In this document: positions 1 through 64,000 of the stretch, in pieces
Numbering within the stretch: position 1 is the stretch's first letter
How the letters are laid out: the number at the start of each line of letters is the position of its first letter
NCBI GenBank assembly: GCA_031291615.1
Contig: JARLIS010000004.1
Location: forward strand, 1-64,000
Direction: 5' to 3'
Length of the DNA stretch: 64,000 nt
DNA from: Parvibaculum sp.
Lineage (GTDB): Bacteria > Pseudomonadota > Alphaproteobacteria > Parvibaculales > Parvibaculaceae
Program-made: the position numbers and the translations under genes
The notes under the pieces: model-generated
The model's input: the letters and a program-made list of their open reading frames with translations, nothing else
Database searches by the model: none
Told to the model about the DNA's origin: nothing

Positions 1-992
1 ATCGGTCGGTCGGCCCATTGCTGCCGCGCTTCGATGGGCCCGCGCGGACGGCCCCCGGCGGCCGCTTCGTTCAACCTGTCGCGCATTTCTTCGTCGGCGA
101 AGAAACGGCGGGCGTCGATCGAGCCCGCCTCTTCGACGCGAAGGCCGAAGAGTTCCAGCACGGCGTTGTTTGCCTGAATGACGCGGTAGTTTGCCGGGTC
201 GATGAGCGCGATGGGCAGCGGTGCGGCGCGGAAGATGCTCTGGAAGTTTTCTTCCGTCGCACGGACGGCGCGCTGCGCTTCGAGACGCACGGCAACCTCG
301 CGCGAGAGCTGTTCGTTCAGTTCCTTCTGGTGCATCAGGGTCAGGAATTCGTTGCGGCGGAGCTTGTTGGCGACCCTCACGGCCTGCGCGCCGACGATAT
401 TCGACATGAAGAGCAGCAGCGTAATCAGAGCCAGCGAACGCACCGTGGCCGCCTCGTAGCCGGAGATGACGACGATGAAGGCGACGGTCGAGACCAGAGC
501 CACGGCGATATTGAGTTTGAGCCGGTTCGGAACGCCGAAATAAAAGGCGAAAATGAACAGCACGGCGCTCAGGGCCTGCTCGGCCGGCAACATGCCTCCG
601 GCCGCCACCGAGACCAGGAAGGTGCCGAAGATATAGGCCTGCGCGAAAGTCACGGCGGCATAGAAGCCCTCGCGCCGGGCCGAGTCCGAAAAGAAAAGCT
701 GCGGCACCCGGCTGACCAACGGCGCAAGGCAGCGCAATCCAAGTACCGTGAAGAACGTCCAGGTCGGGCCGAACAGAAAATATTCGAAGATCGCCCAGGC
801 CGTGAACAGATAGACGCCGAGCTGGATCGCCCGCATCCGTTCGATCGTCTCGCCCCAGGTGGCTTCCTGGAAATGCGCTTCAAGATTTGGGTCGGCGAAC
901 TCGCCGGACCATAGATAGGCGCGCTCGACCGCACCGGCGGGCGAGGCGCCGGCCGTCATCGTTCGCACGCGCCCAATCGTCAATCTGACCAC
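1..992 (-). CDS. Membrane-bound PAS-domain sensor protein, C-terminus beyond window edge
   Basis: The frame is open from a GTG at 992-990 to the left edge, so the C-terminal part is missing. The GTG has a strong GAGGGGGG ribosome-binding site five bases upstream; an ATG 11 codons later (959) is the alternative. The first ~210 residues contain about five to six hydrophobic stretches (for example YLFTAWAIFEYFLFG and AVLFIFAFYFGV). A charged, probably coiled linker follows (NKLRRNEFLTLMHQKELNEQ), then the beginning of a PAS domain (ENFQSIFRAAPLPIALIDPA, then VIQANNAVLELFG). This layout is usual for membrane sensors ending in a GGDEF, EAL or histidine-kinase domain. Which output domain is present cannot be seen. 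It is divergent from the CoA-transferase gene. Confidence 0.8.
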   Translation of the reverse strand, partial: MVRLTIGRVRTMTAGASPAGAVERAYLWSGEFADPNLEAHFQEATWGETIERMRAIQLGVYLFTAWAIFEYFLFGPTWTFFTVLGLRCLAPLVSRVPQLFFSDSARREGFYAAVTFAQAYIFGTFLVSVAAGGMLPAEQALSAVLFIFAFYFGVPNRLKLNIAVALVSTVAFIVVISGYEAATVRSLALITLLLFMSNIVGAQAVRVANKLRRNEFLTLMHQKELNEQLSREVAVRLEAQRAVRATEENFQSIFRAAPLPIALIDPANYRVIQANNAVLELFGLRVEEAGSIDARRFFADEEMRDRLNEAAAGGRPRGPIEARQQWADRP

Positions 993-1169
993 GAATTCCC
1001 CCCTCGCTGGCCGGCGTTCCGCCAGCCAATCGCTGGGGAAACCTTATGGGGCAATCCTTAAACAAATGGCAAAATCGACGGTTTTCCGGGGGCTTTCTTT
1101 AGGGAGGGAGCCTCACTATCGTGCCCCGGGAAGCGCCCCCGACAGGGGCGACGGCACCAGGAGGCGGAA

Positions 1170-2390
1170 TTGGCGGCAAACGGCAAGGCGGCGGGCGTCC
1201 TTTCGGGCATCCGCGTTCTCGATTTCGGACGATATATCGCCGGGCCCTATTGCGCGGCTCTGCTGGGCGATCTCGGGGCCGAGGTCATCCGCATCGAAAA
1301 ACGCGAAGGCAGCGAAGACCGCTTCGTCCAGCCCATCGTCCCCGATGCCGGGCCGGGCGAAGGCGGCGAAGGGGCGATGTTCCTGCAAATGAACCGGGGC
1401 AAGCTCGGCCTCACCCTCGATCCGATGACGGAAACGGGACGCGGCATCGTCAAGCGGCTGGTGGCGACCGCCGATGTCGTCGTCGCCAATCTGCCGCCTT
1501 CGACGCTTGCGGCGATGGGCCTCGACTATGAAAGCCTTGTCGCGGCCAAACCCGACATCATTCTCACCACCGTCTCGGCCTTCGGCCATGGCGGGCCCTA
1601 TAGCGAACGCACGGGCTTCGATGGCGTCGCGCAGTCGATGGTGGGCGCCGCCTACCTCACCGGGCCCGGCAACGAGCCGGTAAAAAGCTATGCGCCATGG
1701 GTCGATTTCGGCACGGCCTCGCTCACCGCCTTCGGAACGCTGGCGGCGCTGATGGAAAGGGCGCGCACGGGGCGCGGGCAGATCGTCGAGGGCGCGCTGC
1801 TGTCGACCGCGCTCGCCTACTTCAACTTCCATCTGATCGAACAGCAGTTGCGGCAGACCAATCGCGTCGCTATCGGCAATCGCTCACCCTATGCGGGGCC
1901 CGCCGACATTGTGCGCACGAAGGACGGCTGGATTCTCGTGCAGGCCATCGGCATGCCGCTCTTCAAGCGCTGGGCGAAGCTGATGGGCGAGGATCACTGG
2001 CTCACCGATCCGCGCTTCAAGGACGATCTGGCGCGGGGCGATAACGGCAAGCTGCTGTCGGAGCGCACATCGAAATGGGCCGCCGAGCGGACGACGGACG
2101 AAGCGCTCGCCGCGCTTGAGAAAGCGCGCATTCCGGCCGGGCCCGTCTACACGCCGCAGCAGGCGCTCGACGATCCGCATATCGAGGCGATGGGCTATCT
2201 CCAGCCGATCGCCTTTCCGGGGCTGCCCGGCCCCGCGCCCGTCATGGAAACGCCGGTGCGGCTCTCGGCGACGCCGGGCGCGCTTCACGGCCGGGCGCCG
2301 CTGCTCGGCGAGCATACGGACAAAATCCTCGCCGAGCTTGGCTATACGCCCGCCGAGATCGCCGGCTTCCGCAAGGAAGGCGTCGTCTGA
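1170..2390 (+). CDS. CaiB/BaiF family (class III) CoA-transferase
   Basis: The 406-residue protein transfers CoA between acyl-CoA and a free carboxylic acid. It shows the family N-terminus (VLDFGRYIAGPYCAALLGDL, then GAEVIRIEK), the MNRGK segment, the GPYSERTGFDGVAQ motif and a conserved Asp near residue 179 (WVDFGTAS), at about the position of the catalytic Asp of formyl-CoA transferase. The start is TTG at 1170, chosen because AGGAGG lies five bases upstream. The stop overlaps the next gene's ATG by one base (TGATG), so the two genes are probably translationally coupled. The substrate is not evident; the partner suggests a sulfur or amino-acid-derived acid, which is inference. Confidence 0.93.
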   Translation: MAANGKAAGVLSGIRVLDFGRYIAGPYCAALLGDLGAEVIRIEKREGSEDRFVQPIVPDAGPGEGGEGAMFLQMNRGKLGLTLDPMTETGRGIVKRLVATADVVVANLPPSTLAAMGLDYESLVAAKPDIILTTVSAFGHGGPYSERTGFDGVAQSMVGAAYLTGPGNEPVKSYAPWVDFGTASLTAFGTLAALMERARTGRGQIVEGALLSTALAYFNFHLIEQQLRQTNRVAIGNRSPYAGPADIVRTKDGWILVQAIGMPLFKRWAKLMGEDHWLTDPRFKDDLARGDNGKLLSERTSKWAAERTTDEALAALEKARIPAGPVYTPQQALDDPHIEAMGYLQPIAFPGLPGPAPVMETPVRLSATPGALHGRAPLLGEHTDKILAELGYTPAEIAGFRKEGVV

Positions 2391-3412
2391 TGGCCGATAT
2401 ATTCGACGATTTCCCGCGCCGGTTTCCACTGGCGCATCTGCCGACGCCGCTTGCCGAGATGAAGCATCTGCGCGCGGCGCTCGGGCCCCACTGCCCTCGC
2501 CTCTTCATCAAGCGCGACGATTGCACCGGGCTCGCGGGCGGAGGCAACAAGACGCGTAAGCTCGAATTCCTGATCGGCGAGGCGCTGGCGCAAGGCGCCG
2601 ACACCATCGTCACCACGGGCGCGCTGCAATCGAACCATGCGCGCCAGACGGCGGCAGCGGCCGTCGCGGCGGGCCTGCGCGCCACTCTCGTTCTCATGGA
2701 CATGGTCCCTTATGACGGACGGCGCTACAGAAGTTCGGGCAACCGTCTGCTCGACGAAATTCTCGGCGCCGATGTCGTCGTCGTCCCGACGGGAGAGAAC
2801 CCGGCCGATGTCTTCAAGCGCGTCATGGGCGGGATCGAGACGCGCGGCGGCAAGTCCTATTTCATCCCGGCGGGCGGCTCCAACGCCACGGGTTCGCTCG
2901 GCTATGCGGCCGCCTATATCGAGATTGCCGATCAGCTCGCGGCGCTCGGTGTCGCTAGGACGCGCATCGTGCATGCCTCATCGAGCGGCGGCACGCAAGC
3001 CGGTCTCGTCGCCGGGCAAGGCTTCCGCGAGAAGGGGCCCGCCGTTCACGGCATCAACGTCTATCGCGCCGATGGCGAGGCGATGGCCGGCGACATTCTG
3101 AAACTCGCCGTGGCGACGGCGGCGAAGCTCGGCCTGCCGCCGCCCGGCGCCGACTCCCTTATCCTCGAAGAAGGCTATATGGGCGCGCGCTACGGCATGC
3201 CGACGCCGGGCATGGTCGAGGCGGTCGAGCTTGTCGCGCGCACCGAGGCGGTGCTGCTCGATCCGGTCTATACCGGCAAGGCTATGGCCGGCATGATCGA
3301 TCTCCTTCGGCGCGGGAAGTTCGCGGAGGACGAAACGCTCGTCTTCCTGCATACGGGCGGGACGCCCGGACTGTTCGCCTATGAAGAAGAATTTCTGGGA
3401 ACGTCGAACTAG
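2390..3412 (+). CDS. D-cysteine desulfhydrase / ACC-deaminase family PLP enzyme
   Basis: The 340-residue fold-type II PLP enzyme carries the PLP lysine in GGGNKTRKLEF (Lys54), the LQSNHARQTAAA loop, and the C-terminal HTGGTPGLFAYE motif. All are typical of DcyD, which breaks D-cysteine into pyruvate, ammonia and sulfide. The family also contains 1-aminocyclopropane-1-carboxylate deaminase and L-cysteate sulfo-lyase (CuyA), and the sequence alone does not separate them. CuyA would make sense in an organism that degrades sulfonates. The gene overlaps the upstream CoA-transferase by one base. Its TAG stop shares the palindrome CTAG with the stop of the convergent gene. Confidence 0.88.
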   Translation: MADIFDDFPRRFPLAHLPTPLAEMKHLRAALGPHCPRLFIKRDDCTGLAGGGNKTRKLEFLIGEALAQGADTIVTTGALQSNHARQTAAAAVAAGLRATLVLMDMVPYDGRRYRSSGNRLLDEILGADVVVVPTGENPADVFKRVMGGIETRGGKSYFIPAGGSNATGSLGYAAAYIEIADQLAALGVARTRIVHASSSGGTQAGLVAGQGFREKGPAVHGINVYRADGEAMAGDILKLAVATAAKLGLPPPGADSLILEEGYMGARYGMPTPGMVEAVELVARTEAVLLDPVYTGKAMAGMIDLLRRGKFAEDETLVFLHTGGTPGLFAYEEEFLGTSN

Positions 3413-4839
3413 GACGCCTGCGCTCCGGCAACCTTGCCTCGCCGGCGCAAGGTGTCGGACAGCGCGATCTCTCCACGCGCGCGGCGGAGGCCGGCGGCGA
3501 TTTCGAGATAGGCGTTTGCATTGGCCCGTTCGTGGCCCTTGCTGCGGCGGATTTCCTCGATCAAGCCGTCTTCGTAGCTGGCGAGATAGGTTTCGATCTG
3601 CTGGCCGACGGTCTTGCAATGCGCCTGGACGCCGATGGATTCCGCAGCCGGGCAAGCGCCTGTGAGAAAACGCATCGCTGCTGTCGCGCGCTCGGCCTGC
3701 TCGAAATTCGGCGCCGACGTTACATCGGGACGACGCGGGCCGGATTTGCCGTAACTGCCGATCTGAAACAGCGGAAGCGCGCGGGCCACCTCGTTTTCGA
3801 AGCGCGCCATTTCCTCGGCGATCGCCGTCGAAAGGCGGGCGCGGGCCGCCAGAATCCTGTGGCCCCATTCGCTGACGCGGCGAATGTCGATCTCGTGGAT
3901 GAAGCCTTGCGAGATTTCCGCAAAGCGCGTGACGCGGGCCAGCATGTAGTCGAGATCGGTCTTCTTGCCAGGCCGGCGCACTTCGAAGCACTTGGCGATG
4001 TCTTCAAGTTCGCCGAGGAAAATTTCTCCGAGTTCGGCGAGGCCGGAGCGGGCCACGGCGGCGTCATTGCCGAAGCCCGAGAGCTTGCGGGTGAGCCTGA
4101 GTATCTGCCAGGGCTTGGCGAGCCGGTTCATGACGCCGAGCGGAACATAGATCGCATGGAGCGGCGCGCTTTCCCGCGCCTCCTCATAGGCTTCGCTCAC
4201 AAGCGCCGCGAGGCCGTCGTCGAACTCCGCGATCTTCTTGGGAAGACCGAGTTGCAGGGAGAGCATCTGCGGCGCAACGGCAAGCGCCTCGGCCATGACG
4301 CGGGCATCTTCGAGACCCGCCTCGCCGCCGAGCCTCTGCTCGAGCTTCTTGCGCTGCGCAACGTCGCGCCGCGCGCCGTCGAGCGCGAGCAGCATCGCGG
4401 CGGAACACGAAGCATGCATCACGTTGAGCGTTCCGAAGAGCGCCGCATTGTCGCCGCTCACCGTGTGTTCGGTAATGCGTCCGGCGATGTCGGGCAGCGT
4501 GTCGGGCAGCAGATCGGTTTCCAGCCAGGTCCAGACCGGCACGATGGAAGTGCGCGCGATCTGGCGGCGATGCGACGAGGGATCGCGCGCCTCGACGAGA
4601 AGGCTTTCAAAGGGCATGCAGAACTGGCGCATCGGCATGGCGGAACCGTTCCGCTTCATGTCCATCCGGCGCAACACCGGCCTCATCGAGGAGAGAATGA
4701 GATCGTAGGGAAGACCTGTCGTGCCGCGCAGTCTCTCGCGCTCAAGTCCGGAGACGAGTTTCACCGCGGCCGCAGGCGTGAGCCGCGACAGGAATTCGGA
4801 AAGACGTTCGGCGACGGGCTTATCCGTTTTCGTTTCCAT
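3409..4839 (-). CDS. Conserved hypothetical protein, 476 residues
   Basis: This long minus-strand frame has strong third-position GC bias and an ATG start, but I recognise no domain. The sequence looks soluble and largely helical, with no signal peptide or clear membrane segment. It has many Arg, Glu and Ala residues, and a run of segments such as LSEFLSRLTPAAAVKLVSGL and DYMLARVTRFAEISQGFIHE. It is convergent with the desulfhydrase gene (four-base overlap at the shared CTAG) and stands alone. It might be an alphaproteobacterium-specific protein; no function can be assigned. Confidence 0.75.
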   Translation of the reverse strand: METKTDKPVAERLSEFLSRLTPAAAVKLVSGLERERLRGTTGLPYDLILSSMRPVLRRMDMKRNGSAMPMRQFCMPFESLLVEARDPSSHRRQIARTSIVPVWTWLETDLLPDTLPDIAGRITEHTVSGDNAALFGTLNVMHASCSAAMLLALDGARRDVAQRKKLEQRLGGEAGLEDARVMAEALAVAPQMLSLQLGLPKKIAEFDDGLAALVSEAYEEARESAPLHAIYVPLGVMNRLAKPWQILRLTRKLSGFGNDAAVARSGLAELGEIFLGELEDIAKCFEVRRPGKKTDLDYMLARVTRFAEISQGFIHEIDIRRVSEWGHRILAARARLSTAIAEEMARFENEVARALPLFQIGSYGKSGPRRPDVTSAPNFEQAERATAAMRFLTGACPAAESIGVQAHCKTVGQQIETYLASYEDGLIEEIRRSKGHERANANAYLEIAAGLRRARGEIALSDTLRRRGKVAGAQAS

Positions 4840-5058
4840 TGCCGTGCACAGTTCGTGACGCGGAACCGCTGTCCGACGTCGGCATACCTGCCCGGAATCT
4901 AGCGCGGCATACTTAACAATCTGTAGATGGCGGGTCCGGCCGACACCTGCCCCATCCGCATTTTCGATAGGCCAGTCGTTGCCGAAATGCTAAATTTCAC
5001 TCAGGCGTCGTCATGGGTCGACGGCACCATTCATCCACGACAAGGCAATCGAGACGCT

Positions 5059-5265
5059 ATGGCTACAGGTGTTGTGAAGTGGTTCAACGCCACTAAGGGA
5101 TACGGATTTATTGCGCCGGAGGACGGTGGAAAGGATGTCTTCGTTCACATCTCCGCCGTCGAAAAGGCCGGGCAGAAATCCCTCAATGAAGGTCAGAAGG
5201 TTCAGTACGAGCTGGTCGAGGGACGCAACGGCCGTTTCTCCGCGGAGAATCTGGCTCTCAACTGA
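5059..5265 (+). CDS. cspA: Cold-shock domain protein (CspA family)
   Basis: The 68-residue single cold-shock domain contains both RNA-binding motifs, KGYGFIAP (RNP1-like) and DVFVHISAV (RNP2). It begins [10 protein letters not shown], the usual family start, so the longer upstream extension of the frame (from 4927) is rejected. Such proteins are RNA chaperones or antiterminators. The 219 bases upstream hold no other gene and could include a long 5' leader, as is common for cold-shock genes. A strong intrinsic terminator follows at 5309. Paralogues are common in alphaproteobacteria, so the symbol is generic. Confidence 0.95.
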
Positions 5266-5308
5266 TCCGGACCCGATGCCCCGGCATTCCGCCCCCCAAA
5301 GCAAGACC

Positions 5309-5340
5309 AAGGCCCTCCCGATAGCGGAGGGCCTTTCATT
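5309..5340 (+). terminator. Intrinsic terminator after the cold-shock gene
   Basis: A perfect 10-bp stem AAGGCCCTCC / GGAGGGCCTT with a 7-base loop is followed by TCATTT. It lies 44 bases after the cold-shock stop codon. Confidence 0.85.
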
Positions 5341-5412
5341 TCGGGACCGGCATGCAGGCCAAGGGGTCTCTCTTCGTTGGAGCATATCGCCGTCATGCTC
5401 TAGCATCGCCAC

Positions 5413-6819
5413 ATGATCAGCTCCGCTTCGCTCTTTGCGCGGCTTCGCGCGCTCATCTGGGACACACCGCTCGACGGCGGGCGCGCTCTGCCGCTCTGGC
5501 ATGTCGCACTTATCGAAACGGGGCGGATCGCCTGGGTCGTCGGGCGCGACATTCTCGACGGGCGGCTCAATCTCCGCGCCATGAGCCTCGTCTACACAAC
5601 GCTTCTTTCGCTTGTGCCCGCGCTCGCCATCGCCTTCGCCATTTTCCGGGCCTTCGGCTTCGACAGCTATGTGCAGGACATGCTGACGCAGTTTCTGGGA
5701 CCGCTCGGCGATCAGGGAAGCGACATCACGCGCCGCGTCATGGAATTCGTGCAGCGCGTCAACGCCAACGTGCTCGGCACCGTCGGCCTTGTATTCCTGC
5801 TCTACACGGTCGTCTCGATGATCAACAAGGTCGAAGAGGCCTTCAACAATATCTGGCATGTGCAGGCGGCGCGTACGTTCACGCGCCAGTTCACCGAAGT
5901 CATCAGCATGGGCGTTCTCGGGCCGATCGTGGTGCTGACCGCGCTCAGCATCATGGCGGGGGCGCTTTCGCATTCCTTCGTCGGCGGGCTCGCCAATATC
6001 GCGCCGATCCACTTCGTCCTTGAGCAGATGAACAGGATCGTGCCCTATGCGCTGCTGATCGGCACCTTCACCTTCCTCTATGCCATCATTCCGAACACGC
6101 GCGTCCATTTCAGCGCGGCGCTTGTCGGGGCGACGGTGGCGGGCATCGTCTGGGGCGCGACGGGCTGGGCCTTCGCCACCTTCGTCGTCCAGTCGGCGCA
6201 GTATGTGGCGATCTATTCCGCCTTTGCCGGCCTCGTCGTCTTCATGATCTGGTTATATGCGGCCTGGCTCATCCTGCTTACCGGCTGCGCCATCGCTTTC
6301 TATTTCCAGAACAGGCGCCACCTGTCGCCGGCGATCGGGCTTGCCATGCTGACACCCCGGCAGAGAAACCGCATGGCGGTGCAGGCATTGCTGCTCATTC
6401 ACGAATCCTTCGAGAAAGGCCGCGTGCCCTGGACGGAGGCGGCGCTCGCCCGCCATCTGCATCTGCCGCTTGAAGGTCTTCTGGAGATCGTCCACGCGCT
6501 CCAGTCTGGCGGCTTCGTCACGCTTTCGACCGAAAAACCCCCGCGCCTGTTGCCCAGCCGTCCGGCCGAACTGGTCGGCATCACCGAGGTGCTGGCGGCG
6601 GTGCGGCGGCTGGCGGAACCGGGAAGCATCGCGGACAGGTCGCTCGCCCGCGAGCCGCGCGTCGATGCGCTGTTTGCGCGTCTGGCGGAAAGCGAGAAGG
6701 CCGTGCTCGACGATGCGACGATCGCCACGCTGCTGGCGGATGGTCATTCCGCCGGGGCCAAGGAAGGCCATGCGGCCGACGCCGCGCCCGCCATGGCCAC
6801 GCGCGAGCCGCCGCGTTAA
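5413..6819 (+). CDS. YihY/virulence factor BrkB family inner-membrane protein
   Basis: The 468-residue protein has the family pattern: an N-terminal region ending in LRAMSLVYTTLLSLVPALAI, then about six membrane segments, including LGTVGLVFLLYTVVSMINKV, LLIGTFTFLYAIIPN and GLVVFMIWLYAAWLILLTGC. Such proteins were once named RNase BN; their true role is unclear, and a transport or envelope function is usually assumed. The last ~150 residues form a soluble extension with a winged-helix look (LLIHESFEKGRVPWTEAALA), seen in many alphaproteobacterial members. No convincing Shine-Dalgarno sequence precedes the ATG. Confidence 0.9.
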   Translation: MISSASLFARLRALIWDTPLDGGRALPLWHVALIETGRIAWVVGRDILDGRLNLRAMSLVYTTLLSLVPALAIAFAIFRAFGFDSYVQDMLTQFLGPLGDQGSDITRRVMEFVQRVNANVLGTVGLVFLLYTVVSMINKVEEAFNNIWHVQAARTFTRQFTEVISMGVLGPIVVLTALSIMAGALSHSFVGGLANIAPIHFVLEQMNRIVPYALLIGTFTFLYAIIPNTRVHFSAALVGATVAGIVWGATGWAFATFVVQSAQYVAIYSAFAGLVVFMIWLYAAWLILLTGCAIAFYFQNRRHLSPAIGLAMLTPRQRNRMAVQALLLIHESFEKGRVPWTEAALARHLHLPLEGLLEIVHALQSGGFVTLSTEKPPRLLPSRPAELVGITEVLAAVRRLAEPGSIADRSLAREPRVDALFARLAESEKAVLDDATIATLLADGHSAGAKEGHAADAAPAMATREPPR

Positions 6820-7023
6820 CGACTTGATTCGTGATCGGGAGAGGGCAAGCTGGCGTTTCGGGCGCTGCCGGCGCGGCGGGCGCGTTGCTTGGCGCTCATG
6901 CAAAGGGCCGCACCAATACTGCATTGGGCACCACAGGATGCGGTGTTCGCCAAGAGGTCACACACATTTGCTTGACGCGGCGCGCGACGCACCTCAGGCT
7001 GAAGTTCCCTGAGTTCAACAATT

Positions 7024-7038
7024 GAAAGGAGGTGATCC
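7024..7038 (+). promoter_or_regulatory. Exceptionally extended Shine-Dalgarno sequence
   Basis: GAAAGGAGGTGATCC is complementary over 15 bases to the usual alphaproteobacterial 16S rRNA 3' end (GGATCACCTCCTTTC). Normal sites use four to seven bases. The AGGAGG core is seven bases from the ATG of the small frame at 7040. Confidence 0.8.
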
Positions 7039-7039
7039 G

Positions 7040-7153
7040 ATGTCTAACGGTTTGATGACGCCGTTTGCCATCGCCAGCAGCATTTCGATCTCGACAGAGG
7101 ATCGTGAGGGCAAGCAGGTGAGGTCGGGCACTTCCACGGACCTTGCCGGCTGA
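7040..7153 (+). CDS. Small protein or leader peptide, 37 residues, unknown
   Basis: An ATG at 7040 directly follows the 15-base anti-anti-SD match and opens a 37-codon frame ending in TGA at 7151. The peptide begins MSNGLMTPFAIASSISISTE and ends in a charged, Ser/Thr-rich tail (VRSGTSTDLAG). No homologue is recognised. The peptide may be functional, or the RNA may matter because of its tight ribosome binding. A CTTGAC -35-like element lies at 6971 with only a weak -10. A strong terminator follows 130 bases after the stop, so this looks like a self-contained short transcript. Confidence 0.55.
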   Translation: MSNGLMTPFAIASSISISTEDREGKQVRSGTSTDLAG

Positions 7154-7282
7154 TTTTCACGCTTCATCGCCCATCGGGCTCAGTTCCCGGCCAGGCGGTT
7201 CGAGCGAAATCAAAAGAGCGACAAACGGGTTGGTCCAGCACACGCATTAACAAGCGGACCAAGTCGCAGCCGTTCCAAACTG

Positions 7283-7318
7283 GCCGCCGCACTGCCCTCG
7301 GGCAGCGCGGCGGCTTTT
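7283..7318 (+). terminator. Intrinsic terminator of the small transcript
   Basis: The stem GCCGCCGC / GCGGCGGC with a nested CTGCC / GGCAG stem is followed by TTTT. It is oriented for the plus strand and ends the short unit carrying the 37-residue frame. Confidence 0.85.
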
Positions 7319-7348
7319 AAGTTTCCGGGGTGAGGCGATGCCGAAGCC

Positions 7349-7837
7349 TCAGCTGTTCTGAATCTGCCAGCTGCCATCGGGCTGACGGCAGGCCGTGCCA
7401 TAGGCCTTTTGCGGCTGACCGCCGATATAGACGGTCTGCGTATATTCCCGGCAATAGCCGCCATATTGCGACTGGTAGGTGCGGCCGGGCGAAACGGTGC
7501 CGTAATTGCCGCTATCGGGATTGCGCCACTGCACCGGCGCCCCGCTCTCGAAGGAGCGATAGGAGGCCTGGCTCAGATACTGCTGGTCGGCGCGGTCGAG
7601 GCTGCGGCCGATATTGTTGCCCACAAGCGCGCCGAGCAGCACGCCCGCGCCCGTCGCCCAGAGACGGCCCGTGCCGCCGCCGATCTGGGAACCGGCAAGG
7701 CCGCCTACCACGGCGCCGCCCAGCGTGCCCATGGTCTGTTTCGGGCCGGCGCCGCCATAGCCGCCATAGCCGTTCTGGGCGCAGCCCGCGAGCGAGGCCG
7801 CCAGCGCGCCGACAATCGCGATCCGGGAAATGGTCAT
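7349..7837 (-). CDS. Glycine-zipper surface lipoprotein (17-kDa antigen / RT0821-Lpp0805 type)
   Basis: The 162-residue precursor has a lipoprotein signal (ALAASLAGC, lipid Cys about residue 19), a Gly/Tyr-rich stretch and a glycine-zipper membrane-interacting segment (GTLGGAVVGGLAGSQIGGGT, GVLLGALVGNNIG). A C-terminal domain with QTVYIGGQPQKAYGTACRQP follows. This is the architecture of rickettsial 17-kDa-antigen-like outer-membrane lipoproteins. It lies just downstream of a PhoQ/FeuQ-like kinase on the same strand. A direct repeat at 7911 in the gap could bind the neighbouring response regulator. Confidence 0.88.
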   Translation of the reverse strand: MTISRIAIVGALAASLAGCAQNGYGGYGGAGPKQTMGTLGGAVVGGLAGSQIGGGTGRLWATGAGVLLGALVGNNIGRSLDRADQQYLSQASYRSFESGAPVQWRNPDSGNYGTVSPGRTYQSQYGGYCREYTQTVYIGGQPQKAYGTACRQPDGSWQIQNS

Positions 7838-7910
7838 GTGAATACCCCGAGTTGAAGGTTGATCTCGGAGCGGAGCTTAGGCCGCCGCGCTTGAGCGAGC
7901 GCTGAATGTG

Positions 7911-7928
7911 GCGTTCATCCGGCGTTCA
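7911..7928. promoter_or_regulatory. 11-bp-period direct repeat upstream of the surface lipoprotein
   Basis: GGCGTTCAT occurs twice with an 11-base period (GGCGTTCATCCGGCGTTCAT without its first two bases is indicated by the coordinates). Tandem repeats with this period are typical of OmpR/PhoP-class regulators, and such a regulator is encoded 1.4 kb away. The same bases also match GTTC-N7-GTTC, so a LexA reading cannot be excluded. Confidence 0.35.
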
Positions 7929-7953
7929 TGTTCGGACATTCCCCTGACGGGCA

Positions 7954-9348
7954 TCACGCTCCCGCCGCCGGCAATATGAGCTCGGCCTTCAATCCGCCAA
8001 GCGGGGAATCCGCGAGCTTCAGCTCGCCGCCGTAAAGCTCGGCGATTTCGGTGACGATCGAAAGGCCGAGGCCTGAACCCGGCTTCGTCTCGTCGAGCCT
8101 GCCGCCGCGCTTCAGCGCCGTCTTGCGCGCCGCTTCCGGCACGCCCGGCCCGTCATCCTCGACGGTGAGCAGGAAGGCGGGCCTCCCCTTTCGCGGTTCG
8201 CCGAGCGGCACGGCCTTCAGCACCACGCGCGAAGCGGCCCACTTGCAGGCATTGTCGGTGAGATTGCCCGCCATCTCTTCAAGGTCCTGCGCCTCGCCGC
8301 GAAAGCCCAGCAATTCAGGACATTCGACGGCGACCGAAATCCCGCGCTCGACATAAATGCGTTCGAGCGTCCGGGCGAGCCGCGTCAGCGTCTGCGCGAC
8401 GGGCGTATGCGCGCCGAAGACATTGGCGGAGGCCGCCATGCGGGCGCGGGCGAGATGATGGTCGATCTGCTCGCGCATATTGAGCGCGGCGCGGCTCACC
8501 TGTTCGCCGAAAGCGCCGTCATGGGCGCGCGCCTCGTTGGTCAAGACCGACAGCGGCGTTTTCAGCGCATGGGCGAGATTGCCGACATGGGTGCGGGCGC
8601 GCTCCAGCACCTCGCGATTGCCTTCGAGCAGCGAATTGATTTCATCGGCCAGCGGCTCGATCTCGACCGGGAATGTTCCATCGAGGCGCGTCGCCTTGCC
8701 GGAACGGATCGAGGCGAGCGCGCTTCTGACGCGCTCCAGCGGTTGCAGGCCGAAACGCACCTGAATGAAGAGCGCAACGAGAATGCCGAGGCCAAGGCCG
8801 CCAAGCGCCGTGAAGACGGTCGAATTGAAGCTCTGAATATCGGCTTCCATTTCCGCCTTGTCGCCCGCGACCGCGAAGGAGACCGGCACATCGTAGCCCG
8901 GCAGCATCAGCCGCCGCTCGGTGACGCGCAGCGATTGGTTCTCCGGCCCGACCGCATCGAAGACGCGCGCGCCCGAGACGTCGCGCTCGGCGTCCTTGCC
9001 GGCCGATATGTCCAGCGACTGGTCGAAAAGCGAACGGGAATGCAGGCCGAGACGCTGGGCGATGGGCGCTATCTGCCAGTACCAGCCGGAATAGGCAAAG
9101 TCGAAGCGCGTTTCGTTGAGGTCGCGCGTGCGTTCGAGCTGGCCCTTGTCGTTGACGTCGGTTGTGGCGATAAGACTGCCGAGCAGCACGTCGAGGCGGG
9201 CGTCGAAGGAGCGTTCGACCGACTGGCGGAAGATCGACGACAGAATGATCCCGCCGGCGACGAGCGCGATGCCGCTCCAGAGCGCCGCGCCCGCGATCAG
9301 GCGGAACGCGAGGCTGTCGGTTCTGATCCTGAAGCGTTCAAGCCTCAT
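7954..9348 (-). CDS. feuQ: PhoQ/FeuQ-like sensor histidine kinase
   Basis: The 464-residue kinase has a first membrane segment (about 15-40), a ~140-residue periplasmic domain, a second segment (about 178-197) and a HAMP-like linker. The dimerisation histidine is in NLAHALKTPLSVLTNEA (His260). The ATPase domain has N-, G1 (EDDGPGVP) and G2 (GSGLGLSIV) boxes. The periplasmic sequence resembles the FeuQ/PhoQ group of alphaproteobacteria, which sense envelope or osmotic conditions. The gene overlaps the upstream response regulator by 11 bases, so the pair is co-translated. The symbol is by family resemblance. Confidence 0.9.
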   Translation of the reverse strand: MRLERFRIRTDSLAFRLIAGAALWSGIALVAGGIILSSIFRQSVERSFDARLDVLLGSLIATTDVNDKGQLERTRDLNETRFDFAYSGWYWQIAPIAQRLGLHSRSLFDQSLDISAGKDAERDVSGARVFDAVGPENQSLRVTERRLMLPGYDVPVSFAVAGDKAEMEADIQSFNSTVFTALGGLGLGILVALFIQVRFGLQPLERVRSALASIRSGKATRLDGTFPVEIEPLADEINSLLEGNREVLERARTHVGNLAHALKTPLSVLTNEARAHDGAFGEQVSRAALNMREQIDHHLARARMAASANVFGAHTPVAQTLTRLARTLERIYVERGISVAVECPELLGFRGEAQDLEEMAGNLTDNACKWAASRVVLKAVPLGEPRKGRPAFLLTVEDDGPGVPEAARKTALKRGGRLDETKPGSGLGLSIVTEIAELYGGELKLADSPLGGLKAELILPAAGA

Positions 9349-10009
9349 CTTCGGGCGCCGCGAGCCGGTATCCGAGCCCCCGCACGGTCTCGATCATGTC
9401 CTTGCCGAGCTTGCGCCTCAATCTGCCGACGAAGACTTCGATCGTGTTCGAATCGCGGTCGAAATCCTGATCGTAGAGATGCTCGACAAGTTCGGTGCGC
9501 GAGATGATGCGGCCCTGATGGTGGATGAGATATTCGATCAGGCGATATTCAAGCGAGGTCAGCTTGATCGCCCTGCCGTTGACGGTGACCCGCGAGGTGC
9601 GCGTGTCGACCCGCAAGGGGCCGCATTCAAACTCGCTCGTCGCATGTCCCGTCGAGCGGCGCAGCAGCGCGCGGAGCCGGGCCAGCACCTCCTCCATAAA
9701 GAAGGGCTTGGCCACATAGTCGTCGGCGCCCGCGTCGAAGCCCGCCACCTTGTCCGACCAGCGGTCGCGCGCGGTCAGGATCAGCACCGGCATGTTGCGG
9801 CCGGCGCGGCGCCATTTCTCAAGCACGGTCACGCCGTCCATCTCGGGCAGGCCGAGATCGAGGACGACAGCGTCGTAAGGCTCGGTGTCGCCGAGGAAGT
9901 GTCCCTCCTCGCCGTTCATCGCCTTGTCGACCACATAGCCCGCTTCCTGAAGCGCACTCACCAATTGCCGGTTCAAGTCCGGATCGTCTTCAACGACCAG
10001 CAAGCGCAA
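9338..10009 (-). CDS. feuP: OmpR/PhoP-class response regulator, partner of the FeuQ-like kinase
   Basis: The 223-residue protein has a receiver domain with acidic residues near 8-9, phospho-acceptor Asp51 (VVLDLGLPEMDG) and Lys101 (AKPF). A winged-helix effector domain follows (residues ~125-220, ending GLGYRL). It sits in an operon of PepSY protein, regulator and kinase. Targets are not shown by sequence, except the tandem 11-bp repeat near the neighbouring lipoprotein gene. Confidence 0.93.
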   Translation of the reverse strand: MRLLVVEDDPDLNRQLVSALQEAGYVVDKAMNGEEGHFLGDTEPYDAVVLDLGLPEMDGVTVLEKWRRAGRNMPVLILTARDRWSDKVAGFDAGADDYVAKPFFMEEVLARLRALLRRSTGHATSEFECGPLRVDTRTSRVTVNGRAIKLTSLEYRLIEYLIHHQGRIISRTELVEHLYDQDFDRDSNTIEVFVGRLRRKLGKDMIETVRGLGYRLAAPEDEA

Positions 10010-10011
10010 AT

Positions 10012-10404
10012 TCAGCGTCCCCCTTGTCTGTAGCCGAGCACCCTGCCCGTCGCCGCATCCGCCGAAACCAGCGCAATGCCGTCGCGGGTCATCATCTTGA
10101 TGAGATAAACCGGCCTGCCGCCGCCGTCGACAAGTTCCGCATCGAGGAGGCGGCCGGGATAACGGCCCTGCACATTGGCGAGCACACGGCCGAGGGGAAG
10201 GATCTTGCCCTCGCGGACGGCCTCGCGCGCATGTTCCTGGTCGGAGCGACGTTCGCGGTGGCGCTGCGCGCCTTCGCCCGGATAGGAGTGATAGGCCTGC
10301 GGATCGTCGATCTGCCAGCGGGGTTCGGCCGACAGCGTTCCCGCGCCGGCGGCCCAGAAGGCGGCGGCGAGCGTTAACGCGGTGAATGTCGGCTTCCAGC
10401 TCAT
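10012..10404 (-). CDS. PepSY-domain periplasmic protein
   Basis: The 130-residue protein has a signal peptide (MSWKPTFTALTLAAAFWAAG, cleavage near TLSA-EP) and a C-terminal PepSY domain (GKILPLGRVLANVQGRYPGR, then VYLIKMMTRDGIALVSADA). PepSY domains are thought to inhibit or modulate other proteins in the periplasm. The gene is first in the operon with the FeuP/FeuQ-like pair (two-base gap), so it may tune the sensor or be autoregulated by it. Confidence 0.88.
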   Translation of the reverse strand: MSWKPTFTALTLAAAFWAAGAGTLSAEPRWQIDDPQAYHSYPGEGAQRHRERRSDQEHAREAVREGKILPLGRVLANVQGRYPGRLLDAELVDGGGRPVYLIKMMTRDGIALVSADAATGRVLGYRQGGR

Positions 10405-10468
10405 GGCGCCGGTTTAGACCCCTCAGACTGAACCTGCGATGAATGGCAGGTTTCCGGGGAGTTTAAGC

Positions 10469-11140
10469 TCAGAACCCCGAGAAGGTCACCCATTCCTCCA
10501 GAGGGGCGCGGTCGGTGCGGAGCTTGTTGATCGGGGCCGTCTCGTCCATGTAGCCGAGGCCCATGCCGCAGAAGAGCATCAGCTCGTCCGGCATGCCGGT
10601 GAATTGGGCAATTGTCTTCGGCCAGATCGCCCAGGCTTCCTGCGCCGCCGTGTGGAGCCCATGCTCTCTCGCCATAAGCATGACCGACTGCACGAACATG
10701 CCGAGGTCGGCCCATTGGTCGATGCCCATCTGGCGGTCGATGGCGAAGAACAGCATGACGGGCGCGTCGAAGGCGCGGAAATTGCGGGCGAACTGCATCA
10801 GGCGGCCCGTCTTGTCCTCGCGCGCGACGCCGATGGAGGCATACATGTCCTCGCCGCATTTGAAACGGCGCGCCTTGTAGGGGTCCTTCAGGTCCTTCGG
10901 GTAGATCGGATATTCCGAGCCCTCGCCGAAAGGCGTCGTCTTCTGCTTCTCGGCGATCAAGGCGAGAAACTCCGCGAGCTTCGCGCCGGTCAGCGCATAG
11001 ACATGCCAGGGCTGGAGATTGCCGCCGGACGGCGCCCATTTCGCGCCTTCAAGCACCGCGCGCAGGGTCGCTTCCGGCACCGGCTTGTCGAGAAAAGCGC
11101 GGCAGGTGATGCGCGTCTTCAGGGCTTCGAGTACGTCCAC
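10469..11140 (-). CDS. Nitroreductase family FMN-dependent oxidoreductase
   Basis: The 223-residue protein has the nitroreductase signature: MDVLEALKTRITCRAFLDKP near the N-terminus, WAPSGGNLQPWHVYALTG for FMN contact, and the C-terminal GMGLGYMDE and PLEEWVTFSGF segments. It probably reduces nitro- or quinone-type substrates using NAD(P)H; the substrate is unknown. It is a single-gene unit followed upstream by a palindromic repeat. Confidence 0.92.
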   Translation of the reverse strand: MDVLEALKTRITCRAFLDKPVPEATLRAVLEGAKWAPSGGNLQPWHVYALTGAKLAEFLALIAEKQKTTPFGEGSEYPIYPKDLKDPYKARRFKCGEDMYASIGVAREDKTGRLMQFARNFRAFDAPVMLFFAIDRQMGIDQWADLGMFVQSVMLMAREHGLHTAAQEAWAIWPKTIAQFTGMPDELMLFCGMGLGYMDETAPINKLRTDRAPLEEWVTFSGF

Positions 11141-11176
11141 GTCAGTATCTCCGTTTGTTCGACCACATTACTCGTT

Positions 11177-11267
11177 CGTCATGGCCCGGCTTGTCCGGGC
11201 CATCCACGTCTTCCATTCAATCCGGAGCGGGGAAGACGGGGATGCCCCGCATAAAGCGGGGCATGGC
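11177..11267. repeat. Intergenic palindromic repeat, GTCATGGCCCGG family
   Basis: Two hairpins lie in tandem (ATGGCCCGG...CCGGGCCAT and GATGCCCCGC...GCGGGGCATG) between the nitroreductase and the acyl-CoA dehydrogenase genes. The same design recurs at 21602-21688, with the order of the GGCCC and CCCC hairpins exchanged. Confidence 0.85.
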
Positions 11268-11284
11268 GAGGAAGGAACTAGACC

Positions 11285-12322
11285 TCATCTTCCCGTCACA
11301 TAGGGCCAGAGCGCGTCCGCACCGCGCGCGATGGTTTCGCGGCCGAGCCTGTCGGCCCATTCGGCGCCCGAGCCGAATTCCGCCCGCCACGACCAGAGCC
11401 GCCGCGTAGCGAAGTGCAGCCCGTGTTCATAGGTAAAGCCAATCGCGCCATGCACCTGATGGGCGATCGAAGTGGCGATGCTCGAGGCATCGTCGGCCCG
11501 CACCTTGGCGCATGCGATCTCGAAAGCCGCATAATCGCCGTCGAGCGAGGCGTCGAGCTTCGAACAGGCATGAGCGGCGGCGACGTTGGCGGCGGCGGCT
11601 TGCGTCGAGAGAAGCGCGAGCTGCTGCTGGATCGCCTGAAACTTGCCGATGGGCTTTCCGAATTGCGTGCGCTCATTGGCGTATTGCACCGACTGCGCGG
11701 TGATCGCGTCGAGCGCGCCCGCCATCTGGCTCGCCCGCACCAGCGCGCCGAGAAGCCGGAGCGCATCGCCCGGCAGTTCGACCCAGCCCGTCTCCACGAC
11801 GACGCGCTCGAAGGTCAGCGTGTCGCGCGGCTCGCGGGCGACGTTCTCGCTTTCCTCGATGCGCGCATAGTCGAGCGGCGCCAGCACCGCCTCGACGCCC
11901 CAGCCGCTTTTGACGAGGGCGACGCCGTGGCTCGCCTTGCGGCCCCATGGCACGCGCACGGCCCTGCCGGAGAGCCGGCCTTCGGACAGCAGGAAGTCGC
12001 CTTCCATCACGGTGACGACGCCGTCCGGCATCGCAAGGCCCGCGCGCCCGAGAATGAAACCGGCGAGGATCGTTTCGGCGAGCGGCACGGGAGCCGCATG
12101 TTCGCCCGCCGCCTTCAGCACGACAAAGGCGTCGGCCCAGCTTGCGCCCGCGCCTTCCAGCGCCTCGGGCACGAGAATGCGCGTCAGCCCGTTATCGACG
12201 AGCTCATCCCACAGCACGACGGGCCATGCGCCTTCTTCCGCGCCCTGAATGGTCGACCGCGTCGCATGCGTGGTCAGCAGGCGGTTGACGCTGTCGGCCA
12301 GGATTTTCTGCGTTTCGTTCAT
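11285..12322 (-). CDS. Acyl-CoA dehydrogenase family protein, short subunit
   Basis: The 345-residue protein has the three-part acyl-CoA dehydrogenase fold with a compact middle domain. The C-terminal domain shows SVQYANERTQFGKPIGKFQA, then IAHQVHGAIGFTYEHGLHFA. It begins four bases after the longer dehydrogenase gene, in the same order as paired dehydrogenases (FadE28/29-like) that form heteromeric enzymes on branched or steroid-type acyl-CoA. Pair function is inference from the arrangement. Confidence 0.9.
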   Translation of the reverse strand: MNETQKILADSVNRLLTTHATRSTIQGAEEGAWPVVLWDELVDNGLTRILVPEALEGAGASWADAFVVLKAAGEHAAPVPLAETILAGFILGRAGLAMPDGVVTVMEGDFLLSEGRLSGRAVRVPWGRKASHGVALVKSGWGVEAVLAPLDYARIEESENVAREPRDTLTFERVVVETGWVELPGDALRLLGALVRASQMAGALDAITAQSVQYANERTQFGKPIGKFQAIQQQLALLSTQAAAANVAAAHACSKLDASLDGDYAAFEIACAKVRADDASSIATSIAHQVHGAIGFTYEHGLHFATRRLWSWRAEFGSGAEWADRLGRETIARGADALWPYVTGR

Positions 12323-12326
12323 GGCG

Positions 12327-13475
12327 TCACCTCAGGCCCAGACCGCGGGCGATGATGCCGCGCAAAATTTCGCGCGTGCCGCCGCGCAAGGAAAATGACG
12401 GCGCCGTCTGCGTGAGGTAGCCGAGCACCTGCGAATAATCGTTGCCGCCGCGCAGCGTCGGCTCGATGCCGAGAAGCTCATGAACCTTCACCGGCAGGTC
12501 CTGCTCGAAACCCGTGCCGAGATCCTTCACCACCGAGGCTTCGAGCGCCGGGTTCTCGCCGCGGTCGAGCATGCCCGCGACCGAGAGCGACATCTGCCGC
12601 AGCGTCGAAAGATGCGCGACCATGCGGCCGATCTCGCGCGCGCCGTCGACGCCGCCTTTCGTCTGCAATTCGCGGATCGCCTCCTGCAACAGCAGGAATG
12701 ACGAGAGATAGCGTTCCGGGCCCGAGCGCTCGAAGGCGAGTTCCGCCGTCACCTGCGCCCAGCCCGAGCCCTCGCTGCCCACCAGCATGCCGTCCGGCAC
12801 GAAAGCGTCCTCGAAGACGACTTCGTTGAAATGCGCATTGCCGGCAAGGTCGCGGATCGGGCGGATGGTGATGCCGGGCGTCTTCAGGTCGACGATGAAT
12901 TGCGTGAGCCCGTCATGCTTCTTTTCCGGATCGGTGCGGAAAAGTGCGATCATGTAGTGCGCCTTGTGCGCATTCGAGGTCCAGAGCTTGGTGCCGTTGA
13001 CCTTGTAGCCGCCATCGACCTTCTCGGCTTTGGTTCGCGTCGCGGCGAGATCGGAGCCGGAATCGGGTTCCGACATGCCGATGCAGAAGAAGCATTCGCC
13101 CCGCGCCACTTTCGGCAGGATGAGCTGGCGCTGTTCCTCGGTGCCGAAGTTGAGCAGCAGCGGGCCCGATTGCCGGTCGCCGATCCAATGCGCACCGACG
13201 GGCGCGCCCGCCGCCAGCATTTCCTCCAGCACGACATAGCGGTCGAAGGCCGAGCGTTCATGCCCGCCATATTTTTTCGGCCAACGCATGCCGATCCAGC
13301 CGCGCGCGCCCAGCTTGCGGCTGAACTCGGCGTCGAAGCCCATCCATGTCTGCGCCCGCGTCACCGCCGGAATGTCTTTCAATTCGACGGCGAGAAAGTC
13401 GCGCACTTCCTGGCGGAGACCCTTTGTCTCCTCCGGCAATTCGCAAAGATCGAAACGGAAGGCCTGCATTGTCAC
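12327..13475 (-). CDS. Acyl-CoA dehydrogenase, long subunit
   Basis: The 382-residue FAD enzyme has FCIGMSEPDSGSDLAATRTK (FAD/substrate contact), LWTSNAHKAHYMI and the late motif SFSLRGGTREILRGIIARGL. It is in an operon with an SDR upstream (four-base gap) and a second, shorter dehydrogenase downstream. The set is suited to a catabolic beta-oxidation-like pathway; the substrate is not shown. Confidence 0.93.
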   Translation of the reverse strand: MTMQAFRFDLCELPEETKGLRQEVRDFLAVELKDIPAVTRAQTWMGFDAEFSRKLGARGWIGMRWPKKYGGHERSAFDRYVVLEEMLAAGAPVGAHWIGDRQSGPLLLNFGTEEQRQLILPKVARGECFFCIGMSEPDSGSDLAATRTKAEKVDGGYKVNGTKLWTSNAHKAHYMIALFRTDPEKKHDGLTQFIVDLKTPGITIRPIRDLAGNAHFNEVVFEDAFVPDGMLVGSEGSGWAQVTAELAFERSGPERYLSSFLLLQEAIRELQTKGGVDGAREIGRMVAHLSTLRQMSLSVAGMLDRGENPALEASVVKDLGTGFEQDLPVKVHELLGIEPTLRGGNDYSQVLGYLTQTAPSFSLRGGTREILRGIIARGLGLR

Positions 13476-13479
13476 TTTC

Positions 13480-14283
13480 CTAAACGACGAGCGCGGTCGT
13501 GCCGCTGTCGACGCGGATGTTGAGCGCGGTCATGCCGCCCGCGCGGGGGCTGGCGACGAAGGCGACGACGTCGGCGACTTCCTCGGTCGTCGTCACCTTG
13601 CCGGTCAGATTGTTCATGAAAGTTTTCAGCACATGGGGCTCCACCTCGTCCCAGGTCGTGCCCCAGCCCTTTTCGCGGCCCTGCGCGATGAAGCGGTCTT
13701 CCACTTCCTTCGTGCGGATGAGGCCGGGGCTGACGATGTTGACGGTGATGCCGGTGCGGGCGAGTTCCTTCGCCAGCGAAATCGTCATCGTGGCGAGCGC
13801 GCCCTTCGCCGCATAGTAATGCGGCATGCGCGCGGCGGGCTCGGTCGAGCCGATCGTGCCGAGCATGACGATGCGGCCCCAGCCGCGCTCCTTCATCGCC
13901 GGCATGGCGAGGCGCGAGAGGCGCATGGCCGAGAGCACGTTCTTCTCATAGGCCTCGATCCAGTCGGGCGTCTCGGAGCGGGACCATGAGCCCGCATCCG
14001 CCGTGCCGTAATTGTTGATGAGAATGTCGATGGGGCCGACCGATTTCACGGCGGCATGGAAAGCGGCGGCGGCGCCTTCATCGGTCGTGATGTCGCCGGC
14101 GACGCCATGCGCCTCGCCGCCCGCCTTGACGATCCCGGCGGCGACGGCCTCGGCGGCGGTGAGATCGAAGCCGTGGACGACCGTGCGCGCGCCTTCGCGC
14201 GCCATCGTCTCGGCGATGACGCGGCCGGTTCCCCGGTTCGATCCCGTCACCAGAACGGTCTTGCCTTTGAGCTGAAGGTCCAT
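13480..14283 (-). CDS. Short-chain dehydrogenase/reductase (SDR)
   Basis: The 267-residue classical SDR has the nucleotide motif TGSNRGTG, NNYGTA, an active-site Tyr and Lys in YYAAKGA (YxxxK), and the late SPGLIRTKE. The ATG at 14283 (MDLQLKGKTVLVTG) was chosen because GGGGAAG precedes it and SDRs begin close to the TGxxxGxG strand; the frame can be extended by 23 codons without support. It is first gene of a three-gene operon with two acyl-CoA dehydrogenases. Confidence 0.92.
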   Translation of the reverse strand: MDLQLKGKTVLVTGSNRGTGRVIAETMAREGARTVVHGFDLTAAEAVAAGIVKAGGEAHGVAGDITTDEGAAAAFHAAVKSVGPIDILINNYGTADAGSWSRSETPDWIEAYEKNVLSAMRLSRLAMPAMKERGWGRIVMLGTIGSTEPAARMPHYYAAKGALATMTISLAKELARTGITVNIVSPGLIRTKEVEDRFIAQGREKGWGTTWDEVEPHVLKTFMNNLTGKVTTTEEVADVVAFVASPRAGGMTALNIRVDSGTTALVV

Positions 14284-14418
14284 GCTTCCCCGCCGCTGCC
14301 GCATCTGAGGTGCGGTTTTCCAGCAGCATATTTGGCGCGGATGCGCGGACACGGCAAGGCGCGTGCGCCCTTGAAGCGGGAAAAAGAAACAGCGGGGAGA
14401 GTTACAGGGAAGGCGCGG

Positions 14419-14610
14419 TCAGAATTCCGCTGCGGCAACCTGATTTGGCGCGGTGCCCCCGGAAAACGTCGTGTCGATCGCGAACATGTCGGGATGCGTC
14501 CGCCCCATATGGAAGCCGACGATGAAGACCGCGAGGCAGAGCCCGGTCAGAGCGGTCGCGACCACCAGCGGCCGCTTCGAGCGCCGCGTCTGAAATATCT
14601 TCCGCATCAT
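14419..14610 (-). CDS. Small single-span membrane protein, unknown
   Basis: The 63-residue frame (start MMRKIFQTRRSKRP) has a basic N-terminus, one clear membrane span (LVVATALTGLCLAVFIVGF) and a periplasm-like tail. It is the end of a longer open frame whose upstream part is the shadow of the hydrolase gene. The ribosome-binding site is poor. Nothing is known of a function. Confidence 0.5.
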   Translation of the reverse strand: MMRKIFQTRRSKRPLVVATALTGLCLAVFIVGFHMGRTHPDMFAIDTTFSGGTAPNQVAAAEF

Positions 14611-14747
14611 GCCGTCTGCCCGAGCCGGCCGTTCCGGCTCCGTTGGAGAAATCGACACCATACCGTTGGGTGAAATTACCGATTTTCCGCTAACGGAAGA
14701 TGAATGCGGCGTCCTGAATTGAACCGAAACCGGAAAATCCGCTCCGA

Positions 14748-15137
14748 TCAGGCGCAATGTCGCCCGTCGAAGGCATAAAAAATATGCCGTCCTATCAGCG
14801 CTTTCGGCGTCGCTGTCGCGGCCCAGCAGGGTTCCTCCGTATGGAGATGAAAATGCGTCGCCCCGCCCGTCGGATCGTCGATATCGCCCGAAGCGGCAAG
14901 GCAGGCCGCCGCCAGCGCCCGGCAGAATTCCCGGTCGGCGAAATCGGCGGCGACGTCCGGGCGCGGGGTTCCGGCCCCGTCCGGCCCGAACCGCTTCATC
15001 CGGTTCAGCGCCGCAAAGGCCAGCGCCACCCGCCCCTCCTCCGCCTCGCCCCGCACCTCGTCGCGTATAGCCAGCGCCAGCGCCATCATCTCGGCCAGCG
15101 AGGCGGATTTGCGGAAATGAACGGCTTCGGCGGTCAT
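14748..15137 (-). CDS. SleB-type cell-wall hydrolase, possible GTA lysis enzyme
   Basis: The 129-residue protein matches the Hydrolase_2 (SleB) fold. It has AALNRMKRFG, the FC residues, then DDPTGGATHFHLH and PCWA, and the end IGRHIFYAFDG. The family cleaves peptidoglycan. The ATG at 15137 has GGAG five bases upstream; an ATG at 15158 would be almost leaderless. No signal peptide is seen, so export would need a holin or lysis. The promoter overlaps a LexA-like box. It is adjacent to the end of the GTA cluster, separated only by the GIY-YIG element. A role in GTA release is inference. Confidence 0.8.
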   Translation of the reverse strand: MTAEAVHFRKSASLAEMMALALAIRDEVRGEAEEGRVALAFAALNRMKRFGPDGAGTPRPDVAADFADREFCRALAAACLAASGDIDDPTGGATHFHLHTEEPCWAATATPKALIGRHIFYAFDGRHCA

Positions 15138-15160
15138 CGGGGCTCCGGATGTAGGCATTT

Positions 15161-15195
15161 GTTCCTATTTTGTTCTCACGATAGGAATGAGTCAA
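15161..15195 (-). promoter_or_regulatory. Promoter of the SleB-type hydrolase with a LexA-type SOS box
   Basis: On the minus strand TTGACT (15195-15190) and CAAAAT (15172-15167) are 17 bases apart. GTTC-N7-GTTC, the alphaproteobacterial LexA operator, lies at 15161-15175 and covers the -10. Transcription would start near 15160, giving a short leader to the ATG at 15137. Confidence 0.65.
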
Positions 15196-15207
15196 GCCTA
15201 AACCAGC

Positions 15208-15238
15208 CTGTCATCCCGGCCTTGTGCCGGGACCCAGG
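15208..15238. repeat. Left 31-bp inverted repeat of the GIY-YIG unit
   Basis: This is the exact reverse complement of 15565-15595. It has an internal palindrome CCCGGC...GCCGGG. The stop codon of the GIY-YIG gene (15211-15213) lies inside it. Confidence 0.9.
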
Positions 15239-15546
15239 GGCGTCGCACTCGGCGCTCCAGAAATCAAATCCTCGTACAAGTCGCGCCATTGAGGGTTCAT
15301 CTCCTCGATGACGTTGAGCTTCCAAGCCCGCCGCCACCGCTTCATCGTCTTTTCGCGTTGGATGGCGACGTCGACATTCGAGGTGTCCTCGAACCAGACG
15401 AGGCGGTTGACGCCATACTTCTTCGTGAAACCCTCGGCCGCGCCGCTCTTGTGTTCGGCGATCCGCCGGACAAGGTCGTTCGTCACGCCAATGTACAGTG
15501 TGCCGTTTCGTCCGCTCGCAAGAATGTAAACGTAGTAACTCGACAT
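15211..15546 (-). CDS. GIY-YIG single-domain endonuclease
   Basis: The 111-residue protein is a minimal GIY-YIG nuclease (COG2827 type): YYVYILASGRNGTLYIGVTN supplies the two strands of the motif (YVY and YIG), then DLVRRIAEHK with the catalytic Arg and LVWFEDTSNVDVAIQREKTM with the Glu. The last ~15 residues (GAPSATPLGPGTRPG) are encoded by the flanking inverted repeat. The gene is the only content between the two 31-bp repeats. Proteins of this group are widespread in alphaproteobacteria and their biological role is unsettled. Confidence 0.9.
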   Translation of the reverse strand: MSSYYVYILASGRNGTLYIGVTNDLVRRIAEHKSGAAEGFTKKYGVNRLVWFEDTSNVDVAIQREKTMKRWRRAWKLNVIEEMNPQWRDLYEDLISGAPSATPLGPGTRPG

Positions 15547-15564
15547 CCGCAGAAGTCTACGGCT

Positions 15565-15595
15565 CCTGGGTCCCGGCACAAGGCCGGGATGACAG
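15565..15595. repeat. Right 31-bp inverted repeat of the GIY-YIG unit
   Basis: Perfect inverted copy of 15208-15238, placed 19 bases upstream of the GIY-YIG start codon and 16 bases from the stop of the GTA DUF2793 gene. Confidence 0.9.
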
Positions 15596-15610
15596 AACTG
15601 GTGTCGGCCC

Positions 15611-16327
15611 TCACACCCCCGGCCCGGTGATCGCCACATAATGCACTGCGAGCCGCACCTTCCCGCCGGTAAAACTTCCGCCCACGGCTGAAACGCGGAG
15701 CGGGGTTGCGCCCCAATAGGTCACGGGCGATCCCGACGGGCCGATGACGGTCGAGCCCGCGCTTGCGCCGATGCCGTTGCCGTAGCGCGTCGCGTCGGCG
15801 GCGACGCCGAGGTTCCAGGAGGTTGCACCCGTGATGGACGCAAGCACCCGCCCCGTGACGCCGAGCACGATGGCGCGGTCGGGAATGGCGAAGCTCGTAT
15901 CGTTGCTGGCGGAGGCCGCAATCGTGTGGTCGCCCTCGACGATGCCGAACGTCGTCGCCGCGCCATGCGGGCTTGTCGCGCCCGCGCCGCCCGGCTCCGC
16001 CTGCCAGTTCGCGCCCGACCAATAGACGAATTCGCCCGCGCCCCCGTCCCAGGCGCGCCAGCCGATTTCCGGCGCGAGGAGCGCCCAGGCCCCGTCGCTC
16101 CAGACGGCAACCTTGCCGCTCGCGCCCGCCCATGCGCCCGTCGCCAAAGCGCCGACGATGTAGCGCTCGCCATCGGCGGGCGAGGAAGGCGGCGCGGCAT
16201 GCGTCCTGTCCTTCACCGACAGGTGCACCAGCGCGTCGAGGCGGGCGAGCGCGGCGTTCACCGTCACATGCTTCTGCGCCTGCGCGGCTTCGAGAAAAGG
16301 CAATCCCAGATGCGTGGTGTCAGACAT
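15611..16327 (-). CDS. DUF2793 protein, GTA tail-fibre-associated
   Basis: The 238-residue protein has the DUF2793 N-terminus (TTHLGLPFLEAAQAQKHVTV, then NAALARLDALVHL) found in phage and GTA tail modules. A second domain, rich in Gly, Ala and Thr, looks like a fibre or host-contact region (GATSWNLGVAADATRYGNGI). It overlaps the g15 gene by eight bases and is last in the structural cluster, so it is probably part of the tail tip or fibre. Confidence 0.85.
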   Translation of the reverse strand: MSDTTHLGLPFLEAAQAQKHVTVNAALARLDALVHLSVKDRTHAAPPSSPADGERYIVGALATGAWAGASGKVAVWSDGAWALLAPEIGWRAWDGGAGEFVYWSGANWQAEPGGAGATSPHGAATTFGIVEGDHTIAASASNDTSFAIPDRAIVLGVTGRVLASITGATSWNLGVAADATRYGNGIGASAGSTVIGPSGSPVTYWGATPLRVSAVGGSFTGGKVRLAVHYVAITGPGV

Positions 16328-19300
16328 GAAGCGTCGCCTCTCTTGCTTGCCCGCGGCCGAAGGCGCGGCTCAATTGCGAAACCCTGACCGTCAGGGTCGT
16401 GAAACTCGTCGTGCCGAAATCGGCAATCTGCTGGGTGGCGGCATAGGTCGCGGCCGGCGCGCTCGCGCTCAAGGTACGAATGACGCCGCCGCCCGAAAGA
16501 ATGTCGATCTCATAGGCTTCCATCTCCTCGCCGAGCGGCACGTCCATGCCTTCCCAGCCGTCGCCGCCCGTTCGCGTGCGCCGCGTCCAGCCGAGCGCGA
16601 TGTCGCCGCCCGTGACCCGCGCGCCCCTGATATGCACCGGCGAAAAAGGCCGGAGGCCGATGCCCGCGAAGCTCCGCGTCTCGCGCATGTAAGCCGCGTC
16701 GTCGAGCGGCTTCGGCGCCGGGCCATAGGCCCAGAGGCGCGGCAGCCCGCGCTCCGCCTCGCCGAGCCCCAGCTCCGCCACCGCGCCGTCGAGCAGCACG
16801 AAACGCGCGCCCGCATCGAGCGGCGCGCGCATCGCGCCTTCCGTTCCCGCCTGTCCGCGCAACAGGCCCGAGAGAACATAGGTCGATGGCGCGACGAGCA
16901 GCGCCTCGCGGAACTGGATCACTTCAAACGCGCCATCCGGCGTTTCGAGCGCGGCGGCATTCGCGCCGCCCAGCACGGCAAGCGCCTCGGCGCTTGAAAG
17001 CGCGCCCGAGACAAGCTCGACGGTGAGCGTCTGGCTCATGTCCCAGCGGCTCGTCGCGCCCGGATATAGCGCCGTCTTCGTCCGGCCCATCGTCGCCTGC
17101 CGCGTCACCACGCGGTCGAAGGCGAGGCCGGCGCCCGCATCAGAGCCTTGCGATTTCCAGAAGGCGATGCCGCCCGGCCAGGGATCGGCGGCGACGGCCA
17201 CGCGCGGCGCATGCGGCGTTTCCGTGCCCGTCAGCAAAGGCAGATCGAGAAAAGCCGCAAGCGGCGCGCCATAGCTCGTCGCCGTTGCGGGCTTCACCGC
17301 GCGCAAGGGTGTGGGCGCGGGGCCGTAAAGGCTCGCCTCGCTCGCCGCGCCTTGCGCTTCGCGCGCACCGGCATCGGTGAGCGACGTCAGGCGATATCGC
17401 GCCCGGCGTTCCGGCAGGACGAGTTCCACCACGTCGCCCGGATCGAGCGCGAGCAGGCTCGGCGGCAGTTTCATGGCGGCGCGTTCGCGCTCCACCCAGC
17501 TTTGTTGCAGCCAGACATCGGCGATGCGCTGCGCCTCTTCCTGCGTCAGCACCATGGGCAGGCTCGTGCTCGCCACGCGCTGGCTGCGCGCAACGAGCCG
17601 CCGCGCCTCCACCGCCGCCTGGCGATAATCCGTGCCGCCGTCGATATAGGTGAGCTTGGCGGAAAGCGGCAGCTCGGTTTCCTGTCCGCGCGTCAGCAGA
17701 AAGCCCGCCGCGGCGCTTTCGTCTTCGACCGCGAGGTCGGCGGGCGCGAGCGTCGCCGCGGGCGCGCCGCCCAGATGGCGAAAGCGGATCGCGCCGCCCG
17801 TTTCCACCGCATCGAAAAAGCGCGCCAGCATCAGCGGCGCCAGCGCGTCGCGCGGGCTCATCAGGCGGTCGATGACGAAGCCCTCGACCGTTCCCGCCAG
17901 TTCGCTCGCGTCGAAATCGGCAAAGCCCAGATCCGCCATCATGCGGGCGACCAGCGCGCCGAGCGGTGCGGCGCCCAGCCGTCCGTTCAGCCAATGGCCG
18001 TAGCGCCAGTTCTCGCCATCCGCCCAGATGTCGGTGCGGTTCGGAAATGCCGGAAAGGGCCGCGCGTCCCAGGTCCAGAAGAAAATGTCCTGCGCCGCGA
18101 TCATCGGCCCGCCATAGACGCCCGACAGCGGATTATGCGCGCCGCTCGCGCCCCAATAATCCGTCACCGCCTCGATGAAGGCGCGCTGGATGAAGTCGTC
18201 GCGCGTGCCGCTCGAAAAATGCGGCAGCGCGCTTTCCGACGATTTCGGATCGACGAAGACGTTAGGCTGGTTCGTGCCCTTGTCGATGGCGGGGCAGCCC
18301 GTTTCCGTCAGCCAGATCGGTTTCGACTGCGGCACCCAGGAAGTCGGCGTCGCGCTTTCCACGCCGCCCGGCCGGTCGTAATGCGCATTCGCCCACCAGG
18401 ACTTCATGTCCTTCGCGCGCCAGACCCAGGGCTTGCCATAGGCCCCGTCCTCGATCGGCGTGCGGATTTGCGCGGCGCGGTCGGCCTCGCTTGCATAATA
18501 CCAGTCGAAGTCCTCGCCGCCCGCGATGCGCGATTTCAGATAGTCGATGTCGTAGATCGACCCCGCAAGCGCCGCGTCGAGATGGTCGCCCGTCTTCCGC
18601 CAGTCGGTCAGCGGCGCATAGAAATCGATGCCGACAAAATGGATGTTCGCATCCGCCCAGAGCGGATCGAGATGGAAGAAGCGGTCGCCCGTTCCGTCGC
18701 CGGGCGCATGGCCGGCATATTCCGACCAGTCCGCCGCATAGGAGATTTTCGTCGCGGGCCCGAGAATCCCCGCGACGTCAGCCGCCAGCGTCTTCAACGC
18801 CGTAACCGCCGGATAGGTCGCAGGCCCGCTTCTCACCTGCGTCAGCCCTTTGAGTTCCGAGCCGATGAGAAAAGCGTCGACGCCGCCCGCCGCCGCGCAG
18901 AGATGCGCATAATGGAGCACCATGCGCCGATAGGACCATTCCGCGGGCCCGGCATAGCTCACGGCGTCGCCCGACCGGCGAAAGTCGTCCGCCGCCGCGT
19001 TGCCGAAGAAGCCCGCGACCTGCGCCGCCGCCGCTTCCGTCTTGTCGGGGGAGCCTGCGCGTCCCGGCGCGGGATCGCAGGTGATGCGGCCGCGCCATGA
19101 AAAGGCGGGCTGCGCGCCCGCGCCCGAATAAGGATCGGCGAGCGCATTGCCTTCCGCCACATCCATCATCACGAAGGGATAGAAGACGGTGCGAAGCCCC
19201 CGCGCCTTCAGGTCGCGGATCGCGCGGACGACCGACAGGTCCGACGGCGTGCCGCCATAGGCGGGCCGCCCGTCCACCTGGCTGACGAGGCCCGCGCTTT

Positions 19301-20261
19301 CGCGGCCGATGCCGGACACGCTCCAGCGTTCGGGCAGCGTGATCTTGTGTGCACTCTCGACCCTCGGCGCAATCGCGCAGCGCCCGCATCTCAGATCGTC
19401 GCCGAACCAGGAGACGACGAGCGAGGCCGAACGCACATTGGGGCATGTCGCCTGCAACTGGTCGATTGCCGCCTGCCAGTCGGTCGCGGCTTCGGTGCTG
19501 TGGGCGTTCGCCGTTCGGCTCGACGCCTCGCTCAGAATGTCGCGCACCGGCGCCGTGTCGTAGACGAACTCGCGTGCGCCCGGAATGATCGTCACGGCTT
19601 CGATCGCCGTTTCGACATCGCTCAGGCTGCGAAACACTTCGAATGAAAGCTGCGGCAGACGATTGCCGAAGGGCGCGAGGTCCAGCTCCTCAAAGACGAT
19701 ATAGGCCGTGCCGCGATAGGCGGGCGTTGCGCCCGCCCCTTCCAGCGTCTCGATCAGCGGATCGGCGTCCTGGTCTTCCGCGCCATTGTGCAGCCGCCAT
19801 GTCACGTCAGCGAGCGACAGCGGCTTGCCGTCCGCCCAGACGCGGCCGATCCGCGTGACGACGCCCTCGCACAGCGCGACGGCGAAGGAAACGCTGTAGC
19901 TATATTCCGTGACGCTCGCGCCGCCCCCGCCGCCCTTGCCGCCACCCGACGAGCGCGTCGAAGTATGCTCGCGGAACTCCGTCGCCCAGATCACCTGCCC
20001 CGCCAGCCGCGCGCGTCCGTAGACGCGCGGGATCGGCGCGCCTTCGGTCGATGCCATCACGTGAAGGTCGGAAAGCCGCGGGCCCGTCTGGTTCGCGAGC
20101 GCCGGCCCGAAGAGCCGCTGATCGACATAGGCGCCCGCCACCGCGCCGACGGCCGAGCCCAGCGCCGCGCCGGAGATCGTTCCGCCCAGCACATTGACGC
20201 CGCCGGGCAATAGCGCGCCGCCGACCGCACTGCCAACGGCCGAAAGAAGTATCGTCGCCAT
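16320..20261 (-). CDS. GTA g15: large tail-tip/host-specificity protein
   Basis: The 1313-residue protein matches the GTA g15 group (phage host-specificity/TIM-barrel, "phage tail protein"). The N-terminus has a membrane-like Gly-rich segment. The central region contains a glycoside-hydrolase-like TIM barrel (VVSWFGDDLRCGRC, then NIHFVGIDFYAPLTDW and IWLTETGCPAIDKG). The end has beta-rich domains. The protein forms the baseplate hub/megatron that contacts the recipient. It is full-length with no interruption, lies six bases after g14, and is the largest gene of the cluster. Confidence 0.95.
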   Translation of the reverse strand: MATILLSAVGSAVGGALLPGGVNVLGGTISGAALGSAVGAVAGAYVDQRLFGPALANQTGPRLSDLHVMASTEGAPIPRVYGRARLAGQVIWATEFREHTSTRSSGGGKGGGGGASVTEYSYSVSFAVALCEGVVTRIGRVWADGKPLSLADVTWRLHNGAEDQDADPLIETLEGAGATPAYRGTAYIVFEELDLAPFGNRLPQLSFEVFRSLSDVETAIEAVTIIPGAREFVYDTAPVRDILSEASSRTANAHSTEAATDWQAAIDQLQATCPNVRSASLVVSWFGDDLRCGRCAIAPRVESAHKITLPERWSVSGIGRESAGLVSQVDGRPAYGGTPSDLSVVRAIRDLKARGLRTVFYPFVMMDVAEGNALADPYSGAGAQPAFSWRGRITCDPAPGRAGSPDKTEAAAAQVAGFFGNAAADDFRRSGDAVSYAGPAEWSYRRMVLHYAHLCAAAGGVDAFLIGSELKGLTQVRSGPATYPAVTALKTLAADVAGILGPATKISYAADWSEYAGHAPGDGTGDRFFHLDPLWADANIHFVGIDFYAPLTDWRKTGDHLDAALAGSIYDIDYLKSRIAGGEDFDWYYASEADRAAQIRTPIEDGAYGKPWVWRAKDMKSWWANAHYDRPGGVESATPTSWVPQSKPIWLTETGCPAIDKGTNQPNVFVDPKSSESALPHFSSGTRDDFIQRAFIEAVTDYWGASGAHNPLSGVYGGPMIAAQDIFFWTWDARPFPAFPNRTDIWADGENWRYGHWLNGRLGAAPLGALVARMMADLGFADFDASELAGTVEGFVIDRLMSPRDALAPLMLARFFDAVETGGAIRFRHLGGAPAATLAPADLAVEDESAAAGFLLTRGQETELPLSAKLTYIDGGTDYRQAAVEARRLVARSQRVASTSLPMVLTQEEAQRIADVWLQQSWVERERAAMKLPPSLLALDPGDVVELVLPERRARYRLTSLTDAGAREAQGAASEASLYGPAPTPLRAVKPATATSYGAPLAAFLDLPLLTGTETPHAPRVAVAADPWPGGIAFWKSQGSDAGAGLAFDRVVTRQATMGRTKTALYPGATSRWDMSQTLTVELVSGALSSAEALAVLGGANAAALETPDGAFEVIQFREALLVAPSTYVLSGLLRGQAGTEGAMRAPLDAGARFVLLDGAVAELGLGEAERGLPRLWAYGPAPKPLDDAAYMRETRSFAGIGLRPFSPVHIRGARVTGGDIALGWTRRTRTGGDGWEGMDVPLGEEMEAYEIDILSGGGVIRTLSASAPAATYAATQQIADFGTTSFTTLTVRVSQLSRAFGRGQAREATLHV

Positions 20262-20267
20262 GTCAGT

Positions 20268-20720
20268 TTATTCTCCGGCGTCAGGAAAACTGAACGCATA
20301 GACAAGTTTCGCGCGCCACCAGCCCGTCAGCGGCGTCTCGACGACGGCGCGGCCCGAATAAGCATGGATCATCCGGTCACTCGCGCTGAGGATCGCCGCA
20401 TGTTTCGCTGGCCCCTGCGGCCTCATGCGGAAAAGCACAACGTCGCCCGCCGCCGCGTCCTCCGGCGCAATCTCGATGAGATGCCGCCGCGCGGCTTCCG
20501 CCATGGTTTCCTCGCCGCCCGCTTCCGCCCAGTCCGGCGTATAAGACGGCGGCGCTTCGGGCTCATGCCCATAGACATCGCGCCAGACGCCGCGCACGAG
20601 GCCCAGGCAATCGGCGCCCGCGCCCCGGCAGCTCGCCTGATGACGGTAAGGCGTACCGATCCACAATCTCGCCGCCGCGACGATTTCGCCGCGCCGTCCG
20701 GCCCTGTCTTCAGCCGCCAT
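20268..20720 (-). CDS. GTA g14: NlpC/P60-type cell-wall peptidase
   Basis: The 150-residue peptidase of the phage-tail NlpC/P60 group has catalytic Cys38 (GADCLGLVRG) and His107 (AKHAAIL). It probably cuts peptide crosslinks in the recipient wall during DNA entry. The ATG at 20720 overlaps the end of g13 by 11 bases; the frame can be extended upstream by 26 codons but that part shadows g13. Family length matches. Confidence 0.93.
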   Translation of the reverse strand: MAAEDRAGRRGEIVAAARLWIGTPYRHQASCRGAGADCLGLVRGVWRDVYGHEPEAPPSYTPDWAEAGGEETMAEAARRHLIEIAPEDAAAGDVVLFRMRPQGPAKHAAILSASDRMIHAYSGRAVVETPLTGWWRAKLVYAFSFPDAGE

Positions 20721-21585
20721 CCGATCCTCCCGCCTGCGGCGTCGACACGATGAAGTCGTTTCCCGGCATATGCGGGAAGCCGCGAAAATTGAGCGCATTG
20801 CCGAATTTCGCGCGGCATGTGCCGAGCTGCTTGTCGCAGCCCGCCGTCACTTCGAATTCATCGCCCGGCGCGATGTCGCGCGGCATGGCCTGCCAGAGTT
20901 CAAGCAGAGCGCCCGCCGGCGTCTTCGCATGGAGCTTCACTTCAAGCGCCGCGCCCGCATTCGCGCCGCTCGTGAAGCGCAAGCGCCCGCGCTCGAACCA
21001 GCCTTCCGCGAAATCGTCGAGCCCGCTTGCGGTGACGATCCGGTTCTCCGCCGCCTCGACTATGACGCCCGCGCCTTTCAGCGCCGCATCGTCGAGATAG
21101 AGGCCGCAGGCGCGGTCGCCGAGATCGGCGTCGCAGGCATATTGGTAAAGCCGCCCCGTCGGCTGGTTGAGCCGATGCGCCAGGCCGCGCAGTTCGGCGG
21201 TGAAGCCCGTCGTCCCGCGCGACACCTCGCCGAGATTGCCTTTGCGCAGCAGCACGCGTTGATCCGTCGCCGCCCAGTTGACGCGCCAGATCTCGATATG
21301 TGCATCGTCGAAGAGACCCGCCGACAGATCGCTCTCCGACAAGCGCTCCGAAACAAGCGCGCCGAGAATGTCGAGATTGTCGACCGCAAGACCCGACGTG
21401 CTTTCAAGCGCGCTCGCGGTAAAGCCCGCCGCCGCTTCATAGGTCACGCCGTCAAAGGCCAGATCGCGATCGTGATCGGTAAAGCCCAGAACGGAGCCAT
21501 CCGCGCGTGCGAGCTTCCAGCAATGTCAAAGCGTCGTCGCGCCCGTGTCGAGATAGGATTGGAGTTCAGGAGAAATGGTTTTCAT
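20710..21585 (-). pseudogene. GTA g13 (DUF2163 tail protein) with an in-frame TGA at codon 20
   Basis: The family start MKTISPELQSYLDTGATTL is encoded from ATG 21585, with GGAG eight bases upstream. The next codon is TGA (21528-21526), and the same frame then continues without shift as HCWKLARADGSVLGFTDHDR and on to a normal C-terminus (292 codons in all). As I remember the family, Cys (TGC) or another small residue stands here, so one base change would explain it. The downstream frame has no good start; the first GTG at 21447 would lose 46 residues. TGA followed by C is a leaky stop context, so some full-length product is possible. The role is tail baseplate hub adaptor. Confidence 0.8.
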
Positions 21586-21601
21586 TATTAACTCCAGATT
21601 C

Positions 21602-21688
21602 CGTCATGCCCCGGCTTGTCCGGGGCATCCCCGTCTTTCTTTCATATTCGCGAAGGCGTGGATGGCCCGACTAAATCGGGCCATGACG
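21602..21688. repeat. Palindromic repeat between g13 and g12
   Basis: Hairpins ATGCCCCGG...CCGGGGCAT and GATGGCCCGA...TCGGGCCATG, bounded by CGTCAT and ATGACG. It is the same family as 11177-11267 and separates two GTA genes that are normally adjacent. Confidence 0.85.
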
Positions 21689-21716
21689 AAATGACGATGC
21701 GGAGACGACACGTCGC

Positions 21717-22361
21717 CTACGCTCTCACCTCGACCACCGGAATGTTCGGTATCGAGCCCGCCTCGAAGGCGCCGAGATTTATTTCCAGAAAATCCGTGTC
21801 GAAGCGCACGGGCACATCGAATTCGAAACCCGCCGTCACGCTTGCGCCTGCCGCCGGAATGCACCCCGGCAGAAACGTCACCAGTCCCGTCGCCGCGTCG
21901 AGCGAGAAATCCGTGCCCGGCGTTTTCTCCTCGCCGCCGACGGCGATGCGCAACGAGCCCGCCACCGGCTTTGCGATCGTTCGCGCATAGCTCGCGCCGC
22001 CCGACGCATAGGTTTTCACAAGCGGGTAATTCGCCCTCGCGCCGTCGCCCGTGCCGAGATGCTGATCGGCGGGCGATACAAGGCCGCCCGGCGCGCAGGA
22101 TTTCCAGTCCGCGCGGTCCTTCCAGCGAAAGCCGTGGAGTCGTCCGCGCCGCGCCTCGAAGAAGGCGATCAGCTCATGCACATCGTCGAGCGAGCGGAGG
22201 CCCTGCCCCGCATTGTAGCGGCGGCGCGAATCCGCCCAGGGGCTGTTCCTCTCCTCGCGGCCTGAGCCCAGCGTCACGATTTCGGTGCGCCGTTCCGGCC
22301 CGCCGGTCGAACCGAAGGAAATATCGGTCGGGAAACGGATGTCGTGAAAGCTCATGCTCAA
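21717..22361 (-). CDS. GTA g12: distal tail protein (DUF2460)
   Basis: The 214-residue protein shows the DUF2460 pattern: FHDIRFPTDISFGSTGGPER, then RNSPWADSRRRYNAG, RGRLHGFRWKDRADWKSC and the late beta strands. In GTAs it forms the distal tail ring. Its ATG overlaps the stop of g11 (ATGA). The two are therefore coupled. Confidence 0.93.
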   Translation of the reverse strand: MSMSFHDIRFPTDISFGSTGGPERRTEIVTLGSGREERNSPWADSRRRYNAGQGLRSLDDVHELIAFFEARRGRLHGFRWKDRADWKSCAPGGLVSPADQHLGTGDGARANYPLVKTYASGGASYARTIAKPVAGSLRIAVGGEEKTPGTDFSLDAATGLVTFLPGCIPAAGASVTAGFEFDVPVRFDTDFLEINLGAFEAGSIPNIPVVEVRA

Positions 22362-22984
22362 AGATTCCTTCCGCCGCGCGCCGCCGCGCGAGACAGCATG
22401 GCGGCGATCTGCGTTTCCGAGCGGCGGAAGCTCTCGGCATCCGTCGCCGTGACGTTGAATGTGATCTGCACCGGCCCGCCGCCGCCCGAGGCGACGCCGA
22501 GCCGTCCGTCCGGTCCGCGCTGGAGCGGCAATATGGCTTCCGCGCCCGCCTCGCCGGCAAGGCCCGTTCCACCCTGCAACGGAAAAAGCATCGGGCTTTG
22601 CAGCACGCCGCCCTTGGCGAAGGGCTGCACGCGCCCGCCCGCGATCACATTGCCGTCGGCGCTTGCAAAGAGCTGGCCGAGCGAACCCGCCAGCGATCCG
22701 CCGAGCGAATTGCCGACCGAACGGATGGCGCTGTTCAGCACCAGGCCCGAAAGATCGAGCGCCAGTTTCCTCAGCGTGTCGGAAAGCGACCTGCCCTTCA
22801 GCGCCACATTGTCGAAGGCGCCGGCGAGCGATTGTCCGAAATCCTTGCCGCCCGAGGCGGCGCGGCGATAGTCGCTCGTGACGGATGAAAGCGTGCGCGC
22901 CGTCTCGACGCCGAAACTTCTCGTCGCGGCGGCGGCGGCATCCATCGCTGCGGTCAGCGCAGCGGGGTCGTTCGGATCGGTCAT
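22358..22984 (-). CDS. GTA g11: short tape-measure protein
   Basis: The 208-residue protein has the size usual for the GTA tape measure, which is far shorter than in tailed phages and fits a short tail. It has an N-terminal helical region (ALTAAMDAAAAATRSFGVET), SDTLRKLALDLSGLVLNS, a Gly-rich region with GGVLQSPMLFPLQGG and an EAILPLQRGPDGRLG motif typical of tape-measure C-termini. It overlaps g12 by four bases. Upstream a long palindromic repeat separates it from the holin-like gene. Confidence 0.9.
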   Translation of the reverse strand: MTDPNDPAALTAAMDAAAAATRSFGVETARTLSSVTSDYRRAASGGKDFGQSLAGAFDNVALKGRSLSDTLRKLALDLSGLVLNSAIRSVGNSLGGSLAGSLGQLFASADGNVIAGGRVQPFAKGGVLQSPMLFPLQGGTGLAGEAGAEAILPLQRGPDGRLGVASGGGGPVQITFNVTATDAESFRRSETQIAAMLSRAAARGGRNL

Positions 22985-23021
22985 GGGAGTTCTCTCTCAG
23001 CGATATTCAAATTTTGAAAGG

Positions 23022-23146
23022 AAGGCCCTCACCCAACCCTCTCCCAGAAGGAGAGGGCTAGAGAGAGTGTGTGTGTCGCTTTTTCGCCCCTCTCCCTTTG
23101 GGAGAGGGAGGGGCCCACGCCAAAGGCGTGGGAGGGTGAGGGCCTT
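23022..23146. repeat. Palindromic repeat, CCCTCACCC family, full copy
   Basis: The outer arms AAGGCCCTCACCC and GGGTGAGGGCCTT flank inner hairpins such as CCCTCTCC...GGAGAGGG and CCCACGCC...GGCGTGGG. A second full copy is at 33497-33612, and half copies lie within the duplicated segments at 28377 and 29036. Confidence 0.88.
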
Positions 23147-23157
23147 CCGCCATCCGC

Positions 23158-23517
23158 TTACTCCGCGCTCTTCACCTGAAGCCGCGCCTCGACCATGCGG
23201 GCGAGATGCGCGCCGTCGAGCCCGAGCGAGGCGACGGCTTCCGGCACATGCTGAAGCGCGTAGTTCGCGGCCCAGGCCACGAGTTCGCTTTTCACCGTCA
23301 GCGTCGGAGCGCTCGCCTCCGAAGGTTTCAGCTGCGCCGTCGCATAGGCAATGCCCATGCCGAGCGCCTTGTCGAGAATGACGCCCAGTTCACCGTCGCG
23401 CTTCGTTTTCAGGAGCGCGCAAGCCTTCGCGGTCACGAAGGAGGCGAGCGCCGACAGAAGTCCGAGGGCAAGATCGCTGACAAAGGGTTGAATGGAAGCA
23501 AAGTCGATGATGTGCAT
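23158..23517 (-). CDS. Small membrane protein inside the GTA cluster, holin-like
   Basis: The 119-residue protein has one N-terminal hydrophobic segment (FVSDLALGLLSALASFVTAK) and a soluble helical C-terminus (VKSELVAWAANYALQHVPEA, then LDGAHLARMVEARL). That C-terminal pattern resembles the LLH-type phage holin group. The ATG has AAGGA upstream. It lies where g10.1 and g11 are normally adjacent. If it is a holin it would supply the export step for a wall hydrolase. Holin identity is a resemblance, not a firm match. Confidence 0.6.
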   Translation of the reverse strand: MHIIDFASIQPFVSDLALGLLSALASFVTAKACALLKTKRDGELGVILDKALGMGIAYATAQLKPSEASAPTLTVKSELVAWAANYALQHVPEAVASLGLDGAHLARMVEARLQVKSAE

Positions 23518-23563
23518 GGATAATGTCCTTTCATGTTGAATGAAGCCGTCGCGCCCGGAGCGG

Positions 23564-23764
23564 TCAGGCGATGCGATCTGGAAATCTGCCGGCGAGCGCG
23601 GACAGTTCCCGCCGCGTCATTGCCGTTATCGAAGCGGAGGCAAGTCCTGCCCCCCTCGCCGCCGCCGCGAGTTCCGGCAGCGTCATGCGCCAGAACTGAT
23701 CGGGCGGGAGGCGCAGCACGCCGAAGCCGATTTCCATTGCGCGGGCCCAGGGGAATGTCTTCAT
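23564..23764 (-). CDS. GTA g10.1: tail assembly chaperone-like small protein
   Basis: The 66-residue protein matches the rcc01693-type small proteins found after g10 (FPWARAMEIGFGVLRLPPDQ, then FWRMTLPEL). Its ATG overlaps the g10 stop (ATGA). By position and size it is the frameshift-free second tail-assembly chaperone of the cluster. Confidence 0.88.
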   Translation of the reverse strand: MKTFPWARAMEIGFGVLRLPPDQFWRMTLPELAAAARGAGLASASITAMTRRELSALAGRFPDRIA

Positions 23765-24090
23765 TCGCCCCCGCCGCCGAAAGTGGCCGTCAGCAGCTCG
23801 GCGACGATGGCGATGTAGCCCGCCGCGCCGCCTTCCGCCGTCATGTGCGCCACATCCTCGTCGCTCGCGTCGCTGCCCGCGCCTCTCAGCCCCGCGCCGA
23901 TGACGCGGATCGCGTCGCGGGCCGAAATGCGGCCCGTTTCGAAGCGCGCGGCGAGCGCCAGCATGTCCTCGCCGCCGAAGGCGTCTTCCAGTTCGGCGAG
24001 CGCGCCCAGCGTCAGAACGAGCCTCCGCCGCTCGCCGCCCAGCATGGCGTCGATTTCGCCGCGATGACGATTGGTCAATGCCGCCTCCAT
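23761..24090 (-). CDS. GTA g10: tail assembly chaperone
   Basis: The 109-residue protein begins MEAALTNRHRGEIDAMLGGE and has LTLGALAELEDAFGGEDMLA and SARDAIRVIGAGLRGAG, as in the GTA_gp10/Phage_TAC_11 family. The frame could start at 24168, but that extra segment is entirely palindromic repeat sequence and is rejected. The GAGG that serves as ribosome-binding site seven bases before the ATG is the end of the repeat (GCGAGGCC). Confidence 0.9.
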   Translation of the reverse strand: MEAALTNRHRGEIDAMLGGERRRLVLTLGALAELEDAFGGEDMLALAARFETGRISARDAIRVIGAGLRGAGSDASDEDVAHMTAEGGAAGYIAIVAELLTATFGGGGE

Positions 24091-24096
24091 GATGGG

Positions 24097-24207
24097 GCCT
24101 CGCCCTTCGAGACGCGGACCTCCGGTCCGCTCCTCAGGGTGAGGATTGAACTCTGAATTGACCCTCACCCTGAGGAGCCGCGAAGCGGTGTCTCGAAGGG
24201 CGAGGCC
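24097..24207. repeat. Large palindromic repeat, GGCCTCGCCCTTCGAGAC family
   Basis: Perfect 18-bp outer arms GGCCTCGCCCTTCGAGAC / GTCTCGAAGGGCGAGGCC, with an inner pair CTCCTCAGGGTGAGG / CCTCACCCTGAGGAG. Copies occur at 29495-29608, 49367-49465 (diverged) and 51456-51504 (short). Confidence 0.92.
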
Positions 24208-24213
24208 AATGCG

Positions 24214-24627
24214 CTAAATGCTTTCGAAACTCAGCGCGCCCGCGCTCTCAAGCGACATGTCGAAAGTCACTTCGCCGTCATGTTCGCCCGCATATTCAAG
24301 CGCGGTGATCTGGAACGCGCCCGTCACCGTGCCGAAGGAGGGAATGACGATCCGCCAGTTGCGGATCGCACCGTCGAAGAAGAGCTGCCTGACGCTCGCA
24401 TCCGACGCCTCGTCGCGGAAAATGCCGCGCCCCGTAATGCTTGCCGAACGCACGCCCGCGCCTTCCAGAAGCTCGCGCCAGCGCCCGCTCGAATCCGCAT
24501 TGGTGATGTCGACGCTGCGCGCATTGAAGGCGAGCGTGCGCGTGCGCAAGCCTGCCACGGTCGCAAAACTTCCCGTTCCGCCCGCGTCGAGTTTGACGAG
24601 CAGGTCCTTGCCTTTCTGGGCCGTCAT
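24214..24627 (-). CDS. GTA g9: major tail tube protein
   Basis: The 137-residue protein shows the TP901-1-type major tail pattern: KGKDLLVKLDAGGTGSFATV, then GLRTRTLAFNARSVDITNAD, RWRELLEGAGVRSASITGRG and the late SLESAGALSFE. It builds the tail tube. The ATG overlaps the stop of g8 (ATGA) and AGGAGA lies six bases upstream. Confidence 0.93.
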   Translation of the reverse strand: MTAQKGKDLLVKLDAGGTGSFATVAGLRTRTLAFNARSVDITNADSSGRWRELLEGAGVRSASITGRGIFRDEASDASVRQLFFDGAIRNWRIVIPSFGTVTGAFQITALEYAGEHDGEVTFDMSLESAGALSFESI

Positions 24628-25046
24628 ATGTCTCTCTCCTGATGTTCCTCGGTGACGGCGCGGAAGCGGATCGTTCCGCGCCAGGTCGCGCCGTCGGGCT
24701 CGCGCCGCGTCTCGGCGTCGAGAAAACGCAGATTGACGAGCGTGAAGCCTTCAAGCTCCAGCTCCGCCTCATGCAGCGCTGCGTTGAGCGCGCCCATGAT
24801 CGCCTTCGCTTCCGAGCGGCCGCCACCGCGCGAATAGGCGTTGAAGACGAGCCGGTGTTCCGCGCCCCGCGCTTCGCCCGCGCTCCAGTCGCTCACCAGC
24901 GCCTCGCCGAGCGTCACATAGGGAAAGGCCGTATCGCCCGGCACATTGTCGTAGATGCGCGCAGCGACAAGTTCGGCAACGGCTTCGTCGGCGGCGAGCC
25001 GCACATAGATCGCCTTTTGCAGCGCCAGGTCTGCGTCCATGCTCAT
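24624..25046 (-). CDS. GTA g8: tail terminator (DUF3168)
   Basis: The 140-residue DUF3168 protein begins MSMDADLALQKAIYVRLAAD and has VPGDTAFPYVTLGEA and RLVFNAYSRGGGRSEAKAIM. It caps the tail tube at the head side. ATG 25046 overlaps the previous stop (ATGA); longer upstream frame shadows the closure gene. Confidence 0.92.
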   Translation of the reverse strand: MSMDADLALQKAIYVRLAADEAVAELVAARIYDNVPGDTAFPYVTLGEALVSDWSAGEARGAEHRLVFNAYSRGGGRSEAKAIMGALNAALHEAELELEGFTLVNLRFLDAETRREPDGATWRGTIRFRAVTEEHQERDI

Positions 25047-25372
25047 GATGCGCGCTCCTCGCAATCGATGGCGAGCCAGCGCCGTTCGCCATCGGGATCG
25101 AAAGCGCCGTTGATGTCGAGCCGCTTTCCGCGCCACATGAGGCGCATCTCCGGCTTCACATCGGCGCGAAAGCGGATGACGACGCGGTAAGGCGTCCGCG
25201 CCTCGTCGCGCTCGGCGACCGTCGGCTCGCTGCCCTTGAAGGAAGCGACGTCGGCCCAGACGGTCGCAAGCGGCGTCCATCTCACACCCGCGCCGCCCGC
25301 CCCGTCCGGCAGGCGTTCGGGCGCTTCAATGGTTACGCGCTCGCGCAGGTTTCCCGGCTTTCGTCTGCTCAC
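25043..25372 (-). CDS. GTA g7: head-tail closure (stopper) protein
   Basis: The 109-residue protein has the SPP1 gp16-like head-closure pattern (NLRERVTIEAPERLPDGAGG, then WADVASFKGSE, YRVVIRFRADVKPEMRLMWR). The GTG at 25372 overlaps the g6 stop (GTGA), which fixes the start; the longer frame upstream shadows g6. Confidence 0.9.
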   Translation of the reverse strand: MSRRKPGNLRERVTIEAPERLPDGAGGAGVRWTPLATVWADVASFKGSEPTVAERDEARTPYRVVIRFRADVKPEMRLMWRGKRLDINGAFDPDGERRWLAIDCEERAS

Positions 25373-25935
25373 GGGTGCAGCCTCCGATAGGGCGCGACGA
25401 GGGAGGCGACGGTGAGCGGAACTTCCGATGGCGCATCGCCGAAGGCGACCGGCAAGCGCGCCTCGAACCAATGCGCGACGAGCATTTTTATCGCCTGCTT
25501 CAGCGGCGCGGGCACGTCCTCCGCCGCGCCGTAGCCCGCCGTGAAATCGACGGCGATCGCACCGATGCGGCGCGTCGGCGCGGGGAGCCGGCCGAGAGGC
25601 GCCAGGCGCGGCGTATCGCCCGCAAGCGCCGTCGCATACAGCGCGGCGTCGAGTTCCCGCGTCTCGCCGCCATTGCCGACGAGCGCCAGGCGCGTCACCT
25701 CGCTCACCGGCGCCAGCGGCAGAACAATCTCGCCGTTCGGCCAGCGGTCGAGCAGAAGCCGCCAGCCTTGCGTGACGAAGGCGCGCCGCGTTTCCGCTTC
25801 GAGAATGCTGCGCGCCGCCGTGATGAAAGCGGCCAGCAGCGCGTCTTCCTCCATCCCGTCGAGGCGCGGTTGCGCGCGCATCTCGTCGATCGTCACCGGC
25901 TCTTCCGCCGGGCCGGAGATCAGCATCAGTGTCAT
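25369..25935 (-). CDS. GTA g6: head-tail adaptor
   Basis: The 188-residue protein is of the phage gp6-like connector family: EEPVTIDEMRAQPRLDGMEE, then LLAAFITAARSILEAETRRA, GWRLLLDRWP and VDFTAGYGAAEDVPAPLKQA. It sits between portal and closure protein. It starts a run of overlapping genes (g6 to g9) that are translationally coupled. Confidence 0.93.
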   Translation of the reverse strand: MTLMLISGPAEEPVTIDEMRAQPRLDGMEEDALLAAFITAARSILEAETRRAFVTQGWRLLLDRWPNGEIVLPLAPVSEVTRLALVGNGGETRELDAALYATALAGDTPRLAPLGRLPAPTRRIGAIAVDFTAGYGAAEDVPAPLKQAIKMLVAHWFEARLPVAFGDAPSEVPLTVASLVAPYRRLHP

Positions 25936-26023
25936 GTGTCGTTCCTGTGCGAGAAAGTGGCTCCGGCCGCGTCCCGCACCGGGGGCGTGCGGAAGGCGGC
26001 CGGAGCATGCGTGAAGCCTTCCG

Positions 26024-26455
26024 TCAGACGGTCGGCTTCACGGCGGCGCGCGAGAGAATGGCGAGCGCCGAAACCGGCGTGCCGTTCGCATGCGTGCCCG
26101 TCAGCACAAGCGAGATCCGGCTGTAGCGCGCATTGCCGAGATAGCCGATGCGATATTCCTTCTGCGCTTTCGCCGCGGCGTCGACGGTGGCGAAAATGCC
26201 CGCCACCGAAACCGGCCCGCCGCTCACGGACTTCGCGTCCGTCACCGGCGACCAGAGGCTCCCGTCTTCGGAATGTTCGAGCTTCACATCCGTCTTGAGC
26301 GCGCCCGACAGCGTGTCGCCGCTCGCGCCGAAGCAGACGACATGTTCGACCGCCTCGAAGCCCTGGCGGTCGACCGGTGCGCCTGCGCGGGCCGCCGTCG
26401 TCACCGCCGGGTCGAGCGTCTGGACGGTCTTGATGTTTCTGTGCATGTCTTTCAC
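26024..26455 (-). CDS. Extra small protein between capsid and adaptor, unknown
   Basis: The 143-residue protein (MKDMHRNIKTVQTLDPAVTT) is not part of the canonical GTA order, where g5 is followed by g6. It has a beta-rich look (VKLEHSEDGSLWSPV, ISLVLTGTHANGTPVSALAI), as small head decoration or spike proteins do. It starts 11 bases after the capsid stop, with no repeat between them, so it is an integral operon member. A decoration role is inference. Confidence 0.7.
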   Translation of the reverse strand: MKDMHRNIKTVQTLDPAVTTAARAGAPVDRQGFEAVEHVVCFGASGDTLSGALKTDVKLEHSEDGSLWSPVTDAKSVSGGPVSVAGIFATVDAAAKAQKEYRIGYLGNARYSRISLVLTGTHANGTPVSALAILSRAAVKPTV

Positions 26456-26465
26456 GGGGTTCTCC

Positions 26466-27782
26466 TCAAGCCGTTCCGAATTTCAGCAGCTTCAGCGCCT
26501 CGAAGTTCTGCACGCCGCCGCCCACGCGCTTCGTCGTGTAGAAGAGGACGTAGGGCTTCGAGCTGTAGGGATCGCGCAGCACGCGCACGCCGATGCGGTC
26601 GACGATCAGATAGCCGCGCTTGAAGTCGCCGAAGGCGAGCGCGGTTGCGTCCGACGCGATGGACGGCATGTCTTCCGATTCCGTCACCGGATAGTTGAGC
26701 AGCGTCGGCGGCGCGCCGGCGGCGATACCCGGCTGCCAGAGATAGTTCCCCTCCGCGTCCTTGAACTTGCGGATCACCGATTGCGTCGCCCTGTTCATCA
26801 CGAAGCGCGCATTGGCGCGGTAACCCGCCTTCACCGCATAGATGAGGTCGATCAGCACGTCCGACGCGTTGGACGCGGGAAAGGCCCCCGCATTGCCGGT
26901 GACGAGATAGCCGAGCTTGCCGTGGACCCAGCTCGCATTCGCCACCTTGCCGTAGGAGAGAAAGCCGCGCGGGCGGCGGATGCCGTCGCCATTGACGAAG
27001 GCGGCGCCTTCCTGCTCGGCAAAGGTCGTCTGCACTTCTTCGGCGAGCCACTGGTCGATGTCGATGGCGCCGTCGTCGAGCAGCGTCGAGGTCGCCGCCG
27101 GCATGGCGTAAAGCTCCATCGCCGGGAATTCGATTTCGGAGAGCTGCGGGCCCGCCGTTTCGGCGCGCACTTCCGTCTCGCCGACCCAGCCCGCCGCCGG
27201 TCCCTGCGTCGTGAAGGGTTTCTTGTAACTCGCGCCGCTGATCTGGCGGATGCCGGCAATGGCGCGAATGGGCGAAGCGTCGGAAACGATGCGGTCGATC
27301 ATGCGCTCCGTCTCGGCGGGCACCAGGTAGCCGCCGTCGGGATCGGACTGGGCGGAGAGCGCCTTGGCTTCGAGCGACCGCAGCTCATGCGCCTCGCCCT
27401 TCCTTACATAAAGGTCGAAGGCGCGCTTGTGCTCGCGCCGCGCAGGGTCGAGCCGCGGCCGCGCCTCGCCGCCGATCTCGGGCCGGGCGAGCGCCAGCGC
27501 CAGCTCGTCCACCGTCTTCTTCTGCCGGTCGAGCGCACGGTTGATGCGATCGACCTTCTCCTCGGTCAGAACGTCGGCGGTGAGCTTCTTCTCGATCTCG
27601 TCCAGCCGCTCGTCATTGGCTTCCTTGAAACTCTCGAAAGCGCCCAGGAATTCGTCCAGCGCGTCGCGCACTTCGCGGGCGGCGGGCCGCCCGTCGATGC
27701 TTTTCGCCTCGTCGGCGCTTTTCAGCTCAAGCGTCTTCAGCGACGCCCCGATGCGCGGGACGCCTTTATCCATTGCACTCAT
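26466..27782 (-). CDS. GTA g5: HK97-type major capsid protein
   Basis: The 438-residue protein has an N-terminal charged coiled-coil scaffold domain (about 20-110, e.g. DRQKKTVDELALALARPEIG), which the prohead protease removes. The HK97 fold follows (SAQSDPDGGYLVPAETERMI, then RIVSDASPIRAIAGIRQISG, WVGETEVRAET). It is complete and uninterrupted. It begins ten bases after the protease gene. Confidence 0.96.
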   Translation of the reverse strand: MSAMDKGVPRIGASLKTLELKSADEAKSIDGRPAAREVRDALDEFLGAFESFKEANDERLDEIEKKLTADVLTEEKVDRINRALDRQKKTVDELALALARPEIGGEARPRLDPARREHKRAFDLYVRKGEAHELRSLEAKALSAQSDPDGGYLVPAETERMIDRIVSDASPIRAIAGIRQISGASYKKPFTTQGPAAGWVGETEVRAETAGPQLSEIEFPAMELYAMPAATSTLLDDGAIDIDQWLAEEVQTTFAEQEGAAFVNGDGIRRPRGFLSYGKVANASWVHGKLGYLVTGNAGAFPASNASDVLIDLIYAVKAGYRANARFVMNRATQSVIRKFKDAEGNYLWQPGIAAGAPPTLLNYPVTESEDMPSIASDATALAFGDFKRGYLIVDRIGVRVLRDPYSSKPYVLFYTTKRVGGGVQNFEALKLLKFGTA

Positions 27783-27792
27783 GTGCTCTCCT

Positions 27793-28332
27793 TCAGGGTT
27801 TGAAAATCAGCGAGGCCACGCGGATCGCCCGCGCCACGCTCGCATTCGTCTCTCGCATCGTCTTGACGGCGCTGATGCGCGCCTCGGGCAGCATCGGAAA
27901 GGTGACGACGGAGATTTCCCAGAGGTCCACCTCGATGAGTTTCCGAAGTCCCGTCTTCGCATCGGCCCGCGCCTTGACGACGTGGTAGCCGATGGAAAGC
28001 CCGTCGATGGCCCCAGCGCGCATCAGGCTCAGGACCTCGCGCGAGCGGCCGACATCGGGAAGAAGTTTCCCTTCGACGCGCAGGCCGCGCAGGTCCTCCT
28101 TCAGCTTCAGCCAGATGCCGATCACTTCATTGGGATCGTGCTGGTAGAGCATCTTGATCCCGCGCGGGCCCCGCTTTGCGAGCGAACCCCGGAACGCGCC
28201 CGGCATCACCACATCGCGGCCGAGGTCTTCCGCGCCGAAGAGCGAGGCATAGCCCTCGAAGCTCCCGTCCTCGCGCAAACTCTTCACATCAAACCGCGTC
28301 GCCTTGCGCTCGCATGTCCCGCGCTCGTTCAC
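27793..28332 (-). CDS. GTA g4: HK97-family prohead protease
   Basis: The 179-residue serine protease has catalytic-type His (YQHDPNEVIG, His65) and Ser (AIDGLSIGYH, Ser113), with FEGYASLFGAEDLGRDVVMP at the N-terminus. GTG 28332 is preferred over the ATG at 28350 because GGAGGAAAC precedes it at the right distance and the family starts with a short lead before KATRFDVKSL. A terminator lies only 19 bases upstream, so expression needs antitermination or a promoter in that gap. Confidence 0.93.
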   Translation of the reverse strand: MNERGTCERKATRFDVKSLREDGSFEGYASLFGAEDLGRDVVMPGAFRGSLAKRGPRGIKMLYQHDPNEVIGIWLKLKEDLRGLRVEGKLLPDVGRSREVLSLMRAGAIDGLSIGYHVVKARADAKTGLRKLIEVDLWEISVVTFPMLPEARISAVKTMRETNASVARAIRVASLIFKP

Positions 28333-28350
28333 GTTTCCTCCGTATGCCAA

Positions 28351-28375
28351 TAAAAAAGGCGCCCGACGGGGCGCC
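28351..28375 (-). terminator. Intrinsic terminator inside the GTA cluster
   Basis: On the minus strand GGCGCCCC GTC GGGCGCC is followed by TTTTTTATT. It lies between the coiled-coil gene and the protease gene and points along the GTA operon. Confidence 0.82.
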
Positions 28376-28376
28376 T

Positions 28377-28582
28377 GCCTTCAGCCTCAATGCTCCTCGT
28401 CACCCCGGCCTTGAGCCGGGGTCCATCTTCCTGCCGCTCAGAATGAAAGATGGATGCCGGGTCAAGCCCGGCATGACGGCGTGGGGGATGCGCCTTCTAG
28501 CCCTCTCCCTCTGGGAGAGGGTTGGGTGAGGGCCTTCCTACCTTCCCGCCGCCACCGCCCGGTCCAGCTTCTCCTCGATCCG
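28377..28582. repeat. Left copy of a ~200-bp direct duplication flanking the immunity-like gene
   Basis: It shares order and sequence with 29036-29264: TTCAGCCTCAA, a GTCACCCCGG palindrome, CCATCTTCCTGCC, the GATGCCGGGT...AAGCCCGGCATGACGG palindrome, AGCCCTCTCCCTCTGGGAGA and the 3' end of the coiled-coil gene. The last part (28538-28582) still encodes RIEEKLDRAVAAGR plus stop on the minus strand, compared with IEEKLDRAVSGGR in the intact gene. Confidence 0.85.
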
Positions 28583-28646
28583 TAAGCGGAAACTCCGCTA
28601 TTCTGATTTCCGCCTGGAGCCGCCAACGACCGGAGACCGAGAAATC

Positions 28647-29030
28647 ATGCATCGCAGACTTTTTCTCTCTGCATTTCTGTCCGCCCCCGTTGCAATGACC
28701 AATTTGGCCGTCGCGGCCGAGGATGAAGACATATCCATGCTCCTTTGGCGCTCCGCCGACCGCGATCTGGCTACTCGCGAAGTGGCCCTCGCCATGGCCA
28801 CAATGATCTTCAAAAATATCTATGGCGACCTTGATTTCGAATCCCAGCTTCCCTTGCACATCACCGATGCCGGCGACCGCTGGAACGTAGAAGGAAGTCG
28901 GAAGGCAGAGGAACACCTCCCGTCAAAGGGCGAAGCCGCGAAAGGAAGAGTCGAAATTGTGATCCTCAAATCCAATTGTCAGGTCGTCAAATTAACGCAG
29001 AAAACTTATCTACCCACGGGTAGCGAGTAG
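28647..29030 (+). CDS. Exported NTF2-fold immunity-like protein inserted in the GTA cluster
   Basis: The 127-residue precursor has a signal peptide (MHRRLFLSAFLSAPVAMTNL, cleavage near AVA-AED). The mature part has the pattern of the NTF2-fold immunity family: an A-type helix (REVALAMATMIFKNIYG), a central WNVEGS strand, then GRVEIVILKSNCQVVKLTQK. Members protect against polymorphic toxins. It is on the opposite strand to the GTA operon, is visibly richer in A+T than its neighbours, and lies between two copies of a 200-bp duplication. No toxin gene is adjacent. Family assignment is by pattern only. Confidence 0.65.
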   Translation: MHRRLFLSAFLSAPVAMTNLAVAAEDEDISMLLWRSADRDLATREVALAMATMIFKNIYGDLDFESQLPLHITDAGDRWNVEGSRKAEEHLPSKGEAAKGRVEIVILKSNCQVVKLTQKTYLPTGSE

Positions 29031-29035
29031 CTTCG

Positions 29036-29264
29036 GCCTTCAGCCTCAACCCCATTCGTCACCCCGGCCTTGCTTGTCCCGGCGAAAGCCGGGAAGCCGG
29101 AGTCCATCTTCCTGCCGTTCAGAAGGAAAGATGGATGCCGGGTCGAGCCCGGCATGACGGCGTGGGGGGATGCGCCTTCTAGCCCTCTCCCTCTGGGAGA
29201 GGGTTGGGTGAGGGCCTTCCTACCGTCCGCCCGACACCGCCCGGTCCAGCTTTTCCTCGATCCG
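29036..29264. repeat. Right copy of the duplication flanking the immunity-like gene
   Basis: Same elements as 28377-28582 plus a ~20-base expansion in the first palindrome. Its last part is the true 3' end of the coiled-coil gene (stop at 29220-29222). Confidence 0.85.
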
Positions 29265-29486
29265 CGCCAGCGATGCCCGCATCGCGTTCGACTGTTCTTC
29301 GAGCCGCGCCGTGCGCTCGACCAGTTCGTCGGTGCGGGCGGCGCGGGTTTCGAGCGTGGTCAGCCTTTCGGCCGCCGCGCCGGACCAGGTCAGCGCCGCG
29401 CCGGTCTGCAGCAGGATGGTGGCGACGAGCGCCACCGGAATGTGCCGGTCGAGTTTCCAGCCCGCATTCTCGCCGAGTTTCATCAT
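29220..29486 (-). CDS. Small membrane coiled-coil protein at the g3.5 position
   Basis: The 88-residue protein has one membrane span (IPVALVATILLQTGAALTW) and a C-terminal coiled coil (ERLTTLETRAARTDELVERT, then ARLEEQSNAMRASLARIEEK). Proteins of this plan occur between portal and protease in GTA clusters; the function is unknown. Its 3' end is duplicated at 28538-28582, across the inserted immunity-like gene. Confidence 0.75.
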   Translation of the reverse strand: MMKLGENAGWKLDRHIPVALVATILLQTGAALTWSGAAAERLTTLETRAARTDELVERTARLEEQSNAMRASLARIEEKLDRAVSGGR

Positions 29487-29494
29487 CTCCTCCG

Positions 29495-29608
29495 GGCCTC
29501 GCCCTTCGAGACGCGGACCGAAGGTCCGCTCCTCAGGGTGAGGATTGAATTCTGAACTGAATCCTCACCCTGAGGAGCGGAGAAGCCGCGTCTCGAAGGG
29601 CGAGGCCC
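29495..29608. repeat. Large palindromic repeat between portal and g3.5-like gene
   Basis: Second copy of the 24097-24207 element, with the same GGCCTCGCCCTTCGAGAC outer arms and GTGAGG inner arms. It ends five bases before the portal stop codon. Confidence 0.9.
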
Positions 29609-29612
29609 CTGC

Positions 29613-30830
29613 TCAATCCCCGCGCGGCCCATAGCCCACCGCCGCGCGCTTTTCCTCCTCGCTCAGGAAATCCGCCTTCGACACGCGCGCCCAAAGCGCC
29701 TCGCGTTCGGCCGAGAGCGCTTCCACCTGATCGGCGTCGTACCAGAGGCGAAGTCCCTCGCCGTAGCGCGATCCGAGCCAGCGCGTCAGCGCGCGGGCGG
29801 TGCGGCCTGCAAGCGGCAGCACGGTCTGCCGCCAGAAGGTGCGGTTCGCCTCCTGATAATTCGAAAACGTGTTGTCGCCCGGAATGCCGAGCAGCATCGG
29901 CGGCACGCCGAAGGCGAGTGCGATCTCGCGGGCGGCGGCGCGCTTCGCCTCGATGAAATCCATGTCCTTCGGCGTCAGGCCCATCGCCGTCCAGTCGAGC
30001 CCGCCTTCGAGGAGCAGCGGCCTGCCGGCATTGGCCGCGCCCTGATAATTCTCCGACAGTTCGCGCTTCAGCCGGTCGAACTGGTCTTCGGTCAGGTTCC
30101 GGTTGCCATCGCCGCCCTTGTAAACGAGCGCGCCCGAAGGCCTTGCCGCATTGTCCAGGAGCGCCTTGTTCCACGCGCCCGCCGCATTGTGAATATCGAC
30201 AGCGAAAGCCGCCGCCTCCATCGGCGACAGGCCGTAGTGATCGTCGGTCGGGTGGAAGAGCCGCATATGCAGGATCGGCGCAAGTCCCCGCGCCGGATCG
30301 TAGGAGAAGCGCGCCGTCCTTCCGTCGACGGAATATTCGTAAGCCTCCGGCCAGCCCGAGCGACCCGGCACCGCCTTCATCCGGTCGGGCCGCAGCACGT
30401 AAAGCTCGCGCGGGTCTCCATCCAGTTCGACAAGCTCCATATAGGCGTTGCCCGCGACTTCGAGAAAGCCGTACCAGCTTTCGAAGAAATCCGTGCCGCT
30501 TTCATGCGGGTTCGGCCGCTCGATCAGCGACAGCAGCGGATGCGCCGTCAGCTCGCGCGCGCCGTCGTAAAGAAGCCAGGGCACAGATGCCGCCGCTTCA
30601 GCGATCATGCGCACGCAGCGGTAGGCGACTGCGTTCCGCTCGAAGCCTTCCCGCGCCAGCGCCCCGAAGTCGCGTGGCGTCCAGACGGCGCGGCCCTGCA
30701 ACTCCAGCGCGATGAGCGGCCCCGTGCGGCTCGCCTTTTCCTCGGGCCTCGGCTGATGCGGCACGCGCGGGTCGCGCCGCATCAGCGCGGCGAGCCTGCT
30801 CCAGGGTCCGGCGATCGTATCGGTCGGCAT
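29613..30830 (-). CDS. GTA g3: portal protein (HK97 family)
   Basis: The 405-residue portal protein shows NAVAYRCVRMIAEAAASVPW, ERPNPHESGTDFFESWYGFL, VAGNAYMELVELDGDPRELY, YEYSVDGRTARF, GLSPMEAAAFAVDIHNAAGA and GVPPMLLGIPGDNTFSNYQE. It forms the DNA gate of the head. ATG 30830 (MPTDTIAGPW) is preferred; an ATG at 30848 is possible. The frame can extend to 31106 but that part is antisense to the inserted DUF1003 gene. Confidence 0.95.
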   Translation of the reverse strand: MPTDTIAGPWSRLAALMRRDPRVPHQPRPEEKASRTGPLIALELQGRAVWTPRDFGALAREGFERNAVAYRCVRMIAEAAASVPWLLYDGARELTAHPLLSLIERPNPHESGTDFFESWYGFLEVAGNAYMELVELDGDPRELYVLRPDRMKAVPGRSGWPEAYEYSVDGRTARFSYDPARGLAPILHMRLFHPTDDHYGLSPMEAAAFAVDIHNAAGAWNKALLDNAARPSGALVYKGGDGNRNLTEDQFDRLKRELSENYQGAANAGRPLLLEGGLDWTAMGLTPKDMDFIEAKRAAAREIALAFGVPPMLLGIPGDNTFSNYQEANRTFWRQTVLPLAGRTARALTRWLGSRYGEGLRLWYDADQVEALSAEREALWARVSKADFLSEEEKRAAVGYGPRGD

Positions 30831-30984
30831 GGCGATTATTTTCCTCATTCTTTTTCGTCGAACGAAATTTGACCGGCCGCGCGGCGGCTTCGTCACTCCC
30901 GCGCCGCGCACCCGCGTGTTAGCGTCCAGCCATGGCGCCGGGGGGCGTCCAGGCGTTCGCGCAGGCGAAGCGGCGGGGAACTCG

Positions 30985-31512
30985 ATGCAAGCGACTGACG
31001 TGCTCAAGAAAGAACTGCATGAAGCGGAAGAGCGGTTGCTCGCCGAACTGCGCACCCTGCGCGGAGGCTTGCGCGTGCGCGACCAGGGCGAGAAGGCCGT
31101 CGACACGCTGACCGTCGGCCAGAAGATCGCCGATCAGGTCGCCGCCACCATGGGCTCGTGGAAATTCATCATCATCCAATCCGTGATCCTGATTGCCTGG
31201 ATTGCACTCAACCTCACCGCCTATGTGCGGAACTGGGACCCTTATCCCTTCATCCTGCTCAATCTGGCGCTGTCGTTTCAGGCCGCCTATGCGGCGCCCT
31301 TCATCATGATGAGCCAGAACCGCCAGCAGGACATCGACCGCAAGGAGGCCGAGAACGATCATCAGATCAACATCAAGGCCGAACTTGAAATCGAACTTCT
31401 GCATCAGAAGATCGACGAGCTGCGCGAGAAGGAAGTCCTGTTCCTCACCCAGGCGATCAGCGATCTGACGGAATTGCTGAAGCGCGAGAAATCCGCAGGC
31501 GTTCCTCTATAG
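30985..31512 (+). CDS. DUF1003 membrane protein inserted between terL and portal
   Basis: The 175-residue protein has a soluble helical N-terminus, two membrane spans (FIIIQSVILIAWIALNLTAY, then PFILLNLALSFQAAYAAPFI), MMSQNRQQDIDRKEAENDHQ and a helical tail, the standard DUF1003 layout. Family members are of unknown function and usually lie among transport or stress genes, not phage genes. It is on the plus strand, its 3' end overlaps the terL 3' end by six bases, and ATG 30985 follows a GGGGAA. It interrupts the usual terL-portal adjacency. Confidence 0.88.
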   Translation: MQATDVLKKELHEAEERLLAELRTLRGGLRVRDQGEKAVDTLTVGQKIADQVAATMGSWKFIIIQSVILIAWIALNLTAYVRNWDPYPFILLNLALSFQAAYAAPFIMMSQNRQQDIDRKEAENDHQINIKAELEIELLHQKIDELREKEVLFLTQAISDLTELLKREKSAGVPL

Positions 31513-32844
31513 CCGTCTCACCTTCGGGCTGCCGCTCTCGCCGTCGAGCATCAGGTCGGTGAGCGCCCAGACCAGCGCGTCCACCCGGTCGGGACTCCTG
31601 GTCATGCCCGGCACGAAATCGCACATCTGGTCTTCCAGCTTTGCGAGCGAGCCCAGATGCGAGACGAGGCCGCGTTCGTATAGCGCCGCCACGGGTTCGG
31701 CCCGCGCCTGCTTGCCCCGCGTCGCGCGCACCAGTTTCAGCGGCGCCGCCGGCATCACCTGCCGCATGATCGCGGCCACCATCTCGCCGCCCTGATTGAC
31801 CTCCGCGACGATGCGGTCGGCCTCATGGTCGCGAAAGGCCTTCGCCGCGCGGTTCGCCCAGGCAAGCGGCGTAAGCCCGCCCATAGAGCGGTCGTCGAGC
31901 ACGAAGCCGCGTCCTTCCGCATCGACGCCCGCGACCACGATGCCGCATTCATCCGCATTCGCGCCGCTCGTCGCCGGCGGATCGACGGCAACAACGATGC
32001 GCGCGAGAGCGGGCGCCGCGCGCAGTCGGCCCGCATCGATCACGCCCCGCGACCAGAGCGCGTCCGGATTGTCCTCGATCAGCTCGGCGTCGAGTTCCTG
32101 CCGCCCGAGCCGCGTTCCTTCGTAGCGCGTTATCACCGAGCGGAAGAAGGCGGCGGCGAGGTTCGCGCGGTTCGCATAGGTGCTCGCCTTCGTCACCATG
32201 CTGGCCTCGTCAGCCAGCAATCGCTTCAATATCGGCGCGGGGCGCGGCGTCGTCGTCACCACCTGGCGGGGGCGCGCGCCGAGCCGCAATCCGAATTGCA
32301 GCATGTCCCAGGCGTCTTCGGCATGCCGCCATTTCGCCACCTCGTCGGCCCAGGCGGCGTCGAATTGCGGCCCGCGCAGTCCTTCCGGTTCGGAGGCCGA
32401 GAAGGCATGCGCCACCGCCCCGTTCGGCCAGAGCAATCTCTTGCGCGAGGCTTCGTAGCGCGGCCGGTTCCGTCCCAGCGCGCCAAGGCCCGAAGGCCCG
32501 TCGATCATCACTTCGCGCACATCGGCGAAAGTTTCGCCGACAAGCGCGATGCGTCCGGCGCGTCCCGCTTCCACTTCGCCGCGCACCCATTCCGCGCCCG
32601 CCCGCGTTTTGCCCGCGCCGCGTCCGCCCAGCACCAGCCAGGTCGTCCATTCGCCTTCGGGCGCCAGCTGGTCGGCCCGCGCCCAGAAAGGCCAGTGCTC
32701 AAGCAGCCAGGCCGTTTCCCTCGGGGCGAGGCTCGCAAGGAACTCCGCCCGCATTGTCTCCAGCAGCGATCCGAGCGAGGCGGCGCTCAAGTTCGGCGCG
32801 CAAGGCCTCTGCATCCTCTGCTGTGTCGCCGGATTTCGGTTCAC
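31507..32844 (-). CDS. GTA g2: terminase large subunit
   Basis: The 445-residue protein has Walker A GGRGAGKT (residues 73-80), Walker B-like FDAAWADE, a coupling/C-motif region (GARPRQVVTTTPRPAPILKR) and the RNase H-like nuclease with VVAVDPPATS near its start and DRVDALVWALTDLM at the end. It packages host DNA into GTA heads. The frame begins with GTG 32844, well inside g1; ATG 32814 or 32754 are alternatives and the overlap with g1 (up to 146 bases) makes the start uncertain. Confidence 0.94.
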   Translation of the reverse strand: MNRNPATQQRMQRPCAPNLSAASLGSLLETMRAEFLASLAPRETAWLLEHWPFWARADQLAPEGEWTTWLVLGGRGAGKTRAGAEWVRGEVEAGRAGRIALVGETFADVREVMIDGPSGLGALGRNRPRYEASRKRLLWPNGAVAHAFSASEPEGLRGPQFDAAWADEVAKWRHAEDAWDMLQFGLRLGARPRQVVTTTPRPAPILKRLLADEASMVTKASTYANRANLAAAFFRSVITRYEGTRLGRQELDAELIEDNPDALWSRGVIDAGRLRAAPALARIVVAVDPPATSGANADECGIVVAGVDAEGRGFVLDDRSMGGLTPLAWANRAAKAFRDHEADRIVAEVNQGGEMVAAIMRQVMPAAPLKLVRATRGKQARAEPVAALYERGLVSHLGSLAKLEDQMCDFVPGMTRSPDRVDALVWALTDLMLDGESGSPKVRRL

Positions 32845-33328
32845 GTTTCGCCTTCGCGGCCTTGATGTCGTTCAGTTTTTCCAGCGAGCGCACCAGCGTC
32901 GACAGACGCCGCGCATCGCGTTCCTTTTCGACGGCGTCGCGCTCATGCGCGATTTCGCCCTCGATCGATTCAATCTCCCGCGCGATCAGGCGCTTCAGCC
33001 GCGTCGCGAGGCGAACGGGTTTCAGCGCCGAGCCCATCAGTTCGCTTGCCGGCGCGTCCCGATACTTCGCCGCCGTGCGGGACTGCCAGCCGTTCACGGT
33101 CGCATGGCGAATGACCTTCTGCGCGGAGACGCCCGCGAAATCCGCAATGGCGGTCAGAGCGTTCGACCTGTCCTCATAGAGCAGACGGATCGCCGCCCAG
33201 TCGGGTCCGGCCTCGTCGGGTTCCGGTTCCGGCGCGACCGGTTTCGCCGCGCGCTTCGGCGCTTTCGCCTTCGGCTTTTTCGCTTTGGGTTTTTTCCCGG
33301 CCGGGGCGGATTTCTTCACATGGACCAT
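32699..33328 (-). CDS. GTA g1: terminase small subunit-like protein
   Basis: The 209-residue protein has a Lys/Pro/Ala-rich start (KKPKAKKPKAKAPKRAAKPV), a helix-turn-helix (WAAIRLLYEDRSNALTAIAD, then FAGVSAQKVIRHATVNGWQ) and a long coiled segment (IESIEGEIAHERDAVEKERD). This matches GTA g1, which binds the large subunit and lacks specific pac-site choice. ATG 33328 was chosen; the upstream extension to 33511 passes through hairpins and a repeat. It is the first gene of the structural cluster. Confidence 0.85.
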   Translation of the reverse strand: MVHVKKSAPAGKKPKAKKPKAKAPKRAAKPVAPEPEPDEAGPDWAAIRLLYEDRSNALTAIADFAGVSAQKVIRHATVNGWQSRTAAKYRDAPASELMGSALKPVRLATRLKRLIAREIESIEGEIAHERDAVEKERDARRLSTLVRSLEKLNDIKAAKAKREPKSGDTAEDAEALRAELERRLARIAAGDNAGGVPCEPRPEGNGLAA

Positions 33329-33357
33329 CAGATGGTTTCGAGCGTTGCGCTTTTTAA

Positions 33358-33412
33358 GCGGGGAAATCTCTGCGTCCCCGCATTCGTCGCGCCGGACACT
33401 CGCCGGCGCGAC
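33358..33412. promoter_or_regulatory. Tandem hairpins upstream of GTA g1
   Basis: Two inverted repeats lie 30-85 bases before the g1 start: GCGGGGA / TCCCCGC (10-base loop, 33358-33381) and GTCGCGCCGG / CCGGCGCGAC (7-base loop, 33386-33412). Neither has a T-run on the minus strand. They would lie in the g1 leader or promoter region. Their role is unknown. Confidence 0.45.
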
Positions 33413-33496
33413 GGTCATGGGTGAAGACGCAATTGTGGAGATGGACCGAAGATAGGAACGCAGCGCGCCGCTGCCAATTGGGGATATCTCGAAAAG

Positions 33497-33612
33497 AAGC
33501 CCCTCACCCAACCCTCTCCCGGAAGGAGAGGGCTAAGAGGCGCATTCTTCAACCCCTCTCCCTTTGGGAGAGGGAGGGGCCCGCGCCGCAGGCGCGGGAG
33601 GGTGAAGGCCTT
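33497..33612. repeat. Palindromic repeat upstream of the GTA cluster, CCCTCACCC family
   Basis: Full copy like 23022-23146, with CCCTCTCC...GGAGAGGG and CCCGCGCC...GGCGCGGG hairpins. It lies between the UPF0260 gene and GTA g1. Confidence 0.87.
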
Positions 33613-33616
33613 GGCC

Positions 33617-34072
33617 TCAGTCGGCCACCAGCTTCGGCCAGCTCACGATGCGGTCGCAAATATCGTCGAAGTCGATTTTCGTCTCGGAGATCACCCGGCC
33701 CTTCACCGACATGCCGGCGCGAACCACGCTGTCCGCCTCGCCCGAAACCAGCGGGTGCCACCAGTAAAGGTCCTTGCCCTCCGCGATCAGCCGGTAGGCG
33801 CAGGAAGGCGGCATCCAGTTCACCTCCTGGATCACCTTCGGCGTCAGATGCACGCAATCGGGAACGCGCTTCGTCCGCTTCTTGTAGTCGGTGCAGCGGC
33901 AGGTGCCGAGATCGAGCAGCTTGCAGGCGGCGTCCGTATATTCGATCGTCTCGGTGTCCTCGTCCTCCAGCTTGACGAGGCAGCATTTCGCGCAGCCGTC
34001 GCAAAGGGATTCCCACTCCGCGCGGGTCATCTCCTCCAGCGTCTTCCGCTTCCAGAAAGGTATGTCGTCCAT
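33617..34072 (-). CDS. UPF0260 (YcgN-like) cysteine-cluster protein
   Basis: The 151-residue protein has the clustered cysteines [12 protein letters not shown], then [11 protein letters not shown] and VPDCVHLTP, and ends VSWPKLVAD, as in the UPF0260/YkgJ zinc- or iron-cluster group. Function is unknown. ATG 34072 ([20 protein letters not shown]) is the family start; the frame upstream is a shadow. Confidence 0.92.
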
Positions 34073-34259
34073 GCCGCAGAAAAAGCCCGTTCGGGCCTTC
34101 CGGTCAAGCCCCGTCCCCGATTGAGACACAATTGCGGCGCGTTCGATCCCAATTCCGTCGAAATCCCGGCGCAAAGCCCGGCCATGCTCAGTTTCGCCTT
34201 CCCCTTCCGGCGGCATGACGCTTGCGTCGGCGAAGGGTTGCAAGGCAGGGGGAATTAAC

Positions 34260-36311
34260 TTGTCGAACCAGGACGATTACGACTCTGAAGAACCGGCCGC
34301 CCCCGAGGATGCGCCGGATGCGGACGCGCTTGCCCGCGCACGGACGCGCCGGCGGCTCAGGCTTGCCGTCCGCCTCAGCTCTTTCGTGCTGACGGCCGGC
34401 TTCATCGCGCTTGCCCTTCTCGTCCTCGTCACCATCCCGAAACTCCAGCGCGACATCGAAAGCGGCCCCGCCGTCGCCCTCGCCGTCACCGTGCTCGACG
34501 CCGACGGCAGCGAGATCGGTTCGCGCGGCGGCAGCACCGCCCCTATCGTTCCGCTGGCGGAGCTTCCGCCCTATCTCGTCAAGGCCTTCGTCGCCACGGA
34601 AGACCGCCGCTTCTATTCCCATTTCGGCATCGACCTGCGCGGCATCGCGCGGGCCGCCTGGGTCAATCTGCGTTCGGGCTCGCTCGTCGAGGGCGGCTCC
34701 ACCATCACGCAGCAATTGGCGAAGAACCTTTACCTCGACAGCGACCGCACGCTATGGCGCAAGTCGCAGGAGGCGCTGATCGCGCTCTGGCTCGAAAGCC
34801 ATTACACCAAGGACGAAATTCTCACCATCTATCTGAACCGCGTCTATATGGGCGCCGGCAATTACGGCATCGACGCGGCCGCGCATTATTACTTCGGCAA
34901 GAGCGCGCGCGATGTGTCGCTCGCCGAAGCCGCCGTGCTTGCGGGCCTGCCCAAAGCGCCGTCCCGCTTCGCGCCGACGAACGATCTCGCGCTCGCCCAG
35001 GCCCGCGCCGGTCAGGTTCTCGACCGCATGGTCGACAATGGCGATCTTACCGCCGCCGAAGTTGCCGACGCCCGCGCGCATCCCGCCCTCGTCGCCGACC
35101 GCGACACGCGCGACGGCCCGCAATATTTCGTTGACTGGGTGACCGAGCAGGTTCGCACTCTTCTTCCGGGCGCGCAGGGCCGCGTCACCGTCAAGACGAC
35201 GCTCGATCCGAAACGTCAGCGCGCGGCCGAAAGCGCGGTGCGCGCGGCGCTTTCCAGCGACGGCGCCAAGCGCGATGTCGGCCAGGGTGCTTTCGTCGCG
35301 CTCGGGCGCGACGGCGCGGTGCTCGCCATGGTCGGCGGCAAAAGCTATCTGCAAAGCCAGTTCAACCGCGCGGTGCAGGCCGAGCGCCAGCCGGGTTCGG
35401 CCTTCAAGCCCTTCGTCTATCTCGCCGCGCTCGAACAGGGCTTCACGCCTTCCTCCGAAATAGAAGACTCGCCCGTCGCACTCGGCGAATGGGCGCCGCA
35501 GAATTCCAACAAGCGCTTCACCGGCACGGTGACGCTGACGGAGGCTCTTGCCCGCTCGATCAACACCGTCGCCGTCAAACTTGCCGAGCGCGTCGGCGTC
35601 AAGGCGATTTCCGGCGCCGCCCAGCGGCTCGGCATTTCCTCGCCCGTTCAGGACAACCTGTCGATCGCCCTTGGCAGTTCGGAAGTGAACCTGCTGGAAC
35701 TCACCTCCGCCTATTCCACCTTCGCGACCGACGGCCGGCGTGTGCTCCCTTATGGCATCAGCGAAATCCAGTCCGCCACGGGCGAAACGCTTTACAAATA
35801 TGCGCCCGCGCCCGCCCAGCAGGTCACCGACATCGCTCATGCGCGCGACATGACCTATATGCTCCGCCATGTCATTACCTCCGGCACCGGGCTTCGCGCC
35901 GATCTCGGCATCCGCGAAGCCGCCGGCAAGACCGGCACCAGCCAGGACAATCGCGACGCCTGGTTCATCGGCTATACCGCCAATGAGACGGCGGGCGTGT
36001 GGTTCGGCAATGACGACAATTCGGGCATGAAGAATGTCTCGGGCGGCAATTTCGCCGCCATGGCCTGGCGCAATTACATGCTGGCCTCGCAGGAGGGCGT
36101 GCCGGTCGCTGCCCTTCCCGGCGCCGATGCCGAAACGCGCGTCGCCGACCGCGGTGAAAGCAGCGGTCCGATCAAGGGATTCCTGTCCCAGCTTTCCGAC
36201 CTTTTCTCCGTCGCGCCCCGCGTCGCGCCGCGGGAGACCAATAGCGGCTGGGGTTCGGGCTTCCGGCGCGGCAACGAAAACCTCGCGCCGGGCGGCGGAC
36301 GGCCGAACTGA
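34260..36311 (+). CDS. Penicillin-binding protein 1A, bifunctional
   Basis: The ~683-residue protein polymerises and crosslinks peptidoglycan. It has one N-terminal membrane span ([19 protein letters not shown]). A GT51 glycosyltransferase domain follows ([14 protein letters not shown] with the catalytic Glu near residue 113, then [12 protein letters not shown]). A transpeptidase domain has SxxK (GSAFKP, near 379), an SIN motif and KTGTS (near 556). The TTG at 34260 has AGGGGG upstream and starts a sensible cytoplasmic tail; the ATG at 34215 is the alternative. The tail end is Gly/Asn/Arg-rich and probably disordered. Confidence 0.93.
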
Positions 36312-36382
36312 GCCTGCCGCCATTGCTTCGCCCCGCGCGATGCGCCATATAGCCGGAGCCCGCAACCAGCCCGGATAGAGAC

Positions 36383-38182
36383 TTGGCCCCGCCCCTTCTT
36401 GCCCTTCGCGACATTCGCGTCGCCTTTGCCGATCAGGTGCTGCTCGACGGCGCGTCCTTTTCGCTGGGCGCGGGCGACCGGCTTTGCCTTGTCGGGCGGA
36501 ACGGCGCGGGCAAGTCGACGCTGCTGCGCATCGCGGCGGGCCTTGTCGAGCCCGAAAGCGGCGAGCGTTTCGTTCAGCCCGGTACGCGCGTTTCCTATCT
36601 GCCGCAGATGCCCGATTTCGGCGGCGCGGCCACCGTCATAGATTATGCGACGGCGGCGGGCGCCGAGCGCCACCAGGCCGAGGCCGTGCTCGACGAGCTT
36701 CGCCTCGATCCGACGAAGCCGACGGCGACGCTTTCAGGCGGCGAGGCGCGCAAGGCGGCGATTGCCCGCGTGCTCGCCGACGAGCCGGACATTCTGCTCC
36801 TCGACGAGCCGACCAATCATCTCGATCTTCCCTCCATCGAATGGCTGGAGGATCGGCTGGCGCAATTTCGCGGCGCGCTCGTTCTCATCAGCCATGACCG
36901 GGCGTTCCTGCGCCGCCTCACCGCCGGCTGCCTCTGGGTCGATCGCGGCCAGGTGCGCCGCCTCGACAAGGGCTTCGCCAATTTCGAGGAATGGTCGGAA
37001 CAGATTCTCGCCGACGAGGAAGTCGTCGCCCACAAGCTCGACCGGCTGATCCTGCAAGAGACGCAATGGTCGCGCGAAGGCATCAGCGCGCGGCGCAAGC
37101 GCAATCAGGGCAGGCTCCGCCGGCTCCATTCGCTGCGCGAGGACCGGGCCGAGAAGATCGCGCAGGTCGGCCGGGCGGCGCTCGCCGTCGAAACGGGCGC
37201 GGCATCGGGCACGCTCGTCATCGAGGCCGAACACATCGCCAAGAGTTTCGGCGAGCGCGTCATCATCCGCGATTTCTCGACGCGCATCGTTCGCGGCGAC
37301 AAGATCGGTCTCATCGGTCCGAACGGCGCGGGCAAGACGACGCTGCTGAAAATGCTGATGGGCATGCTTCCGCCCGACAGCGGCAAGATTCGTCTCGGTA
37401 CGAACCTTACGCCCGTCATCGTCGACCAGTCCCGCGCTTCGCTCGACCCGGAAGCAACGCTCTGGCAAACGCTTTGCGAAGGCGGCGGGGATCAGGTCAT
37501 GGTCCGCGGGCAGCCGCGCCACGTCGTTTCATATCTGCGCGACTTCCTTTTCCGCGAAAGCCAGGCCCGTCAGCCGATCAAGGCGCTGTCGGGCGGCGAG
37601 CAATGCCGGTTGCTGCTTGCGCGCGCGCTCGCCAAGCCGTCGAACCTTCTCGTCCTCGACGAGCCGACCAACGATCTCGACATGGAGACGCTCGATCTGT
37701 TGCAGGAGATGCTGGCCGATTACGACGGTACGGTGCTTCTCGTCAGCCATGACCGCGACTTTCTCGATCGCGTCGTCGCCTCCGTCATCGTGCTCGACGG
37801 CGAGGGCGGCGCGGAGGAATATCCGGGCGGCTATTCCGACTGGCTGCGTTTCTCGCGCGGCCGGGCGTCGGCCAAGGCGCCGACGAAATCCGCCGCCGCC
37901 GCGCCCCGCGCCGATGCAAAACCCGAGCAGCCGCGCGCGGCGACCAAACTCAGCTACAAGGATTCGCGCCTCCTCGAAGAGCTTGGCACCAGGATGCCGA
38001 AGCTTCAGGGCGACATTGCGAAGCTCGAAACGCAACTTTCAGATCCCGGCCTCTATGCGCGCAGCCCGACCGAGTTCGCCAAGGTGACCGCCCGCCATCA
38101 CGCCTTGCGGGCGGAGCTTGAAGCCGCCGAGGAACAGTGGCTCGAACTCGAAATGAAGCGCGAAGCGCTTACCGAGCGCTGA
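36383..38182 (+). CDS. uup: ABC-F family ATPase (Uup-like)
   Basis: The 599-residue protein has two ATP-binding domains without membrane spans. Walker A motifs are GRNGAGKST (about 38) and GPNGAGKTT (about 314). The signatures are LSGGEARK and LSGGEQCR, each followed by a Walker B with LLLDEPTNHLD and LVLDEPTNDLD. A linker rich in Arg/Glu joins them, and a C-terminal coiled coil (LSYKDSRLLEELGTRMPKLQ) ends the protein. ABC-F proteins act on ribosomes; the Uup group also affects precise excision of transposons. The start is a TTG. Confidence 0.92.
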   Translation: MAPPLLALRDIRVAFADQVLLDGASFSLGAGDRLCLVGRNGAGKSTLLRIAAGLVEPESGERFVQPGTRVSYLPQMPDFGGAATVIDYATAAGAERHQAEAVLDELRLDPTKPTATLSGGEARKAAIARVLADEPDILLLDEPTNHLDLPSIEWLEDRLAQFRGALVLISHDRAFLRRLTAGCLWVDRGQVRRLDKGFANFEEWSEQILADEEVVAHKLDRLILQETQWSREGISARRKRNQGRLRRLHSLREDRAEKIAQVGRAALAVETGAASGTLVIEAEHIAKSFGERVIIRDFSTRIVRGDKIGLIGPNGAGKTTLLKMLMGMLPPDSGKIRLGTNLTPVIVDQSRASLDPEATLWQTLCEGGGDQVMVRGQPRHVVSYLRDFLFRESQARQPIKALSGGEQCRLLLARALAKPSNLLVLDEPTNDLDMETLDLLQEMLADYDGTVLLVSHDRDFLDRVVASVIVLDGEGGAEEYPGGYSDWLRFSRGRASAKAPTKSAAAAPRADAKPEQPRAATKLSYKDSRLLEELGTRMPKLQGDIAKLETQLSDPGLYARSPTEFAKVTARHHALRAELEAAEEQWLELEMKREALTER

Positions 38183-38252
38183 TTAACCAAACAAATTCTT
38201 TGACCTGCGCGAGGGCGCGCGGTTCGATGCTCCGGTAAACCGGGGGGCGTGC

Positions 38253-38435
38253 TTGGCGGTCTTTCTCAAATTCACGGCGGCGGCGACCATTGCGGTCGCA
38301 CTGGGCCTCGGCTCGGCCTATTCGATCCTTCGGGCGGAAGCCCAGCGCGGCGCCGCCAGCGCGACCAGCGAAAACCCTTATGCCCGTGCAGCCTATGCCG
38401 CGCGAGACTTCCTTCCCGATGCGAGGCAGCCATGA
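38253..38435 (+). CDS. Short protein resembling the N-terminus of DUF1214 proteins
   Basis: The 60-residue product has one membrane span (FTAAATIAVALGLGSAYSIL) followed by NPYARAAYAARDFLP, which resembles the DPYTRARIAR segment near the start of DUF1214 proteins. It ends soon after, where full proteins continue for more than 100 residues. The TTG start has a GGGGGG ribosome-binding site five bases upstream. Its stop overlaps the next small gene (ATGA). It may be a truncated remnant or a true small membrane protein. Confidence 0.5.
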   Translation: MAVFLKFTAAATIAVALGLGSAYSILRAEAQRGAASATSENPYARAAYAARDFLPDARQP

Positions 38436-38533
38436 GAAGCTGGCCCTTCTGGATCGTCGGCACGCTTTCGGCGGCGGGCGCGCTTCATCTGGGCACCGTG
38501 CTCGCGCTCGCGCATATTGCCGGCGGCAACTGA
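38432..38533 (+). CDS. 33-residue membrane peptide resembling the start of DUF1254 proteins
   Basis: MRSWPFWIVGTLSAAGALHL plus TVLALAHIA is one membrane span, like the first span of DUF1254 proteins, which are usually encoded right after a DUF1214 gene. It overlaps the preceding gene by four bases. Both members of the pair are short, so a shared deletion history is possible. Confidence 0.45.
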   Translation: MRSWPFWIVGTLSAAGALHLGTVLALAHIAGGN

Positions 38534-38621
38534 GCCCGGCGGGCCGCCCGAATCCGTAGCCCTGCCGCCATCCCGCTGATACGATCACGGCCAAATCGGA
38601 TCGACTCTCGGGGGCCATCCC

Positions 38622-39671
38622 ATGAACCGCACTCTCCTTATCGGCGGCGCCGTTGCCGCCGTCCTTGTCGCTGTCGTCATTCTGCTTGTGGTCCGGCCGG
38701 GTCACAGGTCGGCGGGCGAAGGCGTCGCCATCGTCTTCGCCACCGACTGGAAGGCGCAGGCCGAGCATGGCGGCTTCTATCAGGCGCTCGCCAAGGGCTA
38801 TTACAAGCAGGCGGGCCTCGACGTCACCATCCAGCAGGGCGGCCCCGGCGTGAACGTGCCGCAATTGCTGGCGACCAATACCGTGCAGTTCGGCATCGGC
38901 TCGAACAGCTTCATCCCGATCAACGTCGTCATGGCCAAGGCCGGCTCCAAGGCCGTCATGGCGACCTTCCAGAAAGACCCGCAGGTTCTCATCGCCCATC
39001 CGCGGGACGATGTGAAGTCGATCGCCGACATGAAGGGCAAGCCCATCATGGTGTCCGACGCGACGACGACCTCCTTCTGGCCCTGGCTCAAGGCGAAGTA
39101 CGGTTTCACCGACGCGCAGATCCGCAAGTACACCTTCAACCTCGCGCCCTTCCTCACCGACAAGAACGCCATTCAGGAAGGCTATCTTTCCTCCGAGCCC
39201 TACACCGTCGAAAAGGAAGCGAAGTTCAAGCCGCAGGTTTTCCTGCTGTCGGATAACGGCTATCCGGGTTACGCCGCCTTCATCATGGCGACCGACGAGA
39301 TGATCGCCGATCATCCGGACGTCGTGCAGAAATTCGTCGAGGCAAGCATCAGGGGCTGGGTCGATTATCTTTATGGCGACCCCTCGCCCGCCAATGCGCT
39401 CATCAAGCGCGACAATCCCGAAATGACGGACGATCTCATCGCGCATGCCATCGCGACATTGAAGGCGCATGGCGTCGTCGATTCCGGCGACACGGCGACG
39501 CTCGGCATCGGCGCGATGACGGATGCGCGCTGGGAAGAATTCTACAATGAAATGTCGGCGGCGGGCGTCTTCCCCAAAGGCATCGACGTCCACAGCGCCT
39601 ATACGCTGGAATTCGTCAACCATGGCGTCGGCAACGATCTGAAGAAAGAGCTGACGGCCAACAAGCCCTGA
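38622..39671 (+). CDS. NMT1/THI5-like ABC transporter substrate-binding protein
   Basis: The 349-residue protein has an N-terminal membrane anchor (LLIGGAVAAVLVAVVILLVV) and the NMT1-like fold: IVFATDWKAQAEHGGFYQAL, then AKGYYKQAGLDVTIQQGGPG, and KPIMVSDATTTSFWPWLKAK. Such proteins bind pyrimidine precursors of thiamin, nitrate, sulfonates or riboflavin-like compounds; the ligand is not decided by sequence. It heads a three-gene ABC operon and is anchored instead of freely periplasmic. Confidence 0.92.
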   Translation: MNRTLLIGGAVAAVLVAVVILLVVRPGHRSAGEGVAIVFATDWKAQAEHGGFYQALAKGYYKQAGLDVTIQQGGPGVNVPQLLATNTVQFGIGSNSFIPINVVMAKAGSKAVMATFQKDPQVLIAHPRDDVKSIADMKGKPIMVSDATTTSFWPWLKAKYGFTDAQIRKYTFNLAPFLTDKNAIQEGYLSSEPYTVEKEAKFKPQVFLLSDNGYPGYAAFIMATDEMIADHPDVVQKFVEASIRGWVDYLYGDPSPANALIKRDNPEMTDDLIAHAIATLKAHGVVDSGDTATLGIGAMTDARWEEFYNEMSAAGVFPKGIDVHSAYTLEFVNHGVGNDLKKELTANKP

Positions 39672-39688
39672 TATAAACGCGTCAAACG

Positions 39689-40471
39689 ATGCTGAGCCTC
39701 ATGACCCCCGACAGCCGGCAATCCCTCGTCTCCCTCTCCGGCGTCGCCAAGACCTATGGCAGCGGCACGCTGGCGCTTGAGGGCGTGAGCACGGAGATCG
39801 CGCGGGGCTCCTTCGTGTCGCTGGTCGGGCCGTCCGGCTGCGGCAAGAGCACGCTGCTCCGCATTATCGCCGGCCTCATCGAGCCGAGCGCGGGAAAGAT
39901 TTCCTGGCCGCTCAATGGCGGCGCGCGGCCCGCCGATATCGGCTTCGTCTTTCAGGATGCGACGCTGATGCCCTGGGCGCGCGTCTTTGAAAATGTCTAT
40001 CTGCCGCTGAAGCTCAAGGGCGTGTCGCGGAAAGATGCGGAGGCCCGCGTCGGCGAGGCGCTTCAGCGCGTCGGCCTTTCCGATTTCGCCGCCGCCTATC
40101 CGCGCGAACTTTCCGGCGGCATGAAGATGCGCGTCTCCATTGCGCGCGCGCTCGTCACCGAGCCGCCGGTTCTGCTGATGGACGAACCCTTCGCGGCGCT
40201 CGACGAGTTCACGCGCGAAAAGCTCGACGATGATCTGCTGGAGCTTTGGCGCGGCCAGAACTGGACCGTCATCTTCGTCACGCACAGCGTTTACGAATCC
40301 GTCTATCTCTCCGAGCGCGTGCTCGTCATGGGCGCGCGGCCCGGCCGCGTGCTTCAGGACATTCACATCGACGCGCCATTCCCGCGCGGCCGCGCCTTCC
40401 GCGAATCCACCGGCTATGTCGCGCGCTGCGCCGAGGTGTCGGCGGCGCTCAGGGAAGGAGCGGAGGCGTGA
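39689..40471 (+). CDS. ABC transporter ATP-binding protein (NitT/TauT/Ssu group)
   Basis: The 260-residue ATPase has Walker A GPSGCGKST, Q-loop FVFQDATLMPW, signature LSGGMKMR, Walker B LLMDEPFAALDE and the switch His (VTHS). It lies 17 bases after the binding protein and its stop overlaps the permease ATG (TGATG). Confidence 0.95.
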   Translation: MLSLMTPDSRQSLVSLSGVAKTYGSGTLALEGVSTEIARGSFVSLVGPSGCGKSTLLRIIAGLIEPSAGKISWPLNGGARPADIGFVFQDATLMPWARVFENVYLPLKLKGVSRKDAEARVGEALQRVGLSDFAAAYPRELSGGMKMRVSIARALVTEPPVLLMDEPFAALDEFTREKLDDDLLELWRGQNWTVIFVTHSVYESVYLSERVLVMGARPGRVLQDIHIDAPFPRGRAFRESTGYVARCAEVSAALREGAEA

Positions 40472-41262
40472 TGGAAGACAGCCGCGCCTATCGCATTTTC
40501 CTGCCGCTCGCCGTCGGCATCGCCTTCCTCCTTCTCTGGGAGGGGCTGGTGCGCCACTACGCGGTGCCGGAATTCGTGCTGCCCGCGCCGAGCCGCATCG
40601 CGCAAAGCCTCGTCGATAATTTCGGTTCGCTGATGGGCTCGCTGATGGTGACGCTGAAGGTGACCATCCTCGCCTTTCTGCTGGCGGTCGTCGGCGGCGT
40701 CGGGCTCGCCATCGTCTTTTCGCAGAGCCGCGCCATCGAGGGCGCGCTCTTTCCCTATGCGGTGATCTTGCAGGTGACGCCCGTCGTTTCCATCGCGCCG
40801 CTCATTCTCATCTGGGTCGGCTTCGACCGGGTGGAGCTGGCGCTTCTCATCATCGCCTGGATCGTCGCCTTCTTTCCGATCCTGTCGAATACGACGCTCG
40901 GCCTGCGCTCCGCCGACCACAATCTGCGCGATCTCTTCCGGCTCTATGGCGCAAGCCGCTGGCAGGTGCTGAGCGAGTTGCTGCTGCCCTCCGCCCTTCC
41001 CTACATGCTGGGCGGCATGAAGATTTCGGGCGGGCTTGCGCTCATCGGGGCCGTCGTCGCCGAATTCGTCGCCGGCTCCGGCGCATCGACCGGGCTTGCC
41101 TGGCGGATCATTGAGGCCGGGAACCGGCTCGACATTCCGAAAATGTTCGCCGCCCTTCTCCTCCTGTCGGCGCTGGGCATCACCATCTTTTTCGCCCTGT
41201 CATGGCTCGAACACACGCTGTTGAAGCGCTGGCACGAGAGCGCGCTCAGGCGCGAGGCGTAG
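40471..41262 (+). CDS. ABC transporter permease (NitT/TauT/Ssu group)
   Basis: The 263-residue permease has about six membrane spans and the EAA loop (YGASRWQVLSELLLPSALPY). ATG 40471 overlaps the ATPase stop, so the longer frame from 40246 is rejected. Together with the two upstream genes it forms a complete importer. Confidence 0.94.
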   Translation: MEDSRAYRIFLPLAVGIAFLLLWEGLVRHYAVPEFVLPAPSRIAQSLVDNFGSLMGSLMVTLKVTILAFLLAVVGGVGLAIVFSQSRAIEGALFPYAVILQVTPVVSIAPLILIWVGFDRVELALLIIAWIVAFFPILSNTTLGLRSADHNLRDLFRLYGASRWQVLSELLLPSALPYMLGGMKISGGLALIGAVVAEFVAGSGASTGLAWRIIEAGNRLDIPKMFAALLLLSALGITIFFALSWLEHTLLKRWHESALRREA

Positions 41263-41302
41263 CGGACCCGAAGAATGGCGGAAATCTGCCGAAAATTCAT
41301 AT

Positions 41303-41323
41303 TACACACTTAAATGTAGTGTA
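41303..41323. promoter_or_regulatory. Palindromic operator-like site upstream of the cys operon
   Basis: TACAC-N11-GTGTA lies in a short A+T-rich island. It is about 20 bases upstream of a promoter-like TTGACG (41345) -N17- CATGTT (41368), the place where LysR-type activators such as CysB bind. The regulator is not known. Confidence 0.5.
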
Positions 41324-41452
41324 TTATATATTTTTACAGTCCGGTTGACGCGCTTTCCAAAAAACTCCATGTTACCCGCAGATTAGGCGGGGTTTCGGAC
41401 CCTTGCCCGCGCCGCATTTTGCGGGCGCGCCCAGCATCAACAGGAGAGTTTC

Positions 41453-41791
41453 TTGGCCCAGCATTCGCGCAAAGGGGCGCAGGTTCAGGCCGTCACGGCG
41501 AACCGGCTCACCGACGGGGTCGTGGTCTATCTCACGCCGCAGAACGGCTGGTCGCCTTCGCTCCAGGACGCCGAGATCGCCGAGGGCAAGGAAGCGGCGG
41601 AGGCTCTGCTCGCCCGCGGCCAGACTTTTTTCGAGCCTGGAAACTTCGTCCTCGATGTCTATCTCTTCGAGGTCGAGCGAACGGAAGCCGGCATTCGCGC
41701 CGCGAGCGTTCGCGAAACCATTCGCCAGGCCGGACCGACCGTCCGCGTCGATCTCGGCAAGCAGGCCGAACTTGAAGGCGTTCACGCCTAA
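41453..41791 (+). CDS. DUF2849 protein, first gene of the sulfite reductase operon
   Basis: The 112-residue DUF2849 protein (GAQVQAVTANRLTDGVVVYL, then WSPSLQDAEIAEGKEAAEAL, FVLDVYLFEVE) is found next to cysI in many alphaproteobacteria; it may assist siroheme or sulfite reductase function, but this is unproven. Start TTG 41453 has AGGAGA seven bases upstream. cysI follows after 26 bases. Confidence 0.9.
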   Translation: MAQHSRKGAQVQAVTANRLTDGVVVYLTPQNGWSPSLQDAEIAEGKEAAEALLARGQTFFEPGNFVLDVYLFEVERTEAGIRAASVRETIRQAGPTVRVDLGKQAELEGVHA

Positions 41792-41817
41792 GCATCACCG
41801 CTTACAGGAAAACCCGC

Positions 41818-43476
41818 ATGTATCGTTACGACGAGTTCGACCTCAAGCTGGTGAACGAGCGTGTTGCGCAGTTTCGCGGCCAGGTCGCGCGCCGCCTCGC
41901 CGGCGAATTGTCGGAAGACGAGTTCAAGCCGCTCCGCCTGATGAACGGCGTCTATCTCCAGCTTCACGCCTATATGCTGCGGATCGCCATTCCCTACGGC
42001 ACGCTTTCCTCGCGCCAGGTGCGCAAGCTCGCCCATATCGCGCGCGTCTACGACAAGGGCTACGGCCATTTCACGACGCGCCAGAACCTGCAACTCAACT
42101 GGCCGGCGCTGAAGGACATTCCCGCCGTGCTCGACGAGCTGGCATCGGTCGAGATGCATTGCATCCAGACCTCCGGCAATTGCATCCGCAACACGACATC
42201 CGATCACTATGCGGGATCGGCGCCGGGCGAGCTTGAAGATCCGCGCGTCGTCTGCGAGATCATCCGCCAGTGGTCGACCTTCCATCCGGAATTTTCGTTC
42301 CTGCCGCGCAAGTTCAAGATCGCCGTATCGGCGACGGAGCACGACCGCGCCGCCATTCGCGTCCACGACATCGGCGTGCAGGTGGTGAAGAACGCGACCG
42401 GCGAACTCGGCTATGAAGTCTGGGTCGGCGGCGGTCTCGGCCGCACGCCCATCATCGGCAAGAAGGTCGGCGACTTCGTGCCGCGCGCCGATCTGCTCTC
42501 CTATCTCGAAGCCGTGCTCCGCGTCTACAACATGTCCGGGCGTCGCGACTATCTCTACAAGTCGGGAATCACGTTCCTCGTCCATGAAATCGGCGCGGAA
42601 GAAATGAAGCGTCTGGTCGAGGAAGAGTTCGAGGAAATCCGCAAGACCGGCGCCTTGCAGCTTCCGCAGGAGGAAGTGGACCGCATCCAGAAGTATTTCG
42701 CGCCGCCCGCCTATGAAACGCTTTCCGACGCCGCGCCCGAGATCGACGCGCTGGCGGCGAAGGAAAAGAATTTCGCGGACTGGCTGAAGACGAATGTCGC
42801 CCAGCACAAGGTGCCGGGCTATGCCATCGTCAACATCTCGCTGAAGCCCATCGGCAAGACGCCCGGCGATTGCTCGTCGGAACAGATGGAAGCCGTCGCC
42901 GACATCGCCGAGAAGTTCGCCTTCTCGGAAGTCCGGGTCGCGCATGAGCAGAACCTGACGCTCGCCAATGTGCGCAAGAAGGATCTCTACGAGGTCTGGA
43001 AGGCGCTCGATGCGAGCGAGCTTGCGACGCCCAATGTCGGCCTCATCACCGACCAGATCGCCTGCCCCGGCCTCGACTATTGCAACCTCGCCAATGCGCG
43101 TTCGATCCCCATCGCGCAGCGCATTTCCGAGCGTTTCAAGGATGTCGACCTTCAGCAGAAGATCGGGCGGCTGCACATCAACACGTCGGGCTGCATCAAT
43201 GCCTGCGGCCACCACCATGTCGGCCATATCGGCATTCTCGGCGTCGACAAGAAGGGCGTCGAATATTATCAGGTGACGCTCGGCGGCGCGGCCGACGAGA
43301 CGGCCGCCGTCGGCGAGATCGTCGGGCCCGCCTTCACCGAAGGCGAAATCGTCGATGCGGTCGACACCATCGTCAAAACCTATCTCGACATTCGCAAGGA
43401 CGGCGAAATCCTGCTCGACACCTATCGCCGCGTCGGCCTGCAGCCGTTCAAGGAGAAGCTCTATGCAGCTCATTAA
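41818..43476 (+). CDS. cysI: Sulfite (nitrite/sulfite) reductase hemoprotein
   Basis: The 552-residue siroheme/4Fe-4S enzyme reduces sulfite to sulfide. It shows the siroheme region (YGHFTTRQNLQLNWPALKDI, then QTSGNCIRNTTSDHYAG) and the cluster ligands C416-X5-C422 and C459-X3-C463 (CPGLDYC and GCINACGHHHVGHIG). The operon context with DUF2849 and DUF934 supports assimilatory sulfite reduction. The DUF934 gene overlaps its 3' end by 14 bases. Confidence 0.95.
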   Translation: MYRYDEFDLKLVNERVAQFRGQVARRLAGELSEDEFKPLRLMNGVYLQLHAYMLRIAIPYGTLSSRQVRKLAHIARVYDKGYGHFTTRQNLQLNWPALKDIPAVLDELASVEMHCIQTSGNCIRNTTSDHYAGSAPGELEDPRVVCEIIRQWSTFHPEFSFLPRKFKIAVSATEHDRAAIRVHDIGVQVVKNATGELGYEVWVGGGLGRTPIIGKKVGDFVPRADLLSYLEAVLRVYNMSGRRDYLYKSGITFLVHEIGAEEMKRLVEEEFEEIRKTGALQLPQEEVDRIQKYFAPPAYETLSDAAPEIDALAAKEKNFADWLKTNVAQHKVPGYAIVNISLKPIGKTPGDCSSEQMEAVADIAEKFAFSEVRVAHEQNLTLANVRKKDLYEVWKALDASELATPNVGLITDQIACPGLDYCNLANARSIPIAQRISERFKDVDLQQKIGRLHINTSGCINACGHHHVGHIGILGVDKKGVEYYQVTLGGAADETAAVGEIVGPAFTEGEIVDAVDTIVKTYLDIRKDGEILLDTYRRVGLQPFKEKLYAAH

Positions 43477-43981
43477 GAACGGCGCCTTCATCGCCGACGT
43501 CTGGACGCATGTCGCGGACGAAGACGAGCTGCCCGACGGTCCCGCCATCGTCAGCCTTCAGCGCTGGCAGAAGGAACAGAATGCGCTCGTCGCCCGCGGC
43601 AAGCCGCTCGGCATCCGCCTGAAAAGCGGAGAGGCGCCCTCGCTCATCGCCGCCGATCTCGACAAGTTCGACGTCGTCGCGCTGGAGTTCCCGGCCTATC
43701 GCAACGGCCGCGCTTATTCCTATGCCCGGCTGCTGCGCGAGCGCTACGGCTACAAGGGCGAAGTGCGTGCGGTCGGCGCGGTGCTGCGCGACCAGTTCTA
43801 TTTCCTCGTCCGCGTCGGCTTCGACGCGCTCGAAGTGCGCGACAACATCACGCCGGAAATCTGGAAAGAGTCGGTGGGCGTTTTCACCAACGACTACCAG
43901 CCGTCGAGTGACGGCAAGCCGAGCGTGATGTCGCTGCGGCACCGGCTCGCCGCCCACGCGTCGGCCCGCAACGCGGGCTGA
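43463..43981 (+). CDS. DUF934 protein, sulfite reductase-associated
   Basis: The 172-residue DUF934 protein begins MQLIKNGAFIADVWTHVADE and has ALEFPAYRNGRAYSYARLLR, YGYKGEVRAVGAVLRDQFYF and the end VMSLRHRLAAHAS. It is always linked to cysI; a direct role is unknown. cysH (PAPS/APS reductase), which normally follows, is absent: the next gene is on the other strand. Confidence 0.92.
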   Translation: MQLIKNGAFIADVWTHVADEDELPDGPAIVSLQRWQKEQNALVARGKPLGIRLKSGEAPSLIAADLDKFDVVALEFPAYRNGRAYSYARLLRERYGYKGEVRAVGAVLRDQFYFLVRVGFDALEVRDNITPEIWKESVGVFTNDYQPSSDGKPSVMSLRHRLAAHASARNAG

Positions 43982-43988
43982 CGAAGGT

Positions 43989-44738
43989 TCAGCCTTTCGT
44001 CGGGCCGACCTTGAGGTCGCTCACAATCACACTATGCGCAAGCGCATTGCGGTCCATCAGCAATAGCTGGGCGTTCATGCGGGCGATGGCGCCTTCAAGC
44101 GTCGCCAGGCGTTCCTCCGCCGGCGCGTCGCGCCGCGCGCGGTCGAGCGCCGTGCGATAGGCGGCAAAGCGCGCCGCCAGCGCATTCCCGGTGCCGTCGA
44201 TCAGGCGGCCGTTCTCCGCGATGCGGGCGCGAACGCCTGCCGACACATCCGGCGCGGCGTAAGGCGCAATCGCCCGCGCGCGCGCCGCGTCGGCGGCAAC
44301 GACCGCCTGCGAGACTTCGACGAAGCGTTCCATCGCGGCCGTGTCGGCATCGACATCGGCGGCGATCGCATTGACCAGCGCCTCGCCGCTCGCCGGCATG
44401 CGCGCGCGAAGCCGGTCGTAGTAACTCGCGCCGGGCGCGAGAGCGCTCGCGGCGATCACATTCGTCAATCCGAAATAGCGGTCGCTTTCGGGCGCGGGAC
44501 GGCTTGCGGCGAGGTTCGCCGCCATGCCGCGCAGGTCCGTTTCCGGCACCGTCATCGGCAGGGCGGGTTCGCCGATTGCCGTCGAAGAGGCGGTCGCGGC
44601 GAAGCGGTCGAGGAGGCTCGGCTGCGCATAGCCGAAATCGGGCGCCTGCGCGCAGGCGGCAAGCGCCATCGCGCCAAGGAGGCTCGCGATCTTCCAGCCG
44701 ATTATCCGTCCAGGCCGTTCCATGCGGGAACCCGCCAT
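43989..44738 (-). CDS. Putative lipoprotein, unknown
   Basis: The 249-residue precursor has a lipoprotein signal (IASLLGAMALAACAQ, lipid Cys about residue 29). A mature helical, Ala/Arg-rich domain follows. The true start may be the Met at residue 6. No family is recognised. It stands alone, seven bases from the end of the convergent DUF934 gene. Confidence 0.75.
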   Translation of the reverse strand: MAGSRMERPGRIIGWKIASLLGAMALAACAQAPDFGYAQPSLLDRFAATASSTAIGEPALPMTVPETDLRGMAANLAASRPAPESDRYFGLTNVIAASALAPGASYYDRLRARMPASGEALVNAIAADVDADTAAMERFVEVSQAVVAADAARARAIAPYAAPDVSAGVRARIAENGRLIDGTGNALAARFAAYRTALDRARRDAPAEERLATLEGAIARMNAQLLLMDRNALAHSVIVSDLKVGPTKG

Positions 44739-44802
44739 CCGTTAAGGGTCGGCCAGACTAACCGCCAGATGGTGAAGCCCGGGTAAAGCGGCCCCAGACA
44801 AC

Positions 44803-44835
44803 AAAGCCCGGCGCTCTTTCGAGCACCGGGCCTTT
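44803..44835 (-). terminator. Terminator after the phasin gene
   Basis: AAAGCCCGGCGCTC / GAGCACCGGGCCTTT form a long stem with a TTTC loop, T-rich on either side, so it may act in both directions. It is 38 bases after the phasin stop. Confidence 0.8.
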
Positions 44836-44873
44836 ACGCAACAGGACTAGCGATAGTTAGACGCGGACCGAAA

Positions 44874-45239
44874 TCAGGCGGCGCGGAGCTTCTCGAACGC
44901 GTCGGTGAACTTTTCGGCGTAGGGGCTCACGGCCTCGCGCACGGCCGAGACGGCGAGTTCGTTGATCTCGCGGGCGGCGTCGAGGTTGCGCTTGAAGGCG
45001 GCGCGAACGAATTCGTTCTGGAGTTCGACGGCGGTGCGGATGTTGCCGGACTTCAGCACGGCCTTCGCCGTTTCAACGGTTTCTTCGAAATTGGTGCGCG
45101 CGAGTTCGGTGATGATGCCCTGCGCGAGTTCGACCGGGGTCTTCTTCGGGGCGGCCTTCGCCTTCTTCGCGGCGGCGGGCTTCGCTTTGGCGGTCTTTTT
45201 GGTCTTCGAGGCCTTCGGGGCCGAGGTCGTTTCCGTCAT
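44874..45239 (-). CDS. Phasin family protein
   Basis: The 121-residue protein has a Lys/Ala-rich N-terminal half (APKASKTKKTAKAKPAAAKK) and a phasin-type helical domain (ITELARTNFEETVETAKAVL, then ELQNEFVRAAFKRNLDAARE). Phasins coat polyhydroxyalkanoate granules. ATG 45239 has AGGAGA five to six bases upstream; the earlier Met codons do not. Two palindromic TTGTGC-N3-GCACAA sites upstream suggest PhaR-type repression, and a terminator follows. Confidence 0.9.
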   Translation of the reverse strand: MTETTSAPKASKTKKTAKAKPAAAKKAKAAPKKTPVELAQGIITELARTNFEETVETAKAVLKSGNIRTAVELQNEFVRAAFKRNLDAAREINELAVSAVREAVSPYAEKFTDAFEKLRAA

Positions 45240-45308
45240 GTCCATCTCCTGTCTGGCGTTGAGCGCTGTGCTCTTGGGCACTGCGTTGCACAAGCCTTAG
45301 GTTCAGGT

Positions 45309-45377
45309 TTGTGCGCTGCACAATGAGATAGAGAGCAGCCGCCGTAGCGTCAAGGAAATTTTGTGCATTGCACAAAA
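45309..45377. promoter_or_regulatory. Two PhaR-like operators in the phasin promoter region
   Basis: TTGTGCGCTGCACAA (45309-45323) and TTTTGTGCATTGCACAAAA (45359-45377) share TTGTGC-N3-GCACAA; a half-site GTTGCACAA ends near 45293. TGC-rich palindromes of this type are bound by the PHA regulator PhaR in alphaproteobacteria. Confidence 0.6.
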
Positions 45378-45394
45378 ACCCGTCACATCCCGGC

Positions 45395-46675
45395 TCATAC
45401 AAGCGAAAATCTGTTTATTGCAAAAGGAGTTAGGTCCAGTTGCGGCGCGGTGCCGCAGATCAGGTCGGCCAGCGCCGCCGCGCTTCCCGCGCCGAGAGTC
45501 CAGCCCAGCGACCCATGCCCGGTGTTGAGGTAGAGGTTCGTGAATCGCCCCCCTTGCCCAATTATTGGGCTGCCGTCTGAACTCATAGGACGCAGTCCCG
45601 TCCAGTATTCCGCCCGGTCGGCGGCTTCGCCCAGTTGCGGCATGAGATCGAGCGCGGCGTCGAGCACGGAGCGCGCGCGCGGCATTTCGATGTCGGTGTC
45701 GTAGCCGCAGACCTCCGCCGTCCCCGCGATGCGGATGCGCTCGCCGAGGCGGCTGACGACGATCTTGCGCGCCTCGTCCGTCATGCTGACGGTCGGCGCA
45801 TTGCCGGTCGCCGGCAGCGTCACCGAATAGCCCTTGAGCGGATAGACGGGAATGCGCAAGCCCGCGAGCCGCGCCAGCGCCGCCGTGCCGACGCCTGCCG
45901 CCAGCACCACGGCATCGGCTGGGAAGACGAAGGACTTCGTTCTGACGCCCACGATCCTGTCGCCTTCCGCCTCGAAGCGCGTCACCTCCGCGCCGCCGAC
46001 AAAGGCGACGCCCGCCTTCATCAGCCTGTCGGCCAGCGCACGGGTGAAAAGATGCGCATCGCCGCTCGCATCGCTCGGGCAATAGACGCCGCCGGCGATT
46101 TCGCCCTTCTGGAGAGCGGCGGCGAGCGCGGGCTCCACATCGACGCATTCGCGCGCCGAGAGCAGGCTCTGGTCGAGCCCCGCCGCCCGCATCACACGCA
46201 CGCCTTCCGCCGCGCCTTCCAGCGAATGGGCATGACGGAAAATCTGCATGATGCCGCTGCGGCGCTCGTCGAAGCGGATGGGCGCGCCCTTCGCCTCATA
46301 GTCGGCGGCGATCGCCGCCATGCGCGCCCGCGTCAGCAGCGCGAGGCCGAGATTCGGCAGCACGCGCTCGGCACGCGCAGAGGCGCGGCAGCGCATCAGA
46401 AAGCGCAGCAGCCATATCCATTGTTCGGGATCGGCCTTGAGCCGCAGCCGGAACGGCGCGTCGGCGCGACCGAGCCAACGCAGCACCAGCCCCGGCACTT
46501 CGGGCCCCGCCCAGGGCGCAACCTCGCCCGCGCCGAGCTGACCGCCATTGGCGAAGCTCGTTTCGAGCCCCGCGCCTTCGCGGCGGTCGACAAGCGTGAC
46601 CTCGTGGCCGCGTTCGGCCAATTCATATGCTGTGGTGACGCCGACGATCCCGGCGCCGACGACGACGATCTTCAA
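45395..46675 (-). CDS. dadA: D-amino acid dehydrogenase small subunit family
   Basis: The 426-residue FAD protein has the dinucleotide motif VVVGAGIVGVTTAYELAERG, ETSFANGGQLG, a middle substrate domain, and the C-terminal YWTGLRPMSSDGSPIIGQGG, then LYLNTGHGSLGWTLGAGSA. DadA oxidises D-amino acids to keto acids, feeding electrons to the respiratory chain. It is monocistronic and divergent from the aminotransferase gene, which may act on the same products. Confidence 0.93.
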   Translation of the reverse strand: MKIVVVGAGIVGVTTAYELAERGHEVTLVDRREGAGLETSFANGGQLGAGEVAPWAGPEVPGLVLRWLGRADAPFRLRLKADPEQWIWLLRFLMRCRASARAERVLPNLGLALLTRARMAAIAADYEAKGAPIRFDERRSGIMQIFRHAHSLEGAAEGVRVMRAAGLDQSLLSARECVDVEPALAAALQKGEIAGGVYCPSDASGDAHLFTRALADRLMKAGVAFVGGAEVTRFEAEGDRIVGVRTKSFVFPADAVVLAAGVGTAALARLAGLRIPVYPLKGYSVTLPATGNAPTVSMTDEARKIVVSRLGERIRIAGTAEVCGYDTDIEMPRARSVLDAALDLMPQLGEAADRAEYWTGLRPMSSDGSPIIGQGGRFTNLYLNTGHGSLGWTLGAGSAAALADLICGTAPQLDLTPFAINRFSLV

Positions 46676-46787
46676 GACACGACCTCCGGGGCATCCGCAC
46701 TCTACGCCGGACCATACCCGTCATGGAAGCGCGACGCGGCTTGGGCCATACTGCGGCGGCCGCGACCCTTCGACCCGGAGTTCTTAG

Positions 46788-48110
46788 ATGCCCGACAGCC
46801 TTTGGCCTTTCGTTCCCTCGCCCCGCTTCGTCGACGTGACCCATGCCGAGGGCCGCACGCTCTTCACACGCGACGGCGGCACGATCCTCGATGCGACGGG
46901 CGGCGCCATCGTTTCCAATATCGGCCATGGGCGGCGGGAAGTGGCGGAGGCCTGCGCGGCGGCGATGGTGTCTATGTCCTATGCGGTGCCGCCCTTCGTC
47001 ACGCCTGAGCGCACGCGCCTCGTCGAGCGGCTGCGCCGCCACTGGCTGCCGCCGCATCTCACCCGCGTCTGGCTCGCAAGCGGGGGTTCGGAAGCGGCGG
47101 ATGCGGCCTGCAAGCTCGCGATCCAGCATTTCCACGCCAAGGGCGAGACGAGCCGGACGAAAATCATCGGCCGCGAGATTTCCTATCACGGCACCACGGC
47201 GCTGACGCTGGCCGTCGGCGGCCATGTCGCGCGCAAGGCCGGCTATGAAAGCGTCATGCCCGACATGCCGCATGCGCCGACGCCCTATGCGCTGCGCTCT
47301 CCGCTCGGCCGCAACCATCCCGATTTCGACATCGCCGTCGCCAAGGGCCTCGAAGAGGTCATTCTGCGCGAAGGGCCGGAGACGATCGCCGCCTTCATCT
47401 GCGAGCCGATCAACGGCTCCTCGGGCGGCGCCATCATGCCGGGCCCGCGCTACTGGCCGCTGGTGCAGGAGATCTGCCGCCGCCACGGCGTGCTCATCAT
47501 CACCGACGAGGTGATGACCGGCTTCGGGCGCACCGGCAAGCGTTTCGCCGCCGAGCATTTCGGCGTCGAAGCCGACATCATGGTGTCGGGCAAGGGGCTT
47601 GCCGGCGGCTATGCGCCGATCTGCGGCGTCTTCGCCACCGACGCCGTTGTCGCGCCGCTTGCGCCGAAGGGCATCGGGCCGATGTTCTACACCTATAGCG
47701 GCCATCCCGGCGCCTGCGCCGCCGCCGACAAGGTTCTTGAAATCATGGAGCGCGAGGATCTCGTCGCGCGCTCGGCGGAAAAAGGCGAAGCGCTTCGCGC
47801 CCGTCTCGAAGCCGCGCTCGGCCAGCATGCCAATGTCGCCGAAATTCGCGGGCGTGGCCTTTTCTTCGGGCTCGAAATCGTCAAGGACCGCGACACGCTG
47901 GAACAATTCCCGCTTGAGACCGGCATGACGCAGCGCGTGGTCGGCGCGGGTCTCGCGCAAGGCGTCTTCTTTTATGCGGGCGGCACCGGCGCGGTGCGCG
48001 ACATCATCTGCGTCGGTCCTGCCTTCACGGTCGAGGACGGAGAACTCGACCGTATCGCCGAAACGCTGAAGCGCGCCATCGACAAGGCGGTCGAAGGCGC
48101 GAAGGCATAA
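46788..48110 (+). CDS. Class III (omega-type) aminotransferase
   Basis: The 440-residue PLP enzyme has ILDATGGAIVSNIGHGRREV, LASGGSEAADAACKLAIQHF, YHGTTALTLAVGG, IITDEVMTGFGRTGKRFAAE (PLP Asp) and PLP Lys269 (VSGKGLAGGYAPI). Members act on beta-alanine, diamines or 4-aminobutyrate-like compounds with pyruvate or ketoglutarate. It is divergent from dadA (112-base gap) and upstream of an Acg-like oxidoreductase. Confidence 0.94.
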   Translation: MPDSLWPFVPSPRFVDVTHAEGRTLFTRDGGTILDATGGAIVSNIGHGRREVAEACAAAMVSMSYAVPPFVTPERTRLVERLRRHWLPPHLTRVWLASGGSEAADAACKLAIQHFHAKGETSRTKIIGREISYHGTTALTLAVGGHVARKAGYESVMPDMPHAPTPYALRSPLGRNHPDFDIAVAKGLEEVILREGPETIAAFICEPINGSSGGAIMPGPRYWPLVQEICRRHGVLIITDEVMTGFGRTGKRFAAEHFGVEADIMVSGKGLAGGYAPICGVFATDAVVAPLAPKGIGPMFYTYSGHPGACAAADKVLEIMEREDLVARSAEKGEALRARLEAALGQHANVAEIRGRGLFFGLEIVKDRDTLEQFPLETGMTQRVVGAGLAQGVFFYAGGTGAVRDIICVGPAFTVEDGELDRIAETLKRAIDKAVEGAKA

Positions 48111-48142
48111 GGGGACCGATCCGGTTCCCGATTGGAGAGAGC

Positions 48143-49351
48143 ATGAAAAAGCCCGACCTCTCGATCACGCGCCGCAACATTCTCGGCGGCGCGATGACGG
48201 CCACGCTCATCGTCGCGGGCGGCGTCATCTGGCGCGCGGAGCAGCGCGGCCTGTTCGGCCCCGCGCCCGAAGACGCCTACGCGCCCTGGGACCTCTGGAA
48301 CGCAACCGAGATCAAGGGCACGCCGATGGCGCTCGCGGCGGCCGGCATTCTCGCCGCCAATCCGCACGACACGCAGCCCTGGATTTTCCATGTCGCCGAG
48401 GACCGGATCGAGCTTTACGCCGACACCTCGCGCAATCTCGGCGCCTTCGATCCCTATTTGCGCGAAATGCATATCGGGCTTGGCTGCGCGGTCGAGAACA
48501 TGATGCAGGCGGCGGGGCCGAACGGCTATTCGGCGAACGTCGAATTTGCGCCGGGTTCGCTCCTCGCCCTGACCGATCGCGCCGGCCATGCGCTCGCCGC
48601 GACACTGACGCTCGCCAAACTCTCCGCGCCGCTCGACGGCGATGCGCTCTATAACGCGATCCCGAAGCGGCATACCAACCGCTTTCCCTATGACCGCGCA
48701 AAGCCCCTGCCCGCTTCGGCCAAGATGATCCTTGCCGACACCGCCGAGGAAGACGGCGTGAAGCTCTTCACCTTCGAGGAGGGAGACGACCGCAAGCGCT
48801 TCGACGCCGCCGTCGTCACGGCGACGGAAGAGATCGTCGCCGACAAGGAGATGGACGAGGCGAGCGGGCGCTGGATGCGCGAAACGCCGCACGAGATCGA
48901 CGAGCATCGGGACGGATTGAATTTCGACACGGCGGGACTTTCGCCTTTCATCACGCTTGCGGCGAAACTTCTGCCCTCGCTGCCGCCCGAGCAGAGCCAC
49001 AAGGCCTGGCTCGCGCAGACGCGGGACAGCCAGTTGCCGACGGCGCCGCTTGTCGGCTTCATTGCGGTGAAGGATCGCTACGACCGCGCGCAGTCGCTCG
49101 GCGTCGGCCGCGCCTGGCAGCGGATGCAGCTCACGGCCGCCTCGCTCGGTTTCGTCATGCAGCCGATCAACCAGCCGGTCGAGACGGTCGATCGCGAGAA
49201 GCAGCTCGGCAAGGAAGCAAAGTCCGAAGCGCGGCTCGCGGACATCACCGGCGCGCCGGAATGGCAGCCGACCTTCGCCTTCCGCGCCGGCTTCCCGACG
49301 CGCGAAGCGCCGCGCAGTCCGCGCCGGGCGCTGAAGGATGTGACGGTTTAG
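48143..49351 (+). CDS. Acg-family nitroreductase-like protein with twin-arginine signal
   Basis: The 402-residue protein begins with a Tat-type signal (ITRRNILGGAMTATLIVAGG). The mature part matches the Acg/nitroreductase group with a duplicated fold (ANPHDTQPWIFHVAEDRIEL, then IGLGCAVENMMQAAGPNGYS and KRHTNRFPYDRAKP). Acg proteins hold FMN and may sequester it. It follows the aminotransferase by 32 bases. Confidence 0.88.
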   Translation: MKKPDLSITRRNILGGAMTATLIVAGGVIWRAEQRGLFGPAPEDAYAPWDLWNATEIKGTPMALAAAGILAANPHDTQPWIFHVAEDRIELYADTSRNLGAFDPYLREMHIGLGCAVENMMQAAGPNGYSANVEFAPGSLLALTDRAGHALAATLTLAKLSAPLDGDALYNAIPKRHTNRFPYDRAKPLPASAKMILADTAEEDGVKLFTFEEGDDRKRFDAAVVTATEEIVADKEMDEASGRWMRETPHEIDEHRDGLNFDTAGLSPFITLAAKLLPSLPPEQSHKAWLAQTRDSQLPTAPLVGFIAVKDRYDRAQSLGVGRAWQRMQLTAASLGFVMQPINQPVETVDREKQLGKEAKSEARLADITGAPEWQPTFAFRAGFPTREAPRSPRRALKDVTV

Positions 49352-49366
49352 GGCGGAGACTGACGC

Positions 49367-49465
49367 CATGCTTCGAGACGCCGCTTCGCGGCTCCTCAGG
49401 ATGAGGCCGGCCAGAAAATCATCCTCATGCTGAGGAGGCCGCGCCAGTGGCCGTCTCGAAGCATG
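49367..49465. repeat. Diverged copy of the CTTCGAGACG palindromic repeat
   Basis: CATGCTTCGAGACG / CGTCTCGAAGCATG outer arms with CTCCTCAGGATGAGG and CCTCATGCTGAGGAGG inside. It overlaps the gap at the 3' ends of the Acg and prfC genes. Confidence 0.85.
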
Positions 49466-49471
49466 GCTGCG

Positions 49472-51076
49472 TCAAGCCGCCTGGGCCGCCACGCGTTCGC
49501 GCGTCGCGGTGAAGCGGACATGCGGCCATTTTTCCGCCGTGTAGCCGAGTTCCCAATTGCTCTTGGCAAGGAAGACCGGCGCGCCGTCGCGGTCTTCGGC
49601 CATGTTGCCGCGATGGGCGTCGAGGAAGCGCTTGAGTTCGGCCGGGTCTTCCGCCGACACCCAGCGGGCGGTTTCGAAGGGCGCCTGTTCGAAGCCGACC
49701 TTGATCTCGTATTCGCTTTCGATGCGGGCGGCGAGCACTTCGAGCTGCAGGCGGCCGACGACGCCGACGATCCAGCTCGCGCCGATCTGCGGCTTGAAGA
49801 CCTGCGTCACGCCTTCTTCGGCGAGACTTTCGAGCGCGCGGCGCATGTGTTTTGCCTTCATCGGATCGTCGAGGCGGACGCGCTGGAGGATTTCCGGCGC
49901 GAAGTTCGGAATGCCGGTGAAGGTCATTTCCTCGCCCTCGGTCAGCGTGTCGCCGACGCGGATGGTGCCGTGGTTCGGAATGCCGATAATGTCGCCGGCA
50001 TAGGCTTCGTCCACCAGCTCGCGGTCCTGAGCGAAGAAGAGCGTCGGATTGTGGATGCCGATGGTCTTGCCCGAGCCCGAGACGCGCAGGCGCATGCCGC
50101 GCTTGAACTTGCCCGAGCAGATGCGCATGAAGGCGATGCGATCGCGGTGGTTGGCGTCCATGTTCGCCTGCACCTTGAAGACGAAGCCGGAGACCTTGGG
50201 CTCGTCCGGCTGCACCAGCCGCGCGGACGAAGGCTGCGGGCGGGGCGACGGCGCGAAGCGGACGACGGCGTCGAGCAGCTCGCGCACGCCGAGCTTGCGG
50301 AGCGCGCTGCCGAAATAAACCGGCGTCAGATGGCCCGCGCGATAGGCGTCGAGATCGAAGGCGGGCGAGCCTTCGCGGGCGAGCTGCATTTCCTCGCGGA
50401 AGGCGGCGAGTTCTTCCGCGCTCATGTGGTTGGCGATTTCATTGCCGGAAAGCCGCGTCGCTTCCTTGCCCTCGCTCATGCGATCATAGGGAATGAAGCG
50501 GTCATGCTCGGGATCGAAGACGCCGCGCAGGAGCCCGCCCATGCCAGCCGGCCACATCATCGGCGCGGTGTCGAGCGCGAGCTTCGAGGCGATCTCGTCC
50601 ATCAGGTCGAAGGGGCTCACGCCTTCGCGGTCGATCTTGTTGATGAAGGTGATGATCGGCACGTCGCGCAGGCGGCAGACCTCGAAGAGCTTCAGCGTCT
50701 GCGTCTCGATGCCCTTGGCGGCGTCGATGACCATGATGGCGCTGTCGGCGGCGGTCAGCGTGCGGTAGGTGTCTTCGGAGAAGTCTTCGTGGCCGGGCGT
50801 GTCCAGCAGATTGCAGGTGATGCCTTCATAGGCGAAGGTCATGACGGCGGAGGAGACCGAGATGCCGCGTTCCTGCTCGATCTTCATCCAGTCGGAGCGC
50901 GCGCGCCGGCTGTCGCCGCGGGCCTTGACCTGTCCGGCAAGGTGGATCGCGCCGCCCATCAGCAGCAGGTTTTCGGTCAGCGTCGTCTTGCCCGCGTCGG
51001 GATGCGAGATAATGGCGAAAGTCCGCCGTTTGCGCACCTCGTCGGCGCCGCCTGAGCGGGGGTCCGTCGTGCTCAC
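49472..51076 (-). CDS. prfC: Peptide chain release factor 3
   Basis: The 534-residue translational GTPase has G1 ISHPDAGKTTLTE, the G2 EQERGISVSSAVMTF, G3 DTPGHEDFSEDTYR and G4 FINKIDREG, as in RF3, which recycles RF1/RF2 from the ribosome. GTG 51076 (MSTTDPRSGGADEVRKRRTF) has GGAG nine bases upstream; the frame to 51148 is not supported. Confidence 0.96.
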   Translation of the reverse strand: MSTTDPRSGGADEVRKRRTFAIISHPDAGKTTLTENLLLMGGAIHLAGQVKARGDSRRARSDWMKIEQERGISVSSAVMTFAYEGITCNLLDTPGHEDFSEDTYRTLTAADSAIMVIDAAKGIETQTLKLFEVCRLRDVPIITFINKIDREGVSPFDLMDEIASKLALDTAPMMWPAGMGGLLRGVFDPEHDRFIPYDRMSEGKEATRLSGNEIANHMSAEELAAFREEMQLAREGSPAFDLDAYRAGHLTPVYFGSALRKLGVRELLDAVVRFAPSPRPQPSSARLVQPDEPKVSGFVFKVQANMDANHRDRIAFMRICSGKFKRGMRLRVSGSGKTIGIHNPTLFFAQDRELVDEAYAGDIIGIPNHGTIRVGDTLTEGEEMTFTGIPNFAPEILQRVRLDDPMKAKHMRRALESLAEEGVTQVFKPQIGASWIVGVVGRLQLEVLAARIESEYEIKVGFEQAPFETARWVSAEDPAELKRFLDAHRGNMAEDRDGAPVFLAKSNWELGYTAEKWPHVRFTATRERVAAQAA

Positions 51077-51221
51077 TCTATAGGTCTCCAGTGTCGATTT
51101 GGCGCGGACCCTACTCCAAGAGGCCGGACCTGTCATCCGGCGCGACAAGATGCCCGGATGCGGAGCGGACAGCGCCGGGGCAGAGTCCGGGCATCAGAAT
51201 TTGCATCGAAAGACCGAAACC

Positions 51222-51440
51222 ATGACCACCGCCCGCGACGTTGCAGAGCCCCATTTCGAAGCCGCCATGGCCGAGGCAAGAGAAAAACAGCTTTCCTCCG
51301 ATGCCGTCGCCCGCATTTTCTTCGAAGGCATCCTGCGGGTCTGGCGCGAGACGCGCACGCCGGAGGATATTCGCGCCGAACTCATCGAGGCGGCCGATCA
51401 TCTCGACCCGGACGAAGATTTCATGTTCATGCGCCCGTGA
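51222..51440 (+). CDS. Small conserved-looking protein, 72 residues
   Basis: MTTARDVAEPHFEAAMAEAR, then IFFEGILRVWRETRTPEDIR and a very acidic end (DHLDPDEDFMFMRP). It looks like a compact helical cytosolic protein of the kind common in Rhizobiales; no family is assigned. The longer frame from 51099 covers the prfC promoter region and is rejected. Confidence 0.7.
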   Translation: MTTARDVAEPHFEAAMAEAREKQLSSDAVARIFFEGILRVWRETRTPEDIRAELIEAADHLDPDEDFMFMRP

Positions 51441-51455
51441 CCTGCGGGCGTTTTC

Positions 51456-51504
51456 GGGCCTCGCCCTGAGGAGCCGCGCAGCGGCGTCTCGAAGGGCGAG
51501 GCCC
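51456..51504. repeat. Short copy of the CTCGCCC palindromic repeat
   Basis: GGGCCTCGCCC / GGGCGAGGCCC arms with GCGTCTCGAAGG. It lies between the ends of two convergent genes. Confidence 0.82.
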
Positions 51505-51505
51505 C

Positions 51506-51847
51506 CTATCCCACGGGTTCTTGCAGAAAGTTCCGCCCCTCGCGGTCCTCGATCTCGACCACCCAGAGGTCGGGATCGAATTTCCGCTGTCTCTCTATAT
51601 AGGCGTCGGCGTCCGGCTCCGGCACGGGCGCGGGGCCGGTTCCCGCCATCCAGATCAATGCGCCTTCGCCCGAGCGGGCGGGCGTGAAGACCTGTGCCGT
51701 GCGGTCAAGGCGGTTGACCTTGACCAACACAACACCCGATGTCGCATCGCCCCGGCGCACGACCATGGCGGCCGCGCCGGCCACTTCGCAGCGGCGGATC
51801 AAGGCTTTCACCCAGATTTCGGCCTTCAGCCGGGGAGCAGTTTCCAT
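51506..51847 (-). CDS. DUF1491 protein
   Basis: The ~113-residue protein matches DUF1491: RLKAEIWVKALIRRCEVAGA, then AAMVVRRGDATSGVVLVKVN, and PDADAYIERQRKFDPDLWVV. Function unknown; conserved in alphaproteobacteria. ATG 51847 was chosen because the family starts near RLKAEIWVKA; the ATG at 51877 is possible. Confidence 0.87.
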   Translation of the reverse strand: METAPRLKAEIWVKALIRRCEVAGAAAMVVRRGDATSGVVLVKVNRLDRTAQVFTPARSGEGALIWMAGTGPAPVPEPDADAYIERQRKFDPDLWVVEIEDREGRNFLQEPVG

Positions 51848-52064
51848 CGGTTGTCGTCCTCGGCCTTTCGATTCCATAACACAAGCTATTCCATTTTAAC
51901 GCTTTTATGGCTTTGCCGAAGCGGCCGCATGGCCCTAGAATTGCAAACAAGCCGTTAATGCCGGGGACCGACCCGTTTTCGGACGACGCTGTTTTATGGG
52001 CGCGCCGTCCGGGCGTCGGCGTCGCCAGACGGGCATTCGGGGTATGCGTTCAGGAGGGAATTCC

Positions 52065-53159
52065 ATGTCGAGTGATCGGAGCTGGCGCGTCGGCGCGCCG
52101 CAGGCTGACTTGAAACGCGGCGCAGGCCTTCTCATCGCCCTTACCCTGCTTGCCGGTTGCACCGTCGTTCAGGGCGACACCGCCGCTCTCGACAATATGA
52201 AGTCCACCACTCCCGCGGCCTCATCGAGCGCGCCCGCCGCCGCAAGCGCGGCGTCCAGCGACGCACTCAGCACCGGCAGCCTCGCGGATGAGAGCTATGC
52301 CAGCGCCGGCATTCCGATCCCCATGATTTCACCGCGCCATCTCCGCGTGCGCGTCGCCTCGACCGATCCTCGCGCGGGCATCAGCGCCCTTTCGGGCGTC
52401 TCCATGCCCCAGCTTGCCGGCGTCTATCTGAAGTATGACGACGCGCTCAAGGTTGCCGAGGCAAGCCGCCTCAACACGCCGAAGGAAGTGCGCCGCGTGC
52501 TGAAGACCTTGCGCTACAACGAACCGGAAACGCTTGCCGAAGGCTGGTATGCGGCTCGCGCCATGTCGGCGGCGGACAATGCGCAATTCGCCCAGGGCGT
52601 GCGCAACGAAGTTCGCGTCAAGGGCAAGGATGTCGTCCTCGCCTCGCTCAACGAGCCGAATTATGTGCTTCGCCTGCCGGGCGCGGGTTCCGCCGTCACG
52701 GCCGTCATGGCGTCGGTCTCCTCGGAGAACGACCGGATGGTGGCGCTGAAGCAGCGCTTCCTCGACACGGCCTACAAGTTCCAGAAGCAGAAATGGGGCA
52801 TGACGGAGCCGCTCGAAACGGTGAAGGCCGCCGATGCGGGCAAGCCCTCCGTCTCGTCTTCCTTCAAGGCGGCGCTTGCCGAACTTTCTCCGGTGACGCC
52901 CGCGCAAGCCTATTCGACGACGGTGATGACGAAGATCCTCGCCCAGGCCGCGCGCCAGATCGCTTCGACGCCGATGACGCAGGTGGCCTTGCAGAACGAC
53001 GAAACCTCGTCCTGCCTCAACTGGGCGCGGCTCAATCTCGACCAGTGCATCGCGGCGGCTCACTTCCCCTCCGAGGAAGCCTGGTGCACGGGCACGCATG
53101 CGATCGACGAAGTCCGCAGCTGCTGGGCCTCCGCCCTGCCGACGACGCCGGCGCAGTAA
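52065..53159 (+). CDS. Putative lipoprotein, unknown
   Basis: The 364-residue precursor has a lipoprotein signal (LLIALTLLAGCTVVQ) and an Ala/Ser-rich tether (PAASSSAPAAASAASSDALS). A mature helical domain follows, with four Cys near the C-terminus (SSCLNWARLNLDQCIAAAHF, then AWCTG and RSCW). These Cys could form disulfides in the periplasm. No family is recognised. AGGAGGG precedes the ATG. A terminator follows. Confidence 0.78.
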   Translation: MSSDRSWRVGAPQADLKRGAGLLIALTLLAGCTVVQGDTAALDNMKSTTPAASSSAPAAASAASSDALSTGSLADESYASAGIPIPMISPRHLRVRVASTDPRAGISALSGVSMPQLAGVYLKYDDALKVAEASRLNTPKEVRRVLKTLRYNEPETLAEGWYAARAMSAADNAQFAQGVRNEVRVKGKDVVLASLNEPNYVLRLPGAGSAVTAVMASVSSENDRMVALKQRFLDTAYKFQKQKWGMTEPLETVKAADAGKPSVSSSFKAALAELSPVTPAQAYSTTVMTKILAQAARQIASTPMTQVALQNDETSSCLNWARLNLDQCIAAAHFPSEEAWCTGTHAIDEVRSCWASALPTTPAQ

Positions 53160-53180
53160 AACCGCCTTCTCCCTTTACGG

Positions 53181-53219
53181 AAAACCCCCGCCGGCGGATG
53201 CGCCTTGCGGGGGTTTTTC
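53181..53219 (+). terminator. Intrinsic terminator after the lipoprotein gene
   Basis: AAAACCCCCGC / GCGGGGGTTTT stem with a 15-base loop, followed by a T-run. Confidence 0.88.
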
Positions 53220-53250
53220 ATTTCAGGCGCGGAATCCCGCGGCAGTGTGG

Positions 53251-53460
53251 ACAATTTGAGCTAAGTCTGAATCGCATTTGAGGAAAATTTGGCTCGAATT
53301 TTCCATGTATTTTCGTCTATTTTTCCGTGTATTTGAATAAATACTATAGTATTTAATGTACCTATACATAAGCATATTCAGTATTTATCGGCTCACACAA
53401 GCAATATGGAGGCATTTTATCTTTCATTTTAAGACAGATGCAGGAGACCTGGCCTAGCTT
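53251..53460. other. A+T-rich intergenic island with a 16-bp palindrome
   Basis: The stretch before the DUF5330 gene is far richer in A+T than the surroundings. It contains the perfect palindrome AAATACTATAGTATTT (53339-53354) and several GTATTT/TATTTA repeats. It could be a promoter with operator, an H-NS-like (MucR) target, or a small insertion. No gene is seen in it. Confidence 0.6.
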
Positions 53461-53492
53461 CGCGCCATGAGATGCGAAAAGGAGCCATCCCC

Positions 53493-53906
53493 ATGTCGTT
53501 TATACTGAGAGCCGCGTTCTGGCTCACGGTGCTCGCCTTCCTGCTGCCGGCGGCGGGCTATGAAATCTCGCCGACAAAGGCCAGAGCCCAGGGCGGAGCG
53601 ACGTCGGCCGCCTATGTCACGGGCGAGGAAACGGCCTCGGCTCCTCCCGATATCGACGCCGGCGAAATGCTGACGCTGGCGGCAAAGTCGGCCCAGGACG
53701 TGATGGGTTTTTGCGGACGAAATCCGGCCGTCTGCGAACGCGGACACGCCGTCGTCGCGCATGTCGCCCGGCAGTCCGCCTATTACGGCGGCCAGCTTCT
53801 GCTCTGGCTGACCGAGAAAGCCAAGGAACAGCAAAAAGACGCGGAGACGGCTTCCGCCATCGCGCCGCCCCGCCCCACTCACCAAGCCCGCCTCGCGGGC
53901 GCCTGA
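53493..53906 (+). CDS. DUF5330 protein, exported
   Basis: The 137-residue protein has an N-terminal membrane signal (MSFILRAAFWLTVLAFLLPA), a Ser/Ala-rich region and a conserved-looking DVMGFCGRNPAVCERGHAVV segment with two Cys, as in DUF5330 proteins of Rhizobiales. AAAAGGAG precedes the ATG. A terminator follows at 53953. Confidence 0.82.
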   Translation: MSFILRAAFWLTVLAFLLPAAGYEISPTKARAQGGATSAAYVTGEETASAPPDIDAGEMLTLAAKSAQDVMGFCGRNPAVCERGHAVVAHVARQSAYYGGQLLLWLTEKAKEQQKDAETASAIAPPRPTHQARLAGA

Positions 53907-53952
53907 TCCGTCGGCCGAAGTAGCCCCCATCCTGAGCTCTGAGGCATGACCT

Positions 53953-53988
53953 GACGCCGCCCCGCGAAAGCCGGGCGGCGTCCTTTTC
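53953..53988 (+). terminator. Intrinsic terminator after the DUF5330 gene
   Basis: GACGCCGCCC / GGGCGGCGTC perfect 10-bp stem, followed by CTTTT. Confidence 0.87.
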
Positions 53989-54074
53989 ATGCGGGCATCC
54001 ACCACGCCCTCGATTCACTTGTCTATTCCGGCTCCGCTCGCTATGTCCTCTTTGAGAACGAGAAGGCGGAACCC

Positions 54075-54509
54075 ATGAGCATCGAAGACCTGATCGAGGA
54101 TTTTTCGTTCCTCGACGACTGGGAAGAGCGCTACCGCTATGTCATCGAACTCGGCAAGACGCTCGAGCCGCTGAGCGACGAGGAACATTCGCCCGCGAAC
54201 AAGGTCGAGGGCTGCGTGAGCCAGGTCTGGCTCGTCACCGAGGCCAGGAAAGGCGAAGACGGCGGCACGCGCCTTGTCTTTCGCGGCGACAGCGACGCCT
54301 TTATCGTCCGCGGACTGATCGCCATTCTCCTGCGCATCTATTCGGGCCGGACGCCGGCCGAGATCGACGCGATCGAGGCGCGGCCCATATTCGAGAAGCT
54401 CGGCCTCAACGAACATCTGAGCCCGCAGAGATCGAACGGCCTCTATTCGATGGTCGGCCGCGTCAAGGCCGATGCGAAGGCGCAGCTCGCTGCCCTCGCC
54501 CGGGGCTGA
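54075..54509 (+). CDS. sufE: SufE family cysteine desulfuration protein
   Basis: The 144-residue SufE protein accepts sulfur from SufS for iron-sulfur cluster assembly. The acceptor Cys47 is in KVEGCVSQVWL, and the family motif MSIEDLIEDFSFLDDWEERY starts the protein. It is convergent with the DUF6456 gene. Confidence 0.95.
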   Translation: MSIEDLIEDFSFLDDWEERYRYVIELGKTLEPLSDEEHSPANKVEGCVSQVWLVTEARKGEDGGTRLVFRGDSDAFIVRGLIAILLRIYSGRTPAEIDAIEARPIFEKLGLNEHLSPQRSNGLYSMVGRVKADAKAQLAALARG

Positions 54510-54522
54510 GGCCCCACACGGC

Positions 54523-55299
54523 TCATTTTCCTTTCGCCGCGTAATGCGCCGCCAGCCGGTCGAGCGCGATCTGGAGCACGATCTTGGCGGAGCGTTGCGG
54601 CCAGCCGAAGCGGCGCTCGGATTCTTCCAGGCCGCGCGCATGGCAGCATACCTCAACGAGAATGTCCGAGAGGCCGGGGCCGACGGCGTGGAGCGCGCGG
54701 GCGAGGCGTTCGCGCGCGGCAAGCGCCCTGTCCGACACATCAGAGGGATCGCGCAGCTTGCGCCCGCCGCCGCCGGGCGCGAGCGCCAGCGACCAGTCCG
54801 TGGTGACGCGCGGGCTCATCCGCGCCAGCGAGAAATCGCGGCGAAGCTTCTCTCCCGCATCGAATGCATGTTCGTTGACAAGCGGTTTTCCGTCCGGGCC
54901 CTTGCGGCGGCGGAGCCAGTCGAGCGAGGTTTCGGCCTCGTTCACCGCCACGGGCACGAGTTTGCCGTCGACGGCGACGAGGCGGCGGCCCTGCATCTGA
55001 TGCTGGGCGCGGAACGGATCGCTTTCGGCTTCGAGGCGGCGCCAATAGGCAAGGCCCGTTTCGCTCGGGTGCCACACGTCGCCGGCCGGTTGCCGCGCGG
55101 CGCGGACGAAATCGCGATGCTCGAAGGCGGACCACAGGCGCGCTTCGACATGCGCGACCGGGCGGCGCCAGCGGTTGCGGGCGATGAAGAGGCCCATGAC
55201 GCCGCCCGCGTCGGGTGCGGCGAAACTTTGCGGCTCGGCAAAACGGCGGAACACGCGGCGCACTTCGCGTTCGACTTCATGCTCGGATACGAGGCTCAT
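54523..55299 (-). CDS. gafZ: DUF6456 protein, probable GTA activator/antiterminator GafZ
   Basis: The 258-residue protein has the DUF6456 region, with ESPL-like core NEAETSLDWLRRRKGPDGKP, DAGEKLRRDFSLARMSPRVT, then LSDILVEVCCHARGLEESER, FGWPQRSAKIVLQIALDRLA. In Caulobacter GafZ, and in the C-terminal half of Rhodobacter GafA, this type of protein activates the GTA cluster; GafZ acts as an antiterminator. It follows the DnaA-domain gene by ten bases, as gafZ follows gafY. Assignment rests on my recall of domain architecture and on the presence of the GTA cluster. Confidence 0.7.
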   Translation of the reverse strand: MSLVSEHEVEREVRRVFRRFAEPQSFAAPDAGGVMGLFIARNRWRRPVAHVEARLWSAFEHRDFVRAARQPAGDVWHPSETGLAYWRRLEAESDPFRAQHQMQGRRLVAVDGKLVPVAVNEAETSLDWLRRRKGPDGKPLVNEHAFDAGEKLRRDFSLARMSPRVTTDWSLALAPGGGGRKLRDPSDVSDRALAARERLARALHAVGPGLSDILVEVCCHARGLEESERRFGWPQRSAKIVLQIALDRLAAHYAAKGK

Positions 55300-55309
55300 C
55301 GGCGTCCTC

Positions 55310-55723
55310 TTACTGAATGTTTCCGGAGAGGGGCTTTGCGCGGACGGCGCGTTCGAGGCGGTCGAGCATCAGGTCGAATTTCGGGTCGTCGCGCCGGTCC
55401 TCGATGTAGCGGCAGGCATGGGCCGCCGTCGTCCGGTCGCGGCCGAAATGCCGACCGACCGCCGACAGGCTGAAGCCGAAGGCGACATGGGTGAGATACA
55501 TCGCAACCTGCCGGGCGAAGGCGACCGGCGCGCGGCGGCGCGTCGGCGCCCGCAATTCGGCGACGGGAACGGAGAGGGCCCGGGCGATCGTCTCCTGCGT
55601 CAGGGCCACCTGGGCCGCCCTTTCGAGCTCGCGGCGGACGCGCCTGTCGACCCTGGTCAGCCTCATCAAAACTATCGGTGCAGCCTCCGCCCGCCTCGGC
55701 CGCCCGCCACTCAACATCAGCAT
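55310..55723 (-). CDS. gafY: DnaA-domain-IV-like DNA-binding protein, probable GafY
   Basis: The 137-residue protein carries a DnaA C-terminal (domain IV) helix-turn-helix: FARQVAMYLTHVAFGFSLSA, then VGRHFGRDRTTAAHACRYIE. No AAA+ ATPase domain is present, so it is not DnaA. This is the domain of Caulobacter GafY and of the N-terminal half of Rhodobacter GafA, which bind the GTA promoter. ATG 55723 has GGGAGG five bases upstream; the longer frame runs through the promoter and is rejected. The promoter carries a LexA-type box. Confidence 0.72.
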   Translation of the reverse strand: MLMLSGGRPRRAEAAPIVLMRLTRVDRRVRRELERAAQVALTQETIARALSVPVAELRAPTRRRAPVAFARQVAMYLTHVAFGFSLSAVGRHFGRDRTTAAHACRYIEDRRDDPKFDLMLDRLERAVRAKPLSGNIQ

Positions 55724-55751
55724 TGCACCCTCCCTGATCTGGACTTGACGA

Positions 55752-55788
55752 AATATAATTGGAACGTTACGAGAACAAACGACGTTCC
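55752..55788. promoter_or_regulatory. gafY promoter with LexA-type box and 28-bp palindrome
   Basis: On the minus strand a -10 TATATT (55757-55752) follows GTTC-N7-GTTC (plus-strand GAAC 55762-55765 and 55773-55776), the alphaproteobacterial SOS box, with TTGTTC/GTTTGT as a weak -35. Superimposed is the inverted repeat GGAACGT-N14-ACGTTCC (55761-55788), a possible dimer site for the divergent XRE repressor. Confidence 0.65.
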
Positions 55789-55815
55789 CGAACAAAAAGT
55801 TACGCCTTACGTAAG
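55766..55815. promoter_or_regulatory. Operator-like repeats in the gafY/rogA intergenic region
   Basis: GTTACG occurs at 55766-55771 and 55799-55804, 33 bases (three helical turns) apart, and CTTACGTAAG is a perfect palindrome at 55806-55815. Repeats of this kind between divergent genes suit cooperative binding of the XRE protein. Confidence 0.45.
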
Positions 55816-55872
55816 TGGTGGGGATAAATTCCCGTAAAATCCTCAATAAACCCCCTTGAAGGGAGGTGACCT

Positions 55873-56439
55873 TTGAGAACGCGGATCAGGCACTACCGCA
55901 AAATGCGGCGGCTTACGCAGGCTGACCTTGCGGCAATCATCGGAACGACGGCCGCAACCGTTTCGCGTCTTGAAACGGCCGACATGACGGTCTCCATGGA
56001 CTGGCTGAAGCGGTTCGCTGACGTTTTCAAAGTCCAGATCGCCGATCTGATCGACGAGGCCAGGACGAACGGCGTGCCTTGCGTCGGCGCGATCGGCCGG
56101 GACGGCCTGCTCGAAACGCAGGGCTTCAGCGAAGAGACGGCGGTGACGTTCGAGCCGCCTGCCCGCCATCCCATCGCATTGCGCATACGTGAAAATGTCG
56201 GCGCCTATTGCGCCGGCGATATCGTCATCGCCGACCGGCTGGCGCCGGAAGATGCCTCGCGCGCGCTGGGGCGCGATTGCATCGTCGAGGTGCATGGGGA
56301 AGGAAGCGGCTTCGGCCGCTTCGTGTCATCGGTCGATGGACACTTCCTGCTGGTGCCGCCGGAACCGGGCGCTCAGGCGCGGCCGCTGGCGACGCCGGAC
56401 TGGATCGCGCCCGTCGTCATGCTGATCCGGTATTTGTAA
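55873..56439 (+). CDS. rogA: XRE repressor with degenerate LexA/S24-like domain, probable RogA
   Basis: The 188-residue protein has an N-terminal Cro/CI helix-turn-helix (RRLTQADLAAIIGTTAATVS, RLETADMTVS). Its C-terminal domain resembles the S24/LexA fold (IALRIRENVGAYCAGDIVIA, then DGHFLLVPPEP). The SM catalytic serine motif expected before GDIVIAD is missing, so self-cleavage is unlikely. TTG 55873 has GGGAGGTGA upstream. It is divergent from the GafY-like gene, as expected for RogA, the repressor of gafYZ in Caulobacter. Whether it is the true orthologue is inference. Confidence 0.68.
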   Translation: MRTRIRHYRKMRRLTQADLAAIIGTTAATVSRLETADMTVSMDWLKRFADVFKVQIADLIDEARTNGVPCVGAIGRDGLLETQGFSEETAVTFEPPARHPIALRIRENVGAYCAGDIVIADRLAPEDASRALGRDCIVEVHGEGSGFGRFVSSVDGHFLLVPPEPGAQARPLATPDWIAPVVMLIRYL

Positions 56440-56451
56440 GGACGCGGGATG

Positions 56452-56913
56452 TCAGCTCCCCTTGCAGGTGACCTTGACGTTCTGCGCACCGCCGGCCGCG
56501 CCGCCGCATTGTTCGCCGGGGAAACACATGGCCTGCGGCACGCCGGTGAAGGAGAAGGCGATATAGGCATCGCCCTTGTTCGCTTCGACGGTGCCGGTGA
56601 GATCGTAATGGCGCGCCTCGCCCGGCGCGAGGGTGACGATGTCGCCGACGGCGGGCTCCGACAGCGGAATATAATGCTCGCCGTCGAAAGTCAGGCTGGC
56701 GCGGCCGCCCGTCTCGACATCGCAGGCGGCGTGAAAATCGGAGCTTTCGCTGGCGCTCGATACGATCGGGAACTGGGCCGTCTCGCCCTGCTTTATGAGC
56801 TTCGTTCCGCCCTCGATCTTCGCGGGCGCGCCGGCGGCGACGGGGCCGGCGGCCAGCATGGCAAGGGCGAACCCGGCAATCGCATTGGCAAACAGCGTTC
56901 TTGAAAAGGTCAT
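56452..56913 (-). CDS. Exported protein, unknown
   Basis: The 153-residue precursor has a signal peptide (FANAIAGFALAMLAAGPVAA) and a beta-rich mature part with four Cys (ACDVETG, AMCFPGEQCGG, VTCKGS). These probably form disulfide bonds. No family is recognised. Confidence 0.75.
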   Translation of the reverse strand: MTFSRTLFANAIAGFALAMLAAGPVAAGAPAKIEGGTKLIKQGETAQFPIVSSASESSDFHAACDVETGGRASLTFDGEHYIPLSEPAVGDIVTLAPGEARHYDLTGTVEANKGDAYIAFSFTGVPQAMCFPGEQCGGAAGGAQNVKVTCKGS

Positions 56914-56968
56914 CGACGTCTCCCGGCACCCCCGCAGGGCTCATTGTGCAGCGAGAGGCGGGATCTCT

Positions 56969-57478
56969 TCAAGCGATGCGAAGATTGGCGCGGCTCGCAA
57001 GCGCATGCGCCTTTTCCGACTGAAGGAAGGCATCGTGTCCGAGCACCATGACGATGCGGCCTTCGGCGTCGATGAGCGGCAGGCGCAGCCAGAACTGGAA
57101 GACATGCGGCTGGTTCCACGGCGTCAGCGGCACGACGCCTTGCGCGGGACGTCCGGCCTCGATCACTTCGCGATAGGCCGTTTCCCAATAGGCGCGCTGG
57201 TCGCCGAGGTCGAAATCGCCGACACGGCGGCCCGTCGTCTCGACGCCGTAATATTCGCGCAGCCGGGTTCCGGCGAGGCGCACGCGCAGGTTCAGCGGGC
57301 CGTCGCCCAGAATGTCGAGAAGGCTCAGCGAAGGGAGCAGCGCCTTGAGTTCAGCGGGCTGAATATCGGCGCGCATGGGGAAGCGGCCATCGGCGCACTT
57401 CCGGCGCCAATAGTCATAAAGCTCGCGCTGCTCGGGAATGATGAGCTGAGCTCTGATCGCTTGCTCGAATGTGGTCAG
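56969..57478 (-). CDS. PAS_5-type PAS-domain protein with a probable CTG start
   Basis: The PAS domain (PF07310-like) is clear: LYDYWRRKCADGRFPMRADI, then LLDILGDGPLNLRVRLAGTR, FQFWLRLPLIDAEGRIVMVL. The conserved YDYW part lies upstream of the first ATG (57376), and the open frame back to its stop contains no ATG, GTG or TTG. A CTG at 57478 has GAGGGGG five bases upstream and is the best start, giving 169 residues. The family is common in alphaproteobacteria near regulators. Confidence 0.72.
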   Translation of the reverse strand: MTTFEQAIRAQLIIPEQRELYDYWRRKCADGRFPMRADIQPAELKALLPSLSLLDILGDGPLNLRVRLAGTRLREYYGVETTGRRVGDFDLGDQRAYWETAYREVIEAGRPAQGVVPLTPWNQPHVFQFWLRLPLIDAEGRIVMVLGHDAFLQSEKAHALASRANLRIA

Positions 57479-57576
57479 GATCGCCCCCTCAGGCCCGCGC
57501 GGACGCGCGAATCACTTCAGACGATCATGAATCCACGAGCGGTGCATTGCAAGCGCGGGAGACGGCAGGCGGCGCG

Positions 57577-57993
57577 CTACTTCGAGCCGCGACGGCGCGG
57601 GCGGCCCTTCTGGCCGAGGCCCATCTTCTTGGCAAGCTTGGAGCGCGCCTGGGCATAGTTGGGCGCGACCATCGGGTAGTCGCGCGGCAGGTTCCATTTG
57701 TCGCGGTATTCGTCAGGGTCGAGATCGTAATGCGTGCGCAGGTGGCGCTTCAGCGACTTGAATTTCTTCCCATCCTCAAGGCAGATCAGATAATCGGGCG
57801 TGATCGACTTGCGAACGGAGATCGCGGGCTCCTGCTTTTCCGCCGCTTTGGCGGCGCCGCTGGCGATTTGTGTCAGAGCGTCGAAAACCTGATGAATGAG
57901 ACCGGCGAGATCGGACTGCGCCACGCTGTTATGACTGACGAAAGCGGAAACAATATCCGCCGTCATGTCGATGATCTCTGCCTTGTCGCTCAT
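57577..57993 (-). CDS. mucR: MucR family zinc-finger regulator
   Basis: The 138-residue protein has the Ros/MucR layout: an N-terminal helical oligomerisation part (ADIVSAFVSHNSVAQSDLAG), LIHQVFDAL, then the zinc finger YLICLEDGKKFKSLKRHLRT and HYDLDPDEYRDKWNLPRDYP. MucR proteins are H-NS-like silencers of A+T-rich DNA. ATG 57993 has AAGGAAG upstream. The A+T-rich region before the gene fits autoregulation. Confidence 0.94.
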   Translation of the reverse strand: MSDKAEIIDMTADIVSAFVSHNSVAQSDLAGLIHQVFDALTQIASGAAKAAEKQEPAISVRKSITPDYLICLEDGKKFKSLKRHLRTHYDLDPDEYRDKWNLPRDYPMVAPNYAQARSKLAKKMGLGQKGRPRRRGSK

Positions 57994-58310
57994 ATCTTCC
58001 TTTCCGACTTTCGCCCGGCCAGCCGGACACACAACTAAACTGGCGAATATTTGGATTAACCTGACCCCTCGGGCGAGCTTATATCAATAGACAATTTTCC
58101 CTTCAATAGTCGCCGAACTCACACAAAGACTACTATAGATTGCACAAATAATCGGCTGGCGAATCAAAATAGAATTTTATCGGCCCGAAAAAGAGGCGAT
58201 AGAAGAATTTCACGCCTCGCCGGACATGCCGCAGAGCGACCATCCGCGCCTTGGCGCGGGGGCGAGGCTTCGCGCATAATGCGCCACTTTCAATGCGGAG
58301 CCCTCAAGGC
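57994..58310. other. A+T-rich gap between mucR and the Rieske gene
   Basis: About 200 bases (58033-58215) are A+T-rich with T-A steps (ATATTTGG, TTATATCAATAG, CTATAGATTG), as preferred by MucR/Ros. Apart from promoter potential for both divergent genes nothing else is seen. Confidence 0.5.
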
Positions 58311-59366
58311 ATGTTTCTCAGGGACATCTGGTACTTTGCGTTACCCGGCGAAACGCTGAAACGCGGGGCGATGGTTCACAAGGTGCTGCTCGGCGAGCCG
58401 CTTGTGATCGGGCGCGACGAGGCGGGCGAGGTATTCGCCTTGCGCGATATTTGTCCGCATCGCGGCGTGCCGCTGTCGGCGGGCGTCCTCCTCGATGCGA
58501 AGTCGAGCGGCTGCGGCGCGGCCACCGTCGAATGTCCCTATCACGGCTGGAAGTTCCGGACGGACGGGCATTGCGCGGAGATCCCGTCGCTGGTGCCGGG
58601 CCAGGATGTCGAGGTGTCGCGCATTCGCGTGCGGCGATATCCCGTGCGCGAGGTCAACGGCAACCTCTGGGTCTATATGGCCGACGAGAAGCGGGCCGAT
58701 CTCGCGCCGACGCATGAGCCGCCGGCGATGCCGGGATTTGACGGGCGGACGGCCAATATCCGCGAGACGATGATTTTTTCCTGCCATGTCGATCACGCCG
58801 TGATCGGCCTGATGGACCCGGCGCATGGGCCCTTCGTGCATCGCGCCTGGTGGTGGCGGACGCGCAAATCCATTCACGAAAAATCGAAGGCCTTCGCGCC
58901 GAGCGAGCTCGGCTTCGCCATGGTCGAGCACAAGCCGTCGAGCAATTCGGCCGCCTACAAGATTCTCGGCGGCGCGCCGACGACCGAAATCTCCTTCCGG
59001 CTTCCGGGCATTCGCATCGAGCAGATCAAGGCGGGGCGGAACAGGCTTGTCGGCCTTACCAGCGTCACGCCCATCGACGAGACGACGACGGAGATAACGC
59101 AGTCCTTCTACTGGACCATGCCGTTCCTCTCGGCGATCAAGCCCATTGCGCGCCACTTCATGCGCGCCTTTCTCGCGCAGGATCGCGACATGGTCGATTT
59201 GCAGCAACAGGGCCTGCGCTTCGACCCGCGGCTGATGCTCATCAACGACGCCGATGTGCAGGCGAAGTGGTATCAGCGCCTCAAAAGCGAATGGCAGGAC
59301 GCGATCGAACAGGGTCGACCCTTCGCAAATCCGGTGAAGCCGGCGACGCTGCGCTGGCGGAGCTAG
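58311..59366 (+). CDS. Rieske-type aromatic ring-hydroxylating oxygenase, alpha subunit
   Basis: The 351-residue protein has a Rieske 2Fe-2S site C48-X-H50 and C75-X2-H78 (DICPHRG, VECPYHGWKF). A catalytic domain follows with mononuclear-iron ligands around FSCHVDHAVIGLMDPAHGPF, VHRAWW. The form (single alpha subunit, VanA/PobA-like group) is typical of demethylases and sterol or phenoxy oxygenases. No reductase is adjacent. ATG 58311 follows GGAG at ten bases; 58293 is possible. Confidence 0.9.
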   Translation: MFLRDIWYFALPGETLKRGAMVHKVLLGEPLVIGRDEAGEVFALRDICPHRGVPLSAGVLLDAKSSGCGAATVECPYHGWKFRTDGHCAEIPSLVPGQDVEVSRIRVRRYPVREVNGNLWVYMADEKRADLAPTHEPPAMPGFDGRTANIRETMIFSCHVDHAVIGLMDPAHGPFVHRAWWWRTRKSIHEKSKAFAPSELGFAMVEHKPSSNSAAYKILGGAPTTEISFRLPGIRIEQIKAGRNRLVGLTSVTPIDETTTEITQSFYWTMPFLSAIKPIARHFMRAFLAQDRDMVDLQQQGLRFDPRLMLINDADVQAKWYQRLKSEWQDAIEQGRPFANPVKPATLRWRS

Positions 59367-60307
59367 GCTTTCGCCTTCGCGCCCGCCTCCTTGAACCGCT
59401 CGCCGAGAAAGAGCGCCACCTTGCGCATGGCGGCATCCCCCTCCTCCAGCATCTGGTAAAAGGCGTGCCAGACGTGGAACATGCGGTCCCAGACTTCGAG
59501 GCGCACATCGACGCCGGCGGCGCGGGCACGCTCGGCCAAAATCCGCGCATCGTGCAGCAGCACTTCCTCGCTGCCGACATGAATGAGCAGCGGCGGCAAT
59601 CCGGCGAGGTCGGCGAAATTGGGCGAGGCGAGCGGATCGCGCGGATCGGCGCCCGCGAGATAGAGGCGCGCCATCTCCCTGATGCCGGCGGGCGCAATCA
59701 TCGGATCCGAGGCTTCGCGCGTCACATAGGTTTCGGTGTCGCAGGTGAGATCGCTCCACGGGCTGATGAGGATCGCGCCCGCAGGCATCGGCAAAGCCTG
59801 ATCGCGCGCGGCGATCATTGTCGCCGCCGTGAGGCCGCCGCCCGCCGAATCGCCGCCGAAGGCGATGGCGTTCGGCGCGTGGCCGCGATCGAGCAGCCAG
59901 CGATAGGCCTTCACGCCATCGGTCACGGCCGCGGGAAACGGGCGTTCCGGCGCCAGCGCATATTCGACGCTGAGGACGCGCGCATTTGTGAGGCGCGCAA
60001 GTTCGCCCGAGATGTGGCGGTGCGACAGCGCCGAGCCGATGACATAGCCGCCGCCGTGAAAATAAAGCAGCACGGGGCCCGTGGTCGATGAAGAGGATGC
60101 GCCGCCCGGCAGCATCCATTCGGCCTTGAGGCCGCCGAGATCCGCCGCTTCGATTGCGATGCCCGCCGGCACGGGAAAAACCTTCGTGTTCTGATCCATG
60201 ACGACACGACGTTCGGCAAGCGGAACATCGCTGCGGCGACCGCGCGCCCTCAGAAGCGCGATCACTTCGTCGACGGTCTTGTAGGGCCTCTGCCGGTCGG
60301 TGGACAT
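59363..60307 (-). CDS. Alpha/beta hydrolase of the hormone-sensitive lipase family
   Basis: The 314-residue esterase has the oxyanion motif HGGGYVIGS, nucleophile GDSAGGGL, Asp in the WDRMFHVWHAF region and His in FHVWHAF. It probably hydrolyses short-chain esters. It is convergent with the Rieske gene (four-base overlap). Confidence 0.92.
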   Translation of the reverse strand: MSTDRQRPYKTVDEVIALLRARGRRSDVPLAERRVVMDQNTKVFPVPAGIAIEAADLGGLKAEWMLPGGASSSSTTGPVLLYFHGGGYVIGSALSHRHISGELARLTNARVLSVEYALAPERPFPAAVTDGVKAYRWLLDRGHAPNAIAFGGDSAGGGLTAATMIAARDQALPMPAGAILISPWSDLTCDTETYVTREASDPMIAPAGIREMARLYLAGADPRDPLASPNFADLAGLPPLLIHVGSEEVLLHDARILAERARAAGVDVRLEVWDRMFHVWHAFYQMLEEGDAAMRKVALFLGERFKEAGAKAKA

Positions 60308-60456
60308 TCGCCTCTCCCTATGGTTCGATCTTTTGCGAGGCCATCATGACTCGGCCCGGAAGCTATGCAAGCGCGCGCGATGTTGTGCGCGTTCAATAAA
60401 AGCGGCGTGCCGACGAAATTTCTGCACCTCCCGCCCGAATCGGGTATCTGACGGCC

Positions 60457-61272
60457 ATGCGGCGGATAGAGCCTGACAACAAAGACAAAGAACATCAGCG
60501 CATTACAGGCGCGAACGGCAAGGCGCTGTTCGTTCTGGTGCCTGTGGACGAGTATGAGTCGCTGACGCAGACGGCAGAGGCCGCGCGCGAATTGCGCCGC
60601 GCGGGCGCGGCGCTGAGCGACCGGCTCGGCGGCACCGGCGGCGTGCCCGCAAGCGTCGCGCACCGAATCGCCGATGGCGAGAATCCGATTCGCGTCTGGC
60701 GCGAGGCGCGCGGGCTGAAGGCCGTGGCGCTGGCGCGGGCGGCGGGAATCAGCCCCGCCTATCTTTCCGAAATCGAGACGGGCAAAAAAGACGGCACGTT
60801 CCGCACGGTCGCCGCGATCGCGCGCGTGCTCAACGTGTCGCTCGACGATCTCGCGCCGCCGGCCGATGACGACGGACGGCGCGCGCGCGAGCGGAGCGCT
60901 CTCGTCGAAGGCGTGAGGGCGCAGGTGCGCATGCTGGTCGATCTCGTCACGGGGCCCGCGGACTTCAACACGGCGGCGGTGCGCCGCGCGGTGACGACGC
61001 TGGCGGGCGACGCCGTGGCGCTCAAGGCGAATGGCGGCGAGCCCTGGCTCGACGATGTTCTGGGCGGCGTGCGCGCCGTGCTCGACCTTGTGGACAAGGC
61101 CGAAAGCGACATCATCGACACGGCCAATCAGGCGCAACGGCAACTCGAAGCCATCGTCACGCGGCCGGGCTTCATGCCCTCGGCGGAAATCGCCCGGGGT
61201 TCGCCGGATGCGGATATGGATGCGGGCGACGAAGACCTGTTCGAACCGTCCGCCGCCAGCGCGGCGGAGTGA
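60457..61272 (+). CDS. XRE-family helix-turn-helix regulator
   Basis: The 271-residue protein has an N-terminal ~60-residue part similar to PHD-type antitoxins (GKALFVLVPVDEYESLTQTA), a helix-turn-helix (NPIRVWREARGLKAVALARA, AGISPAYLSEIETGKKDG) and a helical C-terminal domain. It may sense or bind a partner. No toxin is adjacent. Confidence 0.82.
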   Translation: MRRIEPDNKDKEHQRITGANGKALFVLVPVDEYESLTQTAEAARELRRAGAALSDRLGGTGGVPASVAHRIADGENPIRVWREARGLKAVALARAAGISPAYLSEIETGKKDGTFRTVAAIARVLNVSLDDLAPPADDDGRRARERSALVEGVRAQVRMLVDLVTGPADFNTAAVRRAVTTLAGDAVALKANGGEPWLDDVLGGVRAVLDLVDKAESDIIDTANQAQRQLEAIVTRPGFMPSAEIARGSPDADMDAGDEDLFEPSAASAAE

Positions 61273-61275
61273 GCG

Positions 61276-62391
61276 TCAGATTTCCGGCAGCGAGGTGAAC
61301 TGAGCCTCGGAGGAAATCGTCCAGTCCCAGCAATGCAGCACATGATCGGCGCGGTCGGTGGAGATCGCATCGAAGACCGATGTGATCCTTTCGAGATCGG
61401 CGCGGGCGGGCAGACCGGCGGAGCGAATTTCGGCGGCGGCGACGATCAGATCGCCGAATTCCTTGCGCGTGAGGCCGACCGCCTTGCCGAACACGGCGAG
61501 CGGCTCGCCGCCGAAATCGCCGATGATGCGGTGGGCCGTCTCGGGGCGGATGCGCGCGCCTTCCGCCATCGTCGCGGCGAAGGCTTCGCTCTCCTTCATG
61601 CCGGCGAGATTGATGAGCCGCGTCAGCGCCGCCTTGTCGAGGGCGACGGGCGGGCGGACAAGCGCAAGCGCGACAAGCAGCGTCTCATCGGTTCCGGCGG
61701 CGCCAAACCCCGCCTCCAGAATGTCGCCGAGCGCAGCATGCATCATCCGCCGCTCGATGGAGAAACGGGACAGAATTTCCACGCGACCGGCCGACGGCAT
61801 CCACCAGAACATCAATTGGGCGAGACGCACGGTGAGTTCCGGCCGGGCGAGAAGCAGCGGCTGGAAATCCGGCTCGCTGGCGCTCCGGCGGACGAGCGCC
61901 TCGAGCGAGCGCGCCGAAATTTCCGCGGCTGGGTTCGCAAGCACCAGGCAGATAGCGGCGGGCCCGGCATATTCGACAAGCGCGTCGGTGACGGCGGCGG
62001 GAAGCGCCCTGCGCGCGGCAATCGCCATGTGATGTCCGGCGCCGAATTCGCGGACGATCTGCGCAAGGTCGGTCGGCTGAAGGCCGAGGCTCGAGCGCAA
62101 GACCGGCCCGGCGATTTCGATGTCGTCGCGGGCGAGCGCAAGCGTCAATTCGCGCGGACCTTCGGGAAGCTGGGCAATGCGCGCGGCGAGGCGGCGGCGG
62201 CCGGCTTCGTCGAGCCGCGACAAGGCTGTGGCGATGACGGTGTCGACGAGGCCGCGTTCCTGCGGCGTCATGCGCCCCGGCGGCAACACAGCCATGTCCG
62301 CAAGCCGGCGCAACAGCATGTCGCGATCGGCCGCAGAAGACGGCGCGCCGAAGCCCGTCGTCATATTCGCCTGATTTCCACCTGAGGCCAT
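61276..62391 (-). CDS. DUF2336 protein
   Basis: The 371-residue protein matches DUF2336: DRDMLLRRLADMAVLPPGRM, then AARIAQLPEGPRELTLALAR, DDIEIAGPVLRSSLGLQPTD. The fold is probably HEAT-like. Function unknown; typical of alphaproteobacteria. It is convergent with the XRE regulator. Confidence 0.88.
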   Translation of the reverse strand: MASGGNQANMTTGFGAPSSAADRDMLLRRLADMAVLPPGRMTPQERGLVDTVIATALSRLDEAGRRRLAARIAQLPEGPRELTLALARDDIEIAGPVLRSSLGLQPTDLAQIVREFGAGHHMAIAARRALPAAVTDALVEYAGPAAICLVLANPAAEISARSLEALVRRSASEPDFQPLLLARPELTVRLAQLMFWWMPSAGRVEILSRFSIERRMMHAALGDILEAGFGAAGTDETLLVALALVRPPVALDKAALTRLINLAGMKESEAFAATMAEGARIRPETAHRIIGDFGGEPLAVFGKAVGLTRKEFGDLIVAAAEIRSAGLPARADLERITSVFDAISTDRADHVLHCWDWTISSEAQFTSLPEI

Positions 62392-62527
62392 CTGCCCGGA
62401 GCCTGTTTTCGTGCAGCCTGCATCAGAGCATCCGCGACGTTAAAACCTCGTAAACTATAGAAGTGGCGCGGCGGGCGGCCGCTCCGCTATGCTGCGCCCG
62501 TGTTTCTCGGGTCCAGGGAGTTCCGGC

Positions 62528-62860
62528 ATGGCCAACCGTTTCAGCAGAACCGCGGCAATCGGCCTAATTTGCGGCCTGATCCTCGCGCTTGGCGGCTGCG
62601 GCACGCTTTTCGGCGAGAGCAAATATGCCGACGATCCGCTCTACAAGACCGGCTATTCCGACGGTTGCGCGTCGGGCACGTCCTATGTGCCGGGCGATCC
62701 CTCGACCGTCCGCCGCGACCCGAACCTTTACGGCACGATGAAGGCCTATCGCGCCGGCTGGAAGGCCGGGTTCAATTCCTGCCGCGTCAACACCGCCACC
62801 GAACCCGGCGCGGGCGCAGACGGGCTGGCCGGACGGCGGAACGGGCCGAGCGGCTACTGA
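62528..62860 (+). CDS. Small lipoprotein, unknown
   Basis: The 110-residue precursor has the lipoprotein signal LICGLILALGGCGTLF and YKTGYSDGCASGTSYVPGDP, AYRAGWKAGFNSC, with two further Cys. ATG 62528 has GGAG upstream. Confidence 0.8.
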   Translation: MANRFSRTAAIGLICGLILALGGCGTLFGESKYADDPLYKTGYSDGCASGTSYVPGDPSTVRRDPNLYGTMKAYRAGWKAGFNSCRVNTATEPGAGADGLAGRRNGPSGY

Positions 62861-62890
62861 TCTTCACGGCTCGCATTCAGGGGAGAGAAA

Positions 62891-63169
62891 ATGCGGTTCA
62901 TCCTTGGACTGATCATATTGTTCGCCGTGCTCATCGTAGCGACGCCCGTGATCAAATACGGCACCACCGATCCGTGCCGGATGCTGGCGAAGGACATCGC
63001 GCGCGAGAGCTATGCCAAGGTCGCCAACGCCGTCGGCGCCGATCCCGACAAGACGCCGGAAGCGGCCGAGAGCACGGCGCGCATGGTGACGAGCCAGTAT
63101 TCGGAAGGCACCTGCATTTCAAAGCTGAAGGACCGCTGGCTCGGCATCGGCGACAGCGCCGCCCAATAG
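62891..63169 (+). CDS. Small membrane-anchored protein, unknown
   Basis: The 92-residue protein has an N-terminal anchor (FILGLIILFAVLIVATPVI) and a short domain with two Cys (DPCRMLAKDIARES, EGTCISKLKDRW). It follows the small lipoprotein by 30 bases, perhaps in one operon. AGGGGAGA precedes the ATG. Confidence 0.75.
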   Translation: MRFILGLIILFAVLIVATPVIKYGTTDPCRMLAKDIARESYAKVANAVGADPDKTPEAAESTARMVTSQYSEGTCISKLKDRWLGIGDSAAQ

Positions 63170-63179
63170 CTTCCGGCGC

Positions 63180-64000
63180 TCAGACCGCGCGCGCGTCCGA
63201 AGGGTCCGGCGCATGGGTGTCCGAGGGGTCGGCCAGTTCGCGCCAGACGACGCCGGCAATGTCCTGAACGAGACCGCCGCCGCCGATTTCCGAGGGTAGC
63301 CGGAAGCCGGGCGCTCCCTTGCCGTCGAGAAGCGCGCGCGCCAGCAGCAGCGCCGCATCGGCCGTGTAGAGGGGAGCCGCCGGCGTTTCGAGCCGGGCGC
63401 GTTTCGTCCTGCCCTCCGGCGTCCGCGCCTCGCCCCAGACGGCCGAACGTGCACGCGCCAGCTCCGCATCGGTCGGCCCTTCGCGGCGGCGCGCCAGACG
63501 CCGTTCCAGCGCCTTCAATCGCCAGCCGCGACGAAACATATATCGCGCAAGGCTCGCGCCCTTGACGATGCGCAACAAGGCGGGCGGCAGAACCTCATAG
63601 GATTCGATCGTGGTGTAGGGTCCGCGCCGCCGGGAAACGACTCCGTCGCCGCGCCATGGCGCAAGCGCCGCCTGTTCGATGCCGGCGCCGAAGTCGACAT
63701 CGACGGTGCGGCTCGCCGGCATGGCGGCGACCGTGTTTCCGGTCCTGACGGTTTCGCCCGGCACGCGCAACGCCGCGATCAGGGCGCGGGCTTCGCTGCG
63801 CGTCAACGGCCCGTGCTTCATGGCGATGGTCAAGGCGGTTGCGCCCGGCAGCAGCAGCGCAAGCCGGGCGGCCATCGCATCGGCAAGCGCCAGATCGAAG
63901 CATGCGCCGGGCGCGACGGTGATGCCGGCGGATGCGGCGGCAGCGTCTTGCGCCATCAGCGCCGCGACGTCGCGGCCCTCGCTCGACAGGTCGAGATAAT
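63180..64000 (-). CDS. Saccharopine dehydrogenase-like protein, N-terminus beyond window edge
   Basis: The frame is open to the right edge; the visible 273 residues start with YLDLSSEGRDVAALMAQDAA, then GITVAPGACFDLALADAMAA, as in saccharopine dehydrogenase-like (trans-acting enoyl reductase) proteins after their Rossmann domain. The ATG at 63956 is internal, not the start. The nucleotide-binding part is off the edge. Substrate unknown. Confidence 0.8.
   Translation of the reverse strand, partial: YLDLSSEGRDVAALMAQDAAAASAGITVAPGACFDLALADAMAARLALLLPGATALTIAMKHGPLTRSEARALIAALRVPGETVRTGNTVAAMPASRTVDVDFGAGIEQAALAPWRGDGVVSRRRGPYTTIESYEVLPPALLRIVKGASLARYMFRRGWRLKALERRLARRREGPTDAELARARSAVWGEARTPEGRTKRARLETPAAPLYTADAALLLARALLDGKGAPGFRLPSEIGGGGLVQDIAGVVWRELADPSDTHAPDPSDARAV

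Follow-up and report, generated by a model that had tools for sequence, protein, structure and literature searches.

Genes of the gafYZ Locus

Gene transfer agents (GTAs) are domesticated viruses by which bacterial DNA is carried from one cell to another. The window, by which we mean the whole 64,000-nucleotide stretch of Parvibaculum sp. DNA analyzed here, contains two genes on the minus strand and a third that diverges from them:

54523..55299, minus strand: gafZ, DUF6456 protein of 258 aa, predicted GTA antiterminator/activator (PF20057, E 2.7e-49)
55310..55723, minus strand: gafY, DnaA domain-IV helix-turn-helix (HTH) protein of 137 aa (PF08299, Bac_DnaA_C, E 1.4e-16)
55873..56439, plus strand: XRE repressor gene, 188 aa (HTH_26, E 6.3e-10), with a TTG start behind GGGAGGTGA

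Only 10 bases separate gafY from gafZ, and the locus is flanked by sufE (54075-54509) and a MucR gene (57577-58032), both identified with Pfam. The longest gafY frame covers 55310-55846 (minus strand); the likely start is the ATG at 55723, which has a good Shine-Dalgarno sequence, AGGGAGG, before it. The initial annotation had described an operon of a DUF6456 gene and a DnaA-domain-IV HTH gene with an XRE gene divergent from it, and this description stands: the open reading frames lie where it had placed them and Pfam confirmed their domains. Its further proposal that the two proteins are GafZ- and GafY-like is borne out by homology. Besides carrying the DUF6456 domain, GafZ is 40% identical over 134 aa to GafZ of Caulobacter vibrioides DSM 9893 (E 2e-23). 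GafY, which shares an operon with gafZ, is 43% identical over 93 aa to GafY of the same strain (E 6e-24) and matches the structure of Escherichia coli DnaA domain IV (1j1v, E 4e-9), with no AAA+ domain listed for it in the Pfam search.

The order of gafY and gafZ is identical in C. vibrioides DSM 9893 and sufE is near, as in the gafY-gafZ operon of Caulobacter crescentus (PMC9632790, PMC11150451). In Rhodobacter capsulatus GafA, the same two domains form a single chain (PMC9638019). Split gafYZ genes with sufE downstream and mucR/HTH upstream have already been described in Hyphomicrobiales by Sherlock and Fogg (PMC9638019), a paper that in its available part reports no promoter elements for these split gafA operons. 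Given the C. vibrioides homology and gene order together with the split operons of Hyphomicrobiales, the gafYZ part of the locus is therefore of a known kind. Unlike the present locus, C. vibrioides DSM 9893 has no XRE gene adjoining gafY. In the family of the window (f1), a relative of the XRE gene adjoins gafY in 33 of 40 genomes and gafZ is present in 38 of 40; the arrangement of gafYZ with an XRE gene is more than chance across the family.

The XRE protein had also been taken for RogA-like, a view that holds for its build and fails for orthology. RogA is a 213-aa protein (PMC9632790); in C. vibrioides we gave this name to a 213-aa S24-type protein by its length, its domains and its missing catalytic residues rather than by a locus tag. 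The window genome encodes its own RogA ortholog on another contig (G000:C3:112339-112698), again of 213 aa and 54% identical to the C. vibrioides protein; inspected by eye, it retains LexA-type Ser and Lys residues and an Ala-Gly. Compared with this ortholog, the window XRE protein gives no match (E 9.8), and its best match in the C. vibrioides genome covers the HTH alone (E 0.176). These two comparisons, together with the existence of a separate RogA ortholog, rule out that the XRE protein is RogA. Another RogA candidate, a 216-aa HTH match on contig C7 of the window genome (G000:C7), was rejected as well; its gene, which neighbors an aminotransferase, looks by eye like one of the XRE-cupin type. 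What remains is a likeness of architecture: the XRE and RogA family profiles align over their whole length (hhalign 82%, E 1e-5), and the XRE protein consists, as RogA does, of an HTH and an S24-like domain devoid of catalytic residues.

A sequence search of the PDB with the XRE protein gave a single weak HTH match. In its AlphaFold model (pLDDT 82, pTM 0.57), both domains match lambda CI and LexA. The top Foldseek matches are a lambda-186 hybrid and lambda repressors (E 2.6e-6 to 1.3e-5, at a TM of only 0.4 over both domains), and the model aligns with the C-terminal domain of lambda CI over 118 aa (Z 11.6, 3.3 A). According to the model, the XRE protein thus folds like lambda CI/LexA, with a C-terminal S24 fold. 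By eye, a GDSM-type serine motif is absent from the window protein, which reads RENVGA at this position, and from 10 relatives in alignment A1. Since the motif is absent, direct RecA-driven cleavage would be unlikely, and the CI-like repressor is probably non-cleavable.

A LexA Box in the gafY Promoter

Comparison of the XRE-gafY intergenic regions revealed three ordered elements, TATCCCC, the dyad TTACG-N5-CGTAA and the direct repeat GTTC-N7-GTTC. The corresponding features of the window are as follows:

55820..55827, minus strand: TTATCCCC, DnaA-box-like candidate GafY element, also in the GTA promoter
55800..55814, minus strand: dyad TTACGTAAGGCGTAA, candidate operator of the XRE repressor
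55762..55776, minus strand: LexA (SOS) box GTTCTCGTAACGTTC, an exact GTTC-N7-GTTC about 40 bases ahead of the gafY ATG, within the gafY promoter region

The box, which had no place in the earlier reading of the locus, lies about 97 bases before the XRE start. A sigma-70 consensus scan of the window intergenic region found no promoter. We take GTTC-N7-GTTC to be the alphaproteobacterial LexA box; it is found upstream of lexA in all 19 genomes checked and upstream of recA in the window genome. An additional ORF at a contig edge was read by eye as uvrA and has no Pfam match. Exact boxes are no rarity, numbering 87 in the whole genome against 48 for the reversed control, and three fall within the 64-kb window. 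A further box was noted at position 7913 of the window.

To place the box in context, all 4-base direct repeats with spacers of 3-14 were counted in 39 gafY promoter regions, 33 from the family, three from f111 and one each from f51, f84 and f4. GTTC-N7-GTTC is the commonest repeat, being present in 19 of the 39 promoters, with the next unrelated repeat in nine and 0.27 expected from shuffles. Eighteen promoters hold all three elements; in 17 of them the distance from TATCCCC to the start of the box is 49-51 bases (47 bases in the other), a spacing that spans genera g1 and g4 as well as family f111. The f51 promoter is without the dyad, and there the box lies 12 bases from TATCCCC. Both the recurrence and the spacing of the box are far above chance. 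Of 38 promoters with an XRE gene beside them, 24 reach a score of at least 8/10 for the XRE dyad, where base shuffles would give 2.6. Wherever the dyad and TATCCCC were both found (28 promoters), the distance from the end of the dyad to TATCCCC is 26-28 bases. The XRE-less sister genomes G017 and G026 have a dyad score of 5 and an exact GGAA-N4-TTCC. Two other XRE-less loci (L090 and L004) still score 6 and 8, and the loss of the dyad is thus one event in one lineage.

The distribution of the box is patchy. Within f1 it occurs in 15 of 37 inspected loci (13/25 in genus g1, 2/2 in g4, 0/7 in g3, 0/1 in g5 and 0/2 in g2), and four XRE-less loci of the family have none. Among the 22 boxless loci, several genomes still have a boxed lexA. 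With 22 of 37 loci lacking the box, SOS coupling would therefore be optional and not a rule of GTAs. A survey of the class returned 73 genomes with a DUF6456 match; the strong matches (at least 110 bits) were taken, 36 of them outside the family, and the weaker ones were left out. Over the 1,500 bases that precede the DUF6456 domain in these 36 loci, the box was found in four gafY promoters (f111 3/3, f51 1/1), and the reversed pattern once in 35 of the 36. The box consequently recurs in the gafY promoters of three families (f1, f111 and f51). At an f66 locus a box overlaps the gafZ start, and this case was excluded from the gafY-promoter count. The named loci of Caulobacter and Rhodobacterales, nine loci from the genomes behind named records, have no box save for a GC-centred match in Caulobacter Root343, likewise excluded from the count. 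When the box is mapped on a GafZ tree with 42 rows, 7 changes suffice, against a shuffled mean of 14.0, and its distribution is thus clustered; if ancestral in the genus, the box would have been lost there more than once.

The GTA Cluster, Its Promoter, and an Adjacent Hydrolase Gene

The presumed target of the regulators is located in the same window:

15611..33327, minus strand: GTA structural cluster, RcGTA-type, with a DUF2793 ORF at its end
33449..33474, minus strand: candidate GTA promoter core, dyad GCAGCG-GCG-CGCTGC (GafZ-element-like) and -10 TATCTT
33480..33488, minus strand: GATATCCCC, candidate GafY element just upstream of the GTA promoter

The initial annotation was right to recognize a GTA structural cluster here, with terminase, portal, protease, capsid and tail families present in that gene order. 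The close linkage between regulator and structural genes, which it had singled out, is real; as something special to the window it has to be rejected, the linkage being family-wide. In all 21 resolvable family genomes gafZ and the capsid gene share one contig and one strand, at a distance of 22-35 kb in 20 genomes and of 69 kb in one, while in 10 further genomes the two genes are on different contigs. Outside the family, they lie 58 kb apart in f5 (G043) and, on one strand, 34 kb apart in f111 (G246), and are unlinked in f12 (G050; 633 kb, other strand). Judging from these genomes, linkage of gafYZ to the GTA is ancestral in the family.

A capsid match was found in 14 of the 19 boxed genomes, comprising 12 of the family, G246 (f111) and G100 (f51). 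Three boxed genomes (G318, G020 and G029, the latter with fragments) have a tail-protein but no capsid match, and two more, G019 and G160 (100% complete), have no GTA capsid or tail-protein match to the window queries. A boxed operon with no detected GTA either speaks against a strict GTA role or indicates that the loss was recent; in some genomes the operon may have another function or have persisted after the GTA was gone.

The gafYZ and GTA promoters have a word in common. TATCCCC/GGGGATA is shared by both in 14 of 25 genomes (next word 4, shuffles at most 5); the six g3 genomes that were compared have it in neither of the two. A GafZ-element-like dyad can be recognized in the window GTA promoter and in many, not all, of the family promoters inspected; the C. 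vibrioides counterpart of this promoter core reads GCGCCCGCTGGCGC and TATCTTT. In Caulobacter crescentus, likewise, the GTA promoter has a GafZ-element-like dyad and a GGGGAT core at the mapped GafY site (PMC9632790, PMC11150451). GafY ChIP in Caulobacter gave no motif by itself (PMC11150451). The mapped C. vibrioides site, mutated as ACTATG (PMC11150451), reads ACTATGGGGAT, so that a GGGGAT core abuts it. GafY, whose domain is that of DnaA, may accordingly recognize a word resembling a DnaA box. A LexA box on the main GTA promoter was also considered and rejected: none is there in 26 upstream stretches (L065 and L067 being short). In three g3 stretches a box occurs about 500 bases further on, inside g1 of the cluster.

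Just past the tail end of the cluster lies a gene with a box of its own:

14748..15158, minus strand: SleB-like cell wall hydrolase (Hydrolase_2), candidate GTA lysin, likely start ATG 15137
15161..15175, plus strand: LexA (SOS) box GTTCCTATTTTGTTC in the hydrolase promoter region, in an orientation opposite to that of the other 10 boxed homologs
15152..15167, minus strand: dyad TAGGAACAAATGCCTA, overlapping the hydrolase box and RogA-operator-like by eye

The window hydrolase matches PF07486 with 31.0 bits (E 3.9e-7) against a cut-off of 27, and a homolog at L110 scores 20.7 bits, below this cut-off. A hydrolase homolog is located downstream of the GTA cluster in 14 of 21 genomes and was not found near it in the other seven, the downstream stretches of G003 and G007 being covered in part. 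The box is present at 11 of the 14 homologs (next unrelated repeat 5), where by eye it is often flanked by a TTGACA-like word and one resembling a -10; the homologs of G018, G028 and G036 have none. In three genomes (G016, G024 and G025) the hydrolase gene alone is boxed, whereas G013, which belongs to the same genus as the window genome, has a box at both gafYZ and the hydrolase. We infer that the hydrolase acts as a GTA lysin.

Alternative Explanations

The locus might be an ordinary switch of the Caulobacter GafYZ/RogA type, in which the XRE protein would be the equivalent of RogA, starvation or other signals would act and the boxes would go unused. GafY and GafZ are homologous to the Caulobacter proteins, the XRE and RogA families have the common HTH and S24 build described above, and in Caulobacter both XRE proteins and RogA repress gafYZ (PMC9632790, PMC10688885). 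Most loci of the model GTA groups are also without a box, and two boxed genomes are without detected GTA genes. Nevertheless, the RogA ortholog of the window genome is encoded elsewhere, and a RogA-type site in the window gafYZ promoter was rejected, as an exact GGAA-N4-TTCC is missing from the intergenic region (best score 7/8). The Caulobacter system further differs from the present one in that RogA, encoded elsewhere, binds GGAA-N4-TTCC (PMC9632790) and no LexA box is found at gafYZ. Unused boxes are, moreover, at odds with a recurrence and spacing so far above chance, and we regard this explanation as rather improbable.

A second possibility is that the boxes are genuine sites whose reader is not LexA but a different repressor of the S24 family, either the RogA ortholog or the XRE protein. 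The LexA-type residues of the RogA ortholog would fit this, as would the hydrolase promoter, where RogA-type dyads overlap or abut the box and a TAGGAA...TTCCTA-type dyad beside it resembles the published RogA site (all by eye). Against it, the identical box precedes lexA in every genome checked and recA in the window genome, the published site of RogA is a different one (GGAA-N4-TTCC; PMC9632790), and the f51 locus is boxed although the stretch inspected there showed no XRE gene. Its chances appear slim. Finally, the intergenic region is common to both genes, so that LexA could conceivably affect the divergent XRE gene and SOS would then shut the switch instead of opening it, but with a box lying so much closer to the gafY ATG than to the XRE start, and preceding gafY in f51 where no XRE gene was seen, it is very improbable that the box serves XRE and not gafYZ.

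A Candidate SOS-Coupled Switch

Prophage switches of the lambda CI/LexA type have a CI-fold repressor divergent from an activator/antiterminator operon, with SOS input. The present locus is probably a switch of lambda-like design that a domesticated prophage has retained; it differs from the lambda type in a repressor without the cleavage-serine motif and in an SOS input that would come from host LexA. The genes, their homology, the boxes, the fixed spacing and the recurrence come directly from the sequences; binding by LexA, XRE and GafY, the direction of regulation and the lysin function are what we infer from them. Acting through the TATCCCC elements in both promoters, GafY, with its DnaA-like HTH, and the antiterminator-like GafZ would switch on the GTA cluster, at a distance of 21 kb, and probably also the operon that encodes them. 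Two repressors would hold gafYZ off at one promoter: the divergent CI-like XRE protein, lacking the cleavage-serine motif, on the TTACG-N5-CGTAA dyad, and host LexA on GTTC-N7-GTTC, about 23 bases further on. The second LexA box would repress the cell wall hydrolase gene beside the cluster. Upon DNA damage, LexA cleavage would free both gafYZ and the hydrolase, coupling GTA production and lysis to SOS. That LexA and a probably non-cleavable CI-like repressor keep gafYZ off, with SOS releasing the activator and lysis genes, is in our judgment a likely reading of this promoter arrangement.

We lean, with less assurance, toward a broader proposal. The GTA would be SOS-inducible in at least three alphaproteobacterial families, with LexA directly repressing gafYZ and, in the family of the window, the GTA-adjacent lysin as well. 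Since the cis-encoded CI-like repressor would be non-cleavable, the damage sensor of the prophage would have been replaced by that of the host; the coupling would have been lost repeatedly, and GafY would read the DnaA-box variant TTATCCCC.

In R. capsulatus, LexA acts on the GTA apparently through cckA (PMC9638019, PMC6363796). Dinoroseobacter shibae resembles the present case in that LexA sites were predicted in silico for its GTA cluster, and also for recA and dprA, but its gafA is listed for CtrA sites and not for LexA sites (PMC6473078). Caulobacter, unlike the candidate hydrolase route proposed here, lyses by LypABC, and the terms 'SOS' and 'LexA' are absent from the main text, as available, of the 2026 paper on this lysis (PMC13236601). 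In the available portions of the literature on gafYZ and LexA, that on RogA included, no LexA site at gafYZ is described, nor is a direct SOS input to a GTA activator in the GTA literature so far as accessible (PMC9632790 and others). GTA DNA is known to help damaged Caulobacter cells (PMC9632790).

The activator genes are of an already known kind, but their promoter and that of the nearby hydrolase carry LexA boxes. The boxes at gafY and at the hydrolase suggest that DNA damage switches the GTA on in these bacteria, and the presence of a LexA box on both gafYZ and the neighboring hydrolase makes one GTA trigger directly testable. The shared promoter element supplies a candidate GafY site, and the naming of the XRE gene beside gafY is corrected. 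Overall, these findings suggest that minor changes in promoters are able to connect a single GTA lineage to different signals.

Candidate repressors and operators of gafYZ

The window genome encodes a RogA ortholog on another contig:

C3:112339-112698 (G000, locus L186), RogA ortholog, LexA-type residues retained

Read by eye, this protein has the LexA-type serine (GDSM), the lysine and an Ala-Gly all present, while RogA of C. vibrioides displays GDD and an arginine in place of the serine and lysine. Since these residues are kept, the ortholog may be cleavable, in contrast to C. vibrioides RogA.

In G017 (L010) and G026 (L012) the XRE gene is gone, and so is its candidate operator, the dyad, from the promoter of the activator operon gafYZ. 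The same promoters carry an exact palindrome, GGAATTTATTCC, and gafYZ has possibly switched to RogA-type control in these genomes. In the genus g3, the candidate XRE dyad approximates TTGCR-N5-YGCAA, replacing TTACG-N5-CGTAA (L003, L013, L016, L018, L025, L026, L029). The XRE helix-turn-helix has diverged in the same genomes, and co-evolution of operator and repressor is possible.

LexA-type boxes additionally occur in the window genome 5' of mraZ and of a ComM/YifB-type gene, and a gene for DNA polymerase III alpha has two such boxes in front of it (L041, L044, L045).

The GTA cluster and its promoter

33428-33444 (-), conserved CCATCTCCAGAATTGTG-like element, directly after the GTA promoter -10

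This element, conserved in many genomes of the family, could be a GafZ pause or loading site. At the other end, a small ORF (15211-15639, -), GIY-YIG endonuclease-like by eye, has the GTA end on one side and the hydrolase gene on the other.

Searches for GTA capsid and tail-protein genes gave no match in the complete genomes G019 (L031) and G160 (L204). Both possess the XRE gene and gafYZ with a LexA box in the gafY promoter region; either the GTA was lost, or GafYZ has another target.
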